Assembly: GCA_900318015.1 (NCBI GenBank)
Contig: ONJB01000007.1
Location: 93,464 to 157,463 of the forward strand
Origin: an uncultured Bacteroidales bacterium
GTDB lineage: Bacteria; Bacteroidota; Bacteroidia; Bacteroidales; UBA932
Reading direction: 5' to 3'
DNA: 64,000 nucleotides
Both the position numbers and the translations under genes were made by a program. Below the pieces are notes generated by a model that did not search any database, was not told where the DNA came from, and saw only the letters and a list, made by a program, of their open reading frames with translations. How positions within the stretch are numbered: the stretch's first letter is position 1; every line of letters begins with the position of its first letter. Below are positions 1 through 64,000 of this stretch, in pieces.

Positions 1-1
1 T

Positions 2-769
2 TCCCTCCACACGACTTCCGCCGGCACGTACAGCGCCTACCAGGAGCTGTTCCTCGCGGACAACGACCGCTGCACCGACGAGATCATCTTCGCGGTGGAG
101 CAGGACGGCGTGAACACCACCAGCTACGGTGCGACGAACTACCTGATCTTCGCCTCCACGGGCGGTGCGATGGATCCGGACGAGATGGGTATCTCCTCCG
201 GTTGGGGCGGTCTCCGCATGACGCCGGAATTCTACGGCAAGTTCTCTTCCGACGATGCCCGCGCCCTCTTCTACACTGACACCCAGAATGCGGACATCGA
301 CGATATCGGCGAGTTCTCCAACGGCATGGCCTTCCGCAAGTTCCGCAACCGCACCAGCGACGGCGGCTACGGCAAGGAGTCCGGCTTCGTGGATACCGAT
401 TTCCCGATGATGCGCTATGCCGACGTCCTCCTGATGGCGGCCGAGTGCCAGGTCCGCGGCGCTGCCGTGAGCGGTGCCATCACCGGCTTCAACGAGGTGC
501 GCGCCCGCGCCGGCGTCGCCCGGATTGCGAACCCGACCCTCCAGGACATCCTGGACGAGCGTGCCCGCGAACTCTATCAGGAGTGCTGGCGCCGCAGCGA
601 CCTCATCCGTTTCGGCAAGTTCACCTCCGGTTATAACTGGCAGTGGAAGGGCAATGTCAAGGAAGGAACGGATGTGGACGCCTACCGGGCCCTCTTCCCG
701 ATTCCGGACAGCGACCGTCTCGCCAATACCAAGCTTCAGCAGAACCCCGGTTACGGGACCAACAAGTAA
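2..769 (+). CDS. SusD/RagB-family glycan-binding lipoprotein, 3' part only
   Basis: This is the C-terminal part of a SusD-type outer-membrane lipoprotein; the open frame runs off the left edge, so the signal peptide and N-terminal TPR half are missing. The visible 255 residues show the family's C-terminal hallmarks: the MMRYADVLLMAAEC segment, a helix with NEVRARAGV, the ILDERARELYQECWRRSDLIRFGKF motif and the final NPGY close to the C-terminus. SusD proteins cap a SusC TonB-dependent pore and bind the incoming glycan. The stop lies 5 nt before the next gene, a SusE/F lipoprotein, so the two are surely co-transcribed. The partner susC should lie just upstream of the window. Family assignment is firm; substrate is inferred from the starch enzymes downstream. 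Confidence 0.92.
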   Translation, partial: SLHTTSAGTYSAYQELFLADNDRCTDEIIFAVEQDGVNTTSYGATNYLIFASTGGAMDPDEMGISSGWGGLRMTPEFYGKFSSDDARALFYTDTQNADIDDIGEFSNGMAFRKFRNRTSDGGYGKESGFVDTDFPMMRYADVLLMAAECQVRGAAVSGAITGFNEVRARAGVARIANPTLQDILDERARELYQECWRRSDLIRFGKFTSGYNWQWKGNVKEGTDVDAYRALFPIPDSDRLANTKLQQNPGYGTNK

Positions 770-774
770 GCCCT

Positions 775-3696
775 ATGAAGAAGATATTGACCATTATGGC
801 AGGCGTGCTCGCCCTCGCGGCCACGTCCTGCGTCAAGGAAAGCCATACCGTGTTCGATGCGTCGAAGGCGACAGCCCCTGTGCTCAACTCCTACAGCATC
901 GAAAGCGACGATGTCATCACGGCTACCTATACCCCTGCCGTGTTCAAGCAGGGTTTCAATGAAAAAATGGCTCCCAACCACTCGTTCGCCCTGGTTTCCC
1001 TGGACGGCAAGGCGGTGAGCAAGACTCTCACGACGTCCGACAAGGACGGTGTCCTCACCCTGAAGAAGGTGAATCTCGCCAAGGCCCTGATGACCCTCGG
1101 CGCCACCGAAGGCTCCACGGTTTCCGTGGAACTGGCGGTCCGCGCCTCCGTGCAGGATCCTTCCAAGGACAACGGCCGTAACGGCTTCGTCGATTCCGAC
1201 GGCCACATCTCCATCGCTTCCTTCGAGGTCGTGATTCCGGAGGTGGTCGGCAGCCCGTACATCGATTACACCGAGGCCAGCGACTGGAGCGTGATCGGCG
1301 CCCTGTCCCAGTATGAGATCAGCTGGGACGGCGACCTGAACATGTGGACCGACGGCGAGGGCAACCATGTGGCTGCCCACGTGAAACTCGCCGCAGGCGA
1401 CGAATTCAAGTTCCGTCAGGGCCAGGATTGGGCCGTGAACATGGGCGGTGATTTCGGTGGCATCGACACCGAGTTCGCCGTGAGCCAGGACGGTCCGAAC
1501 ATCATTGTCGGCGCCGACGGCGTCTATGACCTGTATGTGAACCCGGACCAGGGTATCGCTTGGATTACCGCGGCTTACGACCCGTTCCCGGACTACACCG
1601 AGGCCAGCACCTGGTCCGTCATCGGCGCCCTGTCGCTGGAAGGCATCAGCTGGGACGGTGACATCGCGATGGTTACCGACGGGACCTGGCATGTGGCCCT
1701 GGGTGTCAACCTCGCGGACGCCGACGAGTTCAAGTTCCGCAAGGATGCCGACTGGGCCGTGAACATGGGCGGCGATTTCGGCGGCCTGGACAACGAGTTC
1801 GCGGTGAGCCAGGACGGTCCGAACATCATCGTCGGTGCGGCCGGTTCCTACGACCTGTACGTGAACCCGGATGCCGGTCTCGCCAAGGTGACCGAGGCTT
1901 CCGGCGCGAAGGTCAGCGCCAAGATCGGCGGCGGCGACGAGCCGCAGCCGGAGCCTGTCACGGGCTGGAACATCATCGGCCTGAACGGCGACTGGGACAA
2001 TGACATCCGCGCAACCGAGGATAACGGCGTCTGGACGGCGTACATCACCGCCGAAGGCGACACGGAGTTCAAGTGGCGCAAGGACGGCGGCTGGGACGAG
2101 AACTACGGCGGCGTCTTCGCGGCCCTCGGTGAGCCGTTCGCAGCCGTCGCAGGCGGCGACAACATCAAGGTCGGCGCCGGCTTCTGGAAGGTCGTCCTCG
2201 ATACCAACAACCTCACCATCACGGTCTCCAACGGCCAGGTGTGGTCCCTCATCGGCGACTTCAACGAGTGGGCCGGCGATGTGGACATGACCCTGACGGA
2301 CGGCAAGTGGGTGAGCCCCGTGACGAAGATCAGCGGCGGCTTCAAGCTCCGCGAGAATCATGGCTGGGACAACAACCGCGGTGGTGTGTTCGTGGCTGTG
2401 GGCGAGCCGTTCGCGGCAGTCGCCGGCGGTGACAACATCTCCGTCGAGGAAGGCAATTACATCGTCACCTATGATCCGGAGGCCGAGACCATCGTCATCG
2501 ACGAGACCGGCTGGGGTGTCGTGGGTACCATCAACGGCTGGGGCAGCACCCCGGACATCATCCTCAAGGAAGAAGGCCTGTTCCTCGTCGCGAAGAACGT
2601 CACCCTCACCGAAAGCGATGAGATCAAGATCCGCTACAAGAGCAGCTGGGACGAGAACCGTGGCGCCCGCACCGCCGTCGGTCATGCTGTCAAGGCCGTC
2701 CCTGGCGGGGATAACATCAAGCCGGGCGTCGCGGGCAACTACGACATCTGGTACCGTCCCGAAAGCGAAGTCCTCTTCGTGATGCCTGCGGGTACCGAAC
2801 TTTCCTACTGGGGTGTCGTGGGCACCATCAACGGATGGGCCGCTCCGGACCGCATCATGTACGAGAACGAGAACGGCCAGTTCGTCTATGAAGATCTGGA
2901 AGTCACGGCGACCGACGAGATCAAGATCCGCCTGAATGAAGACTGGGCCGAGAACCGCGGCGGCACTTTCGCCGAACTGGGCGAAGCCTTTGCCGTGGAG
3001 AACGGCGGCGCGAACATCAAGGTGGGCCGTGACGCGAAGGTGACCGTCACCTATGACCCTGCGGCGGAGACCATCACCCTCGCCGGCGAGTACAGCGGCG
3101 ATGCCCCGAGCCTCCCCGAGAACATGTATATGGTGGGTGCCGCGTTCGGCAGCTGGGACTGGTCTTCCGACGGAATCGTGGAGCTGACCCCGGTGAACGG
3201 CAAGGCGGGCCAGTTCTGGACCATCCGCTACATCGAGGCGGAATCCCCGTTCAAGTTCTGCCCGGTCCGTGACTGGGCGGGTGACTTCACCGGCCTGGGC
3301 GAGGACACCGGTTATACCGTGAATGGCGGCAACTGCATCGTTGCCGAGAGCGGCGTCTACATGATCTATGTCGATGTCGAGAACAAGAAGCTGTGCGTCG
3401 AGCCGGCCAAGGTGTACGGTATCGGCGACTGCTTCGGCGGCTGGGACCAGGGCATGGAAGGCGCTTTGTTTGCCAACGCGGACGGCAAGGTTTCCGCCAC
3501 GGTCGCCGCGGACGGTGAGCTGCGCATGTACGCGGCTTCCTCCATCGCCACTTCCGACTGGTGGACCCGCGAGTTCATCGTCCTGGACGGCAAGATCGCC
3601 TACCGTGGCAACGGTGGCGACCAGGAGCGCGTCAGCGTCAAGGCCGGCCAGAAAGTGACCCTCGACTTCAACGCCGGCATCGGCGTGATCGAATAG
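775..3696 (+). CDS. SusE/SusF-type surface glycan-binding lipoprotein with eight repeated modules
   Basis: This is a 973-residue surface lipoprotein. The ATG 5 nt after the SusD stop gives a clean lipoprotein signal (MKKILTIMAG...ATSC), which decides the start over longer in-frame options. After a SusE-type N-terminal domain (to about residue 160) there are six tandem beta-sandwich modules starting near residues 164, 273, 397, 489, 579 and 678, each with a W-x-(V/I)-(I/V)-G start, an F/I-K-(F/I/W)-R motif and a GG(D/A)NI turn. Two further SusF-like modules start near 783 and 880. Modules 1 and 2 are nearly identical. SusE/F modules bind starch in Bacteroides; eight modules is more than the two or three of classical SusE/F. 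Starch binding here is inferred from that family and from the amylase next door. Confidence 0.88.
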   Translation: MKKILTIMAGVLALAATSCVKESHTVFDASKATAPVLNSYSIESDDVITATYTPAVFKQGFNEKMAPNHSFALVSLDGKAVSKTLTTSDKDGVLTLKKVNLAKALMTLGATEGSTVSVELAVRASVQDPSKDNGRNGFVDSDGHISIASFEVVIPEVVGSPYIDYTEASDWSVIGALSQYEISWDGDLNMWTDGEGNHVAAHVKLAAGDEFKFRQGQDWAVNMGGDFGGIDTEFAVSQDGPNIIVGADGVYDLYVNPDQGIAWITAAYDPFPDYTEASTWSVIGALSLEGISWDGDIAMVTDGTWHVALGVNLADADEFKFRKDADWAVNMGGDFGGLDNEFAVSQDGPNIIVGAAGSYDLYVNPDAGLAKVTEASGAKVSAKIGGGDEPQPEPVTGWNIIGLNGDWDNDIRATEDNGVWTAYITAEGDTEFKWRKDGGWDENYGGVFAALGEPFAAVAGGDNIKVGAGFWKVVLDTNNLTITVSNGQVWSLIGDFNEWAGDVDMTLTDGKWVSPVTKISGGFKLRENHGWDNNRGGVFVAVGEPFAAVAGGDNISVEEGNYIVTYDPEAETIVIDETGWGVVGTINGWGSTPDIILKEEGLFLVAKNVTLTESDEIKIRYKSSWDENRGARTAVGHAVKAVPGGDNIKPGVAGNYDIWYRPESEVLFVMPAGTELSYWGVVGTINGWAAPDRIMYENENGQFVYEDLEVTATDEIKIRLNEDWAENRGGTFAELGEAFAVENGGANIKVGRDAKVTVTYDPAAETITLAGEYSGDAPSLPENMYMVGAAFGSWDWSSDGIVELTPVNGKAGQFWTIRYIEAESPFKFCPVRDWAGDFTGLGEDTGYTVNGGNCIVAESGVYMIYVDVENKKLCVEPAKVYGIGDCFGGWDQGMEGALFANADGKVSATVAADGELRMYAASSIATSDWWTREFIVLDGKIAYRGNGGDQERVSVKAGQKVTLDFNAGIGVIE

Positions 3697-3701
3697 TGTT
3701 T

Positions 3702-3740
3702 TTCGGGCCGGGGCCCCTGACCGGACCCCGGCCTGCCAAG
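3702..3740. repeat. GC-rich intergenic hairpin repeat, copy 1
   Basis: This 39-nt element contains arms GGCCGGGG (3706-3713) and CCCCGGCC (3726-3733). It recurs with a single mismatch at 15050-15088, also between a SusE/F-like lipoprotein gene and a GH13 gene. There is no T-run after it, so it is not a classical terminator; it could be a 3'-end stabiliser or a REP-like element. Confidence 0.75.
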
Positions 3741-3745
3741 TAACC

Positions 3746-3770
3746 GTCATTCCCGGCCTGACCGGGAATC
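3746..3770. repeat. REP-like palindrome
   Basis: The element begins CGTCAT and has arms ATTCCCGG (3749-3756) and CCGGGAAT (3762-3769) around the spacer CCTGA. The same layout, CGTCAT plus an 8-bp arm of the form AT-N-CCCGG, recurs twice in inverted arrangement at 39491-39549. Confidence 0.7.
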
Positions 3771-3791
3771 CCAAACACACTGAACTGGCTT

Positions 3792-6050
3792 ATGATCCGG
3801 AAACTGATCTCCCTCCTGCCCCTCATGGCGGTGTTTTTCCTGACCGTCTCCTGCGACCCGACCCAGGTCAAGCCGGAGGCCCAGGATACCTTGACGTTGA
3901 GCCCCACCTCGCTTGATTTCGAAGCCGAGGACGCCTCGACCAAGCTGGTGTACGTCACCACGGAAAAGGACTGGACGGCGACGCCTTCCGCCGCCTGGAT
4001 CCACCTGGAGAAGACCTCCGGTACCGGCAAGGGAACCTTGGCGGTGACGGTCGATGCGAACCTGGGTGAAGACCGTTCAGGGTCGATTTCCGTCAAAGGC
4101 TCGAAGACAGAGACGGTTTCCGTGTCCCAGAAAGGCCGGAACATCATCACGGTCGTGGCGAATCCCGACAGCTTCGACGGCAACAAGCGCTCCTCCACGA
4201 CCTACCAGCTGCTCATCTATTCCTTCGCCGACAGCAACGGCGACGGGATCGGCGACTTCAAGGGCATCCAGAACAAGCTGGACTACCTGGACGGCCTGGG
4301 CGTGACGGCCCTTTGGTTGTCGCCGGCCCATCCGTCTGACAGCTACCATGCCTATGACGTGACCGACTATTACGCCGTGAACCCGCTGTACGGCACGGAA
4401 CAGGATTTCAAGAGCCTGATCGACGCGGCCCATGCCAGGGGCATCAAGATCTACATGGACTATGTCCTGAACCACTCCGGAAAGGGCAACGACTGGTTCA
4501 AGCAGGCCCTGGCCGACCCGTCGTCCAAGTACCGCGACTACTATTTCCTCACGCCGAACCCGAAGGCGGACTATTCCAAATTCCCGATGCTCAAGGGGAC
4601 GACCTATCAGGCCGATGAATGGAAGCAGGCGGCGTCCGGTTCTCCCAAGATGACGGTGACCAAGACCACCGAGGCCCTGACCAACGGCAATTCCGACTGG
4701 AATCTTTGGCTCTGGCAGGACGGCGGGGAAGGGAAGACCGTCCGTTTTACCTCCCAGGGCGACGGTTCTTACTATCTGGTCATGGACATCAATGGCAAGT
4801 GGGGGATGCTGGTGCGCAAGTACATGAACTGGGACCCAGGTTCCAAGTTCGGCGCTTCCGGGAACGGCACGGTCACGGAGGGCAAGGCGGTCGACCTGAT
4901 GCCGGACGGCGGCGACATGACCTTCACGGGCTCGGGACGCTACAGGATCGAGCTGACGAACGTGTCCACGGAAACCCTGTACTACATGGGCTGCTTCAGC
5001 GATTGGATGCCGGACCTGAACTACGGCGATCCCGCGGCGGCCGAGACCAATCCCACATTCATGGACATCGCCGCTTCGGCCGACAAGTGGATCAACCTGG
5101 GGGTCGACGGTTTCCGCCTGGATGCGGTCAAGCACATCTGCGGAGGCATCAATTCCTACAACAACACGGCCAACCAGACCTTGTTGAAAAAGTGGTATGA
5201 CCACTGCAATGCGACCTATCAGGCCGCCGGTCACAGCGATAATATCTTCATGGTCGGCGAGGCATGGGACAGTCACAATGTGGAGCAGAACTATTACAAG
5301 GGCCTCACGTCCTGTTTCGAGTTCGGCTATTGGCCTGTCCTTTACAAGGCTTTGGCGAATCAGAATGCATCGAGCTATGTTTCCACGGTCAGTGGATTCA
5401 TCGAGGACCACAAGAAAGTCCGCTCCGATGCAATCACCTCCTTCTTCATGACCAATCATGACCATTCCAGCCAGACCGGTGGCGGCGAGGTCCGTGCCGC
5501 CGATGACCTGGGGAAGGATCCGGCCAAGGAGAAGCAGGCCGCGGCCATGCTCCTGACCACGCCGGGGAAGCCCTTCGTCTATCAGGGCGAGGAACTGGGC
5601 TATTGGGGTAATTCCAAGGGGAAGGGGGACGAGTATCTCCGGGCCCCGATTCTCTGGGACAAGGCCGGCAAGCACTGCGCGAAGAAGGGCGTGAACAACA
5701 AGGTGGACAACGCGATGCTCACTTCCGCCATTTCCGTGGAGGCGCAGGACGCCGATGCGAACAGCCTCCTGAACGTCTACAAGACCTGGAGCCGTCTCCG
5801 CAACATTTACCCGGCCCTCGCCGAAGGCACGATGACCGATGCCTCCCTGGGGGGCGGCAATACCATCGCCGCCTGGTATATGACGGCCGGCAGCCAGAAG
5901 CTCCTTGTGATCCACAATACGGCGTCCAAGGAAAAGCCTGTCACCGTCAAGGACGATATGTCCCGTGCGGTCGGCCTCCTCGGCACCGCGACGATCGACC
6001 ACGACGTCCTCACCCTGGGCCCGAACTCCTCGGTGGTGTTCAAGCTGTAG
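3792..6050 (+). CDS. SusG-like GH13 alpha-amylase lipoprotein with N-terminal BACON domain
   Basis: This is a 752-residue extracellular endo-acting alpha-amylase. A lipoprotein signal ends at Cys21 (LTVSC), followed by a BACON-type beta-sandwich (about residues 32-110, with W-x-x-x-P-S-A-A-W-I and G-S-I-S-V). The GH13 barrel carries all catalytic residues: nucleophile Asp444 in GFRLD, acid/base Glu490 in MVGEAWD and Asp557 in TNHDH. An insertion at about residues 272-398, rich in W, Y and beta-type sequence, interrupts the barrel where Bacteroides SusG carries CBM58; I infer it is a comparable starch-binding insert. SusG is usually about 690 residues and has no BACON domain. It follows the SusE/F gene after a 95-nt hairpin-containing gap and probably cleaves starch at the cell surface for the preceding SusCD. 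Confidence 0.93.
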   Translation: MIRKLISLLPLMAVFFLTVSCDPTQVKPEAQDTLTLSPTSLDFEAEDASTKLVYVTTEKDWTATPSAAWIHLEKTSGTGKGTLAVTVDANLGEDRSGSISVKGSKTETVSVSQKGRNIITVVANPDSFDGNKRSSTTYQLLIYSFADSNGDGIGDFKGIQNKLDYLDGLGVTALWLSPAHPSDSYHAYDVTDYYAVNPLYGTEQDFKSLIDAAHARGIKIYMDYVLNHSGKGNDWFKQALADPSSKYRDYYFLTPNPKADYSKFPMLKGTTYQADEWKQAASGSPKMTVTKTTEALTNGNSDWNLWLWQDGGEGKTVRFTSQGDGSYYLVMDINGKWGMLVRKYMNWDPGSKFGASGNGTVTEGKAVDLMPDGGDMTFTGSGRYRIELTNVSTETLYYMGCFSDWMPDLNYGDPAAAETNPTFMDIAASADKWINLGVDGFRLDAVKHICGGINSYNNTANQTLLKKWYDHCNATYQAAGHSDNIFMVGEAWDSHNVEQNYYKGLTSCFEFGYWPVLYKALANQNASSYVSTVSGFIEDHKKVRSDAITSFFMTNHDHSSQTGGGEVRAADDLGKDPAKEKQAAAMLLTTPGKPFVYQGEELGYWGNSKGKGDEYLRAPILWDKAGKHCAKKGVNNKVDNAMLTSAISVEAQDADANSLLNVYKTWSRLRNIYPALAEGTMTDASLGGGNTIAAWYMTAGSQKLLVIHNTASKEKPVTVKDDMSRAVGLLGTATIDHDVLTLGPNSSVVFKL

Positions 6051-6104
6051 CGGAATCCCGGCAAGGGTTGCGCTTTTCCTTGAAAATAACTAACTTGCGG
6101 CGTA

Positions 6105-7697
6105 ATGAGGAAGATCCTTCATATCATTGCGCTGCTTTTTTTGGCGCTGGCCCCCTTGCAGGGGCGGGAAAGGGAGCCGTGGCTGGATGAACTGGATGCG
6201 GAGCTGGCGAAGAAGGAAGAGTATGACGCACGGAAGGAGGCCCGGATCGGGCAGCTGCGCGGGCGGCTCCGTTCCGCGCTGGATGACCGGGAGCGTTACG
6301 GCGTCACGCAGGAGCTGTACGAGGAATACCAGAGCTACAAGTACGATTCGGCTTATGCGTACGCGCAGGAGATGGCCCGGCTGGCGGCCGTGGCGGATCT
6401 GCCGGATGCCCGTGTGGAGGCCGGCTGCGCCACGACGTTCTGCCTGATTTCCGCCGGCCTGTACAAGGAGGCGTTCGACGTGATGGACGGCCTGCGTACG
6501 GACGGTGTCTCGCCCAGGATCCTGCTGGAATACTACAAGATGCAGGTGCGGCTGAACTATTCGGCCCGCGGCTATTCCCAGACGCCCCCTTATTGGGACA
6601 TCTATTCCCGGGCGGGGGAGGAATACAGCCGGAAAATCCTGGAGATGGTTCCCGAGGGGTCTCCCACCTGGTGGGAATACCAGGCGAACTACCTGATGGA
6701 AAGCGCACAGTATGAGGAGGGCATCGCGGCGTTCAACCGCCTGCTGGCCGACGAGAACCTCGACCTGCATTCCCGCGCCATCTTCGCGTCCTCGGTCGGC
6801 TGGCTCCAGCACTGCCTGGGCCGGGACGACGAGGCCATCAAGTCGCTCTGCGAATCGGCCATCTTCGACCTCAAGTCCTCCACCAAGGAGACGACCGCGC
6901 TCCGGATGCTCGCCGAATACCTGACCCGCCGGGGCGAGGTGGAACGGCCGTCGCGCTATGTGCGGGAGTCCTTCGACGACGCCAACTTCTACAACGCCCG
7001 CCTCCGCAAACTGGAGGTCGGCGCGGTGCTGCCCCTGGTGGAGAAGAACCATTACGACAGTCTGCAGCGGGAGCGGAACCTGCTGGCGTGGGGACTTGCA
7101 CTGCTCGCCCTGGTCATCCTGGCTGCCGTGTCCGCGCTCCTGTTCATCCGGCGCCAGAACCGCCGCCTGCACGAGGCGCGCGCGACCATCGAGGAGCGGA
7201 ACGCCCAGCTGGAAGCCGCGAATGTGCAGCTCGCGGAGGCGAACGAAATCAAGTCGGAATACATCGGAAACTCCTTCTACATCAATTCCGAGTTCCTGGA
7301 CAAGATGTCCCAGCTGTACAAGATGGTGGACCGGATGATCGTCACCCGGCAGTACGACGAACTGCGCCGCTCCCTGAAGGAATCCACCATCGACAAGGAG
7401 CGGGACGAGATGTACGAGTCCTTCGACCATACCTTCCTCAAGATCTTCCCGACCTTCGTCAACGACTACAACGCCCTGTTCCCGGAAACGGAGCAGCGGT
7501 TCCCCGCGGAAGGCCTCACGCCGGAGATGCGGATCTTCGCCCTCATCCGCCTCGGAATCTCCGAGACGGATCGCATCGCCAAGTTCCTGGACTACTCCGT
7601 CCATACCATCAACACGTACAAAACGCGCGTGAAGAACAAGTCCTGGGTGGAAAACGAGCAGTTCGAGGCCGAAATCATGAAGATCGGGGCCCGGTAA
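6105..7697 (+). CDS. susR: SusR-like membrane-spanning transcriptional regulator (TPR region plus DUF6377-type C-terminus)
   Basis: This is a 530-residue regulator. It has a signal/anchor at the N-terminus, a helical TPR-like periplasmic region (about residues 20-320), one membrane segment from about residue 326 to 349 (LLAWGLALLALVILAAV) followed by RRQNRR, a coiled coil rich in E, A, L and Q, and a C-terminal helical region with a LuxR-like pattern (TPEMRIFALIRLGISETDRIAKFLDYSVHTI, written in short: EMRIFALI...VHTINTYKTRVKNKS). This is the layout of Bacteroides SusR, which senses maltose in the periplasm and activates sus genes. The gene lies between the two Sus modules, directly before susC, with a perfect inverted repeat 43 nt downstream of its stop. 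The name rests on architecture and context rather than on an alignment. Confidence 0.8.
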   Translation: MRKILHIIALLFLALAPLQGREREPWLDELDAELAKKEEYDARKEARIGQLRGRLRSALDDRERYGVTQELYEEYQSYKYDSAYAYAQEMARLAAVADLPDARVEAGCATTFCLISAGLYKEAFDVMDGLRTDGVSPRILLEYYKMQVRLNYSARGYSQTPPYWDIYSRAGEEYSRKILEMVPEGSPTWWEYQANYLMESAQYEEGIAAFNRLLADENLDLHSRAIFASSVGWLQHCLGRDDEAIKSLCESAIFDLKSSTKETTALRMLAEYLTRRGEVERPSRYVRESFDDANFYNARLRKLEVGAVLPLVEKNHYDSLQRERNLLAWGLALLALVILAAVSALLFIRRQNRRLHEARATIEERNAQLEAANVQLAEANEIKSEYIGNSFYINSEFLDKMSQLYKMVDRMIVTRQYDELRRSLKESTIDKERDEMYESFDHTFLKIFPTFVNDYNALFPETEQRFPAEGLTPEMRIFALIRLGISETDRIAKFLDYSVHTINTYKTRVKNKSWVENEQFEAEIMKIGAR

Positions 7698-7739
7698 GGC
7701 CAATACAACCGTTATATTTTTCTCCCGGAGAGAGGGGGT

Positions 7740-7764
7740 TAATACGCTGGTTCACAGCGTATTA
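7740..7764. promoter_or_regulatory. Perfect 10-bp inverted repeat upstream of susC, candidate SusR operator
   Basis: TAATACGCTG (7740-7749) and CAGCGTATTA (7755-7764) are exact reverse complements around a 5-nt spacer. The element lies about 57 bp upstream of a consensus -7 box. That distance fits an activator site. It is not followed by a T-run but by a mixed AT-rich stretch. I did not find another copy elsewhere in the window by eye. Confidence 0.6.
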
Positions 7765-7820
7765 AAATGTTTTAGAATTATATTTTCCCTATTTATTTCG
7801 GACGCGCGTGAGAATCCCGG

Positions 7821-7828
7821 TAATTTTG
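7821..7828 (+). promoter_or_regulatory. Bacteroidetes -7 promoter box for susC operon
   Basis: TAATTTTG matches TAnnTTTG exactly. It lies 46 nt before the susC ATG; the -33 region is only weakly matched (TTTC near 7796), as expected for an activator-dependent promoter. Confidence 0.6.
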
Positions 7829-7874
7829 CGGTACACTGACAACAGTAACCCAAAATAACCAACTACCAACCCCC

Positions 7875-10805
7875 ATGAAAAGGATTCTTTCCGCAATGAC
7901 CCTCCTGCTTGTCGCAGCGGGTATGGTATTCGCCCAGGGCGGATACCAGGTCAAGGGCGTGGTCGTTGACGCCCAGGGTCCGGTTATCGGAGCCACCGTC
8001 TTGCAGCAAGGCACGATGAATGGCACCACGACCGGTCTGGACGGAGACTACGTCCTCCGCGTGCCGGATGGTGATGCTCTGGTGGAAATCAGCTGCATCG
8101 GCTACGCCACGCAAGTTTTCAAGGCCTCCGAGGTGCCTGCCCAGGTCATCCTCTTCGAGGACACCGAGTTCCTCGACGAAGTCGTGGTCATCGGCTACGG
8201 TACCCTGTCCAAGAAAGAGGTATCCGCGTCCATCGTCCAGGTGGACAGCAAGGACTTCTTCCGCGGCACCACCAACAACCCGATGACGATGCTCACCGGT
8301 AAGGTGGCCGGCCTGAACGTCGTGACCAGCCAGGGCTCCAACCCGAACTCCGGTTCCGACTATCAGATCCGCGGCGCCACCTCCCTGCAGGCCGGCAACG
8401 GCCCGCTCGTGGTGATCGACGGCGTGCCGGGCGGCGACATCCGCTCCCTCGCCCCGCAGGACATCGAGTCCATGACCGTCCTGAAGGATGCGGCTTCCGC
8501 TTCCATCTACGGTACGGCCGGCGCGAACGGCGTCATCCTCGTGACCACCAAGAAGGGTTCCAAGGACGAGGCCGGTACGGCCCATGTCACCTATGACGGC
8601 GCATTCAACGCGAACTTCGTGAAGGCCCCGATCGCCGTCCTGACTCCGGAAGAGTGGGTCCGTTCCCGCCGCGGCACCGACTACGGCGCCCGTACGGACT
8701 GGTACAACGCGCTCCTGCGCGACTTCTCCTATGGACACTCGCATTACGTGGGCGTGGACGGCAGCACCGCCAAGGGCTCCTACAACGCTTCCGTATCCTA
8801 CAAGAACTCCCTCGGTGTGGACCTCGTGGACGCCCGTGAGGAATTCGGCGCCCGCGCCGCCGTGGAGCAGCGCCTCATCAAGGACATCCTCCAGCTGAAC
8901 ATCAGCCTGAACGCCCGTCGCGTGAACGAGGAGTATGGCAATGACGGTTCCTTCGGCACCGCCCTCACCATCAACCCGACGTTCCCGATCTACAACGACG
9001 ACGGCTCCTACTACCAGCCGACCGCTCCGACCGGCGCTACGAACCCGGTCGAGGCGATGCTCAACAAGACCGCTAACGGCCAGCGCCTCTACACCACCGG
9101 CGCCGTGTCCCTGAAGGCGAACTTCATCAAGACAGACGTCCACAACCTGAGCTCCACGGTCACCTACTCCCTGGACTACAACGATTACAAGTCCAACAAC
9201 TACACCCCCATCGAGTCCCATGACAAGTACTGGAACGGCTATGAGGGCACCGCTTCCCTGAGCTATTCCAAGAACTGGCGCAACCAGCTCGAGTGGCTGT
9301 TCAACTACTCCTTCCATCAGGGAGCCCACCATCTCAATGCCGTGGCCGGCTATTCCTACCAGGACCACAACTCCGAGAGCATGAACATGACCAACCGGGG
9401 CTTCACCTATGATTCCCTCCTGTGGAACGACATCGGCGCCGGTACCGCCCGCACTGAGAATCCCGCCCAGACGGGCATGGGTTCCGGCAAGTCCCTCTCC
9501 AAGGTCATCGCCCTCCTGGGCCGTGTGAACTACAACTGGAACAACACCATCTTCGCTTCCCTGTCCCTCCGTCACGAAGGCGCCACCAACTTCGGCGCGA
9601 ACCACAAGTGGGGTAACTTCCCCGCCGCCTCCATCGCCTGGGAAATGGCGAACATGGACTTCATGCGGGGCGCCCGCTGGATCAACAGCCTCAAGCCCCG
9701 TGTCTCCTACGGTGTCACCGGCCGTCGCGGCGGTTCCAACGTGTCCCGCCCGACCTACGGCAGCCATGGCCAGTACTTTATGGACGGTGAGTGGGTGAAG
9801 GGCTACCGCCCGGCCTCCAATGCGAATCCGGACCTGCGCTGGGAGAAGCTCGTGGCCGTGAACGTCGGTGTCGACTTCGTCTTCTTCGACAACCGCCTGC
9901 GCGGCAGCATCGACCTGTACGACCGCCGCAGCCCGGACCTGCTGTACAACTATACCGCTCCGCAGCCGCCGTTCATCCACAGTTCCATCCTCGTGAACGT
10001 GGGTGAGACCCAGAACCTCGGCGCCGAGCTCGCCCTGGACGCTGACGTGGTGAAGACGAAGAATTTCACCTGGACCTCCGGCATCAACGCCTCCATCGGC
10101 TATTCCAAGATCAAGACCCTGTCCAACCAGATCTACGGCGCCTCCTACATTGACATGCTGGGCACCGGCGGCCTGGGACAGACCTCCTACTACTACCGCT
10201 ACACCGAAGGAAGCCGCCTTGGTACCCTGTACGGCTACCAGGCCGCGGGCGTGAACGAGTTCGGTGACATGATGGTGTACGACAACGACGGCAACGTGAT
10301 CACCGCCGCTTCCGCCAACGCCGCCTTCAAGCGCTACATCGGCAACACCATCCCGAAGCTGTTCCTGTCCTGGAACAATACGTTCCGCTACAAGCACTGG
10401 GACCTGAACGTGTTCATGAACGGCGCCTTCGGCCACATGATCTACAACAACCGCCGCGCCGGCAACCTCCAGAGCTCCGGTAACGCCAACGTCTTCCGTA
10501 CGGCCTACACCCGCGACAAGGATGTCCGCGAATACGGCGGCGTCGTCACCTCCTACTTCCTGGAGCACGGCGACTTCATGAAGCTGCAGAACGTCTCCCT
10601 GGGCTACACCCTGAATCCGAAGAACACGGATATCATCCGGAGCCTCCGCATCTTCCTGACCGCGACCGACCTGTACACCTTCACCGGTTACACCGGCACC
10701 GATCCGGCCCTGCTTTCCACCAACGGACTGACTCCGGGCGTGGACAACGGCGTCGGCTATCCCGAGACCCGCGTTGTCACCCTGGGTGCGACCGTCACCT
10801 TCTAA
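7875..10805 (+). CDS. susC: SusC-family TonB-dependent outer-membrane transporter
   Basis: This is a 976-residue SusC-type porin for TonB-driven import of glucan oligosaccharides. It has a signal peptide (MKRILSAMTLLLVAAGMVFAQ), a carboxypeptidase-D regulatory-like domain (about residues 25-105, with VKGVVVDAQGPVIGATV), a TonB box (DEVVVIGYGT), a plug domain with the family motifs QIRGATSL, PLVVIDGVPGG and LKDAASASIYG, and a 22-strand barrel ending in the aromatic residue of VTF. It heads the second Sus operon; susD follows after 12 nt. The operator-like inverted repeat and -7 box lie in the 177-nt upstream gap. Starch specificity is inferred from the GH13 and GH97 genes in the same run. Confidence 0.96.
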   Translation: MKRILSAMTLLLVAAGMVFAQGGYQVKGVVVDAQGPVIGATVLQQGTMNGTTTGLDGDYVLRVPDGDALVEISCIGYATQVFKASEVPAQVILFEDTEFLDEVVVIGYGTLSKKEVSASIVQVDSKDFFRGTTNNPMTMLTGKVAGLNVVTSQGSNPNSGSDYQIRGATSLQAGNGPLVVIDGVPGGDIRSLAPQDIESMTVLKDAASASIYGTAGANGVILVTTKKGSKDEAGTAHVTYDGAFNANFVKAPIAVLTPEEWVRSRRGTDYGARTDWYNALLRDFSYGHSHYVGVDGSTAKGSYNASVSYKNSLGVDLVDAREEFGARAAVEQRLIKDILQLNISLNARRVNEEYGNDGSFGTALTINPTFPIYNDDGSYYQPTAPTGATNPVEAMLNKTANGQRLYTTGAVSLKANFIKTDVHNLSSTVTYSLDYNDYKSNNYTPIESHDKYWNGYEGTASLSYSKNWRNQLEWLFNYSFHQGAHHLNAVAGYSYQDHNSESMNMTNRGFTYDSLLWNDIGAGTARTENPAQTGMGSGKSLSKVIALLGRVNYNWNNTIFASLSLRHEGATNFGANHKWGNFPAASIAWEMANMDFMRGARWINSLKPRVSYGVTGRRGGSNVSRPTYGSHGQYFMDGEWVKGYRPASNANPDLRWEKLVAVNVGVDFVFFDNRLRGSIDLYDRRSPDLLYNYTAPQPPFIHSSILVNVGETQNLGAELALDADVVKTKNFTWTSGINASIGYSKIKTLSNQIYGASYIDMLGTGGLGQTSYYYRYTEGSRLGTLYGYQAAGVNEFGDMMVYDNDGNVITAASANAAFKRYIGNTIPKLFLSWNNTFRYKHWDLNVFMNGAFGHMIYNNRRAGNLQSSGNANVFRTAYTRDKDVREYGGVVTSYFLEHGDFMKLQNVSLGYTLNPKNTDIIRSLRIFLTATDLYTFTGYTGTDPALLSTNGLTPGVDNGVGYPETRVVTLGATVTF

Positions 10806-10817
10806 TCCGCGAGCGAC

Positions 10818-12623
10818 ATGAAAAAGATATTCAACACCATCGCACTTGCAGCGGCCGCTCTCAGCCTGACCGCTTGCTTCGACCTCACCGAGCAGGCCTT
10901 CAACCGGATCGAAGCCGACAACTTCTACCAGAACGAAGGCAGCGTGAAGGGCGCCATCGCTTCCGTGTACTACACGGCGGAAGGCTCCTTCGGCGAGTAT
11001 TTCTTCTACCTGAACGAGTTCTCCGCCGACCAGATCGCCTGGCGCGTGTGGAACGGCGGACAGTGGGGATGGGACAACGCCGAGAAGTTCGTCCTCTCCT
11101 CCCATACCTGGACTTCCCAGTCCTCCATCATCCAGAGCGCCTGGAACAACACCTGGGGCGCCATCGGCGAGGTCAACAGCATCATCCATGACCTGGAGAC
11201 CATGGACCTCGAGGCCATCGGCGTCTCTCCGGAGCACGCCGCCCAGTACATCGGCGAAATGCGGACCCTCCGCGCCTGGTGCTACTACAACCTCTTCGAG
11301 GTCTGGGGCGGCGCCCTGCCGCTCAACACCGAGGTGACTTCCGAGGTCCCCGGTTCGGCCGATCCCGATTTCGACACCTCCTGCAAGAAGATCTATGACT
11401 TCCTGATGACGGAGCTGGACGAGAGCCTCGGCGACCTTCCGAAGAACAACGTGAACCGCATGAACCAGGCGACCAACCGCATGATCAAGGCCCGCCTGCT
11501 GCTGAATGCCCCCGTGTTCATCAAGGAGGACCACTTCTCCGAGTGCGCGACCCTGTGCCAGAGCATCATCAACGGTGAATTCGGCACGTACGCCCTCGCG
11601 GACGACTACCGGGACATCTACAACCCGGACAATGTCAACTGCCCCGAGGTCGTGTTTGCGCTCGCTTACGAGTACGGCAAGTCCGCCGGCAACGCCTACA
11701 ACATGCGCGACGTCACGTTCCTCCCGTACAACGCCTTCGGCGATCCGCTCTCCATCCTGGGCTCCAACAACGACCAGGGCCGTTGGAACTGCGTGATCAT
11801 CGCCCCGTCCCACGACAACACCGGTACGGTCCTCCCGACCGGCGGTACCGACACGGGCGGCAAGTCCTTCCTGTTCGACTATGGTGACAAGCTGGGCGCC
11901 GTGTACGATCGTTTCGACAACCGCGACATCCGCAAGAAGGCCTACCACGCCGACGAGAAAGGCAACTGGGAAGGTCTCTTCCTGATGGGCCCGCAGGTGG
12001 ACTACTACACCGGCGCCGCCATGCCGGCCGACGCCGACCGCGAAGGCCAGGATCTCGTGTACGTGGACCAGGTGGGTACCTTCCAGAACAAGGGCCGCGA
12101 CCTGGCGCCCGTCATGTCCCCGCACTGGGGCGAGACGAACTCCGGTTTCCGCATGCTCCGCTACCCGATTCTCCCGGATGTCTGCGGCGTGGATTTCCGC
12201 GACACGGACGAGGTTGAATTCCGGCTGGCCGAGGTCTATTACATGCTGGCCGAGTGCAAGCTCCGCGCGGGCGACGCCAACGGTGCCAAGGATCTCGTGA
12301 ACCAGGTCCGCAGGCGCTACTTCAAGGCTTCCGACTGGACGTCCGTCCAGAATGAGCCGGGTCCGGGCTTCTCCGCCTTCGACCTCGACTGGATGCTCAA
12401 CGAGTGGGGCAAGGAGTTCCTCTGCGAGGGACGCCGCCGCCGCACCGATCTCCGCCGTTATGACGTGTTCACCCAGGGCCAGTGGTGGTTCTTCGGCCGT
12501 GGCGAGGGTGACGACGCCTATCCCGCCAAGCGCGACCGCAAGTATGAGTGGTTCCCGCTGCCGGAGGCCGCCCTCACGGTGAACCCCGGCCTCGTGCAGA
12601 ATCCTAACTATGTAGCTCAGTAA
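10818..12623 (+). CDS. susD: SusD-family starch-binding outer-membrane lipoprotein
   Basis: This is a 601-residue SusD lipoprotein that caps the upstream SusC. The signal ends in LTAC at Cys20. The RagB/SusD signature is clear: an N-terminal helical TPR part with MRTLRAWCYYNLFEVWGG, and a C-terminal part with FRLAEVYYMLAECKLRAGD, LVNQVRRRYF, WGKEFLCEGRRRRTDLRRYD and the closing NPGLVQNPNY. Its stop codon overlaps the next start in a TAATG arrangement, which suggests translational coupling with the CBM-repeat lipoprotein that follows. Confidence 0.95.
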   Translation: MKKIFNTIALAAAALSLTACFDLTEQAFNRIEADNFYQNEGSVKGAIASVYYTAEGSFGEYFFYLNEFSADQIAWRVWNGGQWGWDNAEKFVLSSHTWTSQSSIIQSAWNNTWGAIGEVNSIIHDLETMDLEAIGVSPEHAAQYIGEMRTLRAWCYYNLFEVWGGALPLNTEVTSEVPGSADPDFDTSCKKIYDFLMTELDESLGDLPKNNVNRMNQATNRMIKARLLLNAPVFIKEDHFSECATLCQSIINGEFGTYALADDYRDIYNPDNVNCPEVVFALAYEYGKSAGNAYNMRDVTFLPYNAFGDPLSILGSNNDQGRWNCVIIAPSHDNTGTVLPTGGTDTGGKSFLFDYGDKLGAVYDRFDNRDIRKKAYHADEKGNWEGLFLMGPQVDYYTGAAMPADADREGQDLVYVDQVGTFQNKGRDLAPVMSPHWGETNSGFRMLRYPILPDVCGVDFRDTDEVEFRLAEVYYMLAECKLRAGDANGAKDLVNQVRRRYFKASDWTSVQNEPGPGFSAFDLDWMLNEWGKEFLCEGRRRRTDLRRYDVFTQGQWWFFGRGEGDDAYPAKRDRKYEWFPLPEAALTVNPGLVQNPNYVAQ

Positions 12624-15043
12624 TGACCATGAAAAGAATCTTATCCTATCTGACGATACCGGCCCTTTTCCTCGCCGCAGCTGCCTGCGCGCCGAAGGAA
12701 GAGATCAAATTCGCCCATGAGGAGCAGGCCTTCGACACCCGGAGCGACCGTATCCTGGTGGAGGCCATCCTCCCGCAGGCGACCGCGGCCGACGATGAGG
12801 TATATATCATCGGCGCTTTCAACGGCGGCGAGGCCGCCGTGGGCAACAGCGCCTACCGGCTCACCCGTTCGGCGGCCATCCCCGCCAAGTGGGGTGTCTA
12901 TGTGGATCCCTCGGCGTTCCAGGGCGGCAAGACCCTCGCCGACGGTTTCACCTTCTTCAATGTCCAGCAGGGTATCGAACGCGGTCCCAAGAACGAGGAC
13001 GTCACGCACAAGCTGACCATCGGCCTGGGCGAATGGGCCAATGTCTATGCCGACAAGTGGGCCAAGTACTTCGAGCCGCCGGTGACCCCGGATACGCCTA
13101 CGCTGCCCGAACATGACGGTGTGCGCGTGTACATCATTGACCAGACCGGCTGGGATGCCATCGCCCTGTACCAGTGGGGTGACGTGAACAACTTCGGCGG
13201 CGACTGGCCGGGCGCTCAGGTGACCGGTACGTGGACCTTCAACGGCCAGGAGTACAAGTACTTCGAATATGGCGAAGACATCTTCGGCCTGGGTCAGAAC
13301 CTGATCTTCAACAACAATAACAACGGGACGCAGCTCGCGGACTACAATGTCCGGTTCGAGGACGGTGTGCAGGACTACTTCTTCCTGGTGACCGCCGACG
13401 GCGTGTCCGAGGCTCCGAACCCGGTCGACGGCGCTTCCGCCGATCCGCGCGCGGCCATGACCGAGACCAGCCCTTGGGGCGTGATCGGTTCCATCGCCAG
13501 CACCGGCAACAGCTGGGGCGCGGACGAGCCGATGGTCACCGACGGCACCTGGCATGCGTGCCTGGGCCTGACCCTTTCCGCCGCCGACGAGTTCAAGTTC
13601 CGCAAGGACGCCGACTGGGGTGTCAACTTCGGCGGTGACTTCGTCGCGCTGGGCGAGTCCTTCGAGGTGAAGCAGGACGGCGCCAACATCAAGGGCCTTG
13701 AAGACGGTACCTACGACCTCTTCCTGAACCCGGATGCCGCCATCGTCATCATCGTGAACGCCGGCGATCCGGTCACCCTGCCTTCCGGCGAAGGCGGTGA
13801 CACCCCGGAACCTCCGGTGGAGGAGACCAAGGCTCCCGTGACGATCTATGTCCAGGACGCCTCCGGCTGGGAGAACCTGTACCTCTATATGTGGGGTGAC
13901 AAGGAACTCTGCGGCGGCTGGCCCGGCACGGCCGTGACCGAAACCGAGAAGTTCGGGTCCGTCTTCTACAAGAAGATCGTCGTCGATGACGCGGAAGGCC
14001 GCGCCGAGAACCTCATCTTCAACAACAACGCCGGTACGCAGACCGAGAGCTTCGCCGTCACCCTGTCCGGAGAGCTGTTCGTCTCCCTGGATGCGGACGG
14101 TGTCATCACGCCCATCGACCCGCGCAACCCGGACATCCGGATCTACATCCAGAACCAGACCAACTGGGACGCCATCGCCCTGTATGCCTGGGGTGACGCC
14201 GAAGCCTTCGGCGGCTGGCCGGGCGCTACGCCGGTGAATACCGAGACCGTCGGGGATGTGGAATACCTGGTGTTCGGTCTCCCGGCGGACATGGCCGGCA
14301 AGAAGCTGAACCTCATCGTGAACAACAACGGCGGCGGCAAGCAGCTCGACGAGCTCGCCATCACCGTTCCGGAGGAGGAGATGTTCCTGGTGATCAATGC
14401 CAGCTACTCCCTCGGCGTCGTGGACGGCAACCCGCGCGGCGCGGACAAGAAGCGCGTGGCCGTGTTCGTGGACGACCAGACCGGCTGGGACGGCTTCGCC
14501 CTGTACCAGTGGGGTGATGTGAACAACCTTGGCGGCGGCTGGCCCGGCGCCCAGGTGGGTGCCACGGTCACCATCGGCGGGAAAGACTGGAAGGTGTTCT
14601 TCTTCGAGGACGCCCTGGGTCTCAACCAGCACCTGATCTTCAACAACAACGGCGGCGGCACCCAGCTCCCCGACTACGACCTCAAGTTCGAGAAGAACGA
14701 GTACTTCCTGACGGTCACGGCTGACGGCGTCACGGCTGTCGATGCGCCCGAGACGGTCGTTGTCTTCGTGGACGACCAGACCGGTTGGGATACGATCACC
14801 CTGTACATGTGGGGTGACGTGAACAACCTCGGCGGCGGCTGGCCCGGCGTGGCCGTGGGCGGCGAAGCCACCGTGAACGGCATCGCCACCAAGATGTTCG
14901 TCATCGACGAGGCCTTCGGCAAGGCCGAGAACCTCATCTTCAACAATGGCGGCAACGGCACCCAGCTCGGGGACTATGCCCTCAAGTATGAGCGCAATGC
15001 CTACTACCTGAAGGTGACGGCTTCCGGCGTCTCCGTCTTCTGA
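12623..15043 (+). CDS. Surface lipoprotein with five CBM26-like starch-binding repeats and one SusE/F-type module
   Basis: This is an 806-residue SusE/F-position lipoprotein. The start is either the ATG overlapping the SusD stop or the ATG two codons later; both give the same lipobox (LAAAACAP). After an N-terminal domain (to about residue 150) there are five repeats near residues 166, 405, 504, 611 and 711. Each shows a V/I-x-(V/I)-(Y/F) start, an NQTNWD or DQTGWD turn, LYxWGD, a GGWPG motif and an LIFNNN motif. That pattern fits starch-binding CBM26-type domains. A different module at about 283-378 (GVIGSIA, DGTWHA, DEFKFRKDADW) belongs to the SusE/F type and closely matches modules 1 and 2 of the lipoprotein at 775-3696. 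The likely role is avid multivalent starch capture at the cell surface. Confidence 0.85.
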   Translation: MTMKRILSYLTIPALFLAAAACAPKEEIKFAHEEQAFDTRSDRILVEAILPQATAADDEVYIIGAFNGGEAAVGNSAYRLTRSAAIPAKWGVYVDPSAFQGGKTLADGFTFFNVQQGIERGPKNEDVTHKLTIGLGEWANVYADKWAKYFEPPVTPDTPTLPEHDGVRVYIIDQTGWDAIALYQWGDVNNFGGDWPGAQVTGTWTFNGQEYKYFEYGEDIFGLGQNLIFNNNNNGTQLADYNVRFEDGVQDYFFLVTADGVSEAPNPVDGASADPRAAMTETSPWGVIGSIASTGNSWGADEPMVTDGTWHACLGLTLSAADEFKFRKDADWGVNFGGDFVALGESFEVKQDGANIKGLEDGTYDLFLNPDAAIVIIVNAGDPVTLPSGEGGDTPEPPVEETKAPVTIYVQDASGWENLYLYMWGDKELCGGWPGTAVTETEKFGSVFYKKIVVDDAEGRAENLIFNNNAGTQTESFAVTLSGELFVSLDADGVITPIDPRNPDIRIYIQNQTNWDAIALYAWGDAEAFGGWPGATPVNTETVGDVEYLVFGLPADMAGKKLNLIVNNNGGGKQLDELAITVPEEEMFLVINASYSLGVVDGNPRGADKKRVAVFVDDQTGWDGFALYQWGDVNNLGGGWPGAQVGATVTIGGKDWKVFFFEDALGLNQHLIFNNNGGGTQLPDYDLKFEKNEYFLTVTADGVTAVDAPETVVVFVDDQTGWDTITLYMWGDVNNLGGGWPGVAVGGEATVNGIATKMFVIDEAFGKAENLIFNNGGNGTQLGDYALKYERNAYYLKVTASGVSVF

Positions 15044-15049
15044 TCCTGA

Positions 15050-15088
15050 TTCGGGCCGGGGCCCCTGACCGGACCCCGGCTTGCCAAG
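15050..15088. repeat. GC-rich intergenic hairpin repeat, copy 2
   Basis: This 39-nt element is identical to 3702-3740 except for one base. The arms are GCCGGGG (15055-15061) and CCCCGGC (15074-15080). As with copy 1, it sits between a starch-binding lipoprotein gene and a GH13 gene. Confidence 0.75.
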
Positions 15089-15102
15089 AAACCTGTAACG
15101 AA

Positions 15103-16485
15103 ATGAGAAAGACAGTATTCCTGACAGCGGCCCTGCTCGTTCTCGCCGCCTGTGGCTGCGGGAAGCCGCAGACGCTGCCCATCATCCCCTCCGGCCAGGA
15201 GACCGGTCCCGGCGGGAAGGAGACCATCCCGGAACCCGGCATTACCTATGCCACGGAAGTGCTCACGCTGCCGGCGACGGCCCGTGACCATTACCAGATC
15301 TACCAGGTGAACCTGAAACTGTACGGCAACTCCGGCGCCTTCGGCAAGGTGCAGGCGCGGCTGGACGAGATCAAAGCCCTGGGTACGGACATCCTGTACC
15401 TGATGCCGGTGTATGCCGAAGGGAAGGACGTCCTGCCGGGACTGCCCGGAAACAAGCCTTTCGGGTCTCCCTACTGCATCAGGAATTACAAGGAGGTAAA
15501 CAGCCTGTACGGCACGCTGGATGAACTGAAAGCCCTGGTGAACGCCGCCAAGGCCAAGGGAATGAAAGTGATGTTCGACTGGGTGGCCAACCACACCTCC
15601 TGGGACAACGTGTGGCTTTCCGAGCATCCCGAGTGGTATGAGCACAAGGCCGACGGCAGCATTGCCTGGCCCACCAAGGACGGAGAGTGGAAGGACGTGG
15701 CCCAGCTGGACTTTGGCAAGAAGGAACTGTGGGCTGCGATGGAAGACGCCCTGGAATACTGGGTGACGGAAGTGGGCATCGACGGCTACCGCTGCGACTA
15801 TGCCCATGGCGTGCGCGATGACTTCTGGAAGGAGGCCATCGGCAAGCTGAAGGCCCTCAAGCCCGGTTTCATCATGCTGGCGGAGAGCGATTTCACCCGG
15901 ATGTTCGACGACGGTTTCGACATCATCTTCGACCGGAAGATGAAGAGCGAGATGCGGAAAGTCATCGGCAGTACCGCCTCCACCAAGAATTTCTTTACCT
16001 GGTACAAGAGTGACCAGGACGCAGCGCCGGCCCCCAAGACCAAGCTCTTCTTCGTGACGAACCACGACGACGCCACCGAGGCGGCGCCGGCTACCCAGTT
16101 CAAGTCCAACGAAGGCGCCCTGGCCGCCTATGTGCTGATGGCCGCCCTCAACGGATCCTCCATGCTGTACGGCAGCCAGGAGGTCGGTTTCAACAAGACC
16201 ATCAATTTCTTCAACACCCAGACGATGGACTGGACGGCCAATGCCGCCCTGAAGACCAGATATCAGGAAGCCCTGCAGGCTCTCGCCAAGGTGGACCGCA
16301 GCGGCGCGATGGTCGCCAGCGAGTCCGAAGGGGTGGTCTATGTGGCCTATCCGAAGGCCCTCGTGGGCGTGAACGTGAGCGGCAAGGCCTGCAAGGCTTC
16401 CCTCCCGAAGGCCAATGCCGGCAAGAACGGCGTGCCTACCTCGCAGGAATTCGGTGCGTATGAATTCAAAATCTGGACTTTCTAG
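15103..16485 (+). CDS. GH13 alpha-amylase-family lipoprotein
   Basis: This 460-residue GH13 enzyme has a lipoprotein signal (MRKTVFLTAALLVLAACGC). The catalytic set is complete: Asp232 in GYRCDYAHG, Glu261 in MLAESD and Asp322 in TNHDD. Other GH13 regions are visible: LGTDILYLMPVYAEG, and DWVANHTSWDN (region I with H). It is short for the family, with a reduced C-terminal domain. It sits between the CBM-repeat lipoprotein and a neopullulanase-type GH13, with only 3 nt to the latter. It probably acts on maltooligosaccharides at the outer membrane. Exact product specificity cannot be read from the sequence. Confidence 0.92.
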   Translation: MRKTVFLTAALLVLAACGCGKPQTLPIIPSGQETGPGGKETIPEPGITYATEVLTLPATARDHYQIYQVNLKLYGNSGAFGKVQARLDEIKALGTDILYLMPVYAEGKDVLPGLPGNKPFGSPYCIRNYKEVNSLYGTLDELKALVNAAKAKGMKVMFDWVANHTSWDNVWLSEHPEWYEHKADGSIAWPTKDGEWKDVAQLDFGKKELWAAMEDALEYWVTEVGIDGYRCDYAHGVRDDFWKEAIGKLKALKPGFIMLAESDFTRMFDDGFDIIFDRKMKSEMRKVIGSTASTKNFFTWYKSDQDAAPAPKTKLFFVTNHDDATEAAPATQFKSNEGALAAYVLMAALNGSSMLYGSQEVGFNKTINFFNTQTMDWTANAALKTRYQEALQALAKVDRSGAMVASESEGVVYVAYPKALVGVNVSGKACKASLPKANAGKNGVPTSQEFGAYEFKIWTF

Positions 16486-16488
16486 CGT

Positions 16489-18396
16489 ATGAAACGTTTC
16501 CTGACCCTGGCCGCCGGTCTTTTGGTGGCGGCCTCCCTGCTGGCGGGCGAAGTGACCCGCGTGGAACCCCTGTCCTGGTGGACCGGGATGAAGACCGACC
16601 TGCAGCTCCTCGTGCAGGGGCCGGGCATCGGCGCCTATACCGTCTCCGTCGAAGGCAAGGGCCTGAAGATCAAGGAGGTCCATCAGGCCGACAACCCGAA
16701 CTTCCTGTTCGTGGACGTGGAGGTGAGCCCGAAGGCGAAGCCCGGAACTTACACGCTCGTGTTCAAGAAGGGGAATGATGTCGTCCGCTATCCTTATGAG
16801 ATCGCGGCCCGGAAACCGGGTTCCGCCGACCGGGAAAGCTTCACGACGTCCGACCTCATCTACCTGATCGTCCCGGACCGGTTCGCCAACGGCGACCCGT
16901 CCAACGATTCCGTGGACAATGCCACGGAGAAGGCGAACCGCGGCGAGCCTTTCGGCCGCCACGGCGGCGACCTGCAGGGTGTCATCGACCACCTGGACTA
17001 CATCGCCGACCTGGGTGCGACGGCCCTGTGGAGCACGCCGCTGCTGGGCGACAACGCCCCGCGCGGCTCCTATCACGGCTACGCCTGCTCGGACTACTAC
17101 CACATCGACCCGCGCTACGGTTCCAACGAGTTGTACCGGGAGATGGTCGCGAAGGCCCATGAAAAGGGCATCAAGGTCATCCTGGACGTGGTGACGAACC
17201 ACTCCAGCACCGAGCACTGGTGGATGCAGGACATGCCGTTCAAGGACTGGGTCCACATGAACGACCCGTATGTGAACTCGAACCACCAGATGGGCCTGGC
17301 CCTGGACCCGAACGCTTCGAAAGCGGACCTCGCCATCATGGAGGAAGGCTGGTTCGTGCGGAACATGCCGGACATGAACCTGGACAACCCCTATATGCTG
17401 AAATACTTCCAGCAGTGGGCCGTGTGGTGGATCGAGTATTCGGGCCTGGACGGCTTCCGCGTGGACACCTGGTTCTACAACGAGAAGGTGCCGATGTCGC
17501 AGTGGGCGAAGGCGGTGACCGACGAGTATCCGAACTTCAACATCGTGGGCGAGGTATGGCAGGCCAATCCCGACTTCGTCGCCTACTGGCAGAAAGACAA
17601 CCCCAACTCCGACGGGTTCAATTCCTACCTGCCGTCCATCATGGACTTCCCGCTGCAGGCGGCCATGACCGGCGCGCTGACGGCGCCGATCCCGGGCCGG
17701 GAGGAGCAGCGGCAGGGCCCGCCCCAGGGCCGCGGCCGCCGCGGGGGACCGGACATCTCCGCTGTGTACAATGCCCTGTCGCACGATTTCATCTATCACG
17801 ACCTGAGCCACATGCTCATCTTCCTGTCGAACCACGACATCGCCCGCATCGGCGACACCTTCGGCCATGATCCGCGCCGGATGAAGCTCGCCTTCGTGAT
17901 GCTCGCGACTCTCCGGGGCATCCCGCAGCTCTTCTACGGCGACGAGATGATGTTCGTCACGGGGAATCCGCAGCGGGACGACGGCCGTCTCCGGATGGAC
18001 TTCCCGGGCGGCTGGGCCGGCGATCCGGTGAATCTCTTCACCGCCGAAGGCCGGGCGAAGGCCGACGGATCCTGGGCTCATGCGGCCGACCTGCACGATT
18101 ACGCCCGCACCCTCTTCCAGTGGCGCAAGGGCTCGTCGGCCGTCCAGCACGGCAAGACCCTGCATTTCATCCCCGAAAACAATACATACGGCTATTTCCG
18201 GTATGACGACCGGGAAGTGGTGTTCGTGTTCCTCAATAATTCCGACCAGACCGTGAAAGTCCCGTGGACCCGTTTCCGCGAGATCTCCGCCGGTCTCGGC
18301 GAGGGTGTCGATGTCCTGACGGGGAAGCGGGTGACCGTTTCCGACGCGACGGAGGTCGCTCCGTTTACCGCCCTGGTCGTGGACTATCGGCGATAG
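16489..18396 (+). CDS. GH13 neopullulanase/cyclomaltodextrinase-type enzyme (SusA-like), exported
   Basis: This 635-residue SusA-like enzyme has a signal peptide (MKRFLTLAAGLLVAASLLAG) with no lipobox cysteine, so it is probably periplasmic. An N-terminal beta domain of neopullulanase type (about residues 20-115, starting RVEPLSWWTGMK) precedes the GH13 barrel. Catalytic residues are Asp326 (GFRVDTW), Glu355 (VGEVW) and Asp450 (SNHDI). A basic Gln/Arg/Gly/Pro-rich loop interrupts the barrel near residues 403-422. The next-but-one gene product has a paralogous N-terminal half, so a tandem duplication is likely. The role is to split imported maltooligosaccharides in the periplasm. Confidence 0.93.
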   Translation: MKRFLTLAAGLLVAASLLAGEVTRVEPLSWWTGMKTDLQLLVQGPGIGAYTVSVEGKGLKIKEVHQADNPNFLFVDVEVSPKAKPGTYTLVFKKGNDVVRYPYEIAARKPGSADRESFTTSDLIYLIVPDRFANGDPSNDSVDNATEKANRGEPFGRHGGDLQGVIDHLDYIADLGATALWSTPLLGDNAPRGSYHGYACSDYYHIDPRYGSNELYREMVAKAHEKGIKVILDVVTNHSSTEHWWMQDMPFKDWVHMNDPYVNSNHQMGLALDPNASKADLAIMEEGWFVRNMPDMNLDNPYMLKYFQQWAVWWIEYSGLDGFRVDTWFYNEKVPMSQWAKAVTDEYPNFNIVGEVWQANPDFVAYWQKDNPNSDGFNSYLPSIMDFPLQAAMTGALTAPIPGREEQRQGPPQGRGRRGGPDISAVYNALSHDFIYHDLSHMLIFLSNHDIARIGDTFGHDPRRMKLAFVMLATLRGIPQLFYGDEMMFVTGNPQRDDGRLRMDFPGGWAGDPVNLFTAEGRAKADGSWAHAADLHDYARTLFQWRKGSSAVQHGKTLHFIPENNTYGYFRYDDREVVFVFLNNSDQTVKVPWTRFREISAGLGEGVDVLTGKRVTVSDATEVAPFTALVVDYRR

Positions 18397-18475
18397 TCCC
18401 CCTTCTTTGAAAAGTTAGTTGATTTGGTTGAAACTTGTCCTTTCCATAGAGTGTAGTTAGTTAATGGGTAGGACT

Positions 18476-18505
18476 GGTCCGGGGCCTTTGGCCGGGCCCC
18501 GGGCC
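18476..18505. repeat. GC-rich intergenic hairpin
   Basis: Arms 18476-18486 and 18495-18505 form an 11-bp stem with one G-U wobble, around an 8-nt loop. The sequence resembles the 3702 and 15050 repeats in base composition and position but is not a close copy. The rest of the 128-nt gap between the genes (18397-18524) is AT-richer, and I see no convincing -7 box. Confidence 0.55.
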
Positions 18506-18524
18506 GCAAATAAAACACATTCCG

Positions 18525-20555
18525 ATGAAAAAGACCGTTCTCGCGGCCGTGGCGATCCTTCTCGCGGCCTGCTCCCCGAAGACCTCCGTCTCTTCGCCGG
18601 ACGGCCGGATTTCCGTCCGGTTCGAACTGACCCCTTCCGGTGTTCCCACCTATGCCGTGGAAGTGGATGGGCAGCCGTTGCTGGAACCCTCTGCCATGGG
18701 CCTGGTTTCCGAAGACGTGGTCCTGGACCAGGGATTTGCGCTCAAGTCCTCCAAGGTCAGCAGTTTCCGGGAGACCTGGCACCAGCCTTGGGGCGAGAAC
18801 AAGGAGGTGGAAGACAACCACCGGGAGCTTTCCTTGAAGCTGAAGAATGACGCAGGCGTCGGCCTGGAGGTCGTGTTCCGCGTGTTCGACGACGGATTCG
18901 GTTTCCAGTACGCCTATGCGGCGCCAGGCGTCGATACGCTCCGGATCAGCGGCGAGCGGACGCAGTTCGCCTTCGCCGCCGACGCGGACACCTGGTCCAT
19001 CCCGGGGGATTTCAATTCCTACGAACACCTGTACCGCAAGATGCGGCTGTCGGAACTCCCGGATGCCAATACGCCGCTGACGCTCAAGTTCTCCGACGGT
19101 CTGTATGCCGCGGTCCACGAGGCCGCGCTGGTCGATTTCCCCGAGATGGTGCTTCGCCATGCGGACGGCCTGTCTTTCCAGGCTTCGTTGGCTCCGCTCC
19201 GGCAGCAGCGCCGCCGTCGGGGGCAGCCCGTCGAAGAAACCAATGACGTGAAGGCCGTCGTCCCGGGCTCTTTCCAGACCCCCTGGCGGACGGTCCAGAT
19301 TGCCCATTCCGCCGTGGGCCTCATCAATTCTTCCCTCATCCTGAACCTCAACGAGCCCTGCGCCCTCACGGACGTCTCCTGGATCAAACCGATGAAATAC
19401 ATCGGCGTGTGGTGGAGCCTGCACCTGGGCGTTGAGTCCTGGGGCGGGGAAGGCCACGGCGCGACGACGGAGAATGCGATGCGCTACATCGACTTTGCCG
19501 CCGCCAACAACATCCAGGGCGTCCTGTTCGAAGGCTGGAACGACGCCTGGCACAATTCCGATGCCATGCCCGAGTTTGACTTCACGAGCCCGGCGCCGGA
19601 CTATGACGTGGCGAAAGTGGCCGCGTACGCCCGCGAGAAGGGCATTTACCTGATTACCCACAATGAGACCGGCGGCAATTATCTCCGCTTTGAGGACCAG
19701 CTGGAGCGCGCCCTGGACTGGGACGCCTCGCTGGGCATCCATGCGATGAAGACCGGCTATGCCGGCGGCGGTCTGTCAGGCGGCGCCCCGCGCCACAGCC
19801 AGACCGGCGTCCGCCACTTCCAGAAGGTGGTGGAAGAAGCCGCCGAGCGGCAGATCATGGTGGACGGCCACGAAGTCATCAAGGAGACGGGCCTGCGCCG
19901 CACCTGGCCCAATTTCATGACCCGGGAATGCGTCCGGGGCATGGAATACAACGGCTGGGGCCCGGGCAATCCGCCGTCCCATACGGTCATCCTCCCGTAC
20001 ACGCGTCTGCTGAGCGGTCCGGTGGACTATACGCCGGGCGTGTTCGACATCAAGTACACATGCGTCCAGGGCAAGCCGCAGCTCCGCACCTGGGGCCGGC
20101 CGAGCTCCGACTTCAGCGAGCACACCACCTTGGCGAAACAGATGGCCAACTGGGTGATTCTCTACTCGCCGATGCAGATGGCCTGCGACCTGCTGGAGAA
20201 CTACGAGGGACATCCCGCCTTCCAGTTCTTCCGCGACTTCGATGCCGATTGTGATGCCTCCGAGGCCCTCCAGGGCGAGGTGGGCGAGTGGATCAGCGTT
20301 GTCCGCCGCGCCGGCGACCGCTTCTTCCTGGGCGCTTCCACCGACGAGACCGGCCGCACCTTCGACCAGCCGCTGACCTTCCTGCGCCCCGGCGTCCGCT
20401 ACACCGCCACCGTCTATGGCGACGCCGCCGACGCGCACTGGGATACGAATCCCACCGCCTACGAGATCACCACTTGCAGCGTGACTTCCGAAGATACCCT
20501 CACCCTCCGTCTCGCCCCCGGCGGCGGCGCTGCGGTGACTTTCCTGCCCGAATAG
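18525..20555 (+). CDS. susB: GH97 alpha-glucosidase, SusB-like, lipoprotein signal
   Basis: This 676-residue GH97 enzyme releases glucose from starch oligosaccharides. It starts with a lipoprotein signal (LLAACSPK), whereas classical SusB is a soluble periplasmic protein of about 738 residues. The N-terminal beta-sandwich is followed by the barrel with typical GH97 stretches: IKPMKYIGVWWSLH, VLFEGWNDAWHN, DGHEVIKETGLRRTWPN and TRECVRGMEYN, then YSPMQMACDLLENYEG. The Glu in DGHE (residue 450) at the base position argues for the inverting, calcium-dependent SusB type rather than the retaining type; this is inference without an alignment. An Arg/Gln run (RQQRRRRGQP) lies near residue 226. The gene is 128 nt from the upstream gene but in the same locus. 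Confidence 0.9.
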   Translation: MKKTVLAAVAILLAACSPKTSVSSPDGRISVRFELTPSGVPTYAVEVDGQPLLEPSAMGLVSEDVVLDQGFALKSSKVSSFRETWHQPWGENKEVEDNHRELSLKLKNDAGVGLEVVFRVFDDGFGFQYAYAAPGVDTLRISGERTQFAFAADADTWSIPGDFNSYEHLYRKMRLSELPDANTPLTLKFSDGLYAAVHEAALVDFPEMVLRHADGLSFQASLAPLRQQRRRRGQPVEETNDVKAVVPGSFQTPWRTVQIAHSAVGLINSSLILNLNEPCALTDVSWIKPMKYIGVWWSLHLGVESWGGEGHGATTENAMRYIDFAAANNIQGVLFEGWNDAWHNSDAMPEFDFTSPAPDYDVAKVAAYAREKGIYLITHNETGGNYLRFEDQLERALDWDASLGIHAMKTGYAGGGLSGGAPRHSQTGVRHFQKVVEEAAERQIMVDGHEVIKETGLRRTWPNFMTRECVRGMEYNGWGPGNPPSHTVILPYTRLLSGPVDYTPGVFDIKYTCVQGKPQLRTWGRPSSDFSEHTTLAKQMANWVILYSPMQMACDLLENYEGHPAFQFFRDFDADCDASEALQGEVGEWISVVRRAGDRFFLGASTDETGRTFDQPLTFLRPGVRYTATVYGDAADAHWDTNPTAYEITTCSVTSEDTLTLRLAPGGGAAVTFLPE

Positions 20556-20567
20556 GCCCATCGACTT

Positions 20568-23500
20568 ATGAAACAACACGGACTCCTTTCTTTGCTCGCC
20601 GCCCTGTTCCTCGCGGTGGGCGCGCATGCCGCGGACATCCAGCGCATGGATCCTCCCTTCTGGTATGCCGGTATGAAGAACCACGAACTCCAGGTGATGT
20701 TCTATGGAAAGGACATCGCCCAGGCGGAGTTCTCCCTGAAATCCTATCCGGGCGTCCAGGTCAAGGAGGTTGCGAAGGTCAAGAACCCGAACTACCTGAT
20801 CGTATATCTGGATGTCACGGAGAAGGCCCGTCCCGGCACGATGACTTTCCGCTTCAAGGAGGGTCGTAAGGTCACCGAGAAGGCCTTCGAACTCCGTCCG
20901 CGCAACACGAAGACAGGCGCGCAGGGCTTCTCCACAAAGGATGTGCTGTACCTGATCATGCCGGACCGTTTCGCCAACGGCAATCCTGCCAATGACGACT
21001 GGGAGCAGTTCAAGGCCGACCGCCGGAACGGGGGCGGCCACCATGGCGGCGACCTGCAGGGCATCCGGGACCACCTGGGCTACATCGATTCGCTCGGGGT
21101 CACGGCCGTCTGGCTCAATCCGGTCCAGTACAACCGGAGCAATGCCTCGCACGGCTATGCGATTTCGGACTTCTACCTGATCGACCCGCGGCTTGGGACC
21201 AACGAGGAGTACTGCGGCCTGGTCGACGCCGCCCACGGACGGAACATCAAGGTGGTAATGGACATGATCTTCAACCATTCGGGGAGCACCCATTGGTGGA
21301 TCGAGGATATCCCGGACGATGACTGGTTCAACCAGGACGCCTATGCGAAGAAGCTGTCGGAGCGGCAGCGGCAGGGACCGCCGGAGGGCGGATTCCGCCG
21401 CGGACCGCGCGGGAACGACGGGTTGACGACCACGACCCACTACAAGTGGGTGCTCATGGACCCGCACGCGCCCCAGTCCGAGAAGGACGTCCTCCTGGAC
21501 GGCTGGTTCTCGGGCGGTATGCCGGACCTGAACCAGCGCAACCGTCACCTGGCTACCTACCTGATCCAGAACAGCGTCTGGTGGATCGAGTATGCGCGTA
21601 TCGACGGTATCCGCATGGACACCTATCCCTATGCCGACTATGATTTCATGACCCGCTGGTGTCGGGAGATCGAGGATGAGTATCCCGATTTCAATATCGT
21701 GGGCGAGGGCTGGTACCCCCGCAATTCCGCCGCCGGCTGGTGGCAGCGCGGATCGGCCCTGAACCCGTCCGACACGCACCTGAAGACGGTCATGGACTTT
21801 GACCTGACCTTTACGATCCAGCGCGAGATTCTCCAGGAAAGCAATACCAGCGAAGGCTCCGAGGCCGGTCTGTTCAAGGTTTATGAGACCGTCGCGCAGG
21901 ACTTCCTGATTCCCGATCCGGACCATGTACTCACCTTCCTGGACAACCATGACATCAGCCGCTTCATGCAGCCGGGCGATCCCGTCTGGAAGTTCAAGCA
22001 GGGCCTCGCGTTCCTCGTGACTTCCCGCGGCATCCCGCAGATCTACTATGGGACGGAGATCGCGATGGCGGGTCCCGACCAGCTCCGCGGCGATTTCCCG
22101 GGCGGCTGGAAGGAGGACCCGGCGAGCGCCTTCACGGCGGCCGGCCGCAACCCCGTCCAGAACGAGTGCTGGGATTTCGCGAGCAGGCTCCTGAACTGGC
22201 GCCGGACCTCGAAAGCGGTCACAGAAGGCCGCCTGGTCCACTATACCCCTGATAACCAGACCAAGTGCTATGTTTATGCCCGCATCGCCGGCGACGACAC
22301 CGTTCTCGTGATCCTGAACGGTTCCGACACCGAGCGCGAGCTGAACATGACCCGTTTTGCCGATGTCATCGGAATGCATACCTTCGGGGTCGATGTCGTG
22401 ACCGGCGAACTGGTCAATTTGACTTCGACTGTCCGGATGGCGCCCCGTGGCGTGCATGTGCTGGAACTTCGGTCCGCCGAGGTACCGGCGCCGCCGTACG
22501 CCGTTTTCTCCGAAGGCCTGATCGACCGGATCCAGCCCGAAGGCTGGCTGAAGGAAATCCTCCAGCGGCAGCGCGACGGATTGACCGGCCATCCCGAGGC
22601 GATGGCTTATCCTTATAATTCCGTCCTCTGGGCCGGTACGCTGGAGCGGGACTCGGAGTCCCGCGGCGCGGACTGGTGGCGCTTCGAACAGACCGCCTAT
22701 TATCTGGACGGCCTCACCCGCCTGGGTTTCCTGCTGGATGACAAGCATTTCCTGGATGTCTGGCAGGAGAACATCGACTATGTCCTTGCCCATCCGCTGC
22801 CTTTCAAGGCCGGTCTGACACCCGAAGAGCTGGCGGCCCGGGATGCCGGGCGTCCGCGACGGAACTTCGATGCGGAGGTCTCGGCCGATCCGCGGGCCCG
22901 TGCGCGGGCCGCCCAGATGCAGGCACGACGGGAACGCGAGAACCGCATCGCCGCCACCGACCGGCCCGAAGGTCGCCTCGGCCCGGAAACGGGCTCGATG
23001 GCCTGGCCGTGGGCCGTTTTCTTCCGGGCGGTGAAGGCGTATTATGAGGCGACCGGCGATCCGCGGATTCCGGCCGCCCTGGAAAAGAACTATCTGTCCT
23101 ATTCCGTTCCGGAACTGGCGATGAACCGGTTCGTGGTGAACGTGGAGGGGATGCTATGGACCTATTCGCTGACCGGGGACCGCCGGCTCCTGGACCACGC
23201 CGTCGCGGCCTGGGAGGAGGGCGCTTCCGAACTCACGCAGGCCAGCGCCCTGGATGACAGCGAATTCCACATGCACGGGGTGACAATGAACGAGCTGCTC
23301 AAGATCCCGATGCTCCTCTATTCCTATACCGGAGAACGGAAATATCTCGACGCGGCCCTGCATGCGATGCAGAAGATGGAGGGGCCGAATCTGCTCGTGG
23401 ACGGCATCAATTCCTCCTCCGAGGCCTTGGCCGGGAACGACCCGCTCGCCAGTCACGAGACGTGCGACGTGTCCGACTATACCTGGACCCTGGGCTATTA

Positions 23501-24494
23501 CCTGATGGCCACCGGGGACGGCCAGTGGGCGGACCGGATCGAGAAAGGCATCTTCAACGGCGGCCTGGGGTCGATTACCAAGGACTTCAAGTCCATGCAG
23601 TATTTCTCCTGCCCGAACCAGGTCATCGCCACCGGTAATTCCAACCACAACGGCTTCAAGCACGGCCTGACCTGGATGGCCTATCGGCCCATCCATGAGA
23701 CGGAGTGCTGCATCGGCAACCTGCATCGTTTCCTGCCGAACTATGTGGCCCGGATGTGGCTGAAAGACAAGAAAGGACATCCCGTCGCCGCCCTGTATGG
23801 TCCTTCCTCCGTGGAATATGACCTGGGAGGAGGAAGGGCTGTGCGCATCGTGGAAGAAACCGGCTATCCGTTTGAAGAGCAGGTGCGCTTCCGCTTCACT
23901 TTCCTGCAGGATGGCAAGGAGACGGACTGGCCCGTCGAGATGGACTTCACCTACCGGATTCCGGCCTGGTGCAAGGCGGGCAACCCCGGATTCAAGACGG
24001 TCAGCAAGACCTGGAAGACCGGCGATGTCCTGACGGTCGACCTGCCGATGGACATTGAAATTGTCGACAATCCCGGGTCGGGAACAGCCGTCCAGCGGGG
24101 CCCGATCCTGTATGCCTTCCCGGTTCCGGCGAAGGTCGAAGAGGATCCGAAGGTCTATGAGAACCTGGCCGGGAAGGTATCGGCCAACCCGGATTTCAAG
24201 AGCTGGAGCATGAAGCCGGCAGGCGCGTGGAACTACGCCCTGGTCCGGAACCGGCTGAACGGCCTCCGGGTCCAGGCGACCGGCGCGAAGGGCTTCCCGT
24301 TCGACCCGGAATCCGTTCCGATGAAAATCCGTGTTCCGGTCGTCGGGGTGAAGGGCTGGACGCTGCAGGAGGACCGGTACACCCCCGCCTTGCCCGAAAC
24401 GATTGAAGCGGAAGGCCCCGTCAAATACATCGACCTGGTCCCTTACGGCAGCACGACCCTGCGTCTGACGCTGTTCCCGGAAATCAACCTGTAA
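20568..24494 (+). CDS. Fusion enzyme: GH13 neopullulanase-type N-half plus GH127-type C-half
   Basis: This is an exported 1308-residue two-enzyme fusion with a signal peptide (MKQHGLLSLLAALFLAVGAHA). Residues 22-120 are the neopullulanase N-domain and about 120-640 a GH13 barrel with Asp351 (GIRMDTY), Glu380 (VGEGW) and Asp462 (DNHDIS), so this half should be active. From about residue 645 the sequence is GH127-type (DUF1680): GWLKEILQRQRDGLTGH, HMHGVTMNELLKIP, HETCDVSDYTWTLGYYL and HETECCIGNLHR. The cysteine-zinc site of GH127 (Glu-x-Cys and Cys-Cys) is intact as Glu964, Cys966, Cys1047 and Cys1048. GH127 enzymes described so far are mainly beta-L-arabinofuranosidases. The frame is open across the junction and the coding looks continuous. 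A basic Ala/Arg-rich insert lies near residues 760-805. Confidence 0.9.
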   Translation: MKQHGLLSLLAALFLAVGAHAADIQRMDPPFWYAGMKNHELQVMFYGKDIAQAEFSLKSYPGVQVKEVAKVKNPNYLIVYLDVTEKARPGTMTFRFKEGRKVTEKAFELRPRNTKTGAQGFSTKDVLYLIMPDRFANGNPANDDWEQFKADRRNGGGHHGGDLQGIRDHLGYIDSLGVTAVWLNPVQYNRSNASHGYAISDFYLIDPRLGTNEEYCGLVDAAHGRNIKVVMDMIFNHSGSTHWWIEDIPDDDWFNQDAYAKKLSERQRQGPPEGGFRRGPRGNDGLTTTTHYKWVLMDPHAPQSEKDVLLDGWFSGGMPDLNQRNRHLATYLIQNSVWWIEYARIDGIRMDTYPYADYDFMTRWCREIEDEYPDFNIVGEGWYPRNSAAGWWQRGSALNPSDTHLKTVMDFDLTFTIQREILQESNTSEGSEAGLFKVYETVAQDFLIPDPDHVLTFLDNHDISRFMQPGDPVWKFKQGLAFLVTSRGIPQIYYGTEIAMAGPDQLRGDFPGGWKEDPASAFTAAGRNPVQNECWDFASRLLNWRRTSKAVTEGRLVHYTPDNQTKCYVYARIAGDDTVLVILNGSDTERELNMTRFADVIGMHTFGVDVVTGELVNLTSTVRMAPRGVHVLELRSAEVPAPPYAVFSEGLIDRIQPEGWLKEILQRQRDGLTGHPEAMAYPYNSVLWAGTLERDSESRGADWWRFEQTAYYLDGLTRLGFLLDDKHFLDVWQENIDYVLAHPLPFKAGLTPEELAARDAGRPRRNFDAEVSADPRARARAAQMQARRERENRIAATDRPEGRLGPETGSMAWPWAVFFRAVKAYYEATGDPRIPAALEKNYLSYSVPELAMNRFVVNVEGMLWTYSLTGDRRLLDHAVAAWEEGASELTQASALDDSEFHMHGVTMNELLKIPMLLYSYTGERKYLDAALHAMQKMEGPNLLVDGINSSSEALAGNDPLASHETCDVSDYTWTLGYYLMATGDGQWADRIEKGIFNGGLGSITKDFKSMQYFSCPNQVIATGNSNHNGFKHGLTWMAYRPIHETECCIGNLHRFLPNYVARMWLKDKKGHPVAALYGPSSVEYDLGGGRAVRIVEETGYPFEEQVRFRFTFLQDGKETDWPVEMDFTYRIPAWCKAGNPGFKTVSKTWKTGDVLTVDLPMDIEIVDNPGSGTAVQRGPILYAFPVPAKVEEDPKVYENLAGKVSANPDFKSWSMKPAGAWNYALVRNRLNGLRVQATGAKGFPFDPESVPMKIRVPVVGVKGWTLQEDRYTPALPETIEAEGPVKYIDLVPYGSTTLRLTLFPEINL

Positions 24495-24547
24495 AGGTTT
24501 GTCCGCGCTGGAACCAGAATGAGGCGCACCTTTTTCCGAAAAAAGAT

Positions 24548-24555
24548 TATCTTTG
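24548..24555 (+). promoter_or_regulatory. -7 promoter box
   Basis: TATCTTTG matches TAnnTTTG and lies 31 nt before the 47-codon ORF. It separates the lipoprotein unit that follows from the Sus operon. Confidence 0.55.
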
Positions 24556-24586
24556 CGATGTCAGTCAGTCTTAACAGGTTAGGAAA

Positions 24587-24730
24587 ATGAAACAGAAGCG
24601 CATGTACGAGGTTCCGGAAAGCGAACTGCTGGAACTGAAGTTGGAGGAAGGTCTCCTCTATGATACGCAAAGGGGTGCTGTGACAGTAGAGCCCTACAAT
24701 CTGGATGCTGATCAATGGGACGAAAGATAA
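24587..24730 (+). CDS. Small 47-residue protein of unknown function
   Basis: This short ORF begins MKQKRMYEVPESELLELKLE and ends DADQWDER. It is acidic, has no signal peptide or membrane segment, and does not resemble a secreted peptide. It sits downstream of a consensus -7 box and its stop is 10 nt before the ATG of the fimbrillin-like lipoprotein, so the two share a transcript. Small charged ORFs ahead of Bacteroidales surface lipoproteins are common in my experience of such loci, but I cannot name a family. It could also be a regulatory leader whose translation affects the downstream gene. Confidence 0.6.
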   Translation: MKQKRMYEVPESELLELKLEEGLLYDTQRGAVTVEPYNLDADQWDER

Positions 24731-24740
24731 GGAGCAGGCT

Positions 24741-26288
24741 ATGAAAAGAATCGTTTACATCGCCGCAGCCCTGCTGCTGGCGGCCTGTTCCCAAGAGACC
24801 TTACCCGAGACAAGCGAAATCGAAATCGTAGAAACGCCTGAACCCAAGACCTATACGGTTTCTTTGCAGGCCACGTTCGCTCCGGAGACGAGGTTGTCTT
24901 TCGATACTTCCACCGGAAGTGGAACATGGGACGCGGACGATCAGGTCGCTCTGTTTACGGAGAATGGGAATTTGGTCATCGGCGTTATCAAGGAGGGAGA
25001 TCTCAATAATGGAGTGTCCCCGACATTTACCTTTACCATTCAAGACGATGACAAGATTGTCGATGGCGCCACGGTCTATTATCCCGCATCTATCGCGGTC
25101 AAGGGCAGTCAGAACCAGATTGTCCTGCCTGCCAGTTATGATGATCTGGAGGTCATGAAAAAGACCATCCCGATGAAAGCGACCGTCAGCGGGAAAAACA
25201 TGGCTTTCCAGCACCTGGCGTCGATGGTATATGTCGATGCTCCCACCTCTACTCCCAGTCATCCAAGCGACAGGTCACCTCAATATGTAGTCTTTTCCGT
25301 AGGTGAAGGTAATTCGCCCATTACAGGAACATTCACGGTCGGAGATGGAACATTGACCCCTGCGGGAGACAATGGGACCGCGATTCGAGCGAAGTGGACC
25401 GCAGGAGGAGGTTATTACTTTGTCATGCCGGCCACGACTTATAGCGGGGGTTTTTCTCTCTCTATTATCTCTGACATTACCAATGTTGAGGGGAAAGAAG
25501 TGTATTTCACCTTTTATAGGAAAACACGTTCTTCTTCTTTTGTCGCCCAGCGGGCCCGCATGCTCAAAATGCCCGCTTTCGACCCTCAGTGCAAGGAGTT
25601 CTATCTGACGGGTACGGCAACAGGATGGTCGGACTCGAACACGAACGCCCGAATGATTCAAGCGGACGAGAATGTTTTTATCGGTGCGCTCTATAGCTTT
25701 GACAACAGTGGGCAAGGGTCCGACTATGGTTTCAAAATCCTCCAGGGTTTTAACATTGGAACAAACTGGAACAACGCTATTGGTGTTTCTATCGGCTCCA
25801 CCTCTGCTACCTATGGTAAAGTCGGGAATCTTCCTGCTCCGGATAACAGGGTCTATAGCGTCACCTTGACATTGGGAGAAGATTCTTGGACCGCGGAGTC
25901 CCGGAGAGTCCGTGATGAGTTCGGAGACTATGGTCATGCCCATCTCTATCTGGTCTTTGGACCTTATTCTAGCAATTCTGTCGATTGGACAACACAAGTT
26001 GCATTGTCCCAGCCAGTCGGCCACAATTGGCAGGGTCAGGTGACCATCGGCGGCAGCTCCGGCATCCCGGCGGGCACGGAGTATGGGTGGATAATTACCG
26101 ATGGGGAAATCCGCGACGGGAAGTGGTATGTCCAGTGGAATAAAGGCGATATTTCAGATGACACGCTTTATTCCAGCGTGGATTTCAATAACGCAAATAT
26201 CCGCAACGGATCCCTTACGCTCTCCGCCGGCACGTACGACGTCTTCTTCAACGACGCGATCGGCCGGATCATGTTCGAGAAGAAATAG
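24741..26288 (+). CDS. Fimbrillin-like surface lipoprotein with C-terminal SusF-type modules
   Basis: This is a 515-residue lipoprotein with signal MKRIVYIAAALLLAACSQ. The first half (about residues 35-285) resembles the fimbrillin family: a TRLSFD strand, TWDADDQVALFTENG, a VYYPAS strand and FQHLASMVYV. The second half starts with EFYLTGTATGWSDSN and ends DVFFNDAIGRIMFEKK, which is the beta-sandwich pattern of SusE/F-type modules. The stretch 24800-26050 is visibly richer in A and T than its neighbours, which suggests recent acquisition or relaxed codon use in a surface antigen. The ATG after AAGGAG is chosen because it gives the lipoprotein signal. Binding target is unknown. Confidence 0.75.
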   Translation: MKRIVYIAAALLLAACSQETLPETSEIEIVETPEPKTYTVSLQATFAPETRLSFDTSTGSGTWDADDQVALFTENGNLVIGVIKEGDLNNGVSPTFTFTIQDDDKIVDGATVYYPASIAVKGSQNQIVLPASYDDLEVMKKTIPMKATVSGKNMAFQHLASMVYVDAPTSTPSHPSDRSPQYVVFSVGEGNSPITGTFTVGDGTLTPAGDNGTAIRAKWTAGGGYYFVMPATTYSGGFSLSIISDITNVEGKEVYFTFYRKTRSSSFVAQRARMLKMPAFDPQCKEFYLTGTATGWSDSNTNARMIQADENVFIGALYSFDNSGQGSDYGFKILQGFNIGTNWNNAIGVSIGSTSATYGKVGNLPAPDNRVYSVTLTLGEDSWTAESRRVRDEFGDYGHAHLYLVFGPYSSNSVDWTTQVALSQPVGHNWQGQVTIGGSSGIPAGTEYGWIITDGEIRDGKWYVQWNKGDISDDTLYSSVDFNNANIRNGSLTLSAGTYDVFFNDAIGRIMFEKK

Positions 26289-26292
26289 GGTC

Positions 26293-28926
26293 TTACCGCT
26301 CGAATAATCGCAGCAGCTTCATCTTTGTCTCACCCGCTTTACCGCTGTAGGGGTGTTCCCTTAACGGCAGGTTGAAGCGGGTGCGGCCTTTGAGGACGGT
26401 CTGGGGATGGGTGAATTCCCGGAAGCCCCATTCGCCGTGGTAGGCGCCCATGCCGGAATGGCCGGTGCCATTGAACGGAACCCCCTTCACCATCATGTGG
26501 ATGCACACCTCGTTGATGCAGCCGCCGCCGAACTGCTGCGTCTGCATGACGCGGTTCGCCCACCGCATGTCCTGGGTGAACAAGTACATGGCGAGGGGAT
26601 GCTCGCGGCCGGCGATGGTCTCCATCAGCGCGTCCACCTCCGCGTCCTTGAACGGGACGATGGGCAGCAGGGGACAGAACAGTTCATGCTGCACGATGTG
26701 CTCGTCGATGCCCACCGGGTAGATCATCGTGGGGGCGTAGCGGCGGGTTTCCGGGTTGCCGACACCGCCGAAGACGATGCGGTCGCGGTACTCGTCGGCC
26801 AGGCGGGCGCACTTGGCGTAGGCGCCGTCGGTAATGAGCTTGGGATACTCGGGATTCTCCTCGGCGTGTTCTCCGATCTGGGAGATGAAAGCCTGCTTGA
26901 GCTCCGCCAGGAACGGTTCCACCACCTCTTCGGCCACCGCGATCTGGTTGATGTTGATGCAGATCTGGCCGGCGTTGGTAAGCTTGAAGAAGGCAATCTT
27001 CCGGGCGGCATCCTTCAGGTCGGCGTCCTTGCGGACCACGCACCAGTTGCCGGTTTCGCCGCCGAGTTCCAGGGCGACGGGGGTAAGGTTCTTGGCGGCC
27101 TCGGCGAGGACGTGCTTGCCCACGGCCGGGGAGCCGGTGTAGAAGATTTTGTCGAAGCGCTGCGCCAGGCACAGGTCGGCGATGTCGTGCCCGCCGTCGA
27201 TGAGGGTGACGTATTCCGGCGGAAAGACCTCGGCGAAGAACTTCTTGAGCGCCGCCGTCGACGCCGCGGACTTGCTGCTGGACTTGATGACCACGGTGTT
27301 TCCACCCGCCATCGCCGCCGCCACCACGCCGATGGTGAGGAGGATGGGGAAGTTGAAGGGGCTGATGACCAGGGAGACGCCATAGGGCATCTTGTAGACC
27401 TTCGTGACCATGCTGGGGAAGCACATGAGGCCGCTGAAATGGCACTCCGGGCGCGCCCAGCGGCGCAGGCCGGCGAGCATTTCGTTGATTTCGACGATGA
27501 TGGGGCCGATGTCGCAGAGGTAGGCTTCCACGGCGCTGCGGCCGAGGTCTTCGGCCAGGGCGTCCTCGAACTCCTTCTCGTGGGCGAGGACGGCGGCCTT
27601 CAGCCGCTTGAGCTGCTTGATGCGCCAGCGGACGGGGAGCGTCTCCCCGCTGCGGAAGAACCGCCGCTGGGCTGCCACGATCTCCCGGATCTTGCCTTCG
27701 GTGTACGGGTCTACAGCCGTCTGCACCGTCGTTACGGTGTCGAGCACCTGCTTGATCTGGTCGTTGTTCAGGGTGACGGGGGAGGAATAGTTGATGGAAT
27801 CGGCGGCGATCATCGGGATGAGTTCCTCGTGGTCGCACAGGCGTACGGGCGATTCGATGCGGTCCAGGCCGCACTGCGCCAGCAGGTGCCGGACGGCCTC
27901 GAGGAAGCGCTCGGCGGCGTCCGCATCGGCCGTATCCTCGCCCGCCAGGGCGCAGTACCGCGCAATCTTCGCGTATTTCTCCAGGCAGGCCTCTTTCTGG
28001 AATTCCAGCACGGGCAGGAGCATCAGGGAGATGGCTTTCCCGTGGGGCAGGTGGTATTTCGCGCCGATGCTGTGGGCGAAGGCATGGACATACCCCGCCA
28101 ATTGGGTGTTGATGGCGTTGCCGCCGTACATCGCCGCCCGGCACATACCCAGCCGCGCTTCGATGTCCTCCGGGGTGTCCAATACCGTGGGCAGGTGCTG
28201 GAGGATCAGCCGGATACCGTCCAGGGAAAGCTTCATGTCCTCCTCGTCCACCTCCGTGTCGCTGACGGCCCCTTCGATGCAATGGCTGAGGGCGTCCATG
28301 CCGCAGGCTGCCGTCACCTCCCGAGGCGCGTTCACGGTGAGTTCACTGTCGAGCACGACGTGGGGCACTTTCAGGCCGATCAGCACGGTGGAACCCTTCA
28401 CGCCATGATCGTCCAGCACCACGGCGCCCACCGTCACTTCGGCGCCGGTGCCGGCCGTCGAGGGTACCATGATCACGGGCAGCGTACCGCCCCGGACAGG
28501 CAGGAACTTCAGGAGCAGGGCCTTGACCGGCAGGTGGGGCATCTTCACGCCGGCCGCCACCATCTTGCAGGTGTCCATCACCGAGCCGCCGCCTAGGGCG
28601 ACGATGCAGTCGGCGCCGCTCTCCAGCGCCAGCTTCCGTCCCGCCTCGATCGTGGGGATGGAGGGCTCGGAATGGATGTCGTCAAACACGGTGCAGCCCA
28701 CGCCGGCCGCTTCCAGCGAAGCGACGACGGGCTTTTCGAAACCCAGCGCATGGAGCGTCCGGTCCGTGACCAGCAGCACCTGCTTATAGCCGTTTTCGCG
28801 GCAGATGCCGCCAATCTGCCGGCGCGCTCCGTGACCTTCCGTCACGTCCGGTTCCGGCAGGGGAATCGCGTGTATGACCTTTCCGGGCAGCTTGTGTATC
28901 TGTTTCCTGAAGCGATAGGTATCCAT
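26293..28926 (-). CDS. Fusion of iron-containing alcohol dehydrogenase (N) and aldehyde dehydrogenase (C)
   Basis: This is an 877-residue cytoplasmic bifunctional dehydrogenase. Residues 1-405 are a group III Fe-ADH: NAD motif GGGSVMDTCK near 112-121 and all four metal ligands by pattern, Asp211, His215, His281 and His295. Residues about 410-877 are an aldehyde dehydrogenase with Asn525 (SPFNFP), general base Glu620 (LELGG) and catalytic Cys656 (NAGQIC). The ALDH half resembles ALDH3/coniferyl-type enzymes more than the CoA-acylating half of AdhE. AdhE has the opposite order (ALDH first). The gene is monocistronic, convergent with the lipoprotein gene and divergent from the Tat lipoprotein gene. 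It should interconvert an alcohol and an acid through the aldehyde; the substrate is unknown. Confidence 0.9.
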   Translation of the reverse strand: MDTYRFRKQIHKLPGKVIHAIPLPEPDVTEGHGARRQIGGICRENGYKQVLLVTDRTLHALGFEKPVVASLEAAGVGCTVFDDIHSEPSIPTIEAGRKLALESGADCIVALGGGSVMDTCKMVAAGVKMPHLPVKALLLKFLPVRGGTLPVIMVPSTAGTGAEVTVGAVVLDDHGVKGSTVLIGLKVPHVVLDSELTVNAPREVTAACGMDALSHCIEGAVSDTEVDEEDMKLSLDGIRLILQHLPTVLDTPEDIEARLGMCRAAMYGGNAINTQLAGYVHAFAHSIGAKYHLPHGKAISLMLLPVLEFQKEACLEKYAKIARYCALAGEDTADADAAERFLEAVRHLLAQCGLDRIESPVRLCDHEELIPMIAADSINYSSPVTLNNDQIKQVLDTVTTVQTAVDPYTEGKIREIVAAQRRFFRSGETLPVRWRIKQLKRLKAAVLAHEKEFEDALAEDLGRSAVEAYLCDIGPIIVEINEMLAGLRRWARPECHFSGLMCFPSMVTKVYKMPYGVSLVISPFNFPILLTIGVVAAAMAGGNTVVIKSSSKSAASTAALKKFFAEVFPPEYVTLIDGGHDIADLCLAQRFDKIFYTGSPAVGKHVLAEAAKNLTPVALELGGETGNWCVVRKDADLKDAARKIAFFKLTNAGQICININQIAVAEEVVEPFLAELKQAFISQIGEHAEENPEYPKLITDGAYAKCARLADEYRDRIVFGGVGNPETRRYAPTMIYPVGIDEHIVQHELFCPLLPIVPFKDAEVDALMETIAGREHPLAMYLFTQDMRWANRVMQTQQFGGGCINEVCIHMMVKGVPFNGTGHSGMGAYHGEWGFREFTHPQTVLKGRTRFNLPLREHPYSGKAGETKMKLLRLFER

Positions 28927-28953
28927 AGTTCTCGTTTTTTGTGTACGGCATTA

Positions 28954-28961
28954 CAAAGGTA
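28954..28961 (-). promoter_or_regulatory. -7 box for the ADH/ALDH fusion
   Basis: TACCTTTG on the minus strand, 27 nt before the start codon. It is divergent from the plus-strand box at 28991-28998. Confidence 0.55.
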
Positions 28962-28990
28962 CGATTATTTCTTCTTCCGCAGAAAACCCG

Positions 28991-28998
28991 TATCTTTG
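28991..28998 (+). promoter_or_regulatory. -7 box lying 5 nt before a start codon
   Basis: TATCTTTG ends at 28998 and the ATG is at 29004. If transcription starts the usual few bases downstream, the message is leaderless or nearly so. Confidence 0.5.
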
Positions 28999-29003
28999 TT
29001 TCT

Positions 29004-30275
29004 ATGAAAAGAAGGGCATTTTTGAAGGGCGTGGCGGCTGCCGGCGCGACGGCGCTGGTGCCGGCCGGCGCGGTCGGGACCGCGCTGACGGCCTGCGCGC
29101 CGCGCCGGGAGGCCGCGGAAGGCTGGGATTTCGATGAAGTCATCGACCGGACCGGCACCTGGAGCATCAAGTATGGACGGGCCACGGACGGGGAGATCCC
29201 GATGTGGATCGCCGACATGGAATTCCGGACGGACCCGTACGTGCGGGCTGCGCTCCAGAAGCGCCTGGACCGGGATGTCCTGGGCTATACGACCACGCCG
29301 GAGGCGTTCGTGGAGGCCGTGGCCGCCTGGGAGCGGCGGGCCCACGGGTACGCGCCGGACAAGGAATGGATCGCTTATGCCCCCGGCGTCATCACGTCCA
29401 TCAACCAGGCCTATCTCACCTTCACCGACCCCGGCGACAAGATTATCATCCAGCCGCCGGTCTATGACCATTTCCGCCTGTACATCGAGCGGCTCGGGCG
29501 GGTGGCCGCGGACAACCCCCTCCTCTTCGAGGACGGCCGCTACCGCATGGACTTCGAAGGATTGGAAAAACTCTTCGACGCGAAGACGAAGGCCCTGGTC
29601 CTGTGCAATCCGCACAACCCCATCGGCCTCCTCTGGGACCGGGAAACCCTGGCGAAGCTGGCTGAAATCTGCGAGCGCCACGGGGTCATCGTCCTCTCCG
29701 ACGAGATCCACGGCGACCTGGCTCTTTATGGCCGTCAGCATACCCCCTTCTGCAGCGTGAGCGAGGCTGCGGCACGCGTGGGCCTGATCTTCGCCGGCCC
29801 CACGAAAGCGTTCAACCTCGCCGGTCTTTCGGGGACGGCCTTCTGTATCATCCCCGACCGGGAGAAGCGGGAGAAGTATCTCGGCACGCTCCGGAATGCC
29901 AAACTGGACGAGGCTTCCATCCCCACCATCGAAGCCATGCTGGCCGCCTATCGGGAAGATACCGCCTGGCTGGAGTCGCTGAAACGCTATATCGAAGGAA
30001 ACATTGCCCGCGTGGAGCGGTTCTTTGCCGACAATGACCTCGGTATCAAACCTTTACGGCCTGAGGCCTCCTTTCTGGTCTGGTTGGACTGCCGCGCCCT
30101 CGGCCTGCCGCAGGACAAACTCATGGACCTGTTCCGGACCCGGGCGAAAATCATCCCCTCCAACGGCGCTTCCTACGGTCCCGGCGGCGAAGGCTTCGTC
30201 CGCCTGAACATCGGCTGCCCCGCCTCCGTCCTGGACGAAGCCCTCTCCCGCATCCGTAGGGCCTTGAGGGAGTAA
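29004..30275 (+). CDS. MalY/PatB-type PLP-dependent C-S lyase/aminotransferase with Tat lipoprotein signal
   Basis: This 423-residue fold-type I PLP enzyme resembles MalY/PatB cystathionine beta-lyases. The frame is open further upstream, but this ATG gives a twin-arginine signal (MKRRAFLKG) with a lipobox (LTAC), so it is taken as the start. Core motifs are PMWIADMEF, YTTTPEAF, QPPVYDHF, LCNPHNPIG, LSDEIHGDL and the PLP lysine Lys268 in GPTKAFNLAG. Export of a PLP enzyme as a lipoprotein is unusual; Tat export would allow the cofactor to be loaded in the cytoplasm. The sugar-linked MalY role is not implied. A -7 box lies directly upstream. Convergent with the LD-carboxypeptidase gene, 15 nt apart. 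Confidence 0.85.
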   Translation: MKRRAFLKGVAAAGATALVPAGAVGTALTACAPRREAAEGWDFDEVIDRTGTWSIKYGRATDGEIPMWIADMEFRTDPYVRAALQKRLDRDVLGYTTTPEAFVEAVAAWERRAHGYAPDKEWIAYAPGVITSINQAYLTFTDPGDKIIIQPPVYDHFRLYIERLGRVAADNPLLFEDGRYRMDFEGLEKLFDAKTKALVLCNPHNPIGLLWDRETLAKLAEICERHGVIVLSDEIHGDLALYGRQHTPFCSVSEAAARVGLIFAGPTKAFNLAGLSGTAFCIIPDREKREKYLGTLRNAKLDEASIPTIEAMLAAYREDTAWLESLKRYIEGNIARVERFFADNDLGIKPLRPEASFLVWLDCRALGLPQDKLMDLFRTRAKIIPSNGASYGPGGEGFVRLNIGCPASVLDEALSRIRRALRE

Positions 30276-30290
30276 AAATCCAAAGAGCCG

Positions 30291-31436
30291 CTAGCGCCGG
30301 ATGCCCTCGAAGTGCTTCAAGAAGTCGACAATGCGGACGAGTCGGCGCTGCTTCTTGCCTTCCGTGATCTGTTGACCGCCTTGAAAAGGGGTAGCCGCGG
30401 TTTCTTCCGTGCGGACGGGCGCTTGCCTGCCGTTCATCCCGAAAGTCAGGGAGGCGCCGCTGGCAGTAACGTCCAAGGTCACGGGGGCGCCCATCACCAG
30501 GGGCAGGTTCACGTCGTCATGACCGGTGGGGAAGCCGCAGAGGACGGGAATGCCCTCCGGCACATAGGAGCAGATCATTTCCTCGACGCTGTCGAAGTCC
30601 AGGTTCGCCTTGCAGCCCGTGAACTCGCCAAGGACGATGCCGCGGCACCGCTCGAATACCCCATTGAGGACCAGGGTGTTGATGAGGCGGTCGATGTGGC
30701 TCATGTCTTCCTCCACCTCTTCGATGAACAGGATGATGTCCCGGCCCAGGGTGGCATCGGCCTGCGTGCCCAGGATGGGCGTGAAAGTGCATAGGTTGCC
30801 GCCCACCAGGATGCCGGCCGCGTGCCCGGTCCGGTTTTCAGGATGGGCAGGGACCTTGTAGGCCGGGACCTGCCCCATCAGGAGGTCGCGCAGCAGGGTG
30901 CTGGACGGGTCGTTGCCCCGGGTCTGGGCCAGGTGCGTGCCCATCGTCCCGTGGATGCTCATCACCCCGGCGCGGGTTTCCATCTCCAGCAGGGTGGTGA
31001 TGTCGCTGTAGCCGACAAGCCACTTGGGATGGGCGGTCAGCTCCTCCAGCGGCAGCAAATCCACCAGCCGGATGGTGCCATAGCCGCCCCGGTTGCACAG
31101 GATCGCCTTGATGGACGGGTCCTTCAGGGCCCATTCGAGGTCGGAGACACGCGCTATGGGCTTGCTGGCATACTTGCCCCGGTACACCTCCCCGACATGG
31201 GCGCCGATCACCGGCTCGAAGCCCCAGCCGCGGAGCACCGCGGCCGCCGCCTCCACATTTTCCATCGGAGTATGGTAGGACGGAGAAAGAAGCGCGATTT
31301 TGTCACCGGGCTGGAGGAAGGCTGGTTGCACGCAGGACAGGGTCACCGTCCTCTCGCGGAGGTCCTGCGTATGCCTCGGCGAGCAGGCGGCGGCGAGGAG
31401 AAGCACCGCCAGGCAACGGAAAAAGGTCTTGGCCAT
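30291..31436 (-). CDS. S66-family LD-carboxypeptidase lipoprotein
   Basis: This 381-residue serine peptidase belongs to family S66 (LD-carboxypeptidase/MccF), which trims the terminal D-alanine from peptidoglycan tetrapeptides. The chosen start gives a lipoprotein signal (MAKTFFRCLAVLLLAAACSP); an in-frame extension of 27 codons upstream is rejected because a -7 box lies inside it. The nucleophile is Ser144 in VGYSDITTLL; IEEVEEDMSHIDR and FPTGHDDVNLPL hold the likely acid and histidine of the triad. Most LD-carboxypeptidases are cytoplasmic, but exported forms are known in Bacteroidetes. It is divergent from the repeat-protein gene, with 58 nt between them. Confidence 0.88.
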   Translation of the reverse strand: MAKTFFRCLAVLLLAAACSPRHTQDLRERTVTLSCVQPAFLQPGDKIALLSPSYHTPMENVEAAAAVLRGWGFEPVIGAHVGEVYRGKYASKPIARVSDLEWALKDPSIKAILCNRGGYGTIRLVDLLPLEELTAHPKWLVGYSDITTLLEMETRAGVMSIHGTMGTHLAQTRGNDPSSTLLRDLLMGQVPAYKVPAHPENRTGHAAGILVGGNLCTFTPILGTQADATLGRDIILFIEEVEEDMSHIDRLINTLVLNGVFERCRGIVLGEFTGCKANLDFDSVEEMICSYVPEGIPVLCGFPTGHDDVNLPLVMGAPVTLDVTASGASLTFGMNGRQAPVRTEETAATPFQGGQQITEGKKQRRLVRIVDFLKHFEGIRR

Positions 31437-31452
31437 CGTCTGTGATTTCCTG

Positions 31453-31460
31453 CAAAGATA
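31453..31460 (-). promoter_or_regulatory. -7 box for the LD-carboxypeptidase gene
   Basis: TATCTTTG on the minus strand, 16 nt before the chosen start. It supports the downstream start over the longer frame. Confidence 0.55.
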
Positions 31461-31494
31461 ACGTTTTTGGCCGGTATTTTGTAGCGAAAGAGGT

Positions 31495-31899
31495 ATGCGC
31501 AGAATCTTGACCCTCATCCTTCTCCTGGCCCTCGCGGCCGTGTCGGCTTCCGCCCAGATGGTGCAGGACGCCTCCTACCGGGTTGTCGCCCATATCAAGT
31601 CGGACGGGACCATCCAGGACGATTCGTACCGGATCATCGGACACATCAAGTCCGACGGCACCGTCCAGGACGCTTCCTACCGGATCGTCGGTCACCTGAA
31701 GTCGGACGGAACGGTGCAGGATGCCTCGTACCGGATCGTCGGCCACATCAAATCCGACGGCACCGTCCAGGACTCCTCTTACCGGATCATCGGCCACGTC
31801 AAGTCCGACGGCACCGTGCAGGACGCGTCCTACCGGATCATCGGCCATACGAAGGGAATCCCGATGCGCTGGGCCGCGCTCTATTTCTTCTTCCGCTGA
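31495..31899 (+). CDS. Secreted protein built of six 17-residue repeats, function unknown
   Basis: This 134-residue protein has a signal peptide (MRRILTLILLLALAAVSASAQ) followed by six tandem units of 17 residues with consensus VQDASYRIIGHIKSDGT, then a short hydrophobic tail (IPMRWAALYFFFR). The last unit is cut short before the tail. Each unit has a Y-R-I-(I/V)-G-H core that would form one beta strand and a KSDGT turn, suggesting a small solenoid or beta roll. Nearly identical units at the DNA level (51-bp period) indicate recent expansion or concerted evolution. I recall similar proteins in Bacteroides but know no function. It is upstream of a DMT transporter and divergent from a peptidoglycan peptidase. 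Confidence 0.8.
   Translation: MRRILTLILLLALAAVSASAQMVQDASYRVVAHIKSDGTIQDDSYRIIGHIKSDGTVQDASYRIVGHLKSDGTVQDASYRIVGHIKSDGTVQDSSYRIIGHVKSDGTVQDASYRIIGHTKGIPMRWAALYFFFR
31558..31860 (+). repeat. Tandem 51-bp coding repeat, six units
   Basis: The repeat lies inside the secreted repeat protein. Units keep frame and differ mainly at third codon positions, so selection acts on the protein. Confidence 0.8.
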
Positions 31900-31906
31900 A
31901 AACCCG

Positions 31907-31914
31907 TATCTTTG
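31907..31914 (+). promoter_or_regulatory. -7 box for the DMT transporter
   Basis: TATCTTTG, 10 nt before the ATG at 31925, located just after the stop of the repeat protein. Confidence 0.5.
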
Positions 31915-31924
31915 CGCCACTTTT

Positions 31925-32791
31925 ATGTGGTGGCTCCTTGCATTCGTATCGGCAGCGCTCCTGGGCTGCTATGATTCGGCGAAGAAAATCTCGCTGAAGG
32001 ACAATGCCGTCATCCCGGTTCTTTTCCTGAACACGGTCCTGTCGGCCCTCATCTTCTCGCCTTTCCTGTTTGCCACCGGCTTCGGAGGCTGGGCGGTGCA
32101 GAAGTACATCCTCCTGAAGAGCGCCCTCGTGCTGTCTTCCTGGCTGGCGGGGTATTTCGCGATGAAGCATCTGCCGCTCACGATCGTGGGTCCGGTCAAC
32201 GCCACCCGCCCGGTGCTGGTGCTCCTGGGCGCCATCTTCCTGTTCGGGGAGCGGCTGAACCTGCTGCAGTGGATCGGTGTGGGCCTCGCCGTCACAGCCT
32301 ATGTGATGCTGCGCCTCTCGGGGAAGAAGGAAGGCATTCGCACGGGCGACAAATGGCTTGTGTGCCTGATCCTCGCCGTCATTCTGGGCGCGGCCAGCGG
32401 GCTGTATGACAAGTACTTGATGTCGCCGGAGTACCTGGGCCTGGACCGCCGGCAGGTCCTCGGCTGGTACACCTTCTATCAGGCGCTGATGATGGCCGTC
32501 ATGACGGGTTTCATGTGGTATCCGGTACGGAAGAAAACCACGCCTTTCCACTGGTCCTGGTCCATCCCGCTCATCAGCCTCTTCCTTTGCGGGGCCGATT
32601 ATGTCTACATGGAGGCCCTCTCCAAGCCCGAAGCCCTCATCGCGGTCGTGTCCATGATCCGCCGCGGCAGCGTCCTCGTGAGCTTCGCCATCGGCGCCCT
32701 CCTCCTCCGCGAGAAGAACCTCAAGTCCAAGGCCCTGGACCTGTGTCTCCTGCTCCTGAGCATGGTCTTCCTGTATCTAGGGTCGCGGTAG
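31925..32791 (+). CDS. EamA/DMT-superfamily membrane transporter
   Basis: This is a 288-residue inner-membrane protein with about ten hydrophobic segments in two EamA halves. The start MWWLLAFVSAALLGCYDSAKK is chosen because the longer open frame runs through the preceding gene and its promoter. Typical features are GPVNATRPVLVLLGAIFLFGE in the first half and MIRRGSVLVSFAIGALLLREK in the second, the paired P-x-x-x-x-(L/V)-(L/V)-x-(L/F)-(L/F)-GE-like ends of EamA units. Members export or import small metabolites; the substrate cannot be predicted. Confidence 0.85.
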   Translation: MWWLLAFVSAALLGCYDSAKKISLKDNAVIPVLFLNTVLSALIFSPFLFATGFGGWAVQKYILLKSALVLSSWLAGYFAMKHLPLTIVGPVNATRPVLVLLGAIFLFGERLNLLQWIGVGLAVTAYVMLRLSGKKEGIRTGDKWLVCLILAVILGAASGLYDKYLMSPEYLGLDRRQVLGWYTFYQALMMAVMTGFMWYPVRKKTTPFHWSWSIPLISLFLCGADYVYMEALSKPEALIAVVSMIRRGSVLVSFAIGALLLREKNLKSKALDLCLLLLSMVFLYLGSR

Positions 32792-32792
32792 G

Positions 32793-32829
32793 TGCTTGTA
32801 CCGGTCCATCTTGTGGACCCATACAAGCA
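32793..32829. promoter_or_regulatory. 37-bp two-level palindrome, copy 1 (candidate operator)
   Basis: Outer arms TGCTTGTA (32793-32800) and TACAAGCA (32822-32829) are perfect, and inner arms GGTCCA (32803-32808) and TGGACC (32814-32819) are perfect around TCTTG. It is followed by an A-run, not a T-run, on the plus strand, so it is not a terminator for the upstream gene. Confidence 0.65.
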
Positions 32830-32844
32830 AAAAAGGGTGGAAAA

Positions 32845-32881
32845 TGCTTGCATCGGTCCATTAATTGGACCTATACGGGCA
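32845..32881. promoter_or_regulatory. 37-bp palindrome, copy 2 (candidate operator)
   Basis: Same layout as copy 1: inner arms GGTCCA (32855-32860) and TGGACC (32866-32871) are perfect; outer arms TGCTTGCA and TACGGGCA are degenerate. Start-to-start distance from copy 1 is 52 bp, close to five helical turns. It ends 20 bp before the -7 box of the GH31 gene. Confidence 0.65.
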
Positions 32882-32900
32882 CTTTGTCGGGATTAATCAC

Positions 32901-32908
32901 TATCTTTG
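32901..32908 (+). promoter_or_regulatory. -7 box for the GH31 gene
   Basis: TATCTTTG, 21 nt before the ATG at 32930. The second palindrome covers the region where the -33 box would be. Confidence 0.6.
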
Positions 32909-32929
32909 AGAAACTTAACGCTTTCCGAT

Positions 32930-35257
32930 ATGAAAAAGTGCCTGTTCCTGCTCTCCGCGCTCCTGCTGCTGGCGGCGTGCGTGGGGCCGAAGGTGGTCCG
33001 CGAGTCCGTGGAAACCGACCAGCTTGTCTGTGAAGTGACCGTCTATGCGCCCGATGTGGTGCGGGTGGTGAAGTACCCGCTCGGCGGGGTGGGCGCCTCG
33101 CAGAAAAAGAGCTATTCCGTGGTGCTGGAGCCGCAGAAGACCCGGGTCAAGCGGGCGGAGAACAAGGGGGCCGTCGTCCTGAACACCGGAAAGATCGTCG
33201 CGTTCATCGACAAGGCCACGGGCCAGGTCTCCTTCTCCGACCCCGTGAGCGGCAGACAGTTGCTGCAGGAGGCCGGAACGGCCTTCGAGGCGCGTCCGGA
33301 CGACGATCCGGATGCCGGGCGCTTCAAGGTGAGCCAGAGCTGGCAGCCGGAGGCCGACGAGTTCCTGTACGGCCTGGGTCAGCGGCAGGATCCGGATCTG
33401 AGCCTGCGGGGCAAGAAGGTCCATCTCTGGAACGAGAACATGCATATCTACATTCCCTTCTTCTGCTCGGAAAAGGGATACGGCGTGTACTGGGACAATC
33501 CCGGCATGAGCGACTTCGAGGACGTCATCGGTGGGAAGACCACGATGACCAGCGAGGTGGGGGACTGTTCGGACCTGTATTTCCTGTATGACGGCGGTGA
33601 CATGGATGCGCTGCTGGCAACCGAGCACAAGCTTGGCGGCAAGGCGACGATGTTCCCGCTCTGGGTCCATGGCTACTGGCAGTGCCGGGAGCGGTACCAC
33701 AGCACCGAGGAACTGTGCGAGGCGCTCCGGACGCATCGGGAGATGGGTATTCCGCTGGACTGCATCGTCCAGGACTGGCAGTACTGGGGCGAGAACGAGA
33801 ACTGGAACTCGATGCGCTTCGACAACCCGCTGTACGAACGGGGCGATACGATGATCGCCAATGTCCATAACAACCACGCGCACCTGGCAATCTCCATCTG
33901 GCCGGACTTCGGCCCGCAGACGCCGCAGTTCAAGGAACTGGAGGCCATCGGCGCGCTCCTGCCCTTCAAGACCTGGCCGATGACGGGCGGCGTGAAGATC
34001 TACGACCCGTTCAACCCCCAGGCCCGGGAGATCTACTGGAAATACCTGGAAGGCCTGGTGGACCAGGGCGTGGACGCCCTCTGGAGCGATTCCACCGAGC
34101 CGGACCACTTCTATCCCACCAAGGAGGACGATGACTACCGGACCGCCGACGGCACGTGGCGGAGTGTCCGGAACGCGTTCCCGCTGGTTACGAACATGGG
34201 CATCTACAATAACTACCGGGCGAAGGGCTATGCGAAGCGTGCCGTGCAGATGACGCGCAGCGCTGCCTTCGGCATCCAGCGCTACGCTACGTTCAGCTGG
34301 AGCGGCGATGTCCAGTCCCGCTGGAACGTGCTCCGCGCGCAGATTCCGTCCGGCCTGGACTACACGATCTGCGGCATCCCGTACTGGAACACCGACATCG
34401 GCGGCTTCTTCAACTGGTTTTATGAGGGCGGTACGGACAATGTCGCCCTGAAGGAACTGCAGGTTCGCTGGATGCAGTGGAGCGTCTTCGTGCCGGTGAT
34501 GCGGAACCATACCTCCGGACCGCTCACGACGGAGATCTACCGCTTCGGCGCGCCGGGCGAATGGGCCTTCGACGAGCAGCTCAACGCCATCAAGCTCCGC
34601 TACAAGCTGATGCCCTACATCTATTCCCTCGCCGGCGCGACCGTCCTGGAAGACGGGCTGATCATGCGCCCGCTGGTGATGGACTTCGCGAAGGACCGCA
34701 AGGCCCTCGCCCTCAGCGACGAATATCTGTTCGGACCCTCCATCCTGGTCCATCCGGTCACGGAGCCGATCCTGACCGACGGGAAGGCCGCGCTTACCGG
34801 CGCGACCGCCGCGCCGTTCACGACCTACCTCCCCGCCGGTACCGCCTGGTATGATTTCCAGACCGGGGAATGCCTCGAGGGCGGCAAGGAATATACCCGC
34901 GAATACACGATTTCCGAGATCCCCGTCTTCGTGAAGGCCGGCGCCATCCTGCCTTTCGGCCCGGACGTGCAGTACACCTCCGAAAAGCCCTGGGACAGCC
35001 TGGAGATCGCCGTTTACCCCGGCGCCGACGGCCATTTCACCCTGTATGAGGACGCCGGTGACGGTTACGAGTACGAGAAAGGGGAGTACACGACCATCGA
35101 CCTGACCTGGAACGACGCGCAGGGCAGCCTGACCATCGGCCCGCGCCAGGGCACCTTCCCGGGCATGCTCCGCGAGCGCGACTTCACGGTCCAGGTCGCC
35201 GGCCGCGCGCCGGTGACGGTCCATTACAAGGGGAAGCGGGTCCACGTCCGGCCGTAG
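32930..35257 (+). CDS. GH31 alpha-glucosidase-family lipoprotein
   Basis: This is a 775-residue GH31 glycoside hydrolase. The ATG chosen gives a lipoprotein signal (MKKCLFLLSALLLLAACVG). The N-terminal beta-sandwich (about residues 25-210) precedes the barrel; the nucleophile is Asp387 in ALWSDSTEP and the acid/base is probably Asp460 in FSWSGDVQS. Other family landmarks are DCIVQDWQYWGE, YWNTDIGGF, RWMQWSVFVPVMRNH and the C-terminal LYEDAGDGYEYEKG. GH31 includes alpha-glucosidases and alpha-xylosidases; which one applies is open. Two phased palindromes at the promoter suggest a dedicated regulator. It stands alone, about 6 kb past the starch locus. Confidence 0.92.
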   Translation: MKKCLFLLSALLLLAACVGPKVVRESVETDQLVCEVTVYAPDVVRVVKYPLGGVGASQKKSYSVVLEPQKTRVKRAENKGAVVLNTGKIVAFIDKATGQVSFSDPVSGRQLLQEAGTAFEARPDDDPDAGRFKVSQSWQPEADEFLYGLGQRQDPDLSLRGKKVHLWNENMHIYIPFFCSEKGYGVYWDNPGMSDFEDVIGGKTTMTSEVGDCSDLYFLYDGGDMDALLATEHKLGGKATMFPLWVHGYWQCRERYHSTEELCEALRTHREMGIPLDCIVQDWQYWGENENWNSMRFDNPLYERGDTMIANVHNNHAHLAISIWPDFGPQTPQFKELEAIGALLPFKTWPMTGGVKIYDPFNPQAREIYWKYLEGLVDQGVDALWSDSTEPDHFYPTKEDDDYRTADGTWRSVRNAFPLVTNMGIYNNYRAKGYAKRAVQMTRSAAFGIQRYATFSWSGDVQSRWNVLRAQIPSGLDYTICGIPYWNTDIGGFFNWFYEGGTDNVALKELQVRWMQWSVFVPVMRNHTSGPLTTEIYRFGAPGEWAFDEQLNAIKLRYKLMPYIYSLAGATVLEDGLIMRPLVMDFAKDRKALALSDEYLFGPSILVHPVTEPILTDGKAALTGATAAPFTTYLPAGTAWYDFQTGECLEGGKEYTREYTISEIPVFVKAGAILPFGPDVQYTSEKPWDSLEIAVYPGADGHFTLYEDAGDGYEYEKGEYTTIDLTWNDAQGSLTIGPRQGTFPGMLRERDFTVQVAGRAPVTVHYKGKRVHVRP

Positions 35258-35346
35258 GAGCCGGGCCGGTGGTTTTTGCATAGTCGCGGTTTTATTCGTA
35301 TATTCGCATACTGAACCACAGACACGGAACGATAACCTGAACCGCC

Positions 35347-36021
35347 ATGGATGATGTAAAAATCATCGAGATCAAGAAGAGTGTCTTCGCAGACAACGAC
35401 GAGGATGCCGCCAAGCTGAGAAAAGAACTGAAAGCCAAGGGGGTCTATCTCCTGAATCTCATGTCCTCGCCCGGCGCGGGGAAAACCACTACGCTCATCG
35501 GCACCCTGAAGCGCATCCAGGACAAGGTGCGCGTGGCCGTCATGGAGGCGGACATCGACAGTGATGTCGACGCCGTCAAGATCAAGAACGCCACGGGCAT
35601 CCCCACCATCCAGCTCCATACGGGCGGGATGTGCCACCTGGACGCGGAGATGACGCGCCAGGGGCTGGACAACGTCGCCCTGGCCGACGTGGACCTCGTC
35701 ATCCTCGAAAACGTCGGCAATCTCGTGTGTCCGGCCGAGTTCGACACCGGCGCCGTGCGCAACGCGATGATTCTCTCCGTCCCGGAAGGGGACGACAAGC
35801 CGCTGAAATACCCGCTCATGTTCTCGGTCTGCGACCTCGTCCTGGTGAACAAGGTCGATGTGATGCCTTACTTCGACTTCGACCTGGACAAGTGCCGCGA
35901 ATATGTCCGCATGCGCAATCCCAAGGCCCGTATCATCCCCATCTGCGCCAAGACGGGCGAGGGGCTCGACGACTTCGCCGACTGGCTGCTCGCCGAGGTG
36001 AAATCCTGGAAACAACAATAA
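35347..36021 (+). CDS. hypB: Hydrogenase/urease-type nickel insertion GTPase HypB
   Basis: This is a 224-residue HypB GTPase, which delivers nickel to metalloenzymes together with HypA. The P-loop SSPGAGKTT is near residues 40-48; MEADIDSDVDA, the metal-binding TGGMCHLDA, ILENVGNLVCPAEFDTGA and NKVDVMPYFDFD are all conserved. There is no N-terminal His-rich tract, so it has no nickel-storage region. It begins a three-gene unit with the flavoprotein and hypA. No hydrogenase or urease subunit lies within the window, so the client enzyme is unknown. Confidence 0.95.
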   Translation: MDDVKIIEIKKSVFADNDEDAAKLRKELKAKGVYLLNLMSSPGAGKTTTLIGTLKRIQDKVRVAVMEADIDSDVDAVKIKNATGIPTIQLHTGGMCHLDAEMTRQGLDNVALADVDLVILENVGNLVCPAEFDTGAVRNAMILSVPEGDDKPLKYPLMFSVCDLVLVNKVDVMPYFDFDLDKCREYVRMRNPKARIIPICAKTGEGLDDFADWLLAEVKSWKQQ

Positions 36022-36033
36022 AAGCCTATACTC

Positions 36034-38859
36034 ATGCCTGAGATGTCCCAGAAGTTTATCCCCAAGCACAAAGGGGATAAGAATCCCAATCCCAAGCTGC
36101 TGAAATTCGTCCGCCACGTCACGGACCGCATCCCCGGAAAGATCAAGATGGACACGGACGCCCCCGAGTACTGGGGCCTCGCGTGCATCTTCGAGGACGA
36201 GATGGATGCCGTGACCCGGGAGGCCTCGCTGGACCTCCTGCTGGACATGCTGCCCGGGAATTTCTTCCGCGTGCGTGAGCACCACACCTATCAGAAGCTT
36301 CACGAGATGAATGCGGAGAAGCACTACACCCCGGATGACAAGTCGTTCGACGACCTGCTGGACAAGCTCGCCTACTTCGGCATGCTGGAGTACGACTATG
36401 GCGACAAGTACACGAAGGACGGCCCCGTCCCCGGCACCGGTTTCAACCGCGAGGACCGCATCTACTGGGTGCCGATGTTCGTGCCCGGATCGGCCGAGTA
36501 CACCAACATGAACGTCGAGCTGATGGACAAGCATCCGGAGCTGGCGATGTTCTTCGAGCGGATGACCTTCCTTCCGCTGGAGAAGATTACGCCGATGGTG
36601 CCCATGGGCGGCTCCGGCATCGGCATGCACGTCATCCCGGTGGAGAAGGCCATCTCGATGGAGAACCAGTCCGTGGACATCGAGCACATTTCCTACTGGC
36701 TCAAGCGGTACGAGGGACATCTCGCCGTGGGCATCTGCTCCTGCCGGTACGGCCGGAAGAAGCTGGACGAGGGCTGCGCCGACGATTACCGCGACTGGTG
36801 CATCGGCGTGGGCGACATGGCCGAATACCTGGCCGAGACCGGCCGCGGCCACTTCATCACCTACGACGAGGCGATCGCCATCCTCCAGAAGGCGGAGGAC
36901 CACGGCTTCGTGCACCAGGTGACGAACATCGACGGCGAAGGGAAGATCTTCGCCATCTGCAACTGCAACGTCAAGATATGCAACGCGCTCCGCACGTCGC
37001 AGCTGTTCAATACGCCTAACATGTCCCGCAGCGCCTATGTGGCCGAGGTGGACCCGAAGAACTGCGTCGCCTGCGGCCGGTGCGTGGAATACTGCCCCGC
37101 CGGCGCGGTGAAGCTGGGCCAGAAACTGTGCACCAAGCACGGTCCGCAGACCTATCCGAAGCAGGAACTGCCGGATGCGGCCAAGTGGGGCCCGCACAAG
37201 TGGACCGAGGACTATCGCGACAAGAACCGGATCAACTGCTATGAGACCGGAACGGCGCCCTGCAAGACCGCCTGTCCGGCGCACATCGCCGTCCAGGGCT
37301 ATCTGAAGAAGGCCGCCGAAGGCAAATACACCGAGGCGCTGGAGCTCATCAAGCGGGAAAATCCGTTCCCGGCGGTCTGCGGCCGCGTGTGCAACCGCCG
37401 CTGCGAGGACGCCTGCACCCGCGGCACCATCGACCAGCCCATCGCCATCGATGCGGTGAAGAAGTTCATCGCGGAGCAGGACCTGAACGCGGAGACCCGT
37501 TTCGTGCCCGAGGTGAACATCTGCTCCAACGTCCAGGACCGCTGGGAGGAGAAGATCGCCGTCATCGGCGGCGGCCCTGCCGGCTTGAGCTGCGCCTACT
37601 ACTTGGCCACCATGGGCTACAAGCCGACGGTGTTCGAGAAGAACGAGGAGCCCGGCGGCATGCTCCGCTACGGCATCCCTTCCTATAAGCTGGAGAAGGA
37701 CGTCATCCAGGCCGAGATCGATATCATGAAGGAGATTGGCGTCGAGATCAAGTGCGGCGTCGAGGTGGGCAAGGATGTGACCATCGCCGGGCTGCGTGCG
37801 GAAGGCTACAAGGGCTTCTACGTGGCCATCGGCTGCCAGGGCGGCAAACTGCCCGGCGTTCCGGGCGAGACGCTCCCCGGTACGTCCACGGCCATCGATT
37901 TCCTCCATGCGGCCAATACCGGCCAGGTGAAGGTGTCCGGCAAGGTCGTCGTCGTGGGCGGCGGCAATGTCGCGATCGACGCGGCCCGCGTGGCGAAGCG
38001 CAGCGGCGCGTCCGAAGTGACGATGCTGTCGCTCGAGACCGAGGACATCATGCCTGCCTCCCTCGAGGAGCGCACCGAGGCCCGTGAGGACGGTGTCGTG
38101 ATCAATCCGGGCTGGGGCCCGAAGGAAGTCCTCGGTACGGACAAGGTCACGGGCATCGTGTTCAAGAAGTGCACGTCCGTGTTCGATGAGAACAAGCGTT
38201 TCGCCCCGACATACGATGAGGACGAACGTATTACCCTCGAGGCCGACCAGGTCATCTTCGCCATCGGCCAGACCGTGGTGCTGAAGGACTTGCTGAAGGA
38301 TACGAAGGTGGAATTCTTCCGCGGCGTGTACCCCGTGGCCGACAAGCTCACCTACCAGACGGCCGAGCCCGACATTTTCGTGGGCGGTGACGTGTTCACC
38401 GGTCCGAAGTTCGCCATCGACGCCATCGCCGCCGGCAAGGAGGCCGCCGAGTCCCTGCACCGCTTCGTGCAGCATGGGCACATGACCATCGGCCGGAACC
38501 GGCGCGATTTCATCGAACTGGACAAGGGCGACATCCTGGTCGAGTCTTATGACAACGGTTCCCGCCAGGATCCCGGCGTGAAGCCCGCGGCCGACGCGTT
38601 CCGCGAGTACCACGGCACCCTGACCGAGGAACAGGTCCGCAAGGAAACGGCCCGCTGCCTGTCCTGCGGCGCCTCCGTCGTGGACGAGAACCGCTGCATC
38701 GGCTGCGGCGTCTGCACCACCAAGTGCGCCTTCGACGCCATCCACCTGCACCGGGTCCATCCGGACGCTTCCATCATGCGCACTTCCGAGGACAAATTCT
38801 CCGGCATCCTGCCCTATATGCTCAAGCGGACCGGGAAGATCCTGTTCAAGAAGAAGTAA
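36034..38859 (+). CDS. Large Fe-S flavoprotein: unknown N-domain, GltD-like NAD(P)H/FAD core, C-terminal 4Fe-4S domain
   Basis: This 941-residue cytoplasmic oxidoreductase has an N-terminal part (1-340) with GICSCRYGRKKLDEGC and ICNCNVKIC cysteine clusters, a 4Fe-4S site at Cys344/347/350/354, then a GltD-type core with its own cysteine region (TACPAHI...CGRVCNRRCEDAC), FAD-binding GGGPAG at 512-517 and a second dinucleotide site GGGN at 642-645. The C-terminus has CLSC (875-878) and a 4Fe-4S motif (888/891/894/898). It sits between hypB and hypA, with 12 nt and a 1-nt TAATG overlap, so all three are one operon. The family suggests electron transfer between NAD(P)H and ferredoxin or a client enzyme; its role with the nickel chaperones is not known to me. 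Confidence 0.85.
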   Translation: MPEMSQKFIPKHKGDKNPNPKLLKFVRHVTDRIPGKIKMDTDAPEYWGLACIFEDEMDAVTREASLDLLLDMLPGNFFRVREHHTYQKLHEMNAEKHYTPDDKSFDDLLDKLAYFGMLEYDYGDKYTKDGPVPGTGFNREDRIYWVPMFVPGSAEYTNMNVELMDKHPELAMFFERMTFLPLEKITPMVPMGGSGIGMHVIPVEKAISMENQSVDIEHISYWLKRYEGHLAVGICSCRYGRKKLDEGCADDYRDWCIGVGDMAEYLAETGRGHFITYDEAIAILQKAEDHGFVHQVTNIDGEGKIFAICNCNVKICNALRTSQLFNTPNMSRSAYVAEVDPKNCVACGRCVEYCPAGAVKLGQKLCTKHGPQTYPKQELPDAAKWGPHKWTEDYRDKNRINCYETGTAPCKTACPAHIAVQGYLKKAAEGKYTEALELIKRENPFPAVCGRVCNRRCEDACTRGTIDQPIAIDAVKKFIAEQDLNAETRFVPEVNICSNVQDRWEEKIAVIGGGPAGLSCAYYLATMGYKPTVFEKNEEPGGMLRYGIPSYKLEKDVIQAEIDIMKEIGVEIKCGVEVGKDVTIAGLRAEGYKGFYVAIGCQGGKLPGVPGETLPGTSTAIDFLHAANTGQVKVSGKVVVVGGGNVAIDAARVAKRSGASEVTMLSLETEDIMPASLEERTEAREDGVVINPGWGPKEVLGTDKVTGIVFKKCTSVFDENKRFAPTYDEDERITLEADQVIFAIGQTVVLKDLLKDTKVEFFRGVYPVADKLTYQTAEPDIFVGGDVFTGPKFAIDAIAAGKEAAESLHRFVQHGHMTIGRNRRDFIELDKGDILVESYDNGSRQDPGVKPAADAFREYHGTLTEEQVRKETARCLSCGASVVDENRCIGCGVCTTKCAFDAIHLHRVHPDASIMRTSEDKFSGILPYMLKRTGKILFKKK

Positions 38860-39161
38860 TGCACGAACTGGGCATCGTATTCTACATCATCCGGGACGTC
38901 AAGAAGGCGGCCCTCGAGAACGCTGTGGAGCACGTTTCCGCCGTGGTGATGAACATCGGCGAAGTGTCCACGGTCGTGGAGCCGCTCCTGCGGGGCTGTG
39001 AACTCAAGGTCAACACCATCCCGGCGATAACCCGCTGTGACAACTGCGGGGAGGAATACGAAACGGTCCGATACGGCCGGACCTGCCCGCACTGCAACAG
39101 TGACAACACCTGGCTCCTGCAAGGAAACGAGGTGGAAATCAAGGAAATAGAAGTAACTTAA
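38859..39161 (+). CDS. hypA: Nickel metallochaperone HypA, with an apparent internal deletion
   Basis: This is a 100-residue HypA. The start overlaps the previous stop (TAATG) and gives the obligatory MHE start, whose His2 binds nickel. The zinc site CDNC...CPHC is intact. HypA is normally about 113-118 residues. Here GEVSTVVEPLL runs directly into RGCELKVNTIPA, whereas family members have a further stretch of some 15-18 residues (around the FCF/CW region) between these parts. The reading frame is kept. It may be a real shortened form or a sequence/assembly deletion. It should work with HypB in nickel delivery if functional. Confidence 0.88.
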   Translation: MHELGIVFYIIRDVKKAALENAVEHVSAVVMNIGEVSTVVEPLLRGCELKVNTIPAITRCDNCGEEYETVRYGRTCPHCNSDNTWLLQGNEVEIKEIEVT

Positions 39162-39165
39162 AGAT

Positions 39166-39513
39166 ATGGCTTGTTTTATCGTTCCCCTGGTACAGGCGGT
39201 CGCCACGACCGTGTACCGCAAGCGTCACGCGGCGGCGATCGCCGCGCCGGACGCGCCCGTCCTCCGGCACCGTCTTCCCGACCTGGAGAAGATGCTCTGG
39301 GGCGGCACCCTGATGCTCATCGTGGACCACGTCATCAATGGCGAACTCACCTGGCGTTTCCCGTTCTTCACCGCCCTCGACCAGGCGGGCGGAGGGATGG
39401 TGATGCTCCGGGAGATGCTCACCGTGGGCGTCCCCATGTCCCTCGTCCTCACGGCCGCCTGGCTGGTGTGGGTGCTGGTGCGGGAAAGAGATGCCCGGTC
39501 AAGCCGGGCATGA
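39166..39513 (+). CDS. Small membrane protein of unknown function
   Basis: This 115-residue protein starts 4 nt after hypA (MACFIVPLVQAVATTV) and has two or three hydrophobic segments (an N-terminal one, one near LWGGTLMLIVDHVI and a last one near VPMSLVLTAAWLVWVLV). Comparable short proteins starting MACF-x-VP occur in Bacteroidales, but I know no function. Its last seven codons and stop are supplied by a REP-like hairpin (39491-39515), so the C-terminal DARSSRA is probably a by-product of that insertion. Position suggests co-transcription with the hyp genes. Confidence 0.7.
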   Translation: MACFIVPLVQAVATTVYRKRHAAAIAAPDAPVLRHRLPDLEKMLWGGTLMLIVDHVINGELTWRFPFFTALDQAGGGMVMLREMLTVGVPMSLVLTAAWLVWVLVRERDARSSRA

Positions 39514-39515
39514 CG
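39491..39515. repeat. REP-like palindrome, inverted copy, overlapping a gene 3' end
   Basis: Arms ATGCCCGG (39491-39498) and CCGGGCAT (39504-39511), then GACG. Read on the minus strand it is the same element as 3746-3770 with a changed outer base pair. It contains the stop codon of the gene ending at 39513. Confidence 0.7.
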
Positions 39516-39523
39516 GAAAGAAT

Positions 39524-39549
39524 CGTCATACCCGGCCCCGACCGGGTAT
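39524..39549. repeat. REP-like palindrome, direct copy
   Basis: Begins CGTCAT; arms ATACCCGG (39528-39535) and CCGGGTAT (39542-39549). With the copy at 39491 it forms an inverted pair, like the BIME arrangement of REP elements. Confidence 0.7.
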
Positions 39550-39584
39550 CTATGGACAAACAACTCATTTTAACCTAAATAAAT

Positions 39585-40688
39585 ATGTTCTTCCAAGTGT
39601 ATGGCGAACATGCGTTCGCCCAGTGGGGGATGCTCCTGGTCGTCCTCGTCGGCCTCATCCTCTTCAATGAATTCGCCCGCCGGACGAAACTCGGCGGTGT
39701 CATCACGTTCCTGGCCATCCCGCTGGCCCTGACGGCCTATTTCCTGGCCATCTGGATCGGTGTGCGGAACGGTGCGCAGTGGGCGCTCGAGAACCAGACC
39801 CACGTGTACATGCAGGGCTGGTTCCACTATGCCAAGCTCTATGCCGCCACCGCCGGGTGCATCGGCTTCATGATGATCAAGTACAAGTGGGGGGTCGGCG
39901 CCAAGCACTGGTTCAAGCCCTTCCCGTTCATCATCGTGGGCATCAACATCCTCATCGCCTGCGTGTCGGACTTCGAGTCCGCCGTCATGGGCTGGAACAA
40001 GTGGTGGCTCACCTCCGAAGGCGTCTGGCAGTACGGCGGCTGGCACAATGTCATGAACGGCGTCGCCGGCCTGCTCAACATCTTCTGTATGACCGCGTGG
40101 TGGAACGTGTACCCGTCCAAGGACAAGAAGGACATGATCTGGGCCGACATGACCTGGGTCTACATCCTCGTCTATGACATCTGGAACTTCGCCTACACGT
40201 ACAACTGCCTGCCGACGCACAGCTGGTACTGCGGTATCGCCCTGCTTCTCGCCCCGACCATCGCGGCCCTGCTGTGGAACCGTGGCGGCTGGATCCAGAA
40301 CCGCGCCAACACCCTCGCGATCTGGTGCATGTTCGCCCAGGTGTTCCCGCTCTTCCAGGAGACCTTCAAGAACGGCCAGCAGTGGTTCCCCTGGGCCACC
40401 CTGCCCGTCCTCTATCCGAACGGGGTCGACACCATCAAGGCGCTCTATGAAGCCGGCGGCCAGGCGGCCGTCGACGGTGTCGTGGGCACGACCGTGGATC
40501 CTTCCGTGGTCGCGGCCAATCCCACGATGATGGTCGTCATCAGCGCCCTCGCCCTCCTCGTCAATGCGGTCGCCCTCGGCTACATCTTCTACCAGGCCAA
40601 GAAGCGCCACATCAACCCGTACAAGGAAGACGTCTTCGTGGACCAGAAGTACTACAAGGACTCCATGGCCCGCGCCGACCTGAGCTAG
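39585..40688 (+). CDS. Polytopic membrane protein of unknown function (DUF5692-like)
   Basis: This 367-residue protein has about nine or ten hydrophobic segments and is very rich in Trp (for example KWWLTSEGVWQYGGWHNVMNG and DMTWVYILVYDIWNFAYTYN, quoted in part). It resembles the DUF5692 family as I remember it, with low certainty. There is no signal peptide cleavage site. It is separated from the hyp genes by the REP pair and followed by a strong hairpin terminator, so it may be its own unit. No catalytic motif is visible; a transport or sensing role is possible. Confidence 0.65.
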   Translation: MFFQVYGEHAFAQWGMLLVVLVGLILFNEFARRTKLGGVITFLAIPLALTAYFLAIWIGVRNGAQWALENQTHVYMQGWFHYAKLYAATAGCIGFMMIKYKWGVGAKHWFKPFPFIIVGINILIACVSDFESAVMGWNKWWLTSEGVWQYGGWHNVMNGVAGLLNIFCMTAWWNVYPSKDKKDMIWADMTWVYILVYDIWNFAYTYNCLPTHSWYCGIALLLAPTIAALLWNRGGWIQNRANTLAIWCMFAQVFPLFQETFKNGQQWFPWATLPVLYPNGVDTIKALYEAGGQAAVDGVVGTTVDPSVVAANPTMMVVISALALLVNAVALGYIFYQAKKRHINPYKEDVFVDQKYYKDSMARADLS

Positions 40689-40706
40689 TCATTGCTCCGC
40701 ACACAG

Positions 40707-40741
40707 AGAACCCCGGCTTCGAAAGAGGCCGGGGTTCTTCG
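40707..40741. terminator. Bidirectional hairpin terminator
   Basis: Arms AGAACCCCGGC (40707-40717) and GCCGGGGTTCT (40728-40738) form a perfect 11-bp stem between two convergent genes. The T-run is short (TTCTTC). Confidence 0.7.
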
Positions 40742-40755
40742 TATGGGAGGGGGCG

Positions 40756-41493
40756 TTATTCCACCTGCATCCGGATCTTGGGGGTGGAACTGGGGGCGGC
40801 GCCGACGATGGGCTCGCCGTCCTCGGGGAGGGTATTGAAGTCTTCTTCCTTGTCGTTGAGGAAGGGGAAGAACTCGCCCTTGACGAGCCAGGCGAAGCCG
40901 AACAGGTGCAGGAGGATGATTTCGATGACCATCACCACCCAGCCCGGAGCGCCCAGGAGGACGAGCGCGACGAGAAGGGCCTCGAAGCCGACCATGCCCC
41001 AGCCGCAGATGCGGTAGATGACGTTACGGACTTTCTTCCGGTCCGTCATGGTGGCGCCGTGCTTGGTGAACTGGCAGAGGGTGTTGATGGCGGCGCACAG
41101 GAAGAACAGCAGGGCGCAGGCGGTATGGATGATCTGGGAAACCTCGATGGGAAGCTGGAAGAATCCCACGGCGGAGCCGTCGGCAATCCAGTCCACCTTG
41201 CAGGGGAACAGGACGATGCCCAGTCCGAACAGGCCGGTGAGCGTGGTGATGAGGTTGTCTTTCCAGTCATAGCCGATGTAGGACATCATGACGATGCAGG
41301 CGGGGACGAGGACGCCGACCAGGGCGGGACTCTGGTAATAGGTGGCCGAGATGCTCCACCACCATCCTTCGGGCTTGTTCAGGACGATGCCGGCGGAAAA
41401 GAGGGCGATCCAGGGGAGAATGATGCCCAGCAGCCCGCAGAGATTCCGGATTCGGAGGTACATCCGGACTTCCTTGGTTGATAACATGGCCAT
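40756..41493 (-). CDS. Integral membrane protein of unknown function
   Basis: This 245-residue protein has about six hydrophobic segments and a cytoplasmic acidic tail (KEEDFNTLPEDGEPIVGAA). The N-terminal part LRIRNLCGLLGIILPWIALF and the SATYYQSPALVGVLV loop resemble DUF998/Frag1-type membrane proteins, but I cannot be certain. It is monocistronic on the minus strand, with a -7 box (TACCTTTG) at 41524-41531 and a shared terminator at its 3' end. The divergent M28 peptidase gene has its own promoter next to it. Confidence 0.7.
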   Translation of the reverse strand: MAMLSTKEVRMYLRIRNLCGLLGIILPWIALFSAGIVLNKPEGWWWSISATYYQSPALVGVLVPACIVMMSYIGYDWKDNLITTLTGLFGLGIVLFPCKVDWIADGSAVGFFQLPIEVSQIIHTACALLFFLCAAINTLCQFTKHGATMTDRKKVRNVIYRICGWGMVGFEALLVALVLLGAPGWVVMVIEIILLHLFGFAWLVKGEFFPFLNDKEEDFNTLPEDGEPIVGAAPSSTPKIRMQVE

Positions 41494-41523
41494 AGTCTTC
41501 AGGTTTTTTGTTTGCGTTCTTTA

Positions 41524-41550
41524 CAAAGGTACTTCTTTTTTCTATCTTTG
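41524..41550. promoter_or_regulatory. Divergent pair of -7 boxes
   Basis: TACCTTTG on the minus strand (41524-41531) and TATCTTTG on the plus strand (41543-41550), 11 nt apart. They serve the membrane protein gene and the M28 peptidase gene. Confidence 0.6.
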
Positions 41551-41565
41551 TAAAAAATATAACGG

Positions 41566-43029
41566 ATGAAACACAAGGCTCTTCTGCTGCTGGCGACTCT
41601 CTTCGCCGCGCTTTCCCTGCAGGCGCAGGACAAGGTTACGAAAACGGTCCTGGAACTGGGCAAGACAGACAACCGGACCATGGAACATGCGGACTACATC
41701 GCCCGCAACATCGGCGGCCGCATCGTCGGCTCCCACATGCTCAACCACGCCGAGGACTGGGTGGCGGAACAGTTCCGCTCCTGGGGCCTGGAGGTGCGGA
41801 TCCAGGAAGCCATCACCATCAACGTGGGCTTCGACCGCGGCCCCTGGTTCGGCCGGATGCTCTCCGAAGACGGCATGACCCTGCATTTCGGCACCCCTGC
41901 CTACACGGCCGGCACGCGCGGACCGCAGAAGGGCCGGGTGTATCTCGAGCCCAAGAACCAGCGTGAGTTCGACCGCGTGAAAGGCGCCCTGAAGGGATCC
42001 TGGGTCCTGCTGGAGACCGGGCCCACGAGCGGCCTCGCTATCGACGCGAGCCCCAAGGCCGATTCCACCCGCGCCGCACTGCTCGCCAAGGGCGAGGAAG
42101 GTTCCGTCCTGATGTACCGCCAGATGGTCGATGCCGGCGTCGCGGGCTTCATCCGCCCGGCGAAACTGCCCATGCAGGTGCTCTACAACCGGGCCATGTG
42201 CTTCGACCTGACGATGGACAACCTGCCCAAGGCTTGCGACATCCTCCTGGACGAGCATCAGTTCGAGATCATCAAGCAGAAGGTCGTGGACCGGCAGGAC
42301 TTCCAGCTGGAGTTCGACATCCGCAACCATTTCTTCCCGGGCCCGATGAAGTATCACAACATCCTCGGAGTCATCAAGGGAACCAAGTATCCCGACGAAT
42401 ACGTGATGATGGGCGGCCACCTGGACGCTTACGACATCGCCACCGGTTCCACCGATGACGGCCAGGGCGTGTGCGTGACGATGGAGGCCGCGCGCCTGCT
42501 CGCCGCCGCCGGCGCGAAGCCCAAGCGCTCCATCATGTTCTGCATCTGGACCGGCGAGGAATACGGCCTGCTGGGATCCAAGTATTTCGTGGAGCACAAG
42601 ACCGTGCCGTGGGACAAGATTTCCAACTACTTCAACCGCGACGGAGGCCCCCTGGCCGCCTATTCCCTCACGGTCCCGCCGGCCATGTACGACGATTTCG
42701 CGAAGGCGACCGCGCCTCTGAAGGACTACAATCCCGACATCCCGTTCGAGCTGAACAAGCGGGAAGGGGAGCCCCAGCCGCGGCCTACGCGGGCGGGCGG
42801 TTCCGACCACGCCTATTTCGCGATGAACGGCATTCCCGCCATCTCCTTCCGCGAGCGCGACGCGTTCGGCTATGACTTCATCTACCGCGACATCTGGCAC
42901 ACGGAGGACGACCTGTACGACAAGCTCATCCCCGCGTACATGGAGCACTCCGCCGTCGTCCAGGCCGTAACGGCCTACGGCCTGGCGAACCTGGACCACC
43001 TGCTCTCCCGGGAAGGACTGTACAAATGA
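41566..43029 (+). CDS. Secreted M28-family zinc peptidase (carboxypeptidase Q-like)
   Basis: This is a 487-residue exported metallopeptidase with signal MKHKALLLLATLFAALSLQAQ. After a PA-like insert, the M28 catalytic domain shows the dizinc ligands in order: His in MMGGHLDAYD, the bridging Asp in GSTDDGQG, the Glu pair in WTGEEYGLLG, Asp in NRDGGP and the last His in DIWHTEDDLYD. This is the set expected for an active aminopeptidase or carboxypeptidase of the PGCP type. It overlaps the HAD gene downstream by 4 nt (ATGA), so they are translationally coupled. It probably helps in peptide scavenging in the periplasm. Confidence 0.92.
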   Translation: MKHKALLLLATLFAALSLQAQDKVTKTVLELGKTDNRTMEHADYIARNIGGRIVGSHMLNHAEDWVAEQFRSWGLEVRIQEAITINVGFDRGPWFGRMLSEDGMTLHFGTPAYTAGTRGPQKGRVYLEPKNQREFDRVKGALKGSWVLLETGPTSGLAIDASPKADSTRAALLAKGEEGSVLMYRQMVDAGVAGFIRPAKLPMQVLYNRAMCFDLTMDNLPKACDILLDEHQFEIIKQKVVDRQDFQLEFDIRNHFFPGPMKYHNILGVIKGTKYPDEYVMMGGHLDAYDIATGSTDDGQGVCVTMEAARLLAAAGAKPKRSIMFCIWTGEEYGLLGSKYFVEHKTVPWDKISNYFNRDGGPLAAYSLTVPPAMYDDFAKATAPLKDYNPDIPFELNKREGEPQPRPTRAGGSDHAYFAMNGIPAISFRERDAFGYDFIYRDIWHTEDDLYDKLIPAYMEHSAVVQAVTAYGLANLDHLLSREGLYK

Positions 43030-43640
43030 TCCGCGCGATCGTCTTCGACCTCGGCGGGGTTCTCATCGACCTGGACTTCGACAACTGTGTCCGCTCCTTC
43101 CGGGAGATACTCGGGTATGAGCGGATTACGGAAATCCTGGACCTGAGCCACCAGAAAGGCATCTACGGCGACATGGAGGCCGGCCTCATCTCGGAGGACG
43201 ACTTCCGTGCCGCCGTGCTCGAGGATTCCCGTCCGGGTTGCGTCCCGGCCGATGTGGACCGCGCGATGGCGGGCCTCCTGACAGGCATGGACCCGGCAAA
43301 GGTGACGCTGCTGGAACATCTCGCGGTAAAGTATCCCATCTACGGGCTCTCGAACAACAACGAGATCTCCACGGCGCGGATGCACGAGATCTACGAGGAG
43401 AACGGGCTTGACTGGCGGCGGGTATTCCGGAAGGAGTTCCTGTCCTGCCGGATGAAGATGATGAAACCCGGCCGGGAGATCTTCGATGCGGTGGCCGCCG
43501 AAATCGGCTTCCCGCCGGCGGAGATCCTGTTCGTGGACGACTCGCAGAAGAACGTGGACGGCGCCCGGGCCGCCGGCTGGCAGGCCGCCCTGTACGTGCA
43601 GGGAACGGACCTCGGCGCGTGTATCGCAAATTATTTGTAA
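43026..43640 (+). CDS. HAD-superfamily phosphatase (YihX-like)
   Basis: This 204-residue HAD hydrolase of subfamily IA has nucleophile Asp8 in VFDLGGVLID, Ser in GLSNNNE (motif II), Lys in MKPGREIF (motif III) and FVDDSQKNVDGA (motif IV). The second acidic residue of motif I is replaced by Gly, as is usual in the YihX/epoxide hydrolase-N branch, members of which act on sugar phosphates such as glucose-1-phosphate. Substrate here is unknown. It starts inside the last codons of the M28 gene and precedes the organophosphate antiporter by 9 nt. Confidence 0.88.
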   Translation: MIRAIVFDLGGVLIDLDFDNCVRSFREILGYERITEILDLSHQKGIYGDMEAGLISEDDFRAAVLEDSRPGCVPADVDRAMAGLLTGMDPAKVTLLEHLAVKYPIYGLSNNNEISTARMHEIYEENGLDWRRVFRKEFLSCRMKMMKPGREIFDAVAAEIGFPPAEILFVDDSQKNVDGARAAGWQAALYVQGTDLGACIANYL

Positions 43641-43649
43641 CTTTGGGCC

Positions 43650-45011
43650 ATGTCGCTGTTCAGTTACTTCCGGATCAGCAAGCCTTCCGCGGAGAAGGTC
43701 CCCGCCGACCAGGTGGATGAAGAATACAAACGGCTCAGGACGAAGACGTTCTGGGGCGTCACCACGGCCTACATCTTCTACTATGTGTGCCGGATGACCC
43801 TCGGCGTGGTGAAGCAGCCCGTCATCGACGGGGGCGTCCTCACGGCCGGGGAGCTCGGTATCATCGGCTCCATCTTCTACTTTGTCTATGCGGCCGGCAA
43901 GTTCAGCAACGGCTTCATCGCGGACTACTGCAACATCCGGCGCTTCATGGCCTGGGGCCTGGGGATCTCGGCCGTCATCAACGTGACGCTCGGCGTCCTG
44001 GGCCTGCTGCACGGGCCGCTGGGCATCGGCTCCCTGGTGATGCTCCTGTGCTTCGCCGTCCTCTGGGGCGTGAACGGCTGGGTCCAGTCCATGGGCTCGC
44101 CGCCCGGCACCATCAGCCTCTCCCGCTGGTTCCCGCTGAACAAGCGCGGAACGATGTACAGCATCTTCAGCTCCACGCCGTCCTTCGGCAAGGCCGTCAC
44201 GATGATCGTCACCGGTTTCATCGTGGCCTGGGCCGGCTGGCAGTGGGGTTTCATCGCGGCGGCGGGGGCCGGTGTCATCGGCACCGTCATCGCCCTCGTG
44301 TTCATCTCCGACACCCCGGAAAGCAAGGGACTTCCCTCCGTGCAGGAACTGGCCGGCGAGCCGCTCAAGACGCTGGACCAGAAGCCGACGAAGGAACTCC
44401 AGAAGTGGGTGTTCCGCCACCCCGGCATCTGGGTCATCGCCATCTCCAGCGCGTTCATCTACATCACCCAGCACGCGGTGAGCGACTGGGGGGTGCTGTT
44501 CCTCCAGAAGCAGAAGACTTTTTCCTTGGAAAGCGCCACGCAGATCATCGGCATCTCCGAGGCCTTCGGCGTGGTGGGCAACCTCCTGGCCGGCTGGATT
44601 TCCGACCGCCTGTTCCATGGGAACCGCGCCCGGCCGGTGGTCATCGCCGGGGCCCTGACCGTGGTGACCCTCGCCCTCTTCCTGTTCACGGGCGGGACCT
44701 ACTGGATGAACATCCTGTACATCGCCCTCTTCAGCATGGCGTTCAGCGTGGTGTTCTGCATCGTCGCCGGCCTGATGGCGCTGGACTTTGTCCCGCGCAA
44801 GGCCACCGGCGCCGCCCTCGGCATCGTGGGCATTTCCAGTTATGCCGCCGCCGGCGCGCAGTCCATCGTCTCCGGTTTCCTGATCGAGGGCCACGCCGCC
44901 GACGGCGTATACGATTTCGGGCCGGTGTCCATCTTCTGGATCATCGCCTGCCTCATCGCCTTTATCCTCCCCGTCGTAGGCTGGAAGTACCTGCGCAACA
45001 AGGAGGACTAG
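43650..45011 (+). CDS. MFS organophosphate:phosphate antiporter (GlpT/UhpT family)
   Basis: This 453-residue, 12-TM permease belongs to the OPA family. Features include the N-terminal YKRLRTKTFWGVTTAYIFYYVCRM segment (in part), GIIGSIFYFVYAAGKFSNG, WVQSMGSPPGTISLSRWFPLNKRGTMYS (the OPA signature region) and GNLLAGWISDRLFHGNRARP in the second half. Family members exchange glycerol-3-phosphate or hexose phosphates for phosphate. Its place 9 nt after a HAD phosphatase suggests phosphorylated sugars are handled by this unit, which is inference. Confidence 0.9.
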   Translation: MSLFSYFRISKPSAEKVPADQVDEEYKRLRTKTFWGVTTAYIFYYVCRMTLGVVKQPVIDGGVLTAGELGIIGSIFYFVYAAGKFSNGFIADYCNIRRFMAWGLGISAVINVTLGVLGLLHGPLGIGSLVMLLCFAVLWGVNGWVQSMGSPPGTISLSRWFPLNKRGTMYSIFSSTPSFGKAVTMIVTGFIVAWAGWQWGFIAAAGAGVIGTVIALVFISDTPESKGLPSVQELAGEPLKTLDQKPTKELQKWVFRHPGIWVIAISSAFIYITQHAVSDWGVLFLQKQKTFSLESATQIIGISEAFGVVGNLLAGWISDRLFHGNRARPVVIAGALTVVTLALFLFTGGTYWMNILYIALFSMAFSVVFCIVAGLMALDFVPRKATGAALGIVGISSYAAAGAQSIVSGFLIEGHAADGVYDFGPVSIFWIIACLIAFILPVVGWKYLRNKED

Positions 45012-45059
45012 TCCGGGCGATTATCTGATAAAGAATTATTTCCGCTCGAAGGGGATGCC

Positions 45060-45077
45060 TCTCCGCTTTCGGAGAGC
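45060..45077. terminator. Small hairpin between convergent genes
   Basis: Arms CTCTCCG and CGGAGAG around CTTT, in the 91-nt gap between convergent genes. No strong T-run, so the call is weak. Confidence 0.35.
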
Positions 45078-45102
45078 CGGGATGGTCGTTTTCAAAGGGG
45101 CC

Positions 45103-46467
45103 CTAGTAATACTGATAGAACAGGGCGATGGATTCCATGCCGGCGAAGAGCTGGCGGAGGAGGTAGCTCTCGTTGGGGGAGTGGATGGTGTCGCGCTCCA
45201 GGCCGAAGCCCATCAGGAGCGGATCGATGCCCAGGATGCGCTGGAGGTCCGCCAGGACGGCGATGGAGCCGCCGCCGCGGGACGGGACCGGCTCGATGCC
45301 GTACACCTCGGCCATCGCCTTTGCGGCGGCCTTGTAGCCGTCCGAGGTGATGGGGATCAGGAAGCCGTTGCCACCCTCGCAGGGCTGAACATCGACCTTC
45401 GCGTACGGCGGGCAGATAGCGCGGAAGTGCTTCTCGAAGAGTTCCGTGATCTTCGCGGAGGTCTGGTTCGGGACGAGGCGCATGGAGATCTTCGCATGGG
45501 CCGTGGAAGGCAGGACGGTCTTCGCGCCCTTGCCCGTGTAGCCGCCCCAGATGCCGCAGACGTCCAGGCACGGGCGGATGCCGACGCGTTCCAGGGTGGT
45601 GTAACCCTTCTCTCCCTTGACCTCGTTGATGTCCAGGAAAGCCTTGTACTCGTCCATGTCGAAGGGGGCGCGGGCCAGCATGGCGCGGTCCTCGGCGGAG
45701 AGTTCCACCACGTCGTCGTAGAAGCCCGGGACGGTGACGCGGCCGTCGGCGTCGTGCAAACTGGCGATCATCGCGCAGAGCGTGTTGATCGGGTTCGCCA
45801 CCGCGCCGCCGTAGTGGCCGGAGTGCAGGTCCTTGTTCGGGCCGGTGACGGTCACCTCCAGGTAGGAGAGGCCGCGCATGCCACAGTTGATGGACGGGAC
45901 CTTCTCGGAAATCATCGTGGTGTCGGAGACGAGGATGATATCGGCCTTCAGGAGGTCCTTGTGGTCCTCCGCCCAGGCGGCGAGGGAAGGACTGCCCACT
46001 TCCTCTTCGCCCTCGAAGATGAACTTCACGTTATGCTTGAGGAGCCCCTTCTTGAGCAGGAACTCGAAAGCCTTCAGGTGCATGAACAGCTGGCCCTTGT
46101 CGTCGTTGGCGCCGCGGGCGTAGATGGCTTCCTCCCCGGTCGCCGGGTCCTTGGCAAGGACCGGCTGGAACGGGTCGGTACGCCACTTGTCCAGCGGCTC
46201 CGGCGGCTGCACGTCGTAGTGTCCGTACACGAGCACCGTCTTCGCGGCGCCGGGCACGGTCTTGCTGCCGAAGACGACGGGATTTCCCGTGGTCTCATAG
46301 ACGGCGGCCTTGTCGGCGCCGGCCGCGAGGAGGAGTTCCGTCAGGCGGCGGGCGCAGCGGTACATATCGGGCTTGTATTCCGGCTTCGCGCTGATGGAGG
46401 GGATGCGCAGCAGGGAGAACAGCTCCTCGAAGAAGCGTTCGCGGTTCTGGTCGATATAGGCTTTCAT
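45103..46467 (-). CDS. M20-family metallo-dipeptidase
   Basis: This is a 454-residue cytoplasmic M20 dipeptidase (DapE/CNDP-like). The start MKAYIDQNRERFF is preferred to an upstream in-frame extension because -7 boxes lie in that extension. Metal ligands and catalytic residues are visible: His in VYGHYDVQPPE, bridging Asp in RGANDDKGQ, Glu-Glu in FEGEEEVGS, Asp in VSDTTMI and the C-terminal His in DTIHSPNES. The lid domain has DLHSGHYGGAVANP. The gene is monocistronic and would hydrolyse dipeptides from imported peptides. Confidence 0.93.
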   Translation of the reverse strand: MKAYIDQNRERFFEELFSLLRIPSISAKPEYKPDMYRCARRLTELLLAAGADKAAVYETTGNPVVFGSKTVPGAAKTVLVYGHYDVQPPEPLDKWRTDPFQPVLAKDPATGEEAIYARGANDDKGQLFMHLKAFEFLLKKGLLKHNVKFIFEGEEEVGSPSLAAWAEDHKDLLKADIILVSDTTMISEKVPSINCGMRGLSYLEVTVTGPNKDLHSGHYGGAVANPINTLCAMIASLHDADGRVTVPGFYDDVVELSAEDRAMLARAPFDMDEYKAFLDINEVKGEKGYTTLERVGIRPCLDVCGIWGGYTGKGAKTVLPSTAHAKISMRLVPNQTSAKITELFEKHFRAICPPYAKVDVQPCEGGNGFLIPITSDGYKAAAKAMAEVYGIEPVPSRGGGSIAVLADLQRILGIDPLLMGFGLERDTIHSPNESYLLRQLFAGMESIALFYQYY

Positions 46468-46484
46468 CTTGTCAGTGTTTTCCA

Positions 46485-46511
46485 CAAAAATAGCAAGAAA
46501 TCGCAAAAATA
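46485..46511 (-). promoter_or_regulatory. Two candidate -7 boxes for the M20 gene
   Basis: TATTTTTG occurs twice on the minus strand, at 46485-46492 and 46504-46511, 18 and 37 nt before the start codon. Confidence 0.45.
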
Positions 46512-46563
46512 AACGCACTTTCGAGAATATTTCATAACTTTAAAGGCTGAAACTAACCACGCC

Positions 46564-47487
46564 ATGAAAGAGATCCTGCAATACCTTTGCACCTGGAAGT
46601 TCTGGAAGGAACTGTTCATCATGACCCTGGGCATGGCCATCGCGGCCGCCGCCGTCTATTACTTCATGATGCCCAGCAAACTCGTGCTGGGGTCCATCTC
46701 CGGTCTCTCCATCGTCCTTGCGAATGTGTTCACGATGCTGGGCATCCCCGTCAAGGTGTCCGCCGTCGTGACGGTGATCAACGCCATCCTCCTCATCCTG
46801 GCCTGGCTGCTCATCGGCAAGGAATTCGGTGCCAAGACCGTTTATACGGCGATGATCCTGGGCCCGCTCCTGGAATTCTGGGAGAAGGTGTGCCCCTATG
46901 AGCGCCTCATCGAGGCCGGCCAGACCTCCATCATGGCCGATCCGCTGCTGGACCTGATCTGTTTCGTGCTCGTCGTCAGCATCTCCCAGACGATCCTGTT
47001 CTCGATCAATGCCTCCACCGGCGGCCTGGACATCCTCGCCAAGATCGTCAACAAATACCTGCACTTCGACATCGGCGTGTCCGTGACCGTCGCCGGCGCC
47101 CTCATCTGCTGCACCGCCTTCGCCATCAACCCGTTCCGGATGGTCGTCATCGGCCTCATCGGCACCTGGATGAACGGCCTCGCCCTGGACTACTTCATGG
47201 CCAGCGTGAACAAGCGCAAGCGCATCTGCATCGTCTCCGACCGCAGCGAGGAAATCCGTGCCTACATCGTGGAAACCCTCGAGCGCGGCTGCACCCTGTA
47301 CGATGTCCACGGCGGCCACTCCGGCGACCCCCACGTGGAAATCCAGGCCCTCCTTACCCAGGACGAGTTCTCCCACGTGATGGATTTCGTGAAAAAACAC
47401 GACATCCACGCCTTCATCACCGCCGGCAACGTGAGCGAAGTCTACGGCATGTGGAACAAGACCAAGCACAAGAAAGTCGAAAAATAA
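46564..47487 (+). CDS. YitT-family membrane protein (DUF161 plus DUF2179)
   Basis: This 307-residue inner-membrane protein has five or six membrane segments, including the MTLGMAIAAAAVYYFMMPSKL start and NASTGGLDILAKIVNKY, followed by a C-terminal cytoplasmic DUF2179 domain (about residues 220-300: KRICIVSDRSEEIRAYIVE, RGCTLYDVHGGHSG and FVKKHDIHAFI). This is the full YitT architecture; the family's function is poorly known. The gene is followed after about 40 nt by a tRNA gene with its own promoter. Confidence 0.9.
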   Translation: MKEILQYLCTWKFWKELFIMTLGMAIAAAAVYYFMMPSKLVLGSISGLSIVLANVFTMLGIPVKVSAVVTVINAILLILAWLLIGKEFGAKTVYTAMILGPLLEFWEKVCPYERLIEAGQTSIMADPLLDLICFVLVVSISQTILFSINASTGGLDILAKIVNKYLHFDIGVSVTVAGALICCTAFAINPFRMVVIGLIGTWMNGLALDYFMASVNKRKRICIVSDRSEEIRAYIVETLERGCTLYDVHGGHSGDPHVEIQALLTQDEFSHVMDFVKKHDIHAFITAGNVSEVYGMWNKTKHKKVEK

Positions 47488-47518
47488 TTTGCACTTTCGG
47501 TTTTTTGCCGTATCTTTG
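47488..47518 (+). promoter_or_regulatory. Full Bacteroidetes promoter for tRNA-Leu
   Basis: TTTG at 47488-47491, exactly 19 nt, then TATCTTTG at 47511-47518. The tRNA begins 12 nt later. It is the best full match to the Bacteroidetes sigma consensus in the window. Confidence 0.8.
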
Positions 47519-47530
47519 CATTCCCAATCC

Positions 47531-47613
47531 GCGGTAGTGGTGAAATGGTAGACACGCTACTTTGAGGGGGTAGTGCCCGTTGGGGTGTGTGAGTTCGACT
47601 CTCACCTACCGCA
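47531..47613 (+). tRNA. tRNA-Leu (anticodon GAG)
   Basis: The 83-nt cloverleaf has acceptor arms GCGGTAG (47531-47537) and CTACCGC (47606-47612), discriminator A73, a D arm with GTGAAATGGTAGACACGC as in Leu tRNAs, anticodon GAG at 47564-47566, a long class II variable arm and the GTTCGACTC T-loop. CCA is not encoded. Confidence 0.95.
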
Positions 47614-47615
47614 CA

Positions 47616-47646
47616 AGAGACAGTCCGAAAGGCTGTCTCTTTTTTG
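47616..47646 (+). terminator. Rho-independent terminator after tRNA-Leu
   Basis: Arms AGAGACAG (47616-47623) and CTGTCTCT (47633-47640), followed directly by a run of T. It lies 3 nt after the tRNA. Confidence 0.9.
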
Positions 47647-47769
47647 TTATGCCGGAAGCGTCGCCACGTGTACAAGCGAGACTTGTACATCACAACATCG
47701 ACCCGACCGGTCAGATCCGCCTTGAAGGATCATTCGCAAGGGGCGATTGTTTTTGTCGGCAAAAGAGCG

Positions 47770-47777
47770 TACCTTTG
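47770..47777 (+). promoter_or_regulatory. -7 box for the small barrel gene
   Basis: TACCTTTG, 22 nt before the ATG at 47800; a TTG lies 20 nt upstream as a possible -33 element. Confidence 0.55.
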
Positions 47778-47799
47778 TTCACCTTTAGTTAGCAGAGCT

Positions 47800-48303
47800 A
47801 TGAAGAAGATTGTTTTGATTCTTGCGTTGGCGGTCCTTTCGCTGACTGGCCAGCGCCTCGGCGCCCAGACGCCTTATGTCGGCGGAAGCCTGACTTTGGC
47901 GTATGTCGATCATTTCACGTTTAACCAGCATTTCTTCGGAGGATACGAGTTCAACGACAAGTGGGCGGTCGGCGGCGGCCTCGGCCTGGACGTGTCCACG
48001 TTCGGCAACGGCCACGGTGTCGTGGGCGGTTTCATGGGAGCCTATGTGCGGTTCACTCCCTGGCACAACGACCTGCTGTACACGGACATCAAGTGGCGGA
48101 CGGAACTGCTCCTTCAGGATTCGGTCGGGGTTTCCGGCGCCGATATCGGCTTCGTCGGTTCCCTGCGGTTCCGGGTCACAAACCATTTCGACGTCTTTAC
48201 CGATTTCATCCCGGTCGGTGTCCGGTACAGTGGCGGAGATACCTATCCGCTGATCGGGATCCTGGGCAACGGCTGTTCCCTCGGAGTCCTCTACCGGTTC
48301 TAG
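47800..48303 (+). CDS. Small outer-membrane beta-barrel protein, unknown function
   Basis: This 167-residue protein has signal MKKIVLILALAVLSLTG...AQ. The mature part alternates Gly and aromatic residues in strand-like stretches (GGSLTLAYVDHFTFNQHFFGGYEF, WAVGGGLGLDVSTFG, VGGFMGAYVRF, GFVGSLRFRV, given in part) and ends in YRF, with the C-terminal aromatic expected for Bam-dependent barrels. It resembles OmpW/OmpX-like eight-stranded barrels in size. The start at 47800 follows its promoter; a longer open frame runs through the terminator and is rejected. Confidence 0.75.
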   Translation: MKKIVLILALAVLSLTGQRLGAQTPYVGGSLTLAYVDHFTFNQHFFGGYEFNDKWAVGGGLGLDVSTFGNGHGVVGGFMGAYVRFTPWHNDLLYTDIKWRTELLLQDSVGVSGADIGFVGSLRFRVTNHFDVFTDFIPVGVRYSGGDTYPLIGILGNGCSLGVLYRF

Positions 48304-48320
48304 GATCCGGTTTCGGTACA

Positions 48321-48354
48321 AGAGACAAGTTCACAAGGACTTGTCTCTTTTTTT
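48321..48354 (+). terminator. Rho-independent terminator
   Basis: Arms AGAGACAAGT (48321-48330) and ACTTGTCTCT (48339-48348), then six T. It closes the small barrel gene. Confidence 0.9.
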
Positions 48355-48358
48355 GCCT

Positions 48359-48366
48359 ATCTTTGC
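48359..48366 (+). promoter_or_regulatory. -7 box directly after a terminator and 5 nt before a start
   Basis: TATCTTTG; the ATG of the next gene is at 48372, so the transcript would be close to leaderless. Confidence 0.5.
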
Positions 48367-48371
48367 AAGGT

Positions 48372-48956
48372 ATGTCCAGTCTGATTCCATCCGAGCGCCA
48401 TCCTTTCGAACCCTTCCTGCCGGAAGGGGCGAAAATGCTGTTCCTGGGGAGCTTTCCGCCCCAGCCGAAGCGGTGGTGCATGCCGTTCTACTACCCGAAC
48501 TGGCTGAACGATTTCTGGCGGATCCTGGGCCTGATCCATTTCGGGGACAAGGACCATTTCTGCCTTCCGCAGGAGAAGCGCTTCGACGAGGCGGCCGTGC
48601 GGGCGTTCTGCGCGCAGGCCGGGCTCGCGTTCTACGACACCGCCTGCGAGGTGCGCCGCCTGAAGGACAATGCGTCCGACGCCTTCCTGGAAGTGGTTAC
48701 GCCCACGGACATCCCCGGGCTCCTCGCCCGGATTCCCGACTGTCACACGCTTATCGCCACCGGGCAGAAGGCGACGGAGGTCGTCGCGGAGCGGTTCGGC
48801 TGCGGGATTCCGCCGGTGGGGGGCTGCATGGACATCGACATCGACGGACGCCCGGTCCGGTTCTGGCGGATGCCCTCTTCCTCCCGCGCCTATCCGCTGC
48901 CGTTGGAAAAGAAGGCGGCGGCCTATCGCACACTGTTTACCCCCAATCCCCAATAA
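48372..48956 (+). CDS. Uracil-DNA glycosylase superfamily protein
   Basis: This is a 194-residue protein. The UDG fold is indicated by MLFLGSFPPQPKRW (the glycine-rich motif with water-activating region), NDFWRILGL, FYDTACEVRRLKDNASD, TLIATGQKATEV and MPSSSRAY (the second active-site loop). It belongs to the Mug/SMUG-like branch often annotated simply as UDG family; substrate base is unknown. The start follows a terminator and a -7 box. The next gene begins 3 nt after its stop. Confidence 0.8.
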   Translation: MSSLIPSERHPFEPFLPEGAKMLFLGSFPPQPKRWCMPFYYPNWLNDFWRILGLIHFGDKDHFCLPQEKRFDEAAVRAFCAQAGLAFYDTACEVRRLKDNASDAFLEVVTPTDIPGLLARIPDCHTLIATGQKATEVVAERFGCGIPPVGGCMDIDIDGRPVRFWRMPSSSRAYPLPLEKKAAAYRTLFTPNPQ

Positions 48957-48959
48957 GTC

Positions 48960-50000
48960 ATGAAAGCCATGTCCCTTTTCACCGCCCTTCTCGGCGCTAT
49001 GACCTGCGCCTGCGGAGCCCCCGTCACGAACCTGGAAATCGCTGATTTCGAGGCGAAGGCCGCCGATCCGGCCGTCTTCCTCGTCGATGTCCGCACCCCC
49101 GAAGAATATGCCGAAGGCCACCTGCGGGGGGCCGCCAACATCGACTGGAACGCGCCCGATTTCCTGGAGCAGGCCCAGGCGGTCTGCCCGAAGGAGACCC
49201 CGGTCGCCGTCTATTGCCGGACCGGCCGCCGCAGCGGCGAAGCGTCCAAGAAGCTGTCCCAGGCCGGCTATGCCGTCTGCAACCTCGTCGGCGGCATCGA
49301 AGGCTGGCAGGCCGCCGGCAAGCCCGTCACGAAGTACGCTGTCGAGACCTTCTTCACCGACAGCGGCCTTCCCGTCCGCATCACCCTCATCAAGCACGGC
49401 ACGCTGGAGATCGTTTACAAGGGCCTGTCCCTCCACATCGACCCGGTAAGCGGCCTCGGCATCCCGACCGACTACGCCACGGAGTTCCCGAAGGCCGATG
49501 TCATCCTGGTCACCCACGAGCACGGCGACCACTTCGACCGCGTGGCCCTGGAGGCCCTCGGCGCGAATGGCAATAACCTCGTCACCAACGCCCGCGTCGC
49601 GGAGATGCTGGGCTGGGGCGCCGTGATGGCCAACGGCGACAGCCGCGAGCTCCCCGGCGACATCCACCTGGACGCCGTCCCCGCCTACAATTACTCCGAG
49701 GGCCGCACGAATTTCCATCCCAAGGGCCGCGACAACGGCTTCATCCTCACTCTCGACGGCCTCCGCATCTATGTCGCCGGCGACACGGAGGACATCCCTG
49801 AGATGGCCGACATCAAGGACATCGACGTCGCCTTCCTCCCGGTGAACCAGCCCTACACGATGACCGGGGACCAGTGCGTCCATGCCGCCGAGGTCCTCCA
49901 GCCCAAGGTCCTCATCCCGTACCATTTCTCCAACACCGACCTCTCCGGGCTCCCGTCCCGCCTCCCCGGCATCACGGTTCTCCTCCGCCAGATGCAGTAG
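48960..50000 (+). CDS. Rhodanese domain fused to a metallo-beta-lactamase-fold hydrolase, exported
   Basis: This 346-residue protein has an N-terminal lipoprotein-like signal (LLGAMTCAC, probable acylated Cys16). Residues about 25-120 are a rhodanese domain with active Cys86 in VYCRTGRRS and VDVRTPEEYAEGH. Residues about 128-346 are a UlaG-type metallo-beta-lactamase domain with THEHGDHFD (185-193) and VAGDTEDIPE. Persulfide dioxygenase fusions have the opposite order and a different MBL branch. An exported rhodanese plus hydrolase may act on sulfur compounds, but no substrate can be assigned. It is 3 nt from the UDG-like gene. Confidence 0.87.
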   Translation: MKAMSLFTALLGAMTCACGAPVTNLEIADFEAKAADPAVFLVDVRTPEEYAEGHLRGAANIDWNAPDFLEQAQAVCPKETPVAVYCRTGRRSGEASKKLSQAGYAVCNLVGGIEGWQAAGKPVTKYAVETFFTDSGLPVRITLIKHGTLEIVYKGLSLHIDPVSGLGIPTDYATEFPKADVILVTHEHGDHFDRVALEALGANGNNLVTNARVAEMLGWGAVMANGDSRELPGDIHLDAVPAYNYSEGRTNFHPKGRDNGFILTLDGLRIYVAGDTEDIPEMADIKDIDVAFLPVNQPYTMTGDQCVHAAEVLQPKVLIPYHFSNTDLSGLPSRLPGITVLLRQMQ

Positions 50001-50051
50001 CGACCGCCCGGGCACGAAATGTGCACAAGGGACTGTTACGGAAATTATCCG

Positions 50052-50059
50052 TATATTTG
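50052..50059 (+). promoter_or_regulatory. -7 box for the M23 gene pair
   Basis: TATATTTG, 21 nt before the TTG start at 50081. Confidence 0.55.
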
Positions 50060-50080
50060 CAGACTGCATCATAAGTTCCG

Positions 50081-51049
50081 TTGGCACAGAAACAGGGCAA
50101 ATATATCCTGAACCCCGAGACGCTCGTCGTCGAATTGAAGGGGAAGAAGAAGCACCGGCTGCTGAAGACGCTCGTCGTCCTGGCGGCCGGGGCCTTGCTG
50201 TTCGTGCTGTACATGGTGCTGAGCGTATGGGTGCTGGGCATGGACCTGCCCAAGACGGCGGTCCTGCGGCGGCAGAATGCCGACTGGCAGTCCCGCCTGG
50301 AGCAGATGGGCGCCCGCCTGGACCGCGACGAGGAGGTGATGTCCCTGCTGGAAGTGCGGGACGACCGCATCTACCGGTCGGTGTACGGCGAGGACGAGAT
50401 TCCGGCGGCCGTGCGGAACGCGGGGATCGGCGGGAACAACCGCTATCCCGCGCTGGCGGTGCTGGACCGCAGCCATATCCTGCGTCGGACGGCCCTGCGG
50501 CTGGACCGCCTGGAAAAGCGCGCCTATGTGCAGTCCAAGTCCTATGACGACATCTTCGCCCTGGCCCAGGTGGCGGGCGACAAGGCCTCGCACATCCCGG
50601 CGATCCCGCCGATGAGCACCGCGCCGGGCTCCTTCCACCTCTCCAGCCCCTTCGGCTATCGCAGCGACCCGATTACGGGCGCGAGCAAGATGCACACGGG
50701 CATGGACTTCTCCTGCGATCCGGGCAATCCCATCTATGCGACGGGGGACGGCACGGTGATCCTCGTGGAAAGCGATTTCTACGGCTATGGCAACCACATC
50801 GAGGTGGACCATGGCTTCGGTTACGTGTCTCGGTATTCACACCTGGCCGACATGTTCGCCTATGTGGGGCAGAAGGTCCGCCGCGGTGACTGCATCGCCC
50901 TGAGCGGCAAGTCGGGCCGTGTCACCGGTCCGCACCTGCATTACGAGATCCTGTACCGGAACGACTTCGTGAATCCGTCCGCGTACATGGACCTGGACAT
51001 TTCACCCGAGGACTATGCCGCCATGGTCCGTAAACCTGCCGGCCGATGA
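50081..51049 (+). CDS. Membrane-anchored M23 peptidoglycan endopeptidase, TTG start
   Basis: This 322-residue protein has one membrane segment at about residues 28-50 and a periplasmic C-terminal LytM domain. All zinc ligands are visible: His and Asp in MHTGMDF and the HxH in GPHLHYE, so it should be an active endopeptidase. A TTG start is required to keep the conserved MAQKQGKYILNPETL start after the promoter. The middle part is helical and rich in charged residues. It overlaps the next gene, a paralogue, by 4 nt. Such pairs trim or activate peptidoglycan hydrolysis at the envelope. Confidence 0.9.
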   Translation: MAQKQGKYILNPETLVVELKGKKKHRLLKTLVVLAAGALLFVLYMVLSVWVLGMDLPKTAVLRRQNADWQSRLEQMGARLDRDEEVMSLLEVRDDRIYRSVYGEDEIPAAVRNAGIGGNNRYPALAVLDRSHILRRTALRLDRLEKRAYVQSKSYDDIFALAQVAGDKASHIPAIPPMSTAPGSFHLSSPFGYRSDPITGASKMHTGMDFSCDPGNPIYATGDGTVILVESDFYGYGNHIEVDHGFGYVSRYSHLADMFAYVGQKVRRGDCIALSGKSGRVTGPHLHYEILYRNDFVNPSAYMDLDISPEDYAAMVRKPAGR

Positions 51050-51963
51050 AAACGAAGGGAAAGGTCAATGCAACGCGCCGGCGCCTCGGAAAGGCCCTGC
51101 GCTACCTGGCGGGGACGGTGACGGCGGCCATCGGGTTCTATGTGCTGTTCTCCCTGCTGTTCTCCACGGAGGAAGAACGGCGGCTCCAGCAGGAGAATGA
51201 CCTGTATGCGACTTATTACCAGGAACTTCGGGAAAAGGAACGCCTGGTTACCGACGTGGTGGAAGGCCTGGAGGTGCGGGACGACGCCCTGTACCGCCGG
51301 ATTTTCGAGACGGAGGCTCCTTCGGTGGACGCCGTCACGGCCGCCGACGTGATCAGCGTGAGCGATTCCCTGTCCGAGAGCTTCTACCTGTCCTATTCCG
51401 CCTCCAAGAGCGAGAGTCTCCGGATGATGGCGCAGAACGTGGAGGAGAACTTCCGGGAGATCTACCGCCTGATGGCGGCCCGGAAGGACAGCATTCCGCC
51501 GCTCACCCTGCCGATCGAAGGGATGTCCTATGTCCAGACCGGCGCCTCGGTGGGCCTCAAGCACAATCCGCTGTACAAGGTGGACATCCAGCACGACGGC
51601 ATCGACCTCATCGCCCCGCAGGGGAGTGTGGTCAAGGCGGCGGCCGACGGGGTGGTCCGCAACGTGATCCGCTCCAACAAGGGTCTCGGCAACATCGTGG
51701 AAATCGACCATAAGAACGGGTATGTCACGCGGTATGCCCTCCTCGGAGACATCAGCGTCCCGCAGGGGAGGAGTGTCAAGCGGGGACAGAAAATCGGCAC
51801 CGTAGGTATCTCTTCGACCACTTTCGCGCCCCATCTGCACTATGAGGTCCTGCGGGGCGGAAAGGCGCTGGACCCGGTGAACTTCCTGTTCGCTTCCGTG
51901 GATCCGGACGAGTACGCGAAAATGCTGTACATGTCCGTGAGCACGCGGCAGTCGATGGATTGA
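51046..51963 (+). CDS. Second membrane-anchored M23 peptidase
   Basis: This 305-residue paralogue of the preceding protein has a membrane segment at about residues 20-40, a coiled-coil stretch (EEERRLQQENDLYATYYQEL) and a LytM domain with QHDGIDLIAP (His and Asp ligands) and APHLHYEV (HxH). Catalytic ligands are complete. It is translationally coupled to the upstream gene by ATGA. The two enzymes share the VRDD(A/R)(L/I)YR motif before the catalytic domain, so they arose by tandem duplication. Confidence 0.9.
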   Translation: MKTKGKVNATRRRLGKALRYLAGTVTAAIGFYVLFSLLFSTEEERRLQQENDLYATYYQELREKERLVTDVVEGLEVRDDALYRRIFETEAPSVDAVTAADVISVSDSLSESFYLSYSASKSESLRMMAQNVEENFREIYRLMAARKDSIPPLTLPIEGMSYVQTGASVGLKHNPLYKVDIQHDGIDLIAPQGSVVKAAADGVVRNVIRSNKGLGNIVEIDHKNGYVTRYALLGDISVPQGRSVKRGQKIGTVGISSTTFAPHLHYEVLRGGKALDPVNFLFASVDPDEYAKMLYMSVSTRQSMD

Positions 51964-51972
51964 TTTTTTTAT

Positions 51973-51980
51973 TATATTTG
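51973..51980 (+). promoter_or_regulatory. -7 box for the MerR-type gene
   Basis: TATATTTG, 21 nt before the ATG, in an AT-rich gap of 38 nt. Confidence 0.5.
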
Positions 51981-52001
51981 TAGGAATAACACTCTTACAC
52001 C

Positions 52002-52319
52002 ATGGCCAAGCTGTTATACACGATGGGCGAAGTGGCCGAACGGCTCGGGGAGAGCACGTCGGCCGTCCGCTACTGGAGCAACTACTTCGAGAAATTCATC
52101 AAGCCTTCCCGCAACGCCAAGGGCAACCGCCTTTTCCATCCGGAGGACGTGGAAACCCTCGAACAGATCCAGTTCCTCGTGAAGAAGCAGGGAATGACCC
52201 TGGATGGGGCTCAGGCCCGTCTCACGGAGGACCGCCGCAGCGTGGAGAAGCGCGTGAAGACCCTGAATTCCCTGAAGGAGATCCGGGCCCGTCTGGTAGA
52301 GGTGAGGAAGAGCCTATGA
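52002..52319 (+). CDS. MerR-family DNA-binding protein
   Basis: This 105-residue protein has a MerR helix-turn-helix at residues 4-35 (YTMGEVAERLGESTSAVRYW), the wing (FIKPSRNAKGNRLFHPEDVETL) and a short helical tail. There is no cysteine-rich or ligand-binding C-domain, so it is likely a constitutive or partner-dependent regulator. The Bacteroidetes set usually has one such gene near nif3, and here it overlaps that gene by 4 nt. Confidence 0.9.
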   Translation: MAKLLYTMGEVAERLGESTSAVRYWSNYFEKFIKPSRNAKGNRLFHPEDVETLEQIQFLVKKQGMTLDGAQARLTEDRRSVEKRVKTLNSLKEIRARLVEVRKSL

Positions 52320-53089
52320 CAGTCCGCGACATCGTAGAAGCCATCGAGCAGTTCGCGCCCCTGTCCATCCAGGAAGGATGGGACAACAGCGGGCTTTGCA
52401 TCGGCGCGCCCGGGGACGAGGTCCATGGCGTCCTCGTCGGTTTCGACTGCACGCCGGAACTCATCGACGAAGCCGTGGAGAAAGGCTGCGACATGGTCGT
52501 AACCCATCATCCGCTGATTTTCAAGGGATTGAAGCGCATCCAGGGCGGGGACCCCGTCTCTGATGCGGTGATCAAGGCCGTCCGGGCGGGCGTCGCGGTC
52601 TATGCGGCGCACACCACGGCGGACAAGGTGATCGCCGGGGTGAGCGGGGCGATGGCCCGCCGCCTGGGCCTTTCGGACATCGCCGTGATGGAGGACGAAG
52701 GCGGCTACGGCCTCGGCGCCGTAGGCACGCTTCCGCACCCGATGACGGGGGAGGAGGCCATCGCCTATGTCAAGGAAAAGTTCGGCCTGCAGGTCGTCCG
52801 CGCCTCGAAGCCCGTCGCCCGGGTGGAAAAGGTGGCGATGTGCGGCGGGGCCGGCGGATCGGAGATCGACGCGGCCCGCGCCACGGGCGCCCAGCTGTAC
52901 ATTTCTGGCGACGTCTCCTACCACAACTTCTTCACGCCGGACGGTTTCATGGTGCTGGACATCGGCCACTTCGAGAGCGAAGTGGACATCGTGGAGATAT
53001 TATGTAAGGTAATCCGCGAAAAATTTCCTACCTTTGCAGTTCGCATCAGCGACAACCTCGGACGGAGCAATCCGGTCCGATACTATTGA
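52316..53089 (+). CDS. Nif3/YbgI-family dinuclear metal-centre protein
   Basis: This 257-residue protein shows the Nif3 ligands: VVTHHPLIF (two His), AAHTTADK (His, Asp) and IGHFESEVD (His, Glu). It is of the short type without the PII-like insert. Family members bind two metals; some act as GTP cyclohydrolase I type 1B-like proteins, but the function is unsettled. The start overlaps the MerR gene. The promoter of the next gene lies inside its last 60 bases. Confidence 0.92.
   Translation: MTVRDIVEAIEQFAPLSIQEGWDNSGLCIGAPGDEVHGVLVGFDCTPELIDEAVEKGCDMVVTHHPLIFKGLKRIQGGDPVSDAVIKAVRAGVAVYAAHTTADKVIAGVSGAMARRLGLSDIAVMEDEGGYGLGAVGTLPHPMTGEEAIAYVKEKFGLQVVRASKPVARVEKVAMCGGAGGSEIDAARATGAQLYISGDVSYHNFFTPDGFMVLDIGHFESEVDIVEILCKVIREKFPTFAVRISDNLGRSNPVRYY
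53029..53036 (+). promoter_or_regulatory. -7 box inside the Nif3 gene for the next gene
   Basis: TACCTTTG overlaps the 3' coding end of the Nif3 gene, 83 nt before the start of the zinc-ribbon protein. Confidence 0.45.
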
Positions 53090-53119
53090 ATACGATAAAT
53101 CGATTTATACAAGACCCTT

Positions 53120-53935
53120 ATGGCAACCAAGAAAACCGTCAAGAAGGTGGATGCTCCGATCGACCAGCACGAGACTTTCGTCTCCCTGCAGAAGACTTTC
53201 GCCGACTCCGAGATGAGCGTCTCCGAGAAGCTCAAGACCCTGTATGAACTCCAGGCGGCCGACTCCGAGATGGACAAGATCATCCAGCTCCGCGGCGAAC
53301 TCCCCGCCGAGGTCGAAGTCCTCGAGAACGAGATCGCCGACCTCAAGGCCCGTTCCGCCCAGCTCGCCGCCGTCATCGAGCAGCTGAACCGGAACATCGC
53401 CGACGCGAAGCTCTCCATCGCCGAGCACGAAAGCACCGTGGAGAAGTACCAGCGCCAGCTCGAGACCATCACCAACAGCCGCGAGTACGATTCCCTGAAC
53501 AAGGAGATCGAGAACCAGGACCTCCTGCGCCAGATCGACGAGAAGAACATCACCGACACCCGTTACGAGATTGCCGCCCGCAAGGCCGACCTCGAGGACC
53601 TCAAGGACCATATCACCATCCGTACCGAGGACCTGAAGGCCAAGAAGGACGAGCTCGCCGTGATCGTCGAGTCCACCGCCAAGGAAGAGGCCGTCCTGCA
53701 GGAGCGCCGCGACGCCTGCGCCGCGAAGATCGACGCCCGTACGATGAGCGCTTACGAGCGCATCCGCCAGAGCGTGCACAACCACCTCGCCGTGGTCTCC
53801 GTGTACAACGGCAACGCCTGCGGCGGCTGCTTCAACACCATCACCCCGCAGCGCCTGGTGGAGATCGCCTCCAACAGCAAGCTCATCATCTGCGAGCACT
53901 GCGGCCGCATCATCATCAACCCGGATTTCGAATAG
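53120..53935 (+). CDS. Coiled-coil C4-type zinc-ribbon protein (DUF164/CT398-like)
   Basis: This is a 271-residue protein with a long antiparallel coiled coil (about residues 45-205) and a C-terminal zinc ribbon with CGGC at about 234-237 and CEHC near 259-262. This is the CT398/DUF164 layout, proposed to act in flagellar or secretion-linked trafficking or nucleic-acid handling in other bacteria; its function in Bacteroidetes is unknown. The N-terminus is short and basic (MATKKTVKKVD). It is followed after 12 nt by dnaB. Confidence 0.9.
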   Translation: MATKKTVKKVDAPIDQHETFVSLQKTFADSEMSVSEKLKTLYELQAADSEMDKIIQLRGELPAEVEVLENEIADLKARSAQLAAVIEQLNRNIADAKLSIAEHESTVEKYQRQLETITNSREYDSLNKEIENQDLLRQIDEKNITDTRYEIAARKADLEDLKDHITIRTEDLKAKKDELAVIVESTAKEEAVLQERRDACAAKIDARTMSAYERIRQSVHNHLAVVSVYNGNACGGCFNTITPQRLVEIASNSKLIICEHCGRIIINPDFE

Positions 53936-53947
53936 TCCCTCCGCCCC

Positions 53948-55429
53948 ATGCCTGAGTATTCCCGGAAAAAGAAAGATCAGGCAGTCAATCTGGAGACCCT
54001 GATGGGGAACAAGCCCCCGCAGGCCCTGGATGTAGAAGCGGCTGTCCTGGGAGCGATGCTCGTGGAACCGTCGACCATCGACGAGTCCATGGAGGAGCTC
54101 ACTGCGTCCTGCTTCTATGATCCCAAGCACCGGATGATCTTCGAGGCGATGTCCGCGCTCGTGAACGAGCACGTGTCCATCGACCTCATCTCCGTGTCCG
54201 AGAAGCTCCGCACCCAGGGGAACCTGGAGGCGGTGGGCGGCCCCGTCGTGCTGGCGGACCTGTCGCAGAACATCGGCGCGGCGGCCCACATCGAGTACTA
54301 TCTCAAGATCCTCAAGCAGAAGACCATCCAGCGCGACCTGATCACGGCCTCCTACGAGATCCTCCGGGAGTCGTTCGACGAGACGGTCATCGTGGACAAC
54401 CTCATCGACGACGCGCAGACGAAAGTCTTCCAGGCCATCCAGACCAACGACAAGCACGACGTCAAGGACATCGGCTCCATCATCAACTCGGTGATGGACA
54501 ACCTGCAGGAACTGCAGAAGATCACCGGTCCTTCCGGCGTCCCCAGCGGCTATCCCTCCATCGACCGGGTCACCCAGGGCTGGCAGAAGTCGGACCTCAT
54601 CATCCTGGCGGCCCGTCCGTCCGTGGGTAAGACGGCCTTCGCCTTGAACATCGCCCGCAACGCGGCGGTGGACCACAACATGCCGGTGGCCGTGTTCTCC
54701 CTGGAGATGTCGGCCGACCAGCTGGGCAAGCGTCTGATCACCACTGAATCCGGCCTCTCCGGCGAGAAGATCCGGGGCGGCGTGAAGCTGGAGCCCTTCG
54801 AGTGGGAGCAGCTCGAGTACACCCTCAAGCGCCTGGCCAAGGCGCCGCTGTACATCGACGACACCCCGGGCATTCCCATCATGGAATTCCGCGCCAAGGC
54901 GAAACGGCTCGTGAAGCAGAAGCAGGTCCGCCTGATCGTGGTGGACTACCTCCAGCTGATGCAGGGCCCGGTGGAACTCCGCGGTCTCCGCGAGCAGGAA
55001 GTCGCCGCCATCTCCCGTACCCTCAAGGCCACGGCCAAGGAACTGAACATCCCGATCATCGCCCTCTCGCAGCTGTCCCGCGATGTGGTCAAGCGTACCG
55101 GCGGCCTCGGAAAGCCGCAGTTGAGCGACCTCCGCGAGTCCGGCTCCATCGAACAGGACGCCGACATGGTCATTTTCATCCACCGTCCGGAGTTCACCGG
55201 CATGTCCGAAGACCCGGCCGACAAGGAAAAGGCATGGATTGTGATAGCAAAGCACAGAAACGGCGAAGTATGCGACATCGAGATGAAATACAAGTCCGGG
55301 CAGGTCAAGTTCGTGGAACCCGACCAGTCGCTGGACATCCAGGCGCAGCGCCCCTATGTGAGCGCGGCCAGCGAACCGGTGAAAACCGACGACGGATACA
55401 ACTTCGAAGACGCCAACCAACCCTTCTGA
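53948..55429 (+). CDS. dnaB: Replicative DNA helicase DnaB
   Basis: This 493-residue hexameric helicase unwinds DNA ahead of the replication fork. The N-domain (about 20-170) has PPQALDVEAAVLGAMLVEP; the RecA-like domain carries Walker A AARPSVGKTAFALN near residue 220, the Walker B region LIVVDYLQLMQG, and the C-terminal SQLSRDVVKRTGG and RESGSIEQDADMV motifs with the R-finger. No intein is present. It heads a compact gene run leading to rnf; its stop overlaps the next start (ATGATG). Confidence 0.97.
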   Translation: MPEYSRKKKDQAVNLETLMGNKPPQALDVEAAVLGAMLVEPSTIDESMEELTASCFYDPKHRMIFEAMSALVNEHVSIDLISVSEKLRTQGNLEAVGGPVVLADLSQNIGAAAHIEYYLKILKQKTIQRDLITASYEILRESFDETVIVDNLIDDAQTKVFQAIQTNDKHDVKDIGSIINSVMDNLQELQKITGPSGVPSGYPSIDRVTQGWQKSDLIILAARPSVGKTAFALNIARNAAVDHNMPVAVFSLEMSADQLGKRLITTESGLSGEKIRGGVKLEPFEWEQLEYTLKRLAKAPLYIDDTPGIPIMEFRAKAKRLVKQKQVRLIVVDYLQLMQGPVELRGLREQEVAAISRTLKATAKELNIPIIALSQLSRDVVKRTGGLGKPQLSDLRESGSIEQDADMVIFIHRPEFTGMSEDPADKEKAWIVIAKHRNGEVCDIEMKYKSGQVKFVEPDQSLDIQAQRPYVSAASEPVKTDDGYNFEDANQPF

Positions 55430-56283
55430 TGATGAAAACCCTCCGCATATTCCTCCTCTCCGCCCTCCTGCTGGGGGCCGGGGCCGCCGCATCCGCGCAG
55501 AATGCCCGGTGCCTCCCCGCCCGCACCGACGGAGTCGATCCTTACAAGGATGGTGAGAAGATCGTCTTCAACGTCTCCTACAACTGGCATGCGGTCCAGA
55601 CCGACGTGGCGAAGGCCAACCTGACGGCCGACCAGACGACCCTGAACGGGGAGAAGGTCTGGCACACGGCCCTCACGATGAAGACGGCCCCGTTCTTCGA
55701 CGTGTTCTTCAAGATCCGGGAGAGCTTCGAGTCCTGGTTCGGCCTGAAGGGCGTCGAGCCCCGCCGTTTCCTCCGCGAGACGCGGGAAGGGGATTACCAC
55801 TGTATCAACGACTACCGCTACGACCACGCGGCGAAGACCATCCATGCCCATCTGGAGTACTGGGACAAGGAGAAGGTCGATATGGACATTCCTTTCGGGG
55901 ACTGCACCTATGACGTTACCTCCCTCTTCTACTATGCCCGCCGGATGGACTATGCGAACCTCAAGCCCGGGACGGTGTACAAGATTTCCTTTGCCATCGA
56001 CCGGGAAGTGCAGACGGTGAACCTGACCTACCGCGGCCAGGAGAACAAGTATATCAAGGGCGTCGGCACCATCGCCACCCGGAAGTTCGGGCTTTCGCTC
56101 AAGAAGGGCGAGGTGTTCGAGGGGAACGAGGATGCGATCCTGTGGTTCTCCGACGATGACAACCGGCTCCCCGTCGCCTTCATGGCGCCGCTCAAGGTGG
56201 GCGCGATGAACGGCCGGCTCGCCTCCTACGAGGGACTGGCCCATGACTTTACCGCCCTCATTTCCACCAAGCGCGTCAAATGA
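55429..56283 (+). CDS. Periplasmic DUF3108-family protein
   Basis: This 284-residue exported protein has signal MMKTLRIFLLSALLLGAGAAASAQ. Family features are YKDGEKIVFNVSYNWHAVQ near the mature N-terminus, PFFDVFFKIRESFESWF and the late VFEGNEDAILWFSDDDNRLPV. DUF3108 proteins are common beta-rich periplasmic proteins of unknown role, sometimes placed near envelope genes. The first of two adjacent ATG codons overlaps the dnaB stop. It overlaps the RseC-like gene by 4 nt. Confidence 0.88.
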   Translation: MMKTLRIFLLSALLLGAGAAASAQNARCLPARTDGVDPYKDGEKIVFNVSYNWHAVQTDVAKANLTADQTTLNGEKVWHTALTMKTAPFFDVFFKIRESFESWFGLKGVEPRRFLRETREGDYHCINDYRYDHAAKTIHAHLEYWDKEKVDMDIPFGDCTYDVTSLFYYARRMDYANLKPGTVYKISFAIDREVQTVNLTYRGQENKYIKGVGTIATRKFGLSLKKGEVFEGNEDAILWFSDDDNRLPVAFMAPLKVGAMNGRLASYEGLAHDFTALISTKRVK

Positions 56284-56693
56284 AGGAACAAGTGATGCAT
56301 ACCGGTCAGGTCGTGTCGATGACGCCCCAGACGACGACGGTTCGGATCGTCTCGCATTCGGCCTGCTCGGAATGCCATGCCGCCGGCCTGTGCGGCCTTT
56401 CCGAATACACCGAAAAAGCCATTGAAGTACCCACCAGCCCCTCCGCCACCTACGGTGTCGGGGACGAGGTGAAGGTGGTGCTGAAGGCGTCCATGGGCTT
56501 CAAGGCCGTCTGGCTCGCCTATTTCCTCCCGCTGGTCGTCCTGCTGGCCGTCGCGCTCGGGCTCATCGCCCTGGGCGTGGGCGAAGTCGCGGCCGGCCTT
56601 GCCGGGCTCGGCGCCGTGGCACTCTACTATCTGGTCCTGTGGCTGTTCCGGGACCGGCTCCGGAATGAATACATTTTTACGATTCAACCATAA
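56280..56693 (+). CDS. RseC/SoxR-reducing-system family membrane protein
   Basis: This 137-residue protein has an N-terminal soluble part with conserved cysteines (HSACSECHAAGLCGLSEY) and two transmembrane helices (about residues 78-96 and 100-122). RseC proteins are linked with Rnf complexes in many bacteria, where they help in electron delivery (SoxR reduction in E. coli). It overlaps the DUF3108 gene by ATGA and stands 18 nt before rnfB, which supports that link. Confidence 0.9.
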   Translation: MKEQVMHTGQVVSMTPQTTTVRIVSHSACSECHAAGLCGLSEYTEKAIEVPTSPSATYGVGDEVKVVLKASMGFKAVWLAYFLPLVVLLAVALGLIALGVGEVAAGLAGLGAVALYYLVLWLFRDRLRNEYIFTIQP

Positions 56694-56711
56694 ACTTTTA
56701 ACCAAACTCAT

Positions 56712-57650
56712 ATGACCAACACTGTCATCTGGACCATAGCGATCATCACGGTGCTCGGCGTGTTGCTTGCGCTCGTCCTCTACCTGGTGGCGAAGAAGTT
56801 CAAGGTGGAGGAGGATCCCCGCATCGACGAGGTCGAGAAAGTGATGCCCGGCGCGAACTGCGGCGGCTGCGGCTTTGCCGGCTGCCGGGCGTTCGCCGAG
56901 GCGGCGGTGAAGTCTCCGGACCTGGAAGGCATCTTCTGCCCGGTAGGCGGCAACGACGTCATGGCGCAGGTCGCCTCCATCCTCGGCTTCGAGGTCAAGG
57001 CCAAGGCGCCCGAGGTGGCCGTCGTCCGTTGCAACGGGACCTGTGAGGCCCGTCCGCGCGTGAACGAGTACGACGGATTCGCCACCTGCGCCGTGAAGGC
57101 CGCCCTCTATGCGGGCGACACGGCCTGCGCGTTTGGCTGCCTGGGTTGCGGCGACTGCGTCGCGGCCTGCCAGTTCGGGGCCCTGTCCATGGACCCCGCC
57201 ACCGGACTTCCCGTCGTGGACGAGGAGAAATGCACCGCCTGCGGCGCCTGCGTGAAGGCTTGCCCGAAGCAAATCATTGAACTGCGGCAGAAAGGGCCGC
57301 GCGGCATGCGCGAGTTCGTCTCCTGCGTGAACAAGGACAAGGGCCCCGTTGCGAAGAAGGCCTGTGCCAACGCCTGCATCGGCTGCGGCCTGTGCGCGAA
57401 GACCTGCATCCACGAGGCCATCACCATGGCGGTCAACATCGCCTGGATCGATTCCTACAAGTGCAAGCTCTGCCGCGAGTGTGAGGCCGTGTGCCCGACC
57501 GGCGCCATCCACGGGGTGAACTTCCCGAAGCCCCTGGACAAGGACGCCGTCAAGGCCCGCATCGCCGAAAGGAAGAAGAAAGCGGCGGAAGCGAAAGCTG
57601 CGGAGGCCGCATTAATCGCAGAAGCTGCGAAGGAGGCTGCCCATGAGTAA
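56712..57650 (+). CDS. rnfB: Rnf complex subunit B, ferredoxin-type
   Basis: This 312-residue subunit of the ion-translocating ferredoxin:NAD oxidoreductase accepts electrons from ferredoxin. It has an N-terminal membrane anchor, the NCGGCGFAGCRAFAEA cluster domain, then four 4Fe-4S ferredoxin motifs: CLGCGDCVAAC, CTACGACVKACP, CIGCGLCAKTC and CKLCRECEAVCP. The C-tail is Ala/Lys-rich. The extra ferredoxin pair fits the long RnfB of Bacteroidetes and acetogens. It overlaps rnfC by 8 nt. Confidence 0.96.
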   Translation: MTNTVIWTIAIITVLGVLLALVLYLVAKKFKVEEDPRIDEVEKVMPGANCGGCGFAGCRAFAEAAVKSPDLEGIFCPVGGNDVMAQVASILGFEVKAKAPEVAVVRCNGTCEARPRVNEYDGFATCAVKAALYAGDTACAFGCLGCGDCVAACQFGALSMDPATGLPVVDEEKCTACGACVKACPKQIIELRQKGPRGMREFVSCVNKDKGPVAKKACANACIGCGLCAKTCIHEAITMAVNIAWIDSYKCKLCRECEAVCPTGAIHGVNFPKPLDKDAVKARIAERKKKAAEAKAAEAALIAEAAKEAAHE

Positions 57651-59016
57651 GACTACATTCGCCATCGGCGGAGTCCATCCGCACGACAACAAGCTCGCCC
57701 GCGACTGCCGGACCGAAGTCCTGCCGCCGGCGCCGACCATGTACATCTCCGTCGCCCAGCACCTCGGTGCGCCCGCCCTGCCGGTCGTGGAGGTGGGCGA
57801 CAAGGTGAAAGTGGGCCAGGTCATCGCCGGTCCGGGCGGTTTCGTATCGGCCTACGTCCATTCTCCCGTGTCCGGTACGGTCAAGTCCATCGGCCCCCGC
57901 GCCGACCTGGCCGGCCGTCCCGTCACCCACATCGAGATCGCCGTGGAAGGCGACGAGTGGATGGAGGGTATCGACCTGTCGGACAACCTGATCACCGACA
58001 TCCCCTCCGACAACGCGGCCATCATCGAGAAGATCCACAGCGCCGGTGTCGTCGGCCTCGGCGGCGCGACGTTCCCGACGCACATCAAGCTTTCGCCGCC
58101 TCCGGGCTCCAAGTGCGAACGCATCATCATCAACGGCTGCGAATGCGAGCCGTACCTCACCTCCGACTACCGTGTCCTCCTGGAGAAGGGCGAGCAGGTC
58201 GCCGTGGGCGCCGCCATCATCGCCAAGGTGATGGGGAACGTCCCCTGTACCATCGCCATCGAGGAGAACAAGCCCGAGGCCATCGCCCACATGCGCGAGG
58301 TCGTCGCTAAGCTGGGTTTCAAGACCATCGAGGTGATGGAGCTGAAGATGCGCTACCCGCAGGGCAGTGAGAAGCAGCTCATCGACGCGGTCATGCACCG
58401 CCAGGTTCGTTCCGGCGGCCTGCCGATCTCGGTCGGCGCAGTCGTCCAGAACGTGGGTACCGCCCTCGCCGTGTACGACGCGGTGCAGAAGAACAAGCCC
58501 CTCATCGACAACACCATCACCGTGACGGGCAAGTGCTTCCCGAAGCAGGTGAACCTGCAGGTGCGCGTAGGCACGCCGTTCCGCTATATCATCGATTCCC
58601 TCGGCGGCATGCCGGAGGACGCGGCGAAGGTCATCAGCGGCGGTCCGATGATGGGCAAGGCCATCGCGAACCTGGATGCGACCACGCTCAAGGGCACGAG
58701 CGCCCTCCTCTTCCTCACGGAGAAGGAGACCCGCCGCGCTCCCGAGAGCGCCTGCATCCGCTGCGGCAAGTGCGCCGACGCCTGCCCGATGGGTCTCGAA
58801 CCCTTCCTGCTGCACAAGCTTTCCCGAATCAAGGATGTCGAAGCGCTCGAGGCCAATGCCGCCCAGGACTGCATCGAGTGCGGCTGCTGCCTGTATTCCT
58901 GCCCCGCCCACATCCCGCTGCTGGACATCATCCGCACGGGCAAGGGCCTTGCCCTGGGCGCCATCAAGGCCCGCGCCGCGGCCGCCAAGGCCGCTGCGGA
59001 AGCCGCTAAAAAGTAA
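57643..59016 (+). CDS. rnfC: Rnf complex subunit C, NADH-binding
   Basis: This 457-residue peripheral subunit binds FMN and NAD(H). The glycine-rich VGLGGATFPTHIKL and INGCECEPYLTSDYR motifs form the nucleotide site shared with NuoF. The C-terminus holds two 4Fe-4S motifs, CIRCGKCADACPMG and CIECGCCLYSCPAH, followed by an Ala-rich tail. Order and spacing in the operon are normal (rnfB overlaps, rnfD follows 6 nt later). Confidence 0.96.
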   Translation: MSKTTFAIGGVHPHDNKLARDCRTEVLPPAPTMYISVAQHLGAPALPVVEVGDKVKVGQVIAGPGGFVSAYVHSPVSGTVKSIGPRADLAGRPVTHIEIAVEGDEWMEGIDLSDNLITDIPSDNAAIIEKIHSAGVVGLGGATFPTHIKLSPPPGSKCERIIINGCECEPYLTSDYRVLLEKGEQVAVGAAIIAKVMGNVPCTIAIEENKPEAIAHMREVVAKLGFKTIEVMELKMRYPQGSEKQLIDAVMHRQVRSGGLPISVGAVVQNVGTALAVYDAVQKNKPLIDNTITVTGKCFPKQVNLQVRVGTPFRYIIDSLGGMPEDAAKVISGGPMMGKAIANLDATTLKGTSALLFLTEKETRRAPESACIRCGKCADACPMGLEPFLLHKLSRIKDVEALEANAAQDCIECGCCLYSCPAHIPLLDIIRTGKGLALGAIKARAAAAKAAAEAAKK

Positions 59017-59022
59017 AGGATT

Positions 59023-59990
59023 ATGAGTAAGTTGATTGTATCCCCTTCACCCCACATCCATTCCAAGGACTCCACCCGGTCCCTGATGCTGGATGTCGTG
59101 ATCGCGCTCCTGCCTGCGGTGCTCTGCTCCTTCGTCGGGAGATCCTCGTGATGGCCGTGAGCGTGTGCTCCTGCCTCCTGCTCGAGTGGGCCATCACCCG
59201 TTTCCTGCTGAAGAAACCCTCCACCCTGTGCGACCTCTCCGCGGTCGTGACGGGTATCCTCCTGGGCCTGAACCTGCCGTACACCACCCCCTGGTGGGTC
59301 GTGTTCATCGGCGCGGTCGTCGCCATCGGCGTCGCCAAGATGACTTTCGGCGGCCTGGGCCAGAACATCTGGAACCCCGCCCTGGTGGGCCGCGTGTTCC
59401 TCCTCGTCTCCTTCCCGACCTACATGACCACCTGGTCGCAGCCCAAGGGCCTGTTCGGCCTGGATGCCGTGACCGGTCCGACCCCGCTCGGCGCCATCAA
59501 CGAAGGCCTGATGCAGGGCGCGTCCGTGCAGGACATCATGGCGCAGAACGGGTATGATTACGGGCAGATGTTGTTCGCGAACCTCGGCGGCTCCGCCGGC
59601 GAAGTCTGCGCCATCGCCCTGCTGCTCGGCTTCGTTTACCTGTGCGTCCGCCGGGTCATCAAGCCTTGGATCACCCTGACGATCTTCGCCACGGTGGCCC
59701 TGACGGCCCTCCTTTTCTGGGGCATCAATCCCGCCCGTTTCACCGGTCCCGTCTTCAACCTCCTCACCGGCGGTCTCATCCTCGGCGCCTGCTTCATGGC
59801 CACCGACTACGTGACCTCCCCGATGAGCCTCTGGGGCGGGGTCATCTTTGGCGTGGGCATCGGTTTCCTCACGATGATGATCCGTTACTTCGGTTCCTAT
59901 CCGGAAGGCGTCTCGTTCGCCATCCTGATCATGAACTCCTTCGTTCCGCTCCTCAACCGGGCGTTCCACCAGAAAAAATTCGGGAGGTAG
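59023..59990 (+). pseudogene. rnfD: Frameshifted rnfD
   Basis: An ATG at 59023 gives the normal RnfD start (MSKLIVSPSPHIHS...LLPAVLCSFV) but the frame stops at 59149-59151 after 42 codons. The remainder continues in another frame (REILVMAVSVCSCLLLEW onward). Compared with RnfD in general, a few residues around the YFG-type loop of the first membrane helix pair are missing at the junction (about 59131-59138), so the defect fits a deletion of 1 or 13 bases rather than a substitution. Either the strain carries a broken gene or the sequence has an indel error. All other rnf genes are intact, so an error or recoding is plausible. The stop and a following ATG overlap as TGATG. Confidence 0.85.
59151..59990 (+). 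CDS. RnfD main body (C-terminal 279 residues)
   Basis: This open frame contains most of RnfD: LLEWAITRFLLKKPSTLCDLSAVVTGILLGLNLP (in part), the covalent FMN site region DAVTGPTPLG with the acceptor Thr, FANLGGSAGEVCAI and GACFMATDYVTSPMS. About seven further membrane segments are visible. The ATG at 59151 overlaps the upstream TGA, so re-initiation by coupling is conceivable. Without the first helix the product might still insert, but the native gene surely begins at 59023. Confidence 0.8.
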   Translation: MAVSVCSCLLLEWAITRFLLKKPSTLCDLSAVVTGILLGLNLPYTTPWWVVFIGAVVAIGVAKMTFGGLGQNIWNPALVGRVFLLVSFPTYMTTWSQPKGLFGLDAVTGPTPLGAINEGLMQGASVQDIMAQNGYDYGQMLFANLGGSAGEVCAIALLLGFVYLCVRRVIKPWITLTIFATVALTALLFWGINPARFTGPVFNLLTGGLILGACFMATDYVTSPMSLWGGVIFGVGIGFLTMMIRYFGSYPEGVSFAILIMNSFVPLLNRAFHQKKFGR

Positions 59991-59994
59991 CAAG

Positions 59995-60552
59995 ATGGCA
60001 GCCGTATCCAATCTCAAGAACATGACGCTGGTCCTCGGACTGACCTGTCTCCTGTGCTCCGCCGTCCTCGGCGGCGCGTACGCCCTCACGAAGAATCCCA
60101 TCGACGCCGCGGCCGTCGCCAAGACGAACAAGGCCGTGGGCGCGGTGCTTCCCGCCTTCGACGAGACTTCCTACGAATCCGTCGAGGTCGATGGAAAGAC
60201 CTACAACTACTACAAGGCCGTCAAGGGTGGTGAAACCGTCGGCTACGCCGTCGAGTCCACCGTCGTCGGCTTCGGCGGCCCGCTGTCCCTGATGGTGGGC
60301 GTCACCCCGGACGGGGTGGTGTACAACACCTCCGTCCTTTCGCACGCGGAAACCCCGGGCCTCGGCGCCAAGTGCAACACCGACGCCAAGTTCATGGCCC
60401 AGTGGGAAGGTTTCGACCCTTCCGCCAAGATTCTCTCCGTCAAGAAGGACGGCGGCGACGTGGACGCCATCACGGCTTCCACCATCACCTCCCGCGCCTA
60501 CACGGAAGCCGTCAAGAATGCCGTGAACGCGGTTAAAGCAATGGAGGACTAG
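59995..60552 (+). CDS. rnfG: Rnf complex subunit G, covalent flavin
   Basis: This 185-residue subunit has one N-terminal membrane helix (LVLGLTCLLCSAVLGGAYA) and a periplasmic FMN-binding domain. The FMN acceptor should be Thr163 in DAITASTITS; the usual S/T-G-A-T motif reads T-A-S-T here, a mild variant. GYAVESTVVGFGGPLSLMVG and SHAETPGLGAK are also typical. It starts 4 nt after rnfD. Confidence 0.94.
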   Translation: MAAVSNLKNMTLVLGLTCLLCSAVLGGAYALTKNPIDAAAVAKTNKAVGAVLPAFDETSYESVEVDGKTYNYYKAVKGGETVGYAVESTVVGFGGPLSLMVGVTPDGVVYNTSVLSHAETPGLGAKCNTDAKFMAQWEGFDPSAKILSVKKDGGDVDAITASTITSRAYTEAVKNAVNAVKAMED

Positions 60553-60555
60553 ACG

Positions 60556-61146
60556 ATGGCTAAAAACTGGAAACTCATTACCGACGGTCTGGTCAAGAAC
60601 AACCCGACCTTCGTCCTGCTGCTGGGCATGTGCCCGACGCTGGCCACGACGACCTCGGCCATCAACGGCCTTTCCATGGGCCTGGCGACCCTGTTCGTCC
60701 TGGTCCTGTCGAACGTGGTCATCTCCCTGATCGCGCCGGTCGTGCCGGACAAGGTGCACATCCCGGTGTACATCGTCGTCATCGCCACCTTCGTCACGCT
60801 GCTCCAGCTGCTGATGCAGGCTTATACCCCGGCGGTCTACGAGACCCTGGGCCTGTTCATCCCGCTCATCGTGGTGAACTGCATCGTCCTCGGCCGTGCG
60901 GAGGCCTTCGCCTCCAAGAACGGCGTCGGCGCCAGCGCCCTGGACGGCATCGGCGTGGGCATCGGCTTCACCCTGGCGCTCACCGTCCTCGGCCTCGTCC
61001 GCGAGGTCCTGGGCTCCGGCTCCGCCTTCGGCTTCAACTTCATCGGCGGCCGCGACGGCATGCTCGCCTTCGTGATGGCCCCGGGCGCTTTCCTGTGCCT
61101 GGGCTACCTGATGGTCCTGTTCAACAAATTCCTGAAAAAAGACTAG
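60556..61146 (+). CDS. rnfE: Rnf complex subunit E
   Basis: This 196-residue integral membrane subunit has six helices. Characteristic stretches are KNNPTFVLLLGMCPTLATT with the conserved Cys, FIPLIVVNCIVLGRAEAFA with the second conserved Cys, and NFIGGRDGMLAFVMAPGAF. The two cysteines hold part of the shared 2Fe-2S site with RnfA. 3 nt from rnfG and from rnfA. Confidence 0.95.
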   Translation: MAKNWKLITDGLVKNNPTFVLLLGMCPTLATTTSAINGLSMGLATLFVLVLSNVVISLIAPVVPDKVHIPVYIVVIATFVTLLQLLMQAYTPAVYETLGLFIPLIVVNCIVLGRAEAFASKNGVGASALDGIGVGIGFTLALTVLGLVREVLGSGSAFGFNFIGGRDGMLAFVMAPGAFLCLGYLMVLFNKFLKKD

Positions 61147-61149
61147 GCC

Positions 61150-61752
61150 ATGGAGTACTTCCTGATCATCATCTCGGCGATTTTCGTCAACAACATCGTC
61201 CTGGCGCAGTTCCTCGGAATCTGCCCCTATCTGGGTGTCTCCAACAAGCTGTCGACGGCCACGGGCATGTCGATGGCCGTGTGCTTCGTCATCACCCTTG
61301 CCACCCTGGTGACTTTCCTCATCAACAAGTATCTCCTCGTTCCCTTCCAGCTCGAGTTCCTGCAGACGATCGCCTTCATCCTGGTGATCGCCGCCCTCGT
61401 GCAGATGGTGGAGATCGTGCTGAAGAAGGTGAGTCCGTCCCTCTACCAGGCCCTCGGTATCTTCCTGCCCCTGATCACCACGAACTGCGCCGTCCTCGGC
61501 GTCGCGATCACGGTGGTCACCAAGGAATTCACCTTCGGCCTTCCTTCCCACCTGCTGAACCTCGGTGAGGCGCTGGTCTATGCCTTTGCGACTTCCCTGG
61601 GTTACGGCCTGGCGATGGTCATCTTCGCGGGCATCCGCGAACACCTCGCCCTGTGCGACGTGCCCAAGGCGTTCAAGGGCGTCCCGATCGCCCTGGTGAG
61701 CGTGGGTATCCTCGCGCTGGCCTTCATGGGTTTCAGCGGCATGGTCAAGTAA
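61150..61752 (+). CDS. rnfA: Rnf complex subunit A
   Basis: This 200-residue, six-helix subunit pairs with RnfE as an inverted repeat in the membrane. Visible motifs are [20 protein letters not shown]-like (written here as [17 protein letters not shown]) and [16 protein letters not shown], giving the conserved cysteines. It ends the rnf operon; no clear terminator follows within the 25 nt before the next gene. Confidence 0.96.
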
Positions 61753-61777
61753 ACAATCAATCTTAGTGTTAGTTACA

Positions 61778-62287
61778 ATGAAGAAGACTCTTTTGATCGT
61801 GATCGCCCTCCTCGGCCTGTCCCTGGCCGCGGTGGCGCAGCCGAAGGCCATCGGTGTCCGCGGCGGCCTGTTCGGTCCCCATTTCAACGGCGAAATCAGC
61901 TACGAGCAGTGGACAAGCCTGTTCGACAACGACTACGATTTCGTGGAAGTGGACCTCGGCGTCTTCGGCGGCAATGGCTTCAAGGCCACGGCGCTGTACA
62001 ACTTCACCTTCGCCCAGCCGGAATTCACCGACCGCGGCGAGTGGGCTTTCTACACGGGCCCGGGCCTGGCCCTCGGCTATGGCACCGGCAACAAGCTCAA
62101 GGAAGACGGAACCACCGAGGCGAAAGCTCGCCCGTTCCTGGGTCTGGCTTACCAGCTGGGCCTGGAGTACACCTTCTGGTTCCCGCTGCAGCTTTCCGCC
62201 GATTTCCGTCCCAGTTTCATGATCCCCGCGTTCATGAACCGGGGCAACTGGTACGGCTTCGCGATTTCCGCCCGGTACGCTTTCTAA
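61778..62287 (+). CDS. Small outer-membrane beta-barrel protein, unknown function
   Basis: This 169-residue protein has signal MKKTLLIVIALLGLSLAAVAQ; the ATG is preferred over a GTG four codons upstream. Strand-like stretches (AIGVRGGLFGPHFNGEISY, GFKATALYNFTF, WAFYTGPGLALGYG, RPFLGLAYQLGLEYTF) end in ARYAF, an OmpW/OmpX-like pattern. It follows rnfA by 25 nt and may be co-transcribed. Its stop codon overlaps that of the convergent gene. Confidence 0.75.
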   Translation: MKKTLLIVIALLGLSLAAVAQPKAIGVRGGLFGPHFNGEISYEQWTSLFDNDYDFVEVDLGVFGGNGFKATALYNFTFAQPEFTDRGEWAFYTGPGLALGYGTGNKLKEDGTTEAKARPFLGLAYQLGLEYTFWFPLQLSADFRPSFMIPAFMNRGNWYGFAISARYAF

Positions 62288-63243
62288 AGCGCCGGGAGCG
62301 ACATCAGCAGCTGATACTGCTGGTTGAGCGCCTTCGAGAACGAATTGTCGAGGATGGCATCCGTCAGGGTGCCATCCTCCGTTTGTATCCGGAGGGACTT
62401 GATGTTTCCGTAGGCGAGGGCGCGGAGCTGGGAGAGGGTGGGGTAGAGGTAGATGAAATTGACCTCGTCGCGGGTCTGGGGAAGGGTGAGTTCGGTGCCG
62501 TCCCCGAGGACGAAGGTGACCGGGGCGTCCGGCTCGATGCGGTACTGCTTCTCGGTGCCCAGCTGGAAGGCCAGGTCGATGTCCTCCTTCGCGGAATTCT
62601 TGTAGTACAGGTGGTTCAGGATGAGGTTGTACTTGAGGTCCTGCCCATCGGCGACCATCGGCGTGGCAGCCGTCATGACGCTGCCGGTGAGGTCCACGCG
62701 GCCGGCGGGCTCGGCCGTCAGGTCGATGGTGGTCTGCGCAGCCCGGTCGATGGCCTCACAGTGCCGTTTCAGGAGGGCGGCGAAGGCATCGTCCTTGAAA
62801 TGATACTGCAGGTAATTGTCCGGATCCCAGCCGGTTACGAGCTCAAGGTCGGAGACCCCGCGGGTGAACTTCTCCATGTCGGACGCTTCCAGCGCATAAC
62901 GGAGCCGGTTCAGGTACAGGCCGTCCTCCTGACGGGTTTTCGTCGCGCTTTCCTGGCCGATCTGGTCGGCCCGGACGACGGAGCCGCTGGGGAGGGTGGC
63001 CGTCATCTTCACCCCCTTCGGAGCCGTGAAGCCGGTCTTCTGGCGGAGGTCGATGAACAGCTGGTACAGCGTGGACCCGTCGGGAAAACCGACGCGTTCC
63101 ACACGCACGGAGAGGTCCTGGCAGGGCTCCGCCTCGGTGGAGATATGGGTCATTCCTTCGGACCGGTAGTTGGTCCGGATCTCCTGCGCGGAGAGGGTGA
63201 AGGTGGCTGCGAGAGCCACCAGGGAGAGGAGGGTCTTTTTCAT
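62284..63243 (-). CDS. Secreted protein of unknown function
   Basis: This 319-residue protein has signal MKKTLLSLVALAATFTLSAQ; the start is chosen over an ATG four codons upstream. The rest is a mixed alpha/beta sequence with few cysteines (CQDLSV, KRHCEAI) and no lipobox. I recognise no domain. A consensus -7 box (TATATTTG) lies at 63253-63260 on the minus strand. Its stop (TAG) overlaps the stop (TAA) of the convergent barrel gene by two bases. Confidence 0.75.
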   Translation of the reverse strand: MKKTLLSLVALAATFTLSAQEIRTNYRSEGMTHISTEAEPCQDLSVRVERVGFPDGSTLYQLFIDLRQKTGFTAPKGVKMTATLPSGSVVRADQIGQESATKTRQEDGLYLNRLRYALEASDMEKFTRGVSDLELVTGWDPDNYLQYHFKDDAFAALLKRHCEAIDRAAQTTIDLTAEPAGRVDLTGSVMTAATPMVADGQDLKYNLILNHLYYKNSAKEDIDLAFQLGTEKQYRIEPDAPVTFVLGDGTELTLPQTRDEVNFIYLYPTLSQLRALAYGNIKSLRIQTEDGTLTDAILDNSFSKALNQQYQLLMSLPAL

Positions 63244-63252
63244 TATCGCCTG

Positions 63253-63260
63253 CAAATATA
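63253..63260 (-). promoter_or_regulatory. -7 box for the secreted protein gene
   Basis: TATATTTG on the minus strand, 9 nt before the start codon. The divergent plus-strand gene has a near match, TATCTTTA, at 63293-63300. Confidence 0.5.
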
Positions 63261-63322
63261 CACAATCGGTGCCGGGAAACGGAATTTTTTCGTATCTTTA
63301 TCGGGTTAATAACCTTTAGACT

Positions 63323-63745
63323 ATGTACCAATACCGCATTTCCGGTGACAAGTATGTCCTGAGCCTGGATAACCACGTGGAGATTTCGGCGGCGCTCGCC
63401 GCCTTCTGCCGGGAACTGGACATCCGCTGCGGCGCCGTTTATGGCATCGGCGCCATCTGTGAGGCGACCTTCCGATTCCTGGACCCGGCCACGAAGCAGT
63501 ACGTGGACAAGACCTTCTCCGAGCAGATGGAGATTACGAACCTGACCGGCAACATCTCCCGGAAGGACGGGAACGTCTACCTCCACCTGCACATTACCGC
63601 AAGCCGGCGGGATTACACCTGCATCGGCGGTCACCTGCTCACCGCTCGCGTGAACGGGGCCTGCGAGCTCGTCGTGGAGCGTTTTTCCTGCGAAGCCGGC
63701 CGCCGTTTCGACGAGGAGACGGGCCTCAACCTGTATGATTTCTAA
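63323..63745 (+). CDS. PPC/DUF296-domain protein
   Basis: This 140-residue single-domain protein has the PPC (plant and prokaryote conserved) fold: YRISGDKYVLSLDNHVEI, FCRELDIRCGAVYGIGA, LTGNISRKDGNVYLHLHITASR and CIGGHLLTARVNGACELVVE. The prokaryotic members form trimers and often have a metal or nucleotide site; the role is unknown, although eukaryotic versions are DNA-binding AT-hook proteins. It stands 15 nt upstream of the Dcu-type transporter gene. Confidence 0.88.
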   Translation: MYQYRISGDKYVLSLDNHVEISAALAAFCRELDIRCGAVYGIGAICEATFRFLDPATKQYVDKTFSEQMEITNLTGNISRKDGNVYLHLHITASRRDYTCIGGHLLTARVNGACELVVERFSCEAGRRFDEETGLNLYDF

Positions 63746-63760
63746 ACCTGATACTACAAT

Positions 63761-64000
63761 ATGAGCTTTGTCATGATTGTCGAGCTGCTGATCGTCCTCG
63801 CAGCGCTCTACGTGGGTTCCCGCTACGGTTCCCTGGCTCTCGGTGCCATCTCCGGCATCGGCCTGGCCATCCTCGTGTTCGGCTTCGGGCTCAAGCCCGG
63901 AACCCCTCCGACGGACGTCATCTACATCATCATCGCGGCCGTCACCTGCGCCGGCACCCTCCAGGCGTCGGGCGGTATGGACTGGATGATCCAGATCGCG
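63761..64000 (+). CDS. Dcu-type anaerobic C4-dicarboxylate transporter, 5' part only
   Basis: The first 80 codons are present; the gene runs off the right edge. The N-terminus (MSFVMIVELLIVLAALYVGSR), GLAILVFGFGLKPGTPPTDV and CAGTLQASGGMDWMIQIA match DcuA/DcuB, which exchange fumarate, malate or aspartate for succinate in anaerobes. That fits a succinate-forming fermenter. A versus B cannot be told from this part. Confidence 0.85.
   Translation, partial: MSFVMIVELLIVLAALYVGSRYGSLALGAISGIGLAILVFGFGLKPGTPPTDVIYIIIAAVTCAGTLQASGGMDWMIQIA

Follow-up and report, generated by a model that had tools for sequence, protein, structure and literature searches.

A single open reading frame in the window, a stretch of 64,000 nucleotides from an uncultured Bacteroidales bacterium, was found to encode a two-part protein of 1308 residues, in which a SusA-type GH13 enzyme (residues 1–635) is followed by a cysteine/zinc glycosidase with the GH127/GH146 fold (residues 641–1308). 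On balance, the product is probably a periplasmic enzyme of a Sus-like starch locus with two active sites, the C-terminal half of which would remove a substituent or an odd linkage from alpha-gluco-oligosaccharides. The architecture search proposed in the earlier note covered 80 related loci (80 of 168 relatives) and revealed the same two-part frame in 12 of them, all in other assemblies, which gives 13 fusions with the window; such a recurrent fusion is strong genomic evidence for two enzymes sharing one substrate. No GH13–GH127 fusion was found among the literature matches listed, which comprised CC-licensed PMC papers, and the earlier note likewise knew of none. The features of the locus are collected in Table 1.

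Table 1. Features of the fusion gene and its upstream neighbours (window positions)
Feature	Position	Strand	Basis or remark
SusG-like GH13 with CBM58	3792..6050	+	profile search
SusR-type regulator, SusC, SusD, four-repeat CBM26 protein	6105..15043	+	profile search
Two further GH13 genes, 460 and 635 aa	15103..18396	+	profile search
GH97 gene, 12 bases upstream of the fusion	18525..20555	+	profile search
Fusion gene, 1308 aa	20568..24494	+	ORF and Pfam; same two-part frame in 12/80 related loci
Probable Sec signal peptide, residues 1–21, without lipobox	20568..20630	+	sequence read by eye
SusA/cyclomaltodextrinase-type GH13 half (Cyc-maltodext_N, alpha-amylase barrel, Cyc-maltodext_C)	20643..22466	+	Pfam and solved relatives
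Asp351, GH13 nucleophile	21618..21620	+	invariant in window and 11 other fusions aligned
Glu380, GH13 acid/base	21705..21707	+	invariant in window and 11 other fusions aligned
Asp462, GH13 transition-state stabiliser	21951..21953	+	invariant in window and 11 other fusions aligned
Junction: GH13 C-terminus runs into the equivalent of the mature N-terminus of stand-alone lipoprotein glycosidases	22473..22502	+	junctions compared
Cysteine/zinc glycosidase half (separate branch of the GH127/GH146 fold group)	22488..24491	+	
Glu952, probable equivalent of HypBA1 Glu322 (acid/base)	23421..23423	+	position 312 of the half; invariant in 49 aligned homologues
Glu964 and Cys966 (HETC), probable Zn ligands	23457..23465	+	HETC in 80/80 loci
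Cys1047, probable nucleophile, and Cys1048, probable Zn ligand (ECCxGN)	23706..23711	+	ECCxGN in 76/80 loci

The frame (20568–24494, forward strand) is intact and without an internal stop, as had been read before, and neither a stop nor a frameshift was detected at the junction. The catalytic residues named in the earlier note (Asp351, Glu380, Asp462, Glu964, Cys966, Cys1047 and Cys1048) were all exactly where it had placed them. The absence of a lipobox from the probable signal peptide, judged by eye, suggests that the fusion protein is probably soluble and periplasmic. The dN/dS values relative to four relatives were 0.08–0.17 across both halves, at dS of 0.67–1.4, partly near saturation. 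Structure prediction gave a C-half model with the GH127/GH146 fold, but the full-length model was poor (pLDDT 48.8, pTM 0.41) and uninformative on how the two sites face each other.

The GH13 half contained Pfam domains Cyc-maltodext_N (26–113), Alpha-amylase (130–508, 175.6 bits) and Cyc-maltodext_C (556–633), and its best solved relatives were SusA (9fyz, 567 bits), 9dcq (536 bits) and the cyclomaltodextrinase 1h3g (471 bits), which we take to be the Flavobacterium enzyme. The triad, aligned between the window and 11 of the 12 other fusions, is presumed to have the roles usual for the GH13 family, as listed in Table 1. The domain order, the Asp/Glu/Asp triad and the closest solved relatives point to an enzyme of the SusA/GH13_46 type; the Flavobacterium cyclomaltodextrinase represents GH13_46. 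With SusA neopullulanase and this cyclomaltodextrinase the window shares the domain order, the triad and a Sus-type locus, in accord with the neopullulanase in a starch locus previously proposed. The solved chains, however, have about 600 residues, whereas the window protein adds a second enzyme of about 668 residues at the C-terminus.

The C-half was suspected from the outset to be GH127-like, and it did score against GH127 profiles and folds. Pfam detected GH127_cat at 858–1059 (53.6 bits, cut-off 24.9), covering only profile positions 181–374 of 376, and Glyco_hydro127M at 1075–1161. The Glu-x-Cys and Cys-Cys elements of the cysteine/zinc site common to GH127 and GH146 were both present, and the predicted common fold together with the site for a Zn-bound cysteine nucleophile place the half in clan GH-P (GH127 and GH146). 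Cys966 and Cys1047 are 81 residues apart, and the same distance separates the HETC cysteine from ECCxGN in all 76 loci having the latter; the spacing had been likened to that of HypBA1, where Cys340 and Cys417 are 77 residues apart by the numbering in PMC10728902, a paper that also reports cysteine-directed probes of the cyclophellitol or aziridine class. Glu952 aligned with the corresponding Glu of Ara127N and BT3674, the HMMER alignment to HypBA1 itself being gapped there. A strict pattern for the Glu952 motif matched only 53 of the 80 loci, though the residue was invariant in the 49 aligned sequences (48 of the 80 loci plus the window). That the C-half is a module without catalytic function, or the fusion neutral, could be argued from the low and partial Pfam score, which is near the bottom among the PF07944 matches listed, but it is very improbable in view of the invariant catalytic residues, the universal HETC motif, a C-half dN/dS of 0.11–0.16 relative to four relatives and the retention of the fusion in the window and 12 other loci.

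The C-half is nevertheless not a plain GH127, as judged from sequence. In the family tree it grouped neither with canonical GH127 nor with GH146 enzymes and formed a separate, fully supported branch, about as distant from canonical GH127 as GH146 is. The C-half, GH127 and GH146 clades were each supported at 100/100, in a midpoint-rooted tree with long branches and a deep order supported at only 59/13, where rows were assigned to GH127 or GH146 by BLAST against two anchor genes. The tree sampled 12 rows out of the 49 for the C-half and, among L136–L163, 14 of 27 loci; L155 was left out beforehand, 13 loci were dropped as the ORF finder gave short frames, probably from the wrong strand, and DagA and BT1003 were absent. 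Against the best GH127 structure the C-half scored 41 bits, versus 523 for the canonical GH127 of the same genome; because of this difference and the separate branch, the label "GH127-type" is loose. Structural alignment gave 15–18% identity to GH127 enzymes (HypBA1, Ara127N, BT3674, BT1003) and 14–15% to GH146 enzymes (Bacteroides thetaiotaomicron GH146, 5opj, and Bll3HypBA1). The motif around the cysteine pair also differed, being CCxGN in the C-half branch, CCP in eight of nine GH127 rows (CCVGN in the ninth, L163) and CC-x-G-T/S-G in nine GH146 rows.

The earlier statement that GH127 members act on beta-L-arabinofuranosides proved incomplete, since PMC5698469 describes BT1003 as an aceric-acid hydrolase and the DagA enzymes of Zobellia as alpha-1,3-(3,6-anhydro)-D-galactosidases. 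DagA is thus a precedent for a GH127 specificity other than arabinofuranose; it belongs to a carrageenan cluster, unlike the window locus, and is compared here by its described activity. The NCBIfam aceric-acid hydrolase model gave the C-half 51.9 bits, far below its cut-off of 950, and that identity was rejected on sequence.

The fusions, whose hosts are gut bacteria and in several cases come from ruminants, were counted on gene calls made by codon score; length-based calling missed L059, L073 and L083 among others, and L067/L069 and L070/L081 are near-copies. Two SusA-type paralogues, x and y, were involved. Five fusions (window, L056, L057, L073, L074) carry x, with 69–73% identity to L071 x and 51–53% to L071 y, and eight carry y (67–91% to L071 y, 51–54% to L071 x). 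The paralogues are tandem neighbours, and in L071 and L072 x, y and the glycosidase are separate consecutive genes. Because five fusions use x and eight use y while L071 and L072 keep the three genes separate, the fusion probably arose at least twice. The C-half tree comprised 48 of the 80 loci (L056–L103) plus the window. Grouping the 13 fused C-halves into one clade was rejected by the AU test (p-AU 3e-46). A single fusion followed by fissions is possible, but separate glycosidase genes would then have to regain a lipoprotein leader; the strict lipobox pattern matched 33 of 68 separate glycosidase genes and one of the 12 fusions (L058), where it looks false. A mosaic GH13 half formed by x/y recombination was not seen, as the sliding identity of the window's GH13 half was x-like along the whole length.

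Comparison of the junctions of all 13 fusions with the separate x, y and glycosidase genes defined the junction in Table 1. Although the genome is a 106-contig draft, an assembly or frame artefact has a negligible likelihood, since other assemblies contain the same two-part frame with different linkers; this sharing by 12 of the 80 loci and the low dN/dS indicate that the fusion is not due to chance or misassembly.

The apparently repeated fusion to a starch enzyme suggests that the second enzyme removes some sugar from starch-like molecules, and the previously raised idea of a new specificity tied to alpha-glucan is favoured because of this recurrence and the neighbourhood, although the specificity itself is deduced. 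The window locus combines a SusR-type regulator, a SusC/SusD pair and GH13 and GH97 genes, as in Sus-type starch loci. Fused loci are mostly of the starch type (further GH13, SusC/D), often with GH31: 9 of the 12 fused loci had GH13 in their flanks, compared with 4 of 68 separate loci, and one type of GH31 (at least 400 bits to the copy of L058, itself among the twelve) occurred in 8 of the 12 fused loci, in both adjacent ones and in 3 of the remaining 66. This GH31 matches LlGH31_u1 of Lactococcus (446 bits), described in PMC9061262 as an alpha-1,3-glucosidase active on nigerose. Against this reading, the window locus lacks that GH31 type, its nearest GH31 being 28% identical and 9 kb downstream, and L056 has a similarly weak match. 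L067–L069 (three of the 12 fusions, one lineage) had no GH13 or SusC/D match in flanks of 7–10 kb and adjoin GH123, a GntP permease and a probable aminotransferase. No GH13 was found in the flanks of 64 of 68 separate relatives, many flanks ending at contig ends, and some separate relatives have esterases, GH20/GH123, GH115 or pectate lyase as neighbours. The stand-alone gene of Parabacteroides distasonis An897 (L082) is 4.2 kb away from a SusA-type gene, while Xylanibacter brevis ATCC 19188 (L130) carries a distant member. By eye, some separate relatives lie among housekeeping-looking genes.

It is unlikely, but worth weighing, that the C-half retains an older activity on plant walls or glycoproteins (e.g., beta-L-arabinofuranosidase-like), the locus handling a mixed glycan and the fusion merely coupling expression. 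Among characterised enzymes, beta-L-arabinofuranosidases and an aceric-acid hydrolase have the closest folds, distant stand-alone members are found beside GH115, pectate lyase or esterases, and the sister-branch genes of L042 and L048 adjoin, or are one gene from, canonical GH127 genes. However, the C-half branch has diverged from GH127, fusion of its lineage involved two distinct SusA-type paralogues, and the four other glycosidase genes scanned in the window locus were GH13 (three) and GH97 (one).

Cleavage of an unusual glucosidic linkage of the alpha-glucan itself, instead of a decoration, is considered improbable, as no glucoside activity was found among the GH127/GH146 activities in the literature searched. 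It would nonetheless fit a stand-alone gene of a Bacteroides bin that neighbours a SusA-type GH13, two Gfo/Idh/MocA oxidoreductases, an AP_endonuc_2 protein and a 3-keto-disaccharide hydrolase, a set associated with an oxidative route of glucoside cleavage. Nigerose-active-type GH31 neighbours in many fused loci also favour such cleavage.

Under the preferred reading, removal of a substituent or odd linkage, the fusion protein would be exported and would work in the periplasm, its GH13 half cleaving alpha-1,4 bonds in imported malto-oligosaccharides. The C-half would act as a retaining exo-glycosidase through Zn-bound Cys1047, with Glu964, Cys966 and Cys1048 as further Zn ligands and Glu952 as acid/base, and would remove a substituent or terminal residue that blocks GH13, GH97 or GH31. 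The sugar removed may be a furanoside or resemble an anhydro-sugar, by family precedent, and may be carried by an alpha-glucan, by context. The fusion would couple a formerly membrane-anchored lipoprotein enzyme to a soluble SusA-type enzyme and therefore bring both steps onto one molecule.

More tentatively, and at somewhat less than even likelihood, the C-half may represent an uncharacterised family of cysteine/zinc glycosidases, the third after GH127 and GH146. One of its lineages would have been recruited to starch loci and joined to two SusA-type paralogues in independent fusions, the advantage being that it removes a previously unrecognised sugar cap or linkage from alpha-gluco-oligosaccharides. 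The fusion ties this orphan branch to alpha-glucan use and offers a concrete, assayable guess; if it is true, some "starch" loci of gut Bacteroidales in fact handle an alpha-glucan that is decorated or of mixed linkage and has so far escaped recognition. A search of plasmids with the C-half returned 208 records, all below 60% identity.

Pfam searches identified a complete SusA/cyclomaltodextrinase-type GH13 enzyme in residues 26–633 of the fusion protein; residues 858–1161 gave matches to the GH127 middle domain and, for the catalytic domain, to the second half of the GH127 profile. Among solved structures, the GH13 half was closest to SusA (9fyz, 567 bits), followed by 9dcq, an alpha-amylase-domain protein (536 bits), and 1h3g, a cyclomaltodextrinase (471 bits). 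Both halves are members of known fold groups. A residue check placed the catalytic positions proposed in the earlier note (Asp351, Glu380 and Asp462 in the GH13 half; Glu964, Cys966, Cys1047 and Cys1048 in the C-half, residues 641–1308) exactly where they had been assigned. For the GH127 enzyme HypBA1, the consulted part of PMC10728902 gives E322, E338, C340, C417 and C418 as site residues. Judging from alignments, Glu952 is the probable equivalent of Glu322, as it paired with the corresponding Glu in the GH127 enzymes Ara127N and BT3674; HypBA1 itself had a gap opposite Glu952 in the HMMER alignment. The C-half very probably uses the Zn-bound-cysteine retaining mechanism of GH127/GH146. The model of the full-length fusion gave no reliable information on domain packing.

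The earlier designation of the C-half as GH127-type held insofar as it matched the GH127 profile, but low scores and a tree group of its own set it apart from plain GH127. The C-half reached 41 bits against a GH127 structure (108 as a profile), compared with 523 bits for the canonical GH127 from the same genome. For the GH146 of this genome, the score was 670 bits with 5opj, the GH146 structure from Bacteroides thetaiotaomicron, and 91 bits with the GH127 structure. In BLAST, the canonical GH127 gene was equally distant from the C-half (83 bits) and the GH146 gene (84 bits). According to the consulted part of PMC10850190, GH127 and GH146 form clan GH-P, one GH146 sharing 19–23% identity with GH127 paralogues. 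A tree was built from 40 family members, among them nine GH127, nine GH146 and 12 C-half clade rows, without DagA and BT1003; each of these three sets came out as a single group with full support. The C-half clade was joined by nine more remote proteins, encoded in genomes of the window's family, in a group (100/100) whose stem measured about 2.0 changes per site (GH127, 1.6; GH146, 1.8). Because the tree carried a long-branch warning, a midpoint root and an unsupported deep order (59/13), only separateness is claimed: on these sequences, the C-half clade is distinct from GH127 and GH146.

In the sister branch of this clade, six of nine proteins (L042, L044, L047, L048, L050 and L051; L-numbers denote loci from public genomes) lacked the E[TSA]C motif, the Zn-ligand Glu-x-Cys of GH127, and kept a CC pair, so that their metal site may differ. 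On contig C16 of the window's own genome (L003 and L005), a GH127 gene lay in two neighbouring pieces with separate open frames (profile positions 126–375 and 1–119), possibly a frameshift.

Coordinates of the fusion gene and of other features in the window and related loci
Locus	Coordinates	Strand	Feature
Window	20568-24494	+	Fusion gene, single open frame, 1308 residues
Window	24705-26288	+	527-aa probable lipoprotein, no Pfam match, directly 3' of fusion
Window	26293-28926	-	877-aa dehydrogenase fusion
Window	31495-31899	+	134-aa short secreted-looking protein
Window	33560-35209		Nearest GH31 to the L058 type
L040	11145-12713		522-aa protein, no Pfam match, beside separate glycosidase
L042	6921-10836		Canonical GH127, adjoins sister-branch gene
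L048	8594-13690		Canonical GH127, one gene from sister-branch gene
L046	5645-11731	-	2028-aa protein: GH127-like enzyme, 3-keto-disaccharide hydrolase domain, GH43, CBM35
L106	3892-7122		1076–1077-aa protein, C-half-like enzyme after ~450 N-terminal residues without Pfam match; titled Akkermansiaceae
L124	8624-11857		1076–1077-aa protein, C-half-like enzyme after ~450 N-terminal residues

Four C-halves served as queries against public genomes; of the 168 relatives obtained, 80 were kept. The GH13–glycosidase frame of the window recurred in 12 of these 80 loci, the other 68 being without a GH13 fusion. All 12 came from uncultured Bacteroidales or Bacteroidia records, and a ruminant stomach or gut site appeared in the titles of five. 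Two pairs were near-copies (L067/L069 and L070/L081), and therefore about 11 distinct fused lineages were counted, the window included. The earlier note knew of no described GH13–GH127 fusion, and none was found among the listed matches from CC-licensed PMC papers; direct phrases for such a fusion matched no paper in that collection.

In L071 and L072, two tandem SusA-type GH13 paralogues, x and y, preceded a separate glycosidase gene, the gap between y and the glycosidase being 11–12 bases. The GH13 half was of the x type in five fusions (window, L056, L057, L073 and L074; 69–73% identity to L071 x, 51–53% to L071 y) and of the y type in eight (L058, L059, L067–L070, L081 and L083; 67–91% to y, 51–54% to x). 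Sliding identity gave no sign of a mosaic of x and y. A separate x gene was kept just upstream of the fusion in L058, L070, L081 and L059 (the L059 copy 72% identical to x). The C-halves of the x fusions formed one clade (97/99), and the fused and separate states required at least two changes on the C-half tree. A single group of all 13 fused C-halves was rejected (p-AU 3e-46), as was one of the eight y fusions (AU test, p 0.0005). Junction sequence and length also varied between fusion groups. The simplest reading of these comparisons is that the fusion arose more than once.

Separate glycosidases were often lipoproteins (a strict lipobox pattern matched 33 of 68, signal peptides being judged by eye and pattern), and fused C-halves began at about the start of the mature lipoprotein; hence the leader of the GH13 appears to have replaced the lipoprotein leader on fusion. 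In the genomes of L062 and L064, which have the separate gene, a GH13 gene 77–79% identical to the window's GH13 half was found on another contig. A similar neighbourhood (GntP permease, PatB-like aminotransferase and GH123, some named by eye) surrounded the y fusion in L067–L069 and, in L168 and L169, a lone GH13 76–77% identical to that half.

Another GH13 gene was present in the flanks of nine of 12 fused loci versus four of 68 others (the adjacent L071 and L072, L082, and L093 with a weak match of 114 bits), and SusC or SusD matches in seven of 12 versus 12 of 68. A GH31 with at least 400 bits to the copy in L058, one of the 12 fused loci, occurred in eight of 12 fused, both adjacent and three of 66 remaining loci, ending in these three 3 bases before the glycosidase gene. 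Its closest structure was 7wj9 (446 bits), deposited as 'alpha-xylosidase' and corresponding to LlGH31_u1, most active on nigerose in the consulted part of PMC9061262. This type was absent from the window, where the nearest GH31 was 28% identical. In L058, L083 and both adjacent loci, no more than 10 bases separated the glycosidase gene from an alkaline-phosphatase gene. In Parabacteroides distasonis An897, a SusA-type GH13 lay 4.2 kb from the separate glycosidase gene.

Because the glycosidase is fused to two different SusA-type partners and shares a locus with GH13 enzymes, we argue that it acts on the same material. Against this, the L067–L069 fusions had no GH13 or SusC/D match in their 7–10 kb flanks, their neighbours being GH123, GntP and a probable aminotransferase, and separate relatives also stood beside esterases, GH20, GH123, GH115 or pectate lyase, or among unrelated-looking genes. 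The earlier restriction of GH127 to beta-L-arabinofuranosidases proved too narrow, since the consulted part of PMC5698469 also places alpha-1,3-(3,6-anhydro)-D-galactosidases there and lists the aceric-acid hydrolase BT1003. By analogy, the residue removed could be a furanose or an anhydro sugar, and locus context would place it on an alpha-gluco-oligosaccharide, perhaps with alpha-1,3 bonds in GH31-bearing loci. Taken as a whole, this reading, with the sugar from family precedent and its carrier from context, is slightly favoured. That the C-half kept an arabinofuranosidase-like activity in a mixed-glycan locus seems rather unlikely, and cleavage of an unusual glucosidic bond is less probable still. 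The stronger reading, a third family with a new alpha-glucan-linked activity, is somewhat less likely than not.

In a Bacteroides bin (L164/L165), a SusA-type GH13 lay about 14 kb from the separate glycosidase gene; the stretch also encoded two Gfo/Idh/MocA oxidoreductases, AP_endonuc_2, a 3-keto-disaccharide hydrolase, two SusC-like and one SusD-like protein and a 1310-aa protein.

In the window, a GH97 gene ended 12 bases upstream of the fusion start, and the locus also encoded a SusR-type regulator, a SusG-like GH13, SusC, SusD, a CBM26 protein and two more GH13 genes. The 527-aa protein resembles the L040 protein in size and in lacking a Pfam match. The 877-aa protein carried an iron alcohol dehydrogenase N-terminally and an aldehyde dehydrogenase second, the opposite of the usual domain order of AdhE. 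The 134-aa protein gene contained a 51-base tandem repeat of 5.6 copies, reading like QDASYRIIGHIKSDGTV.
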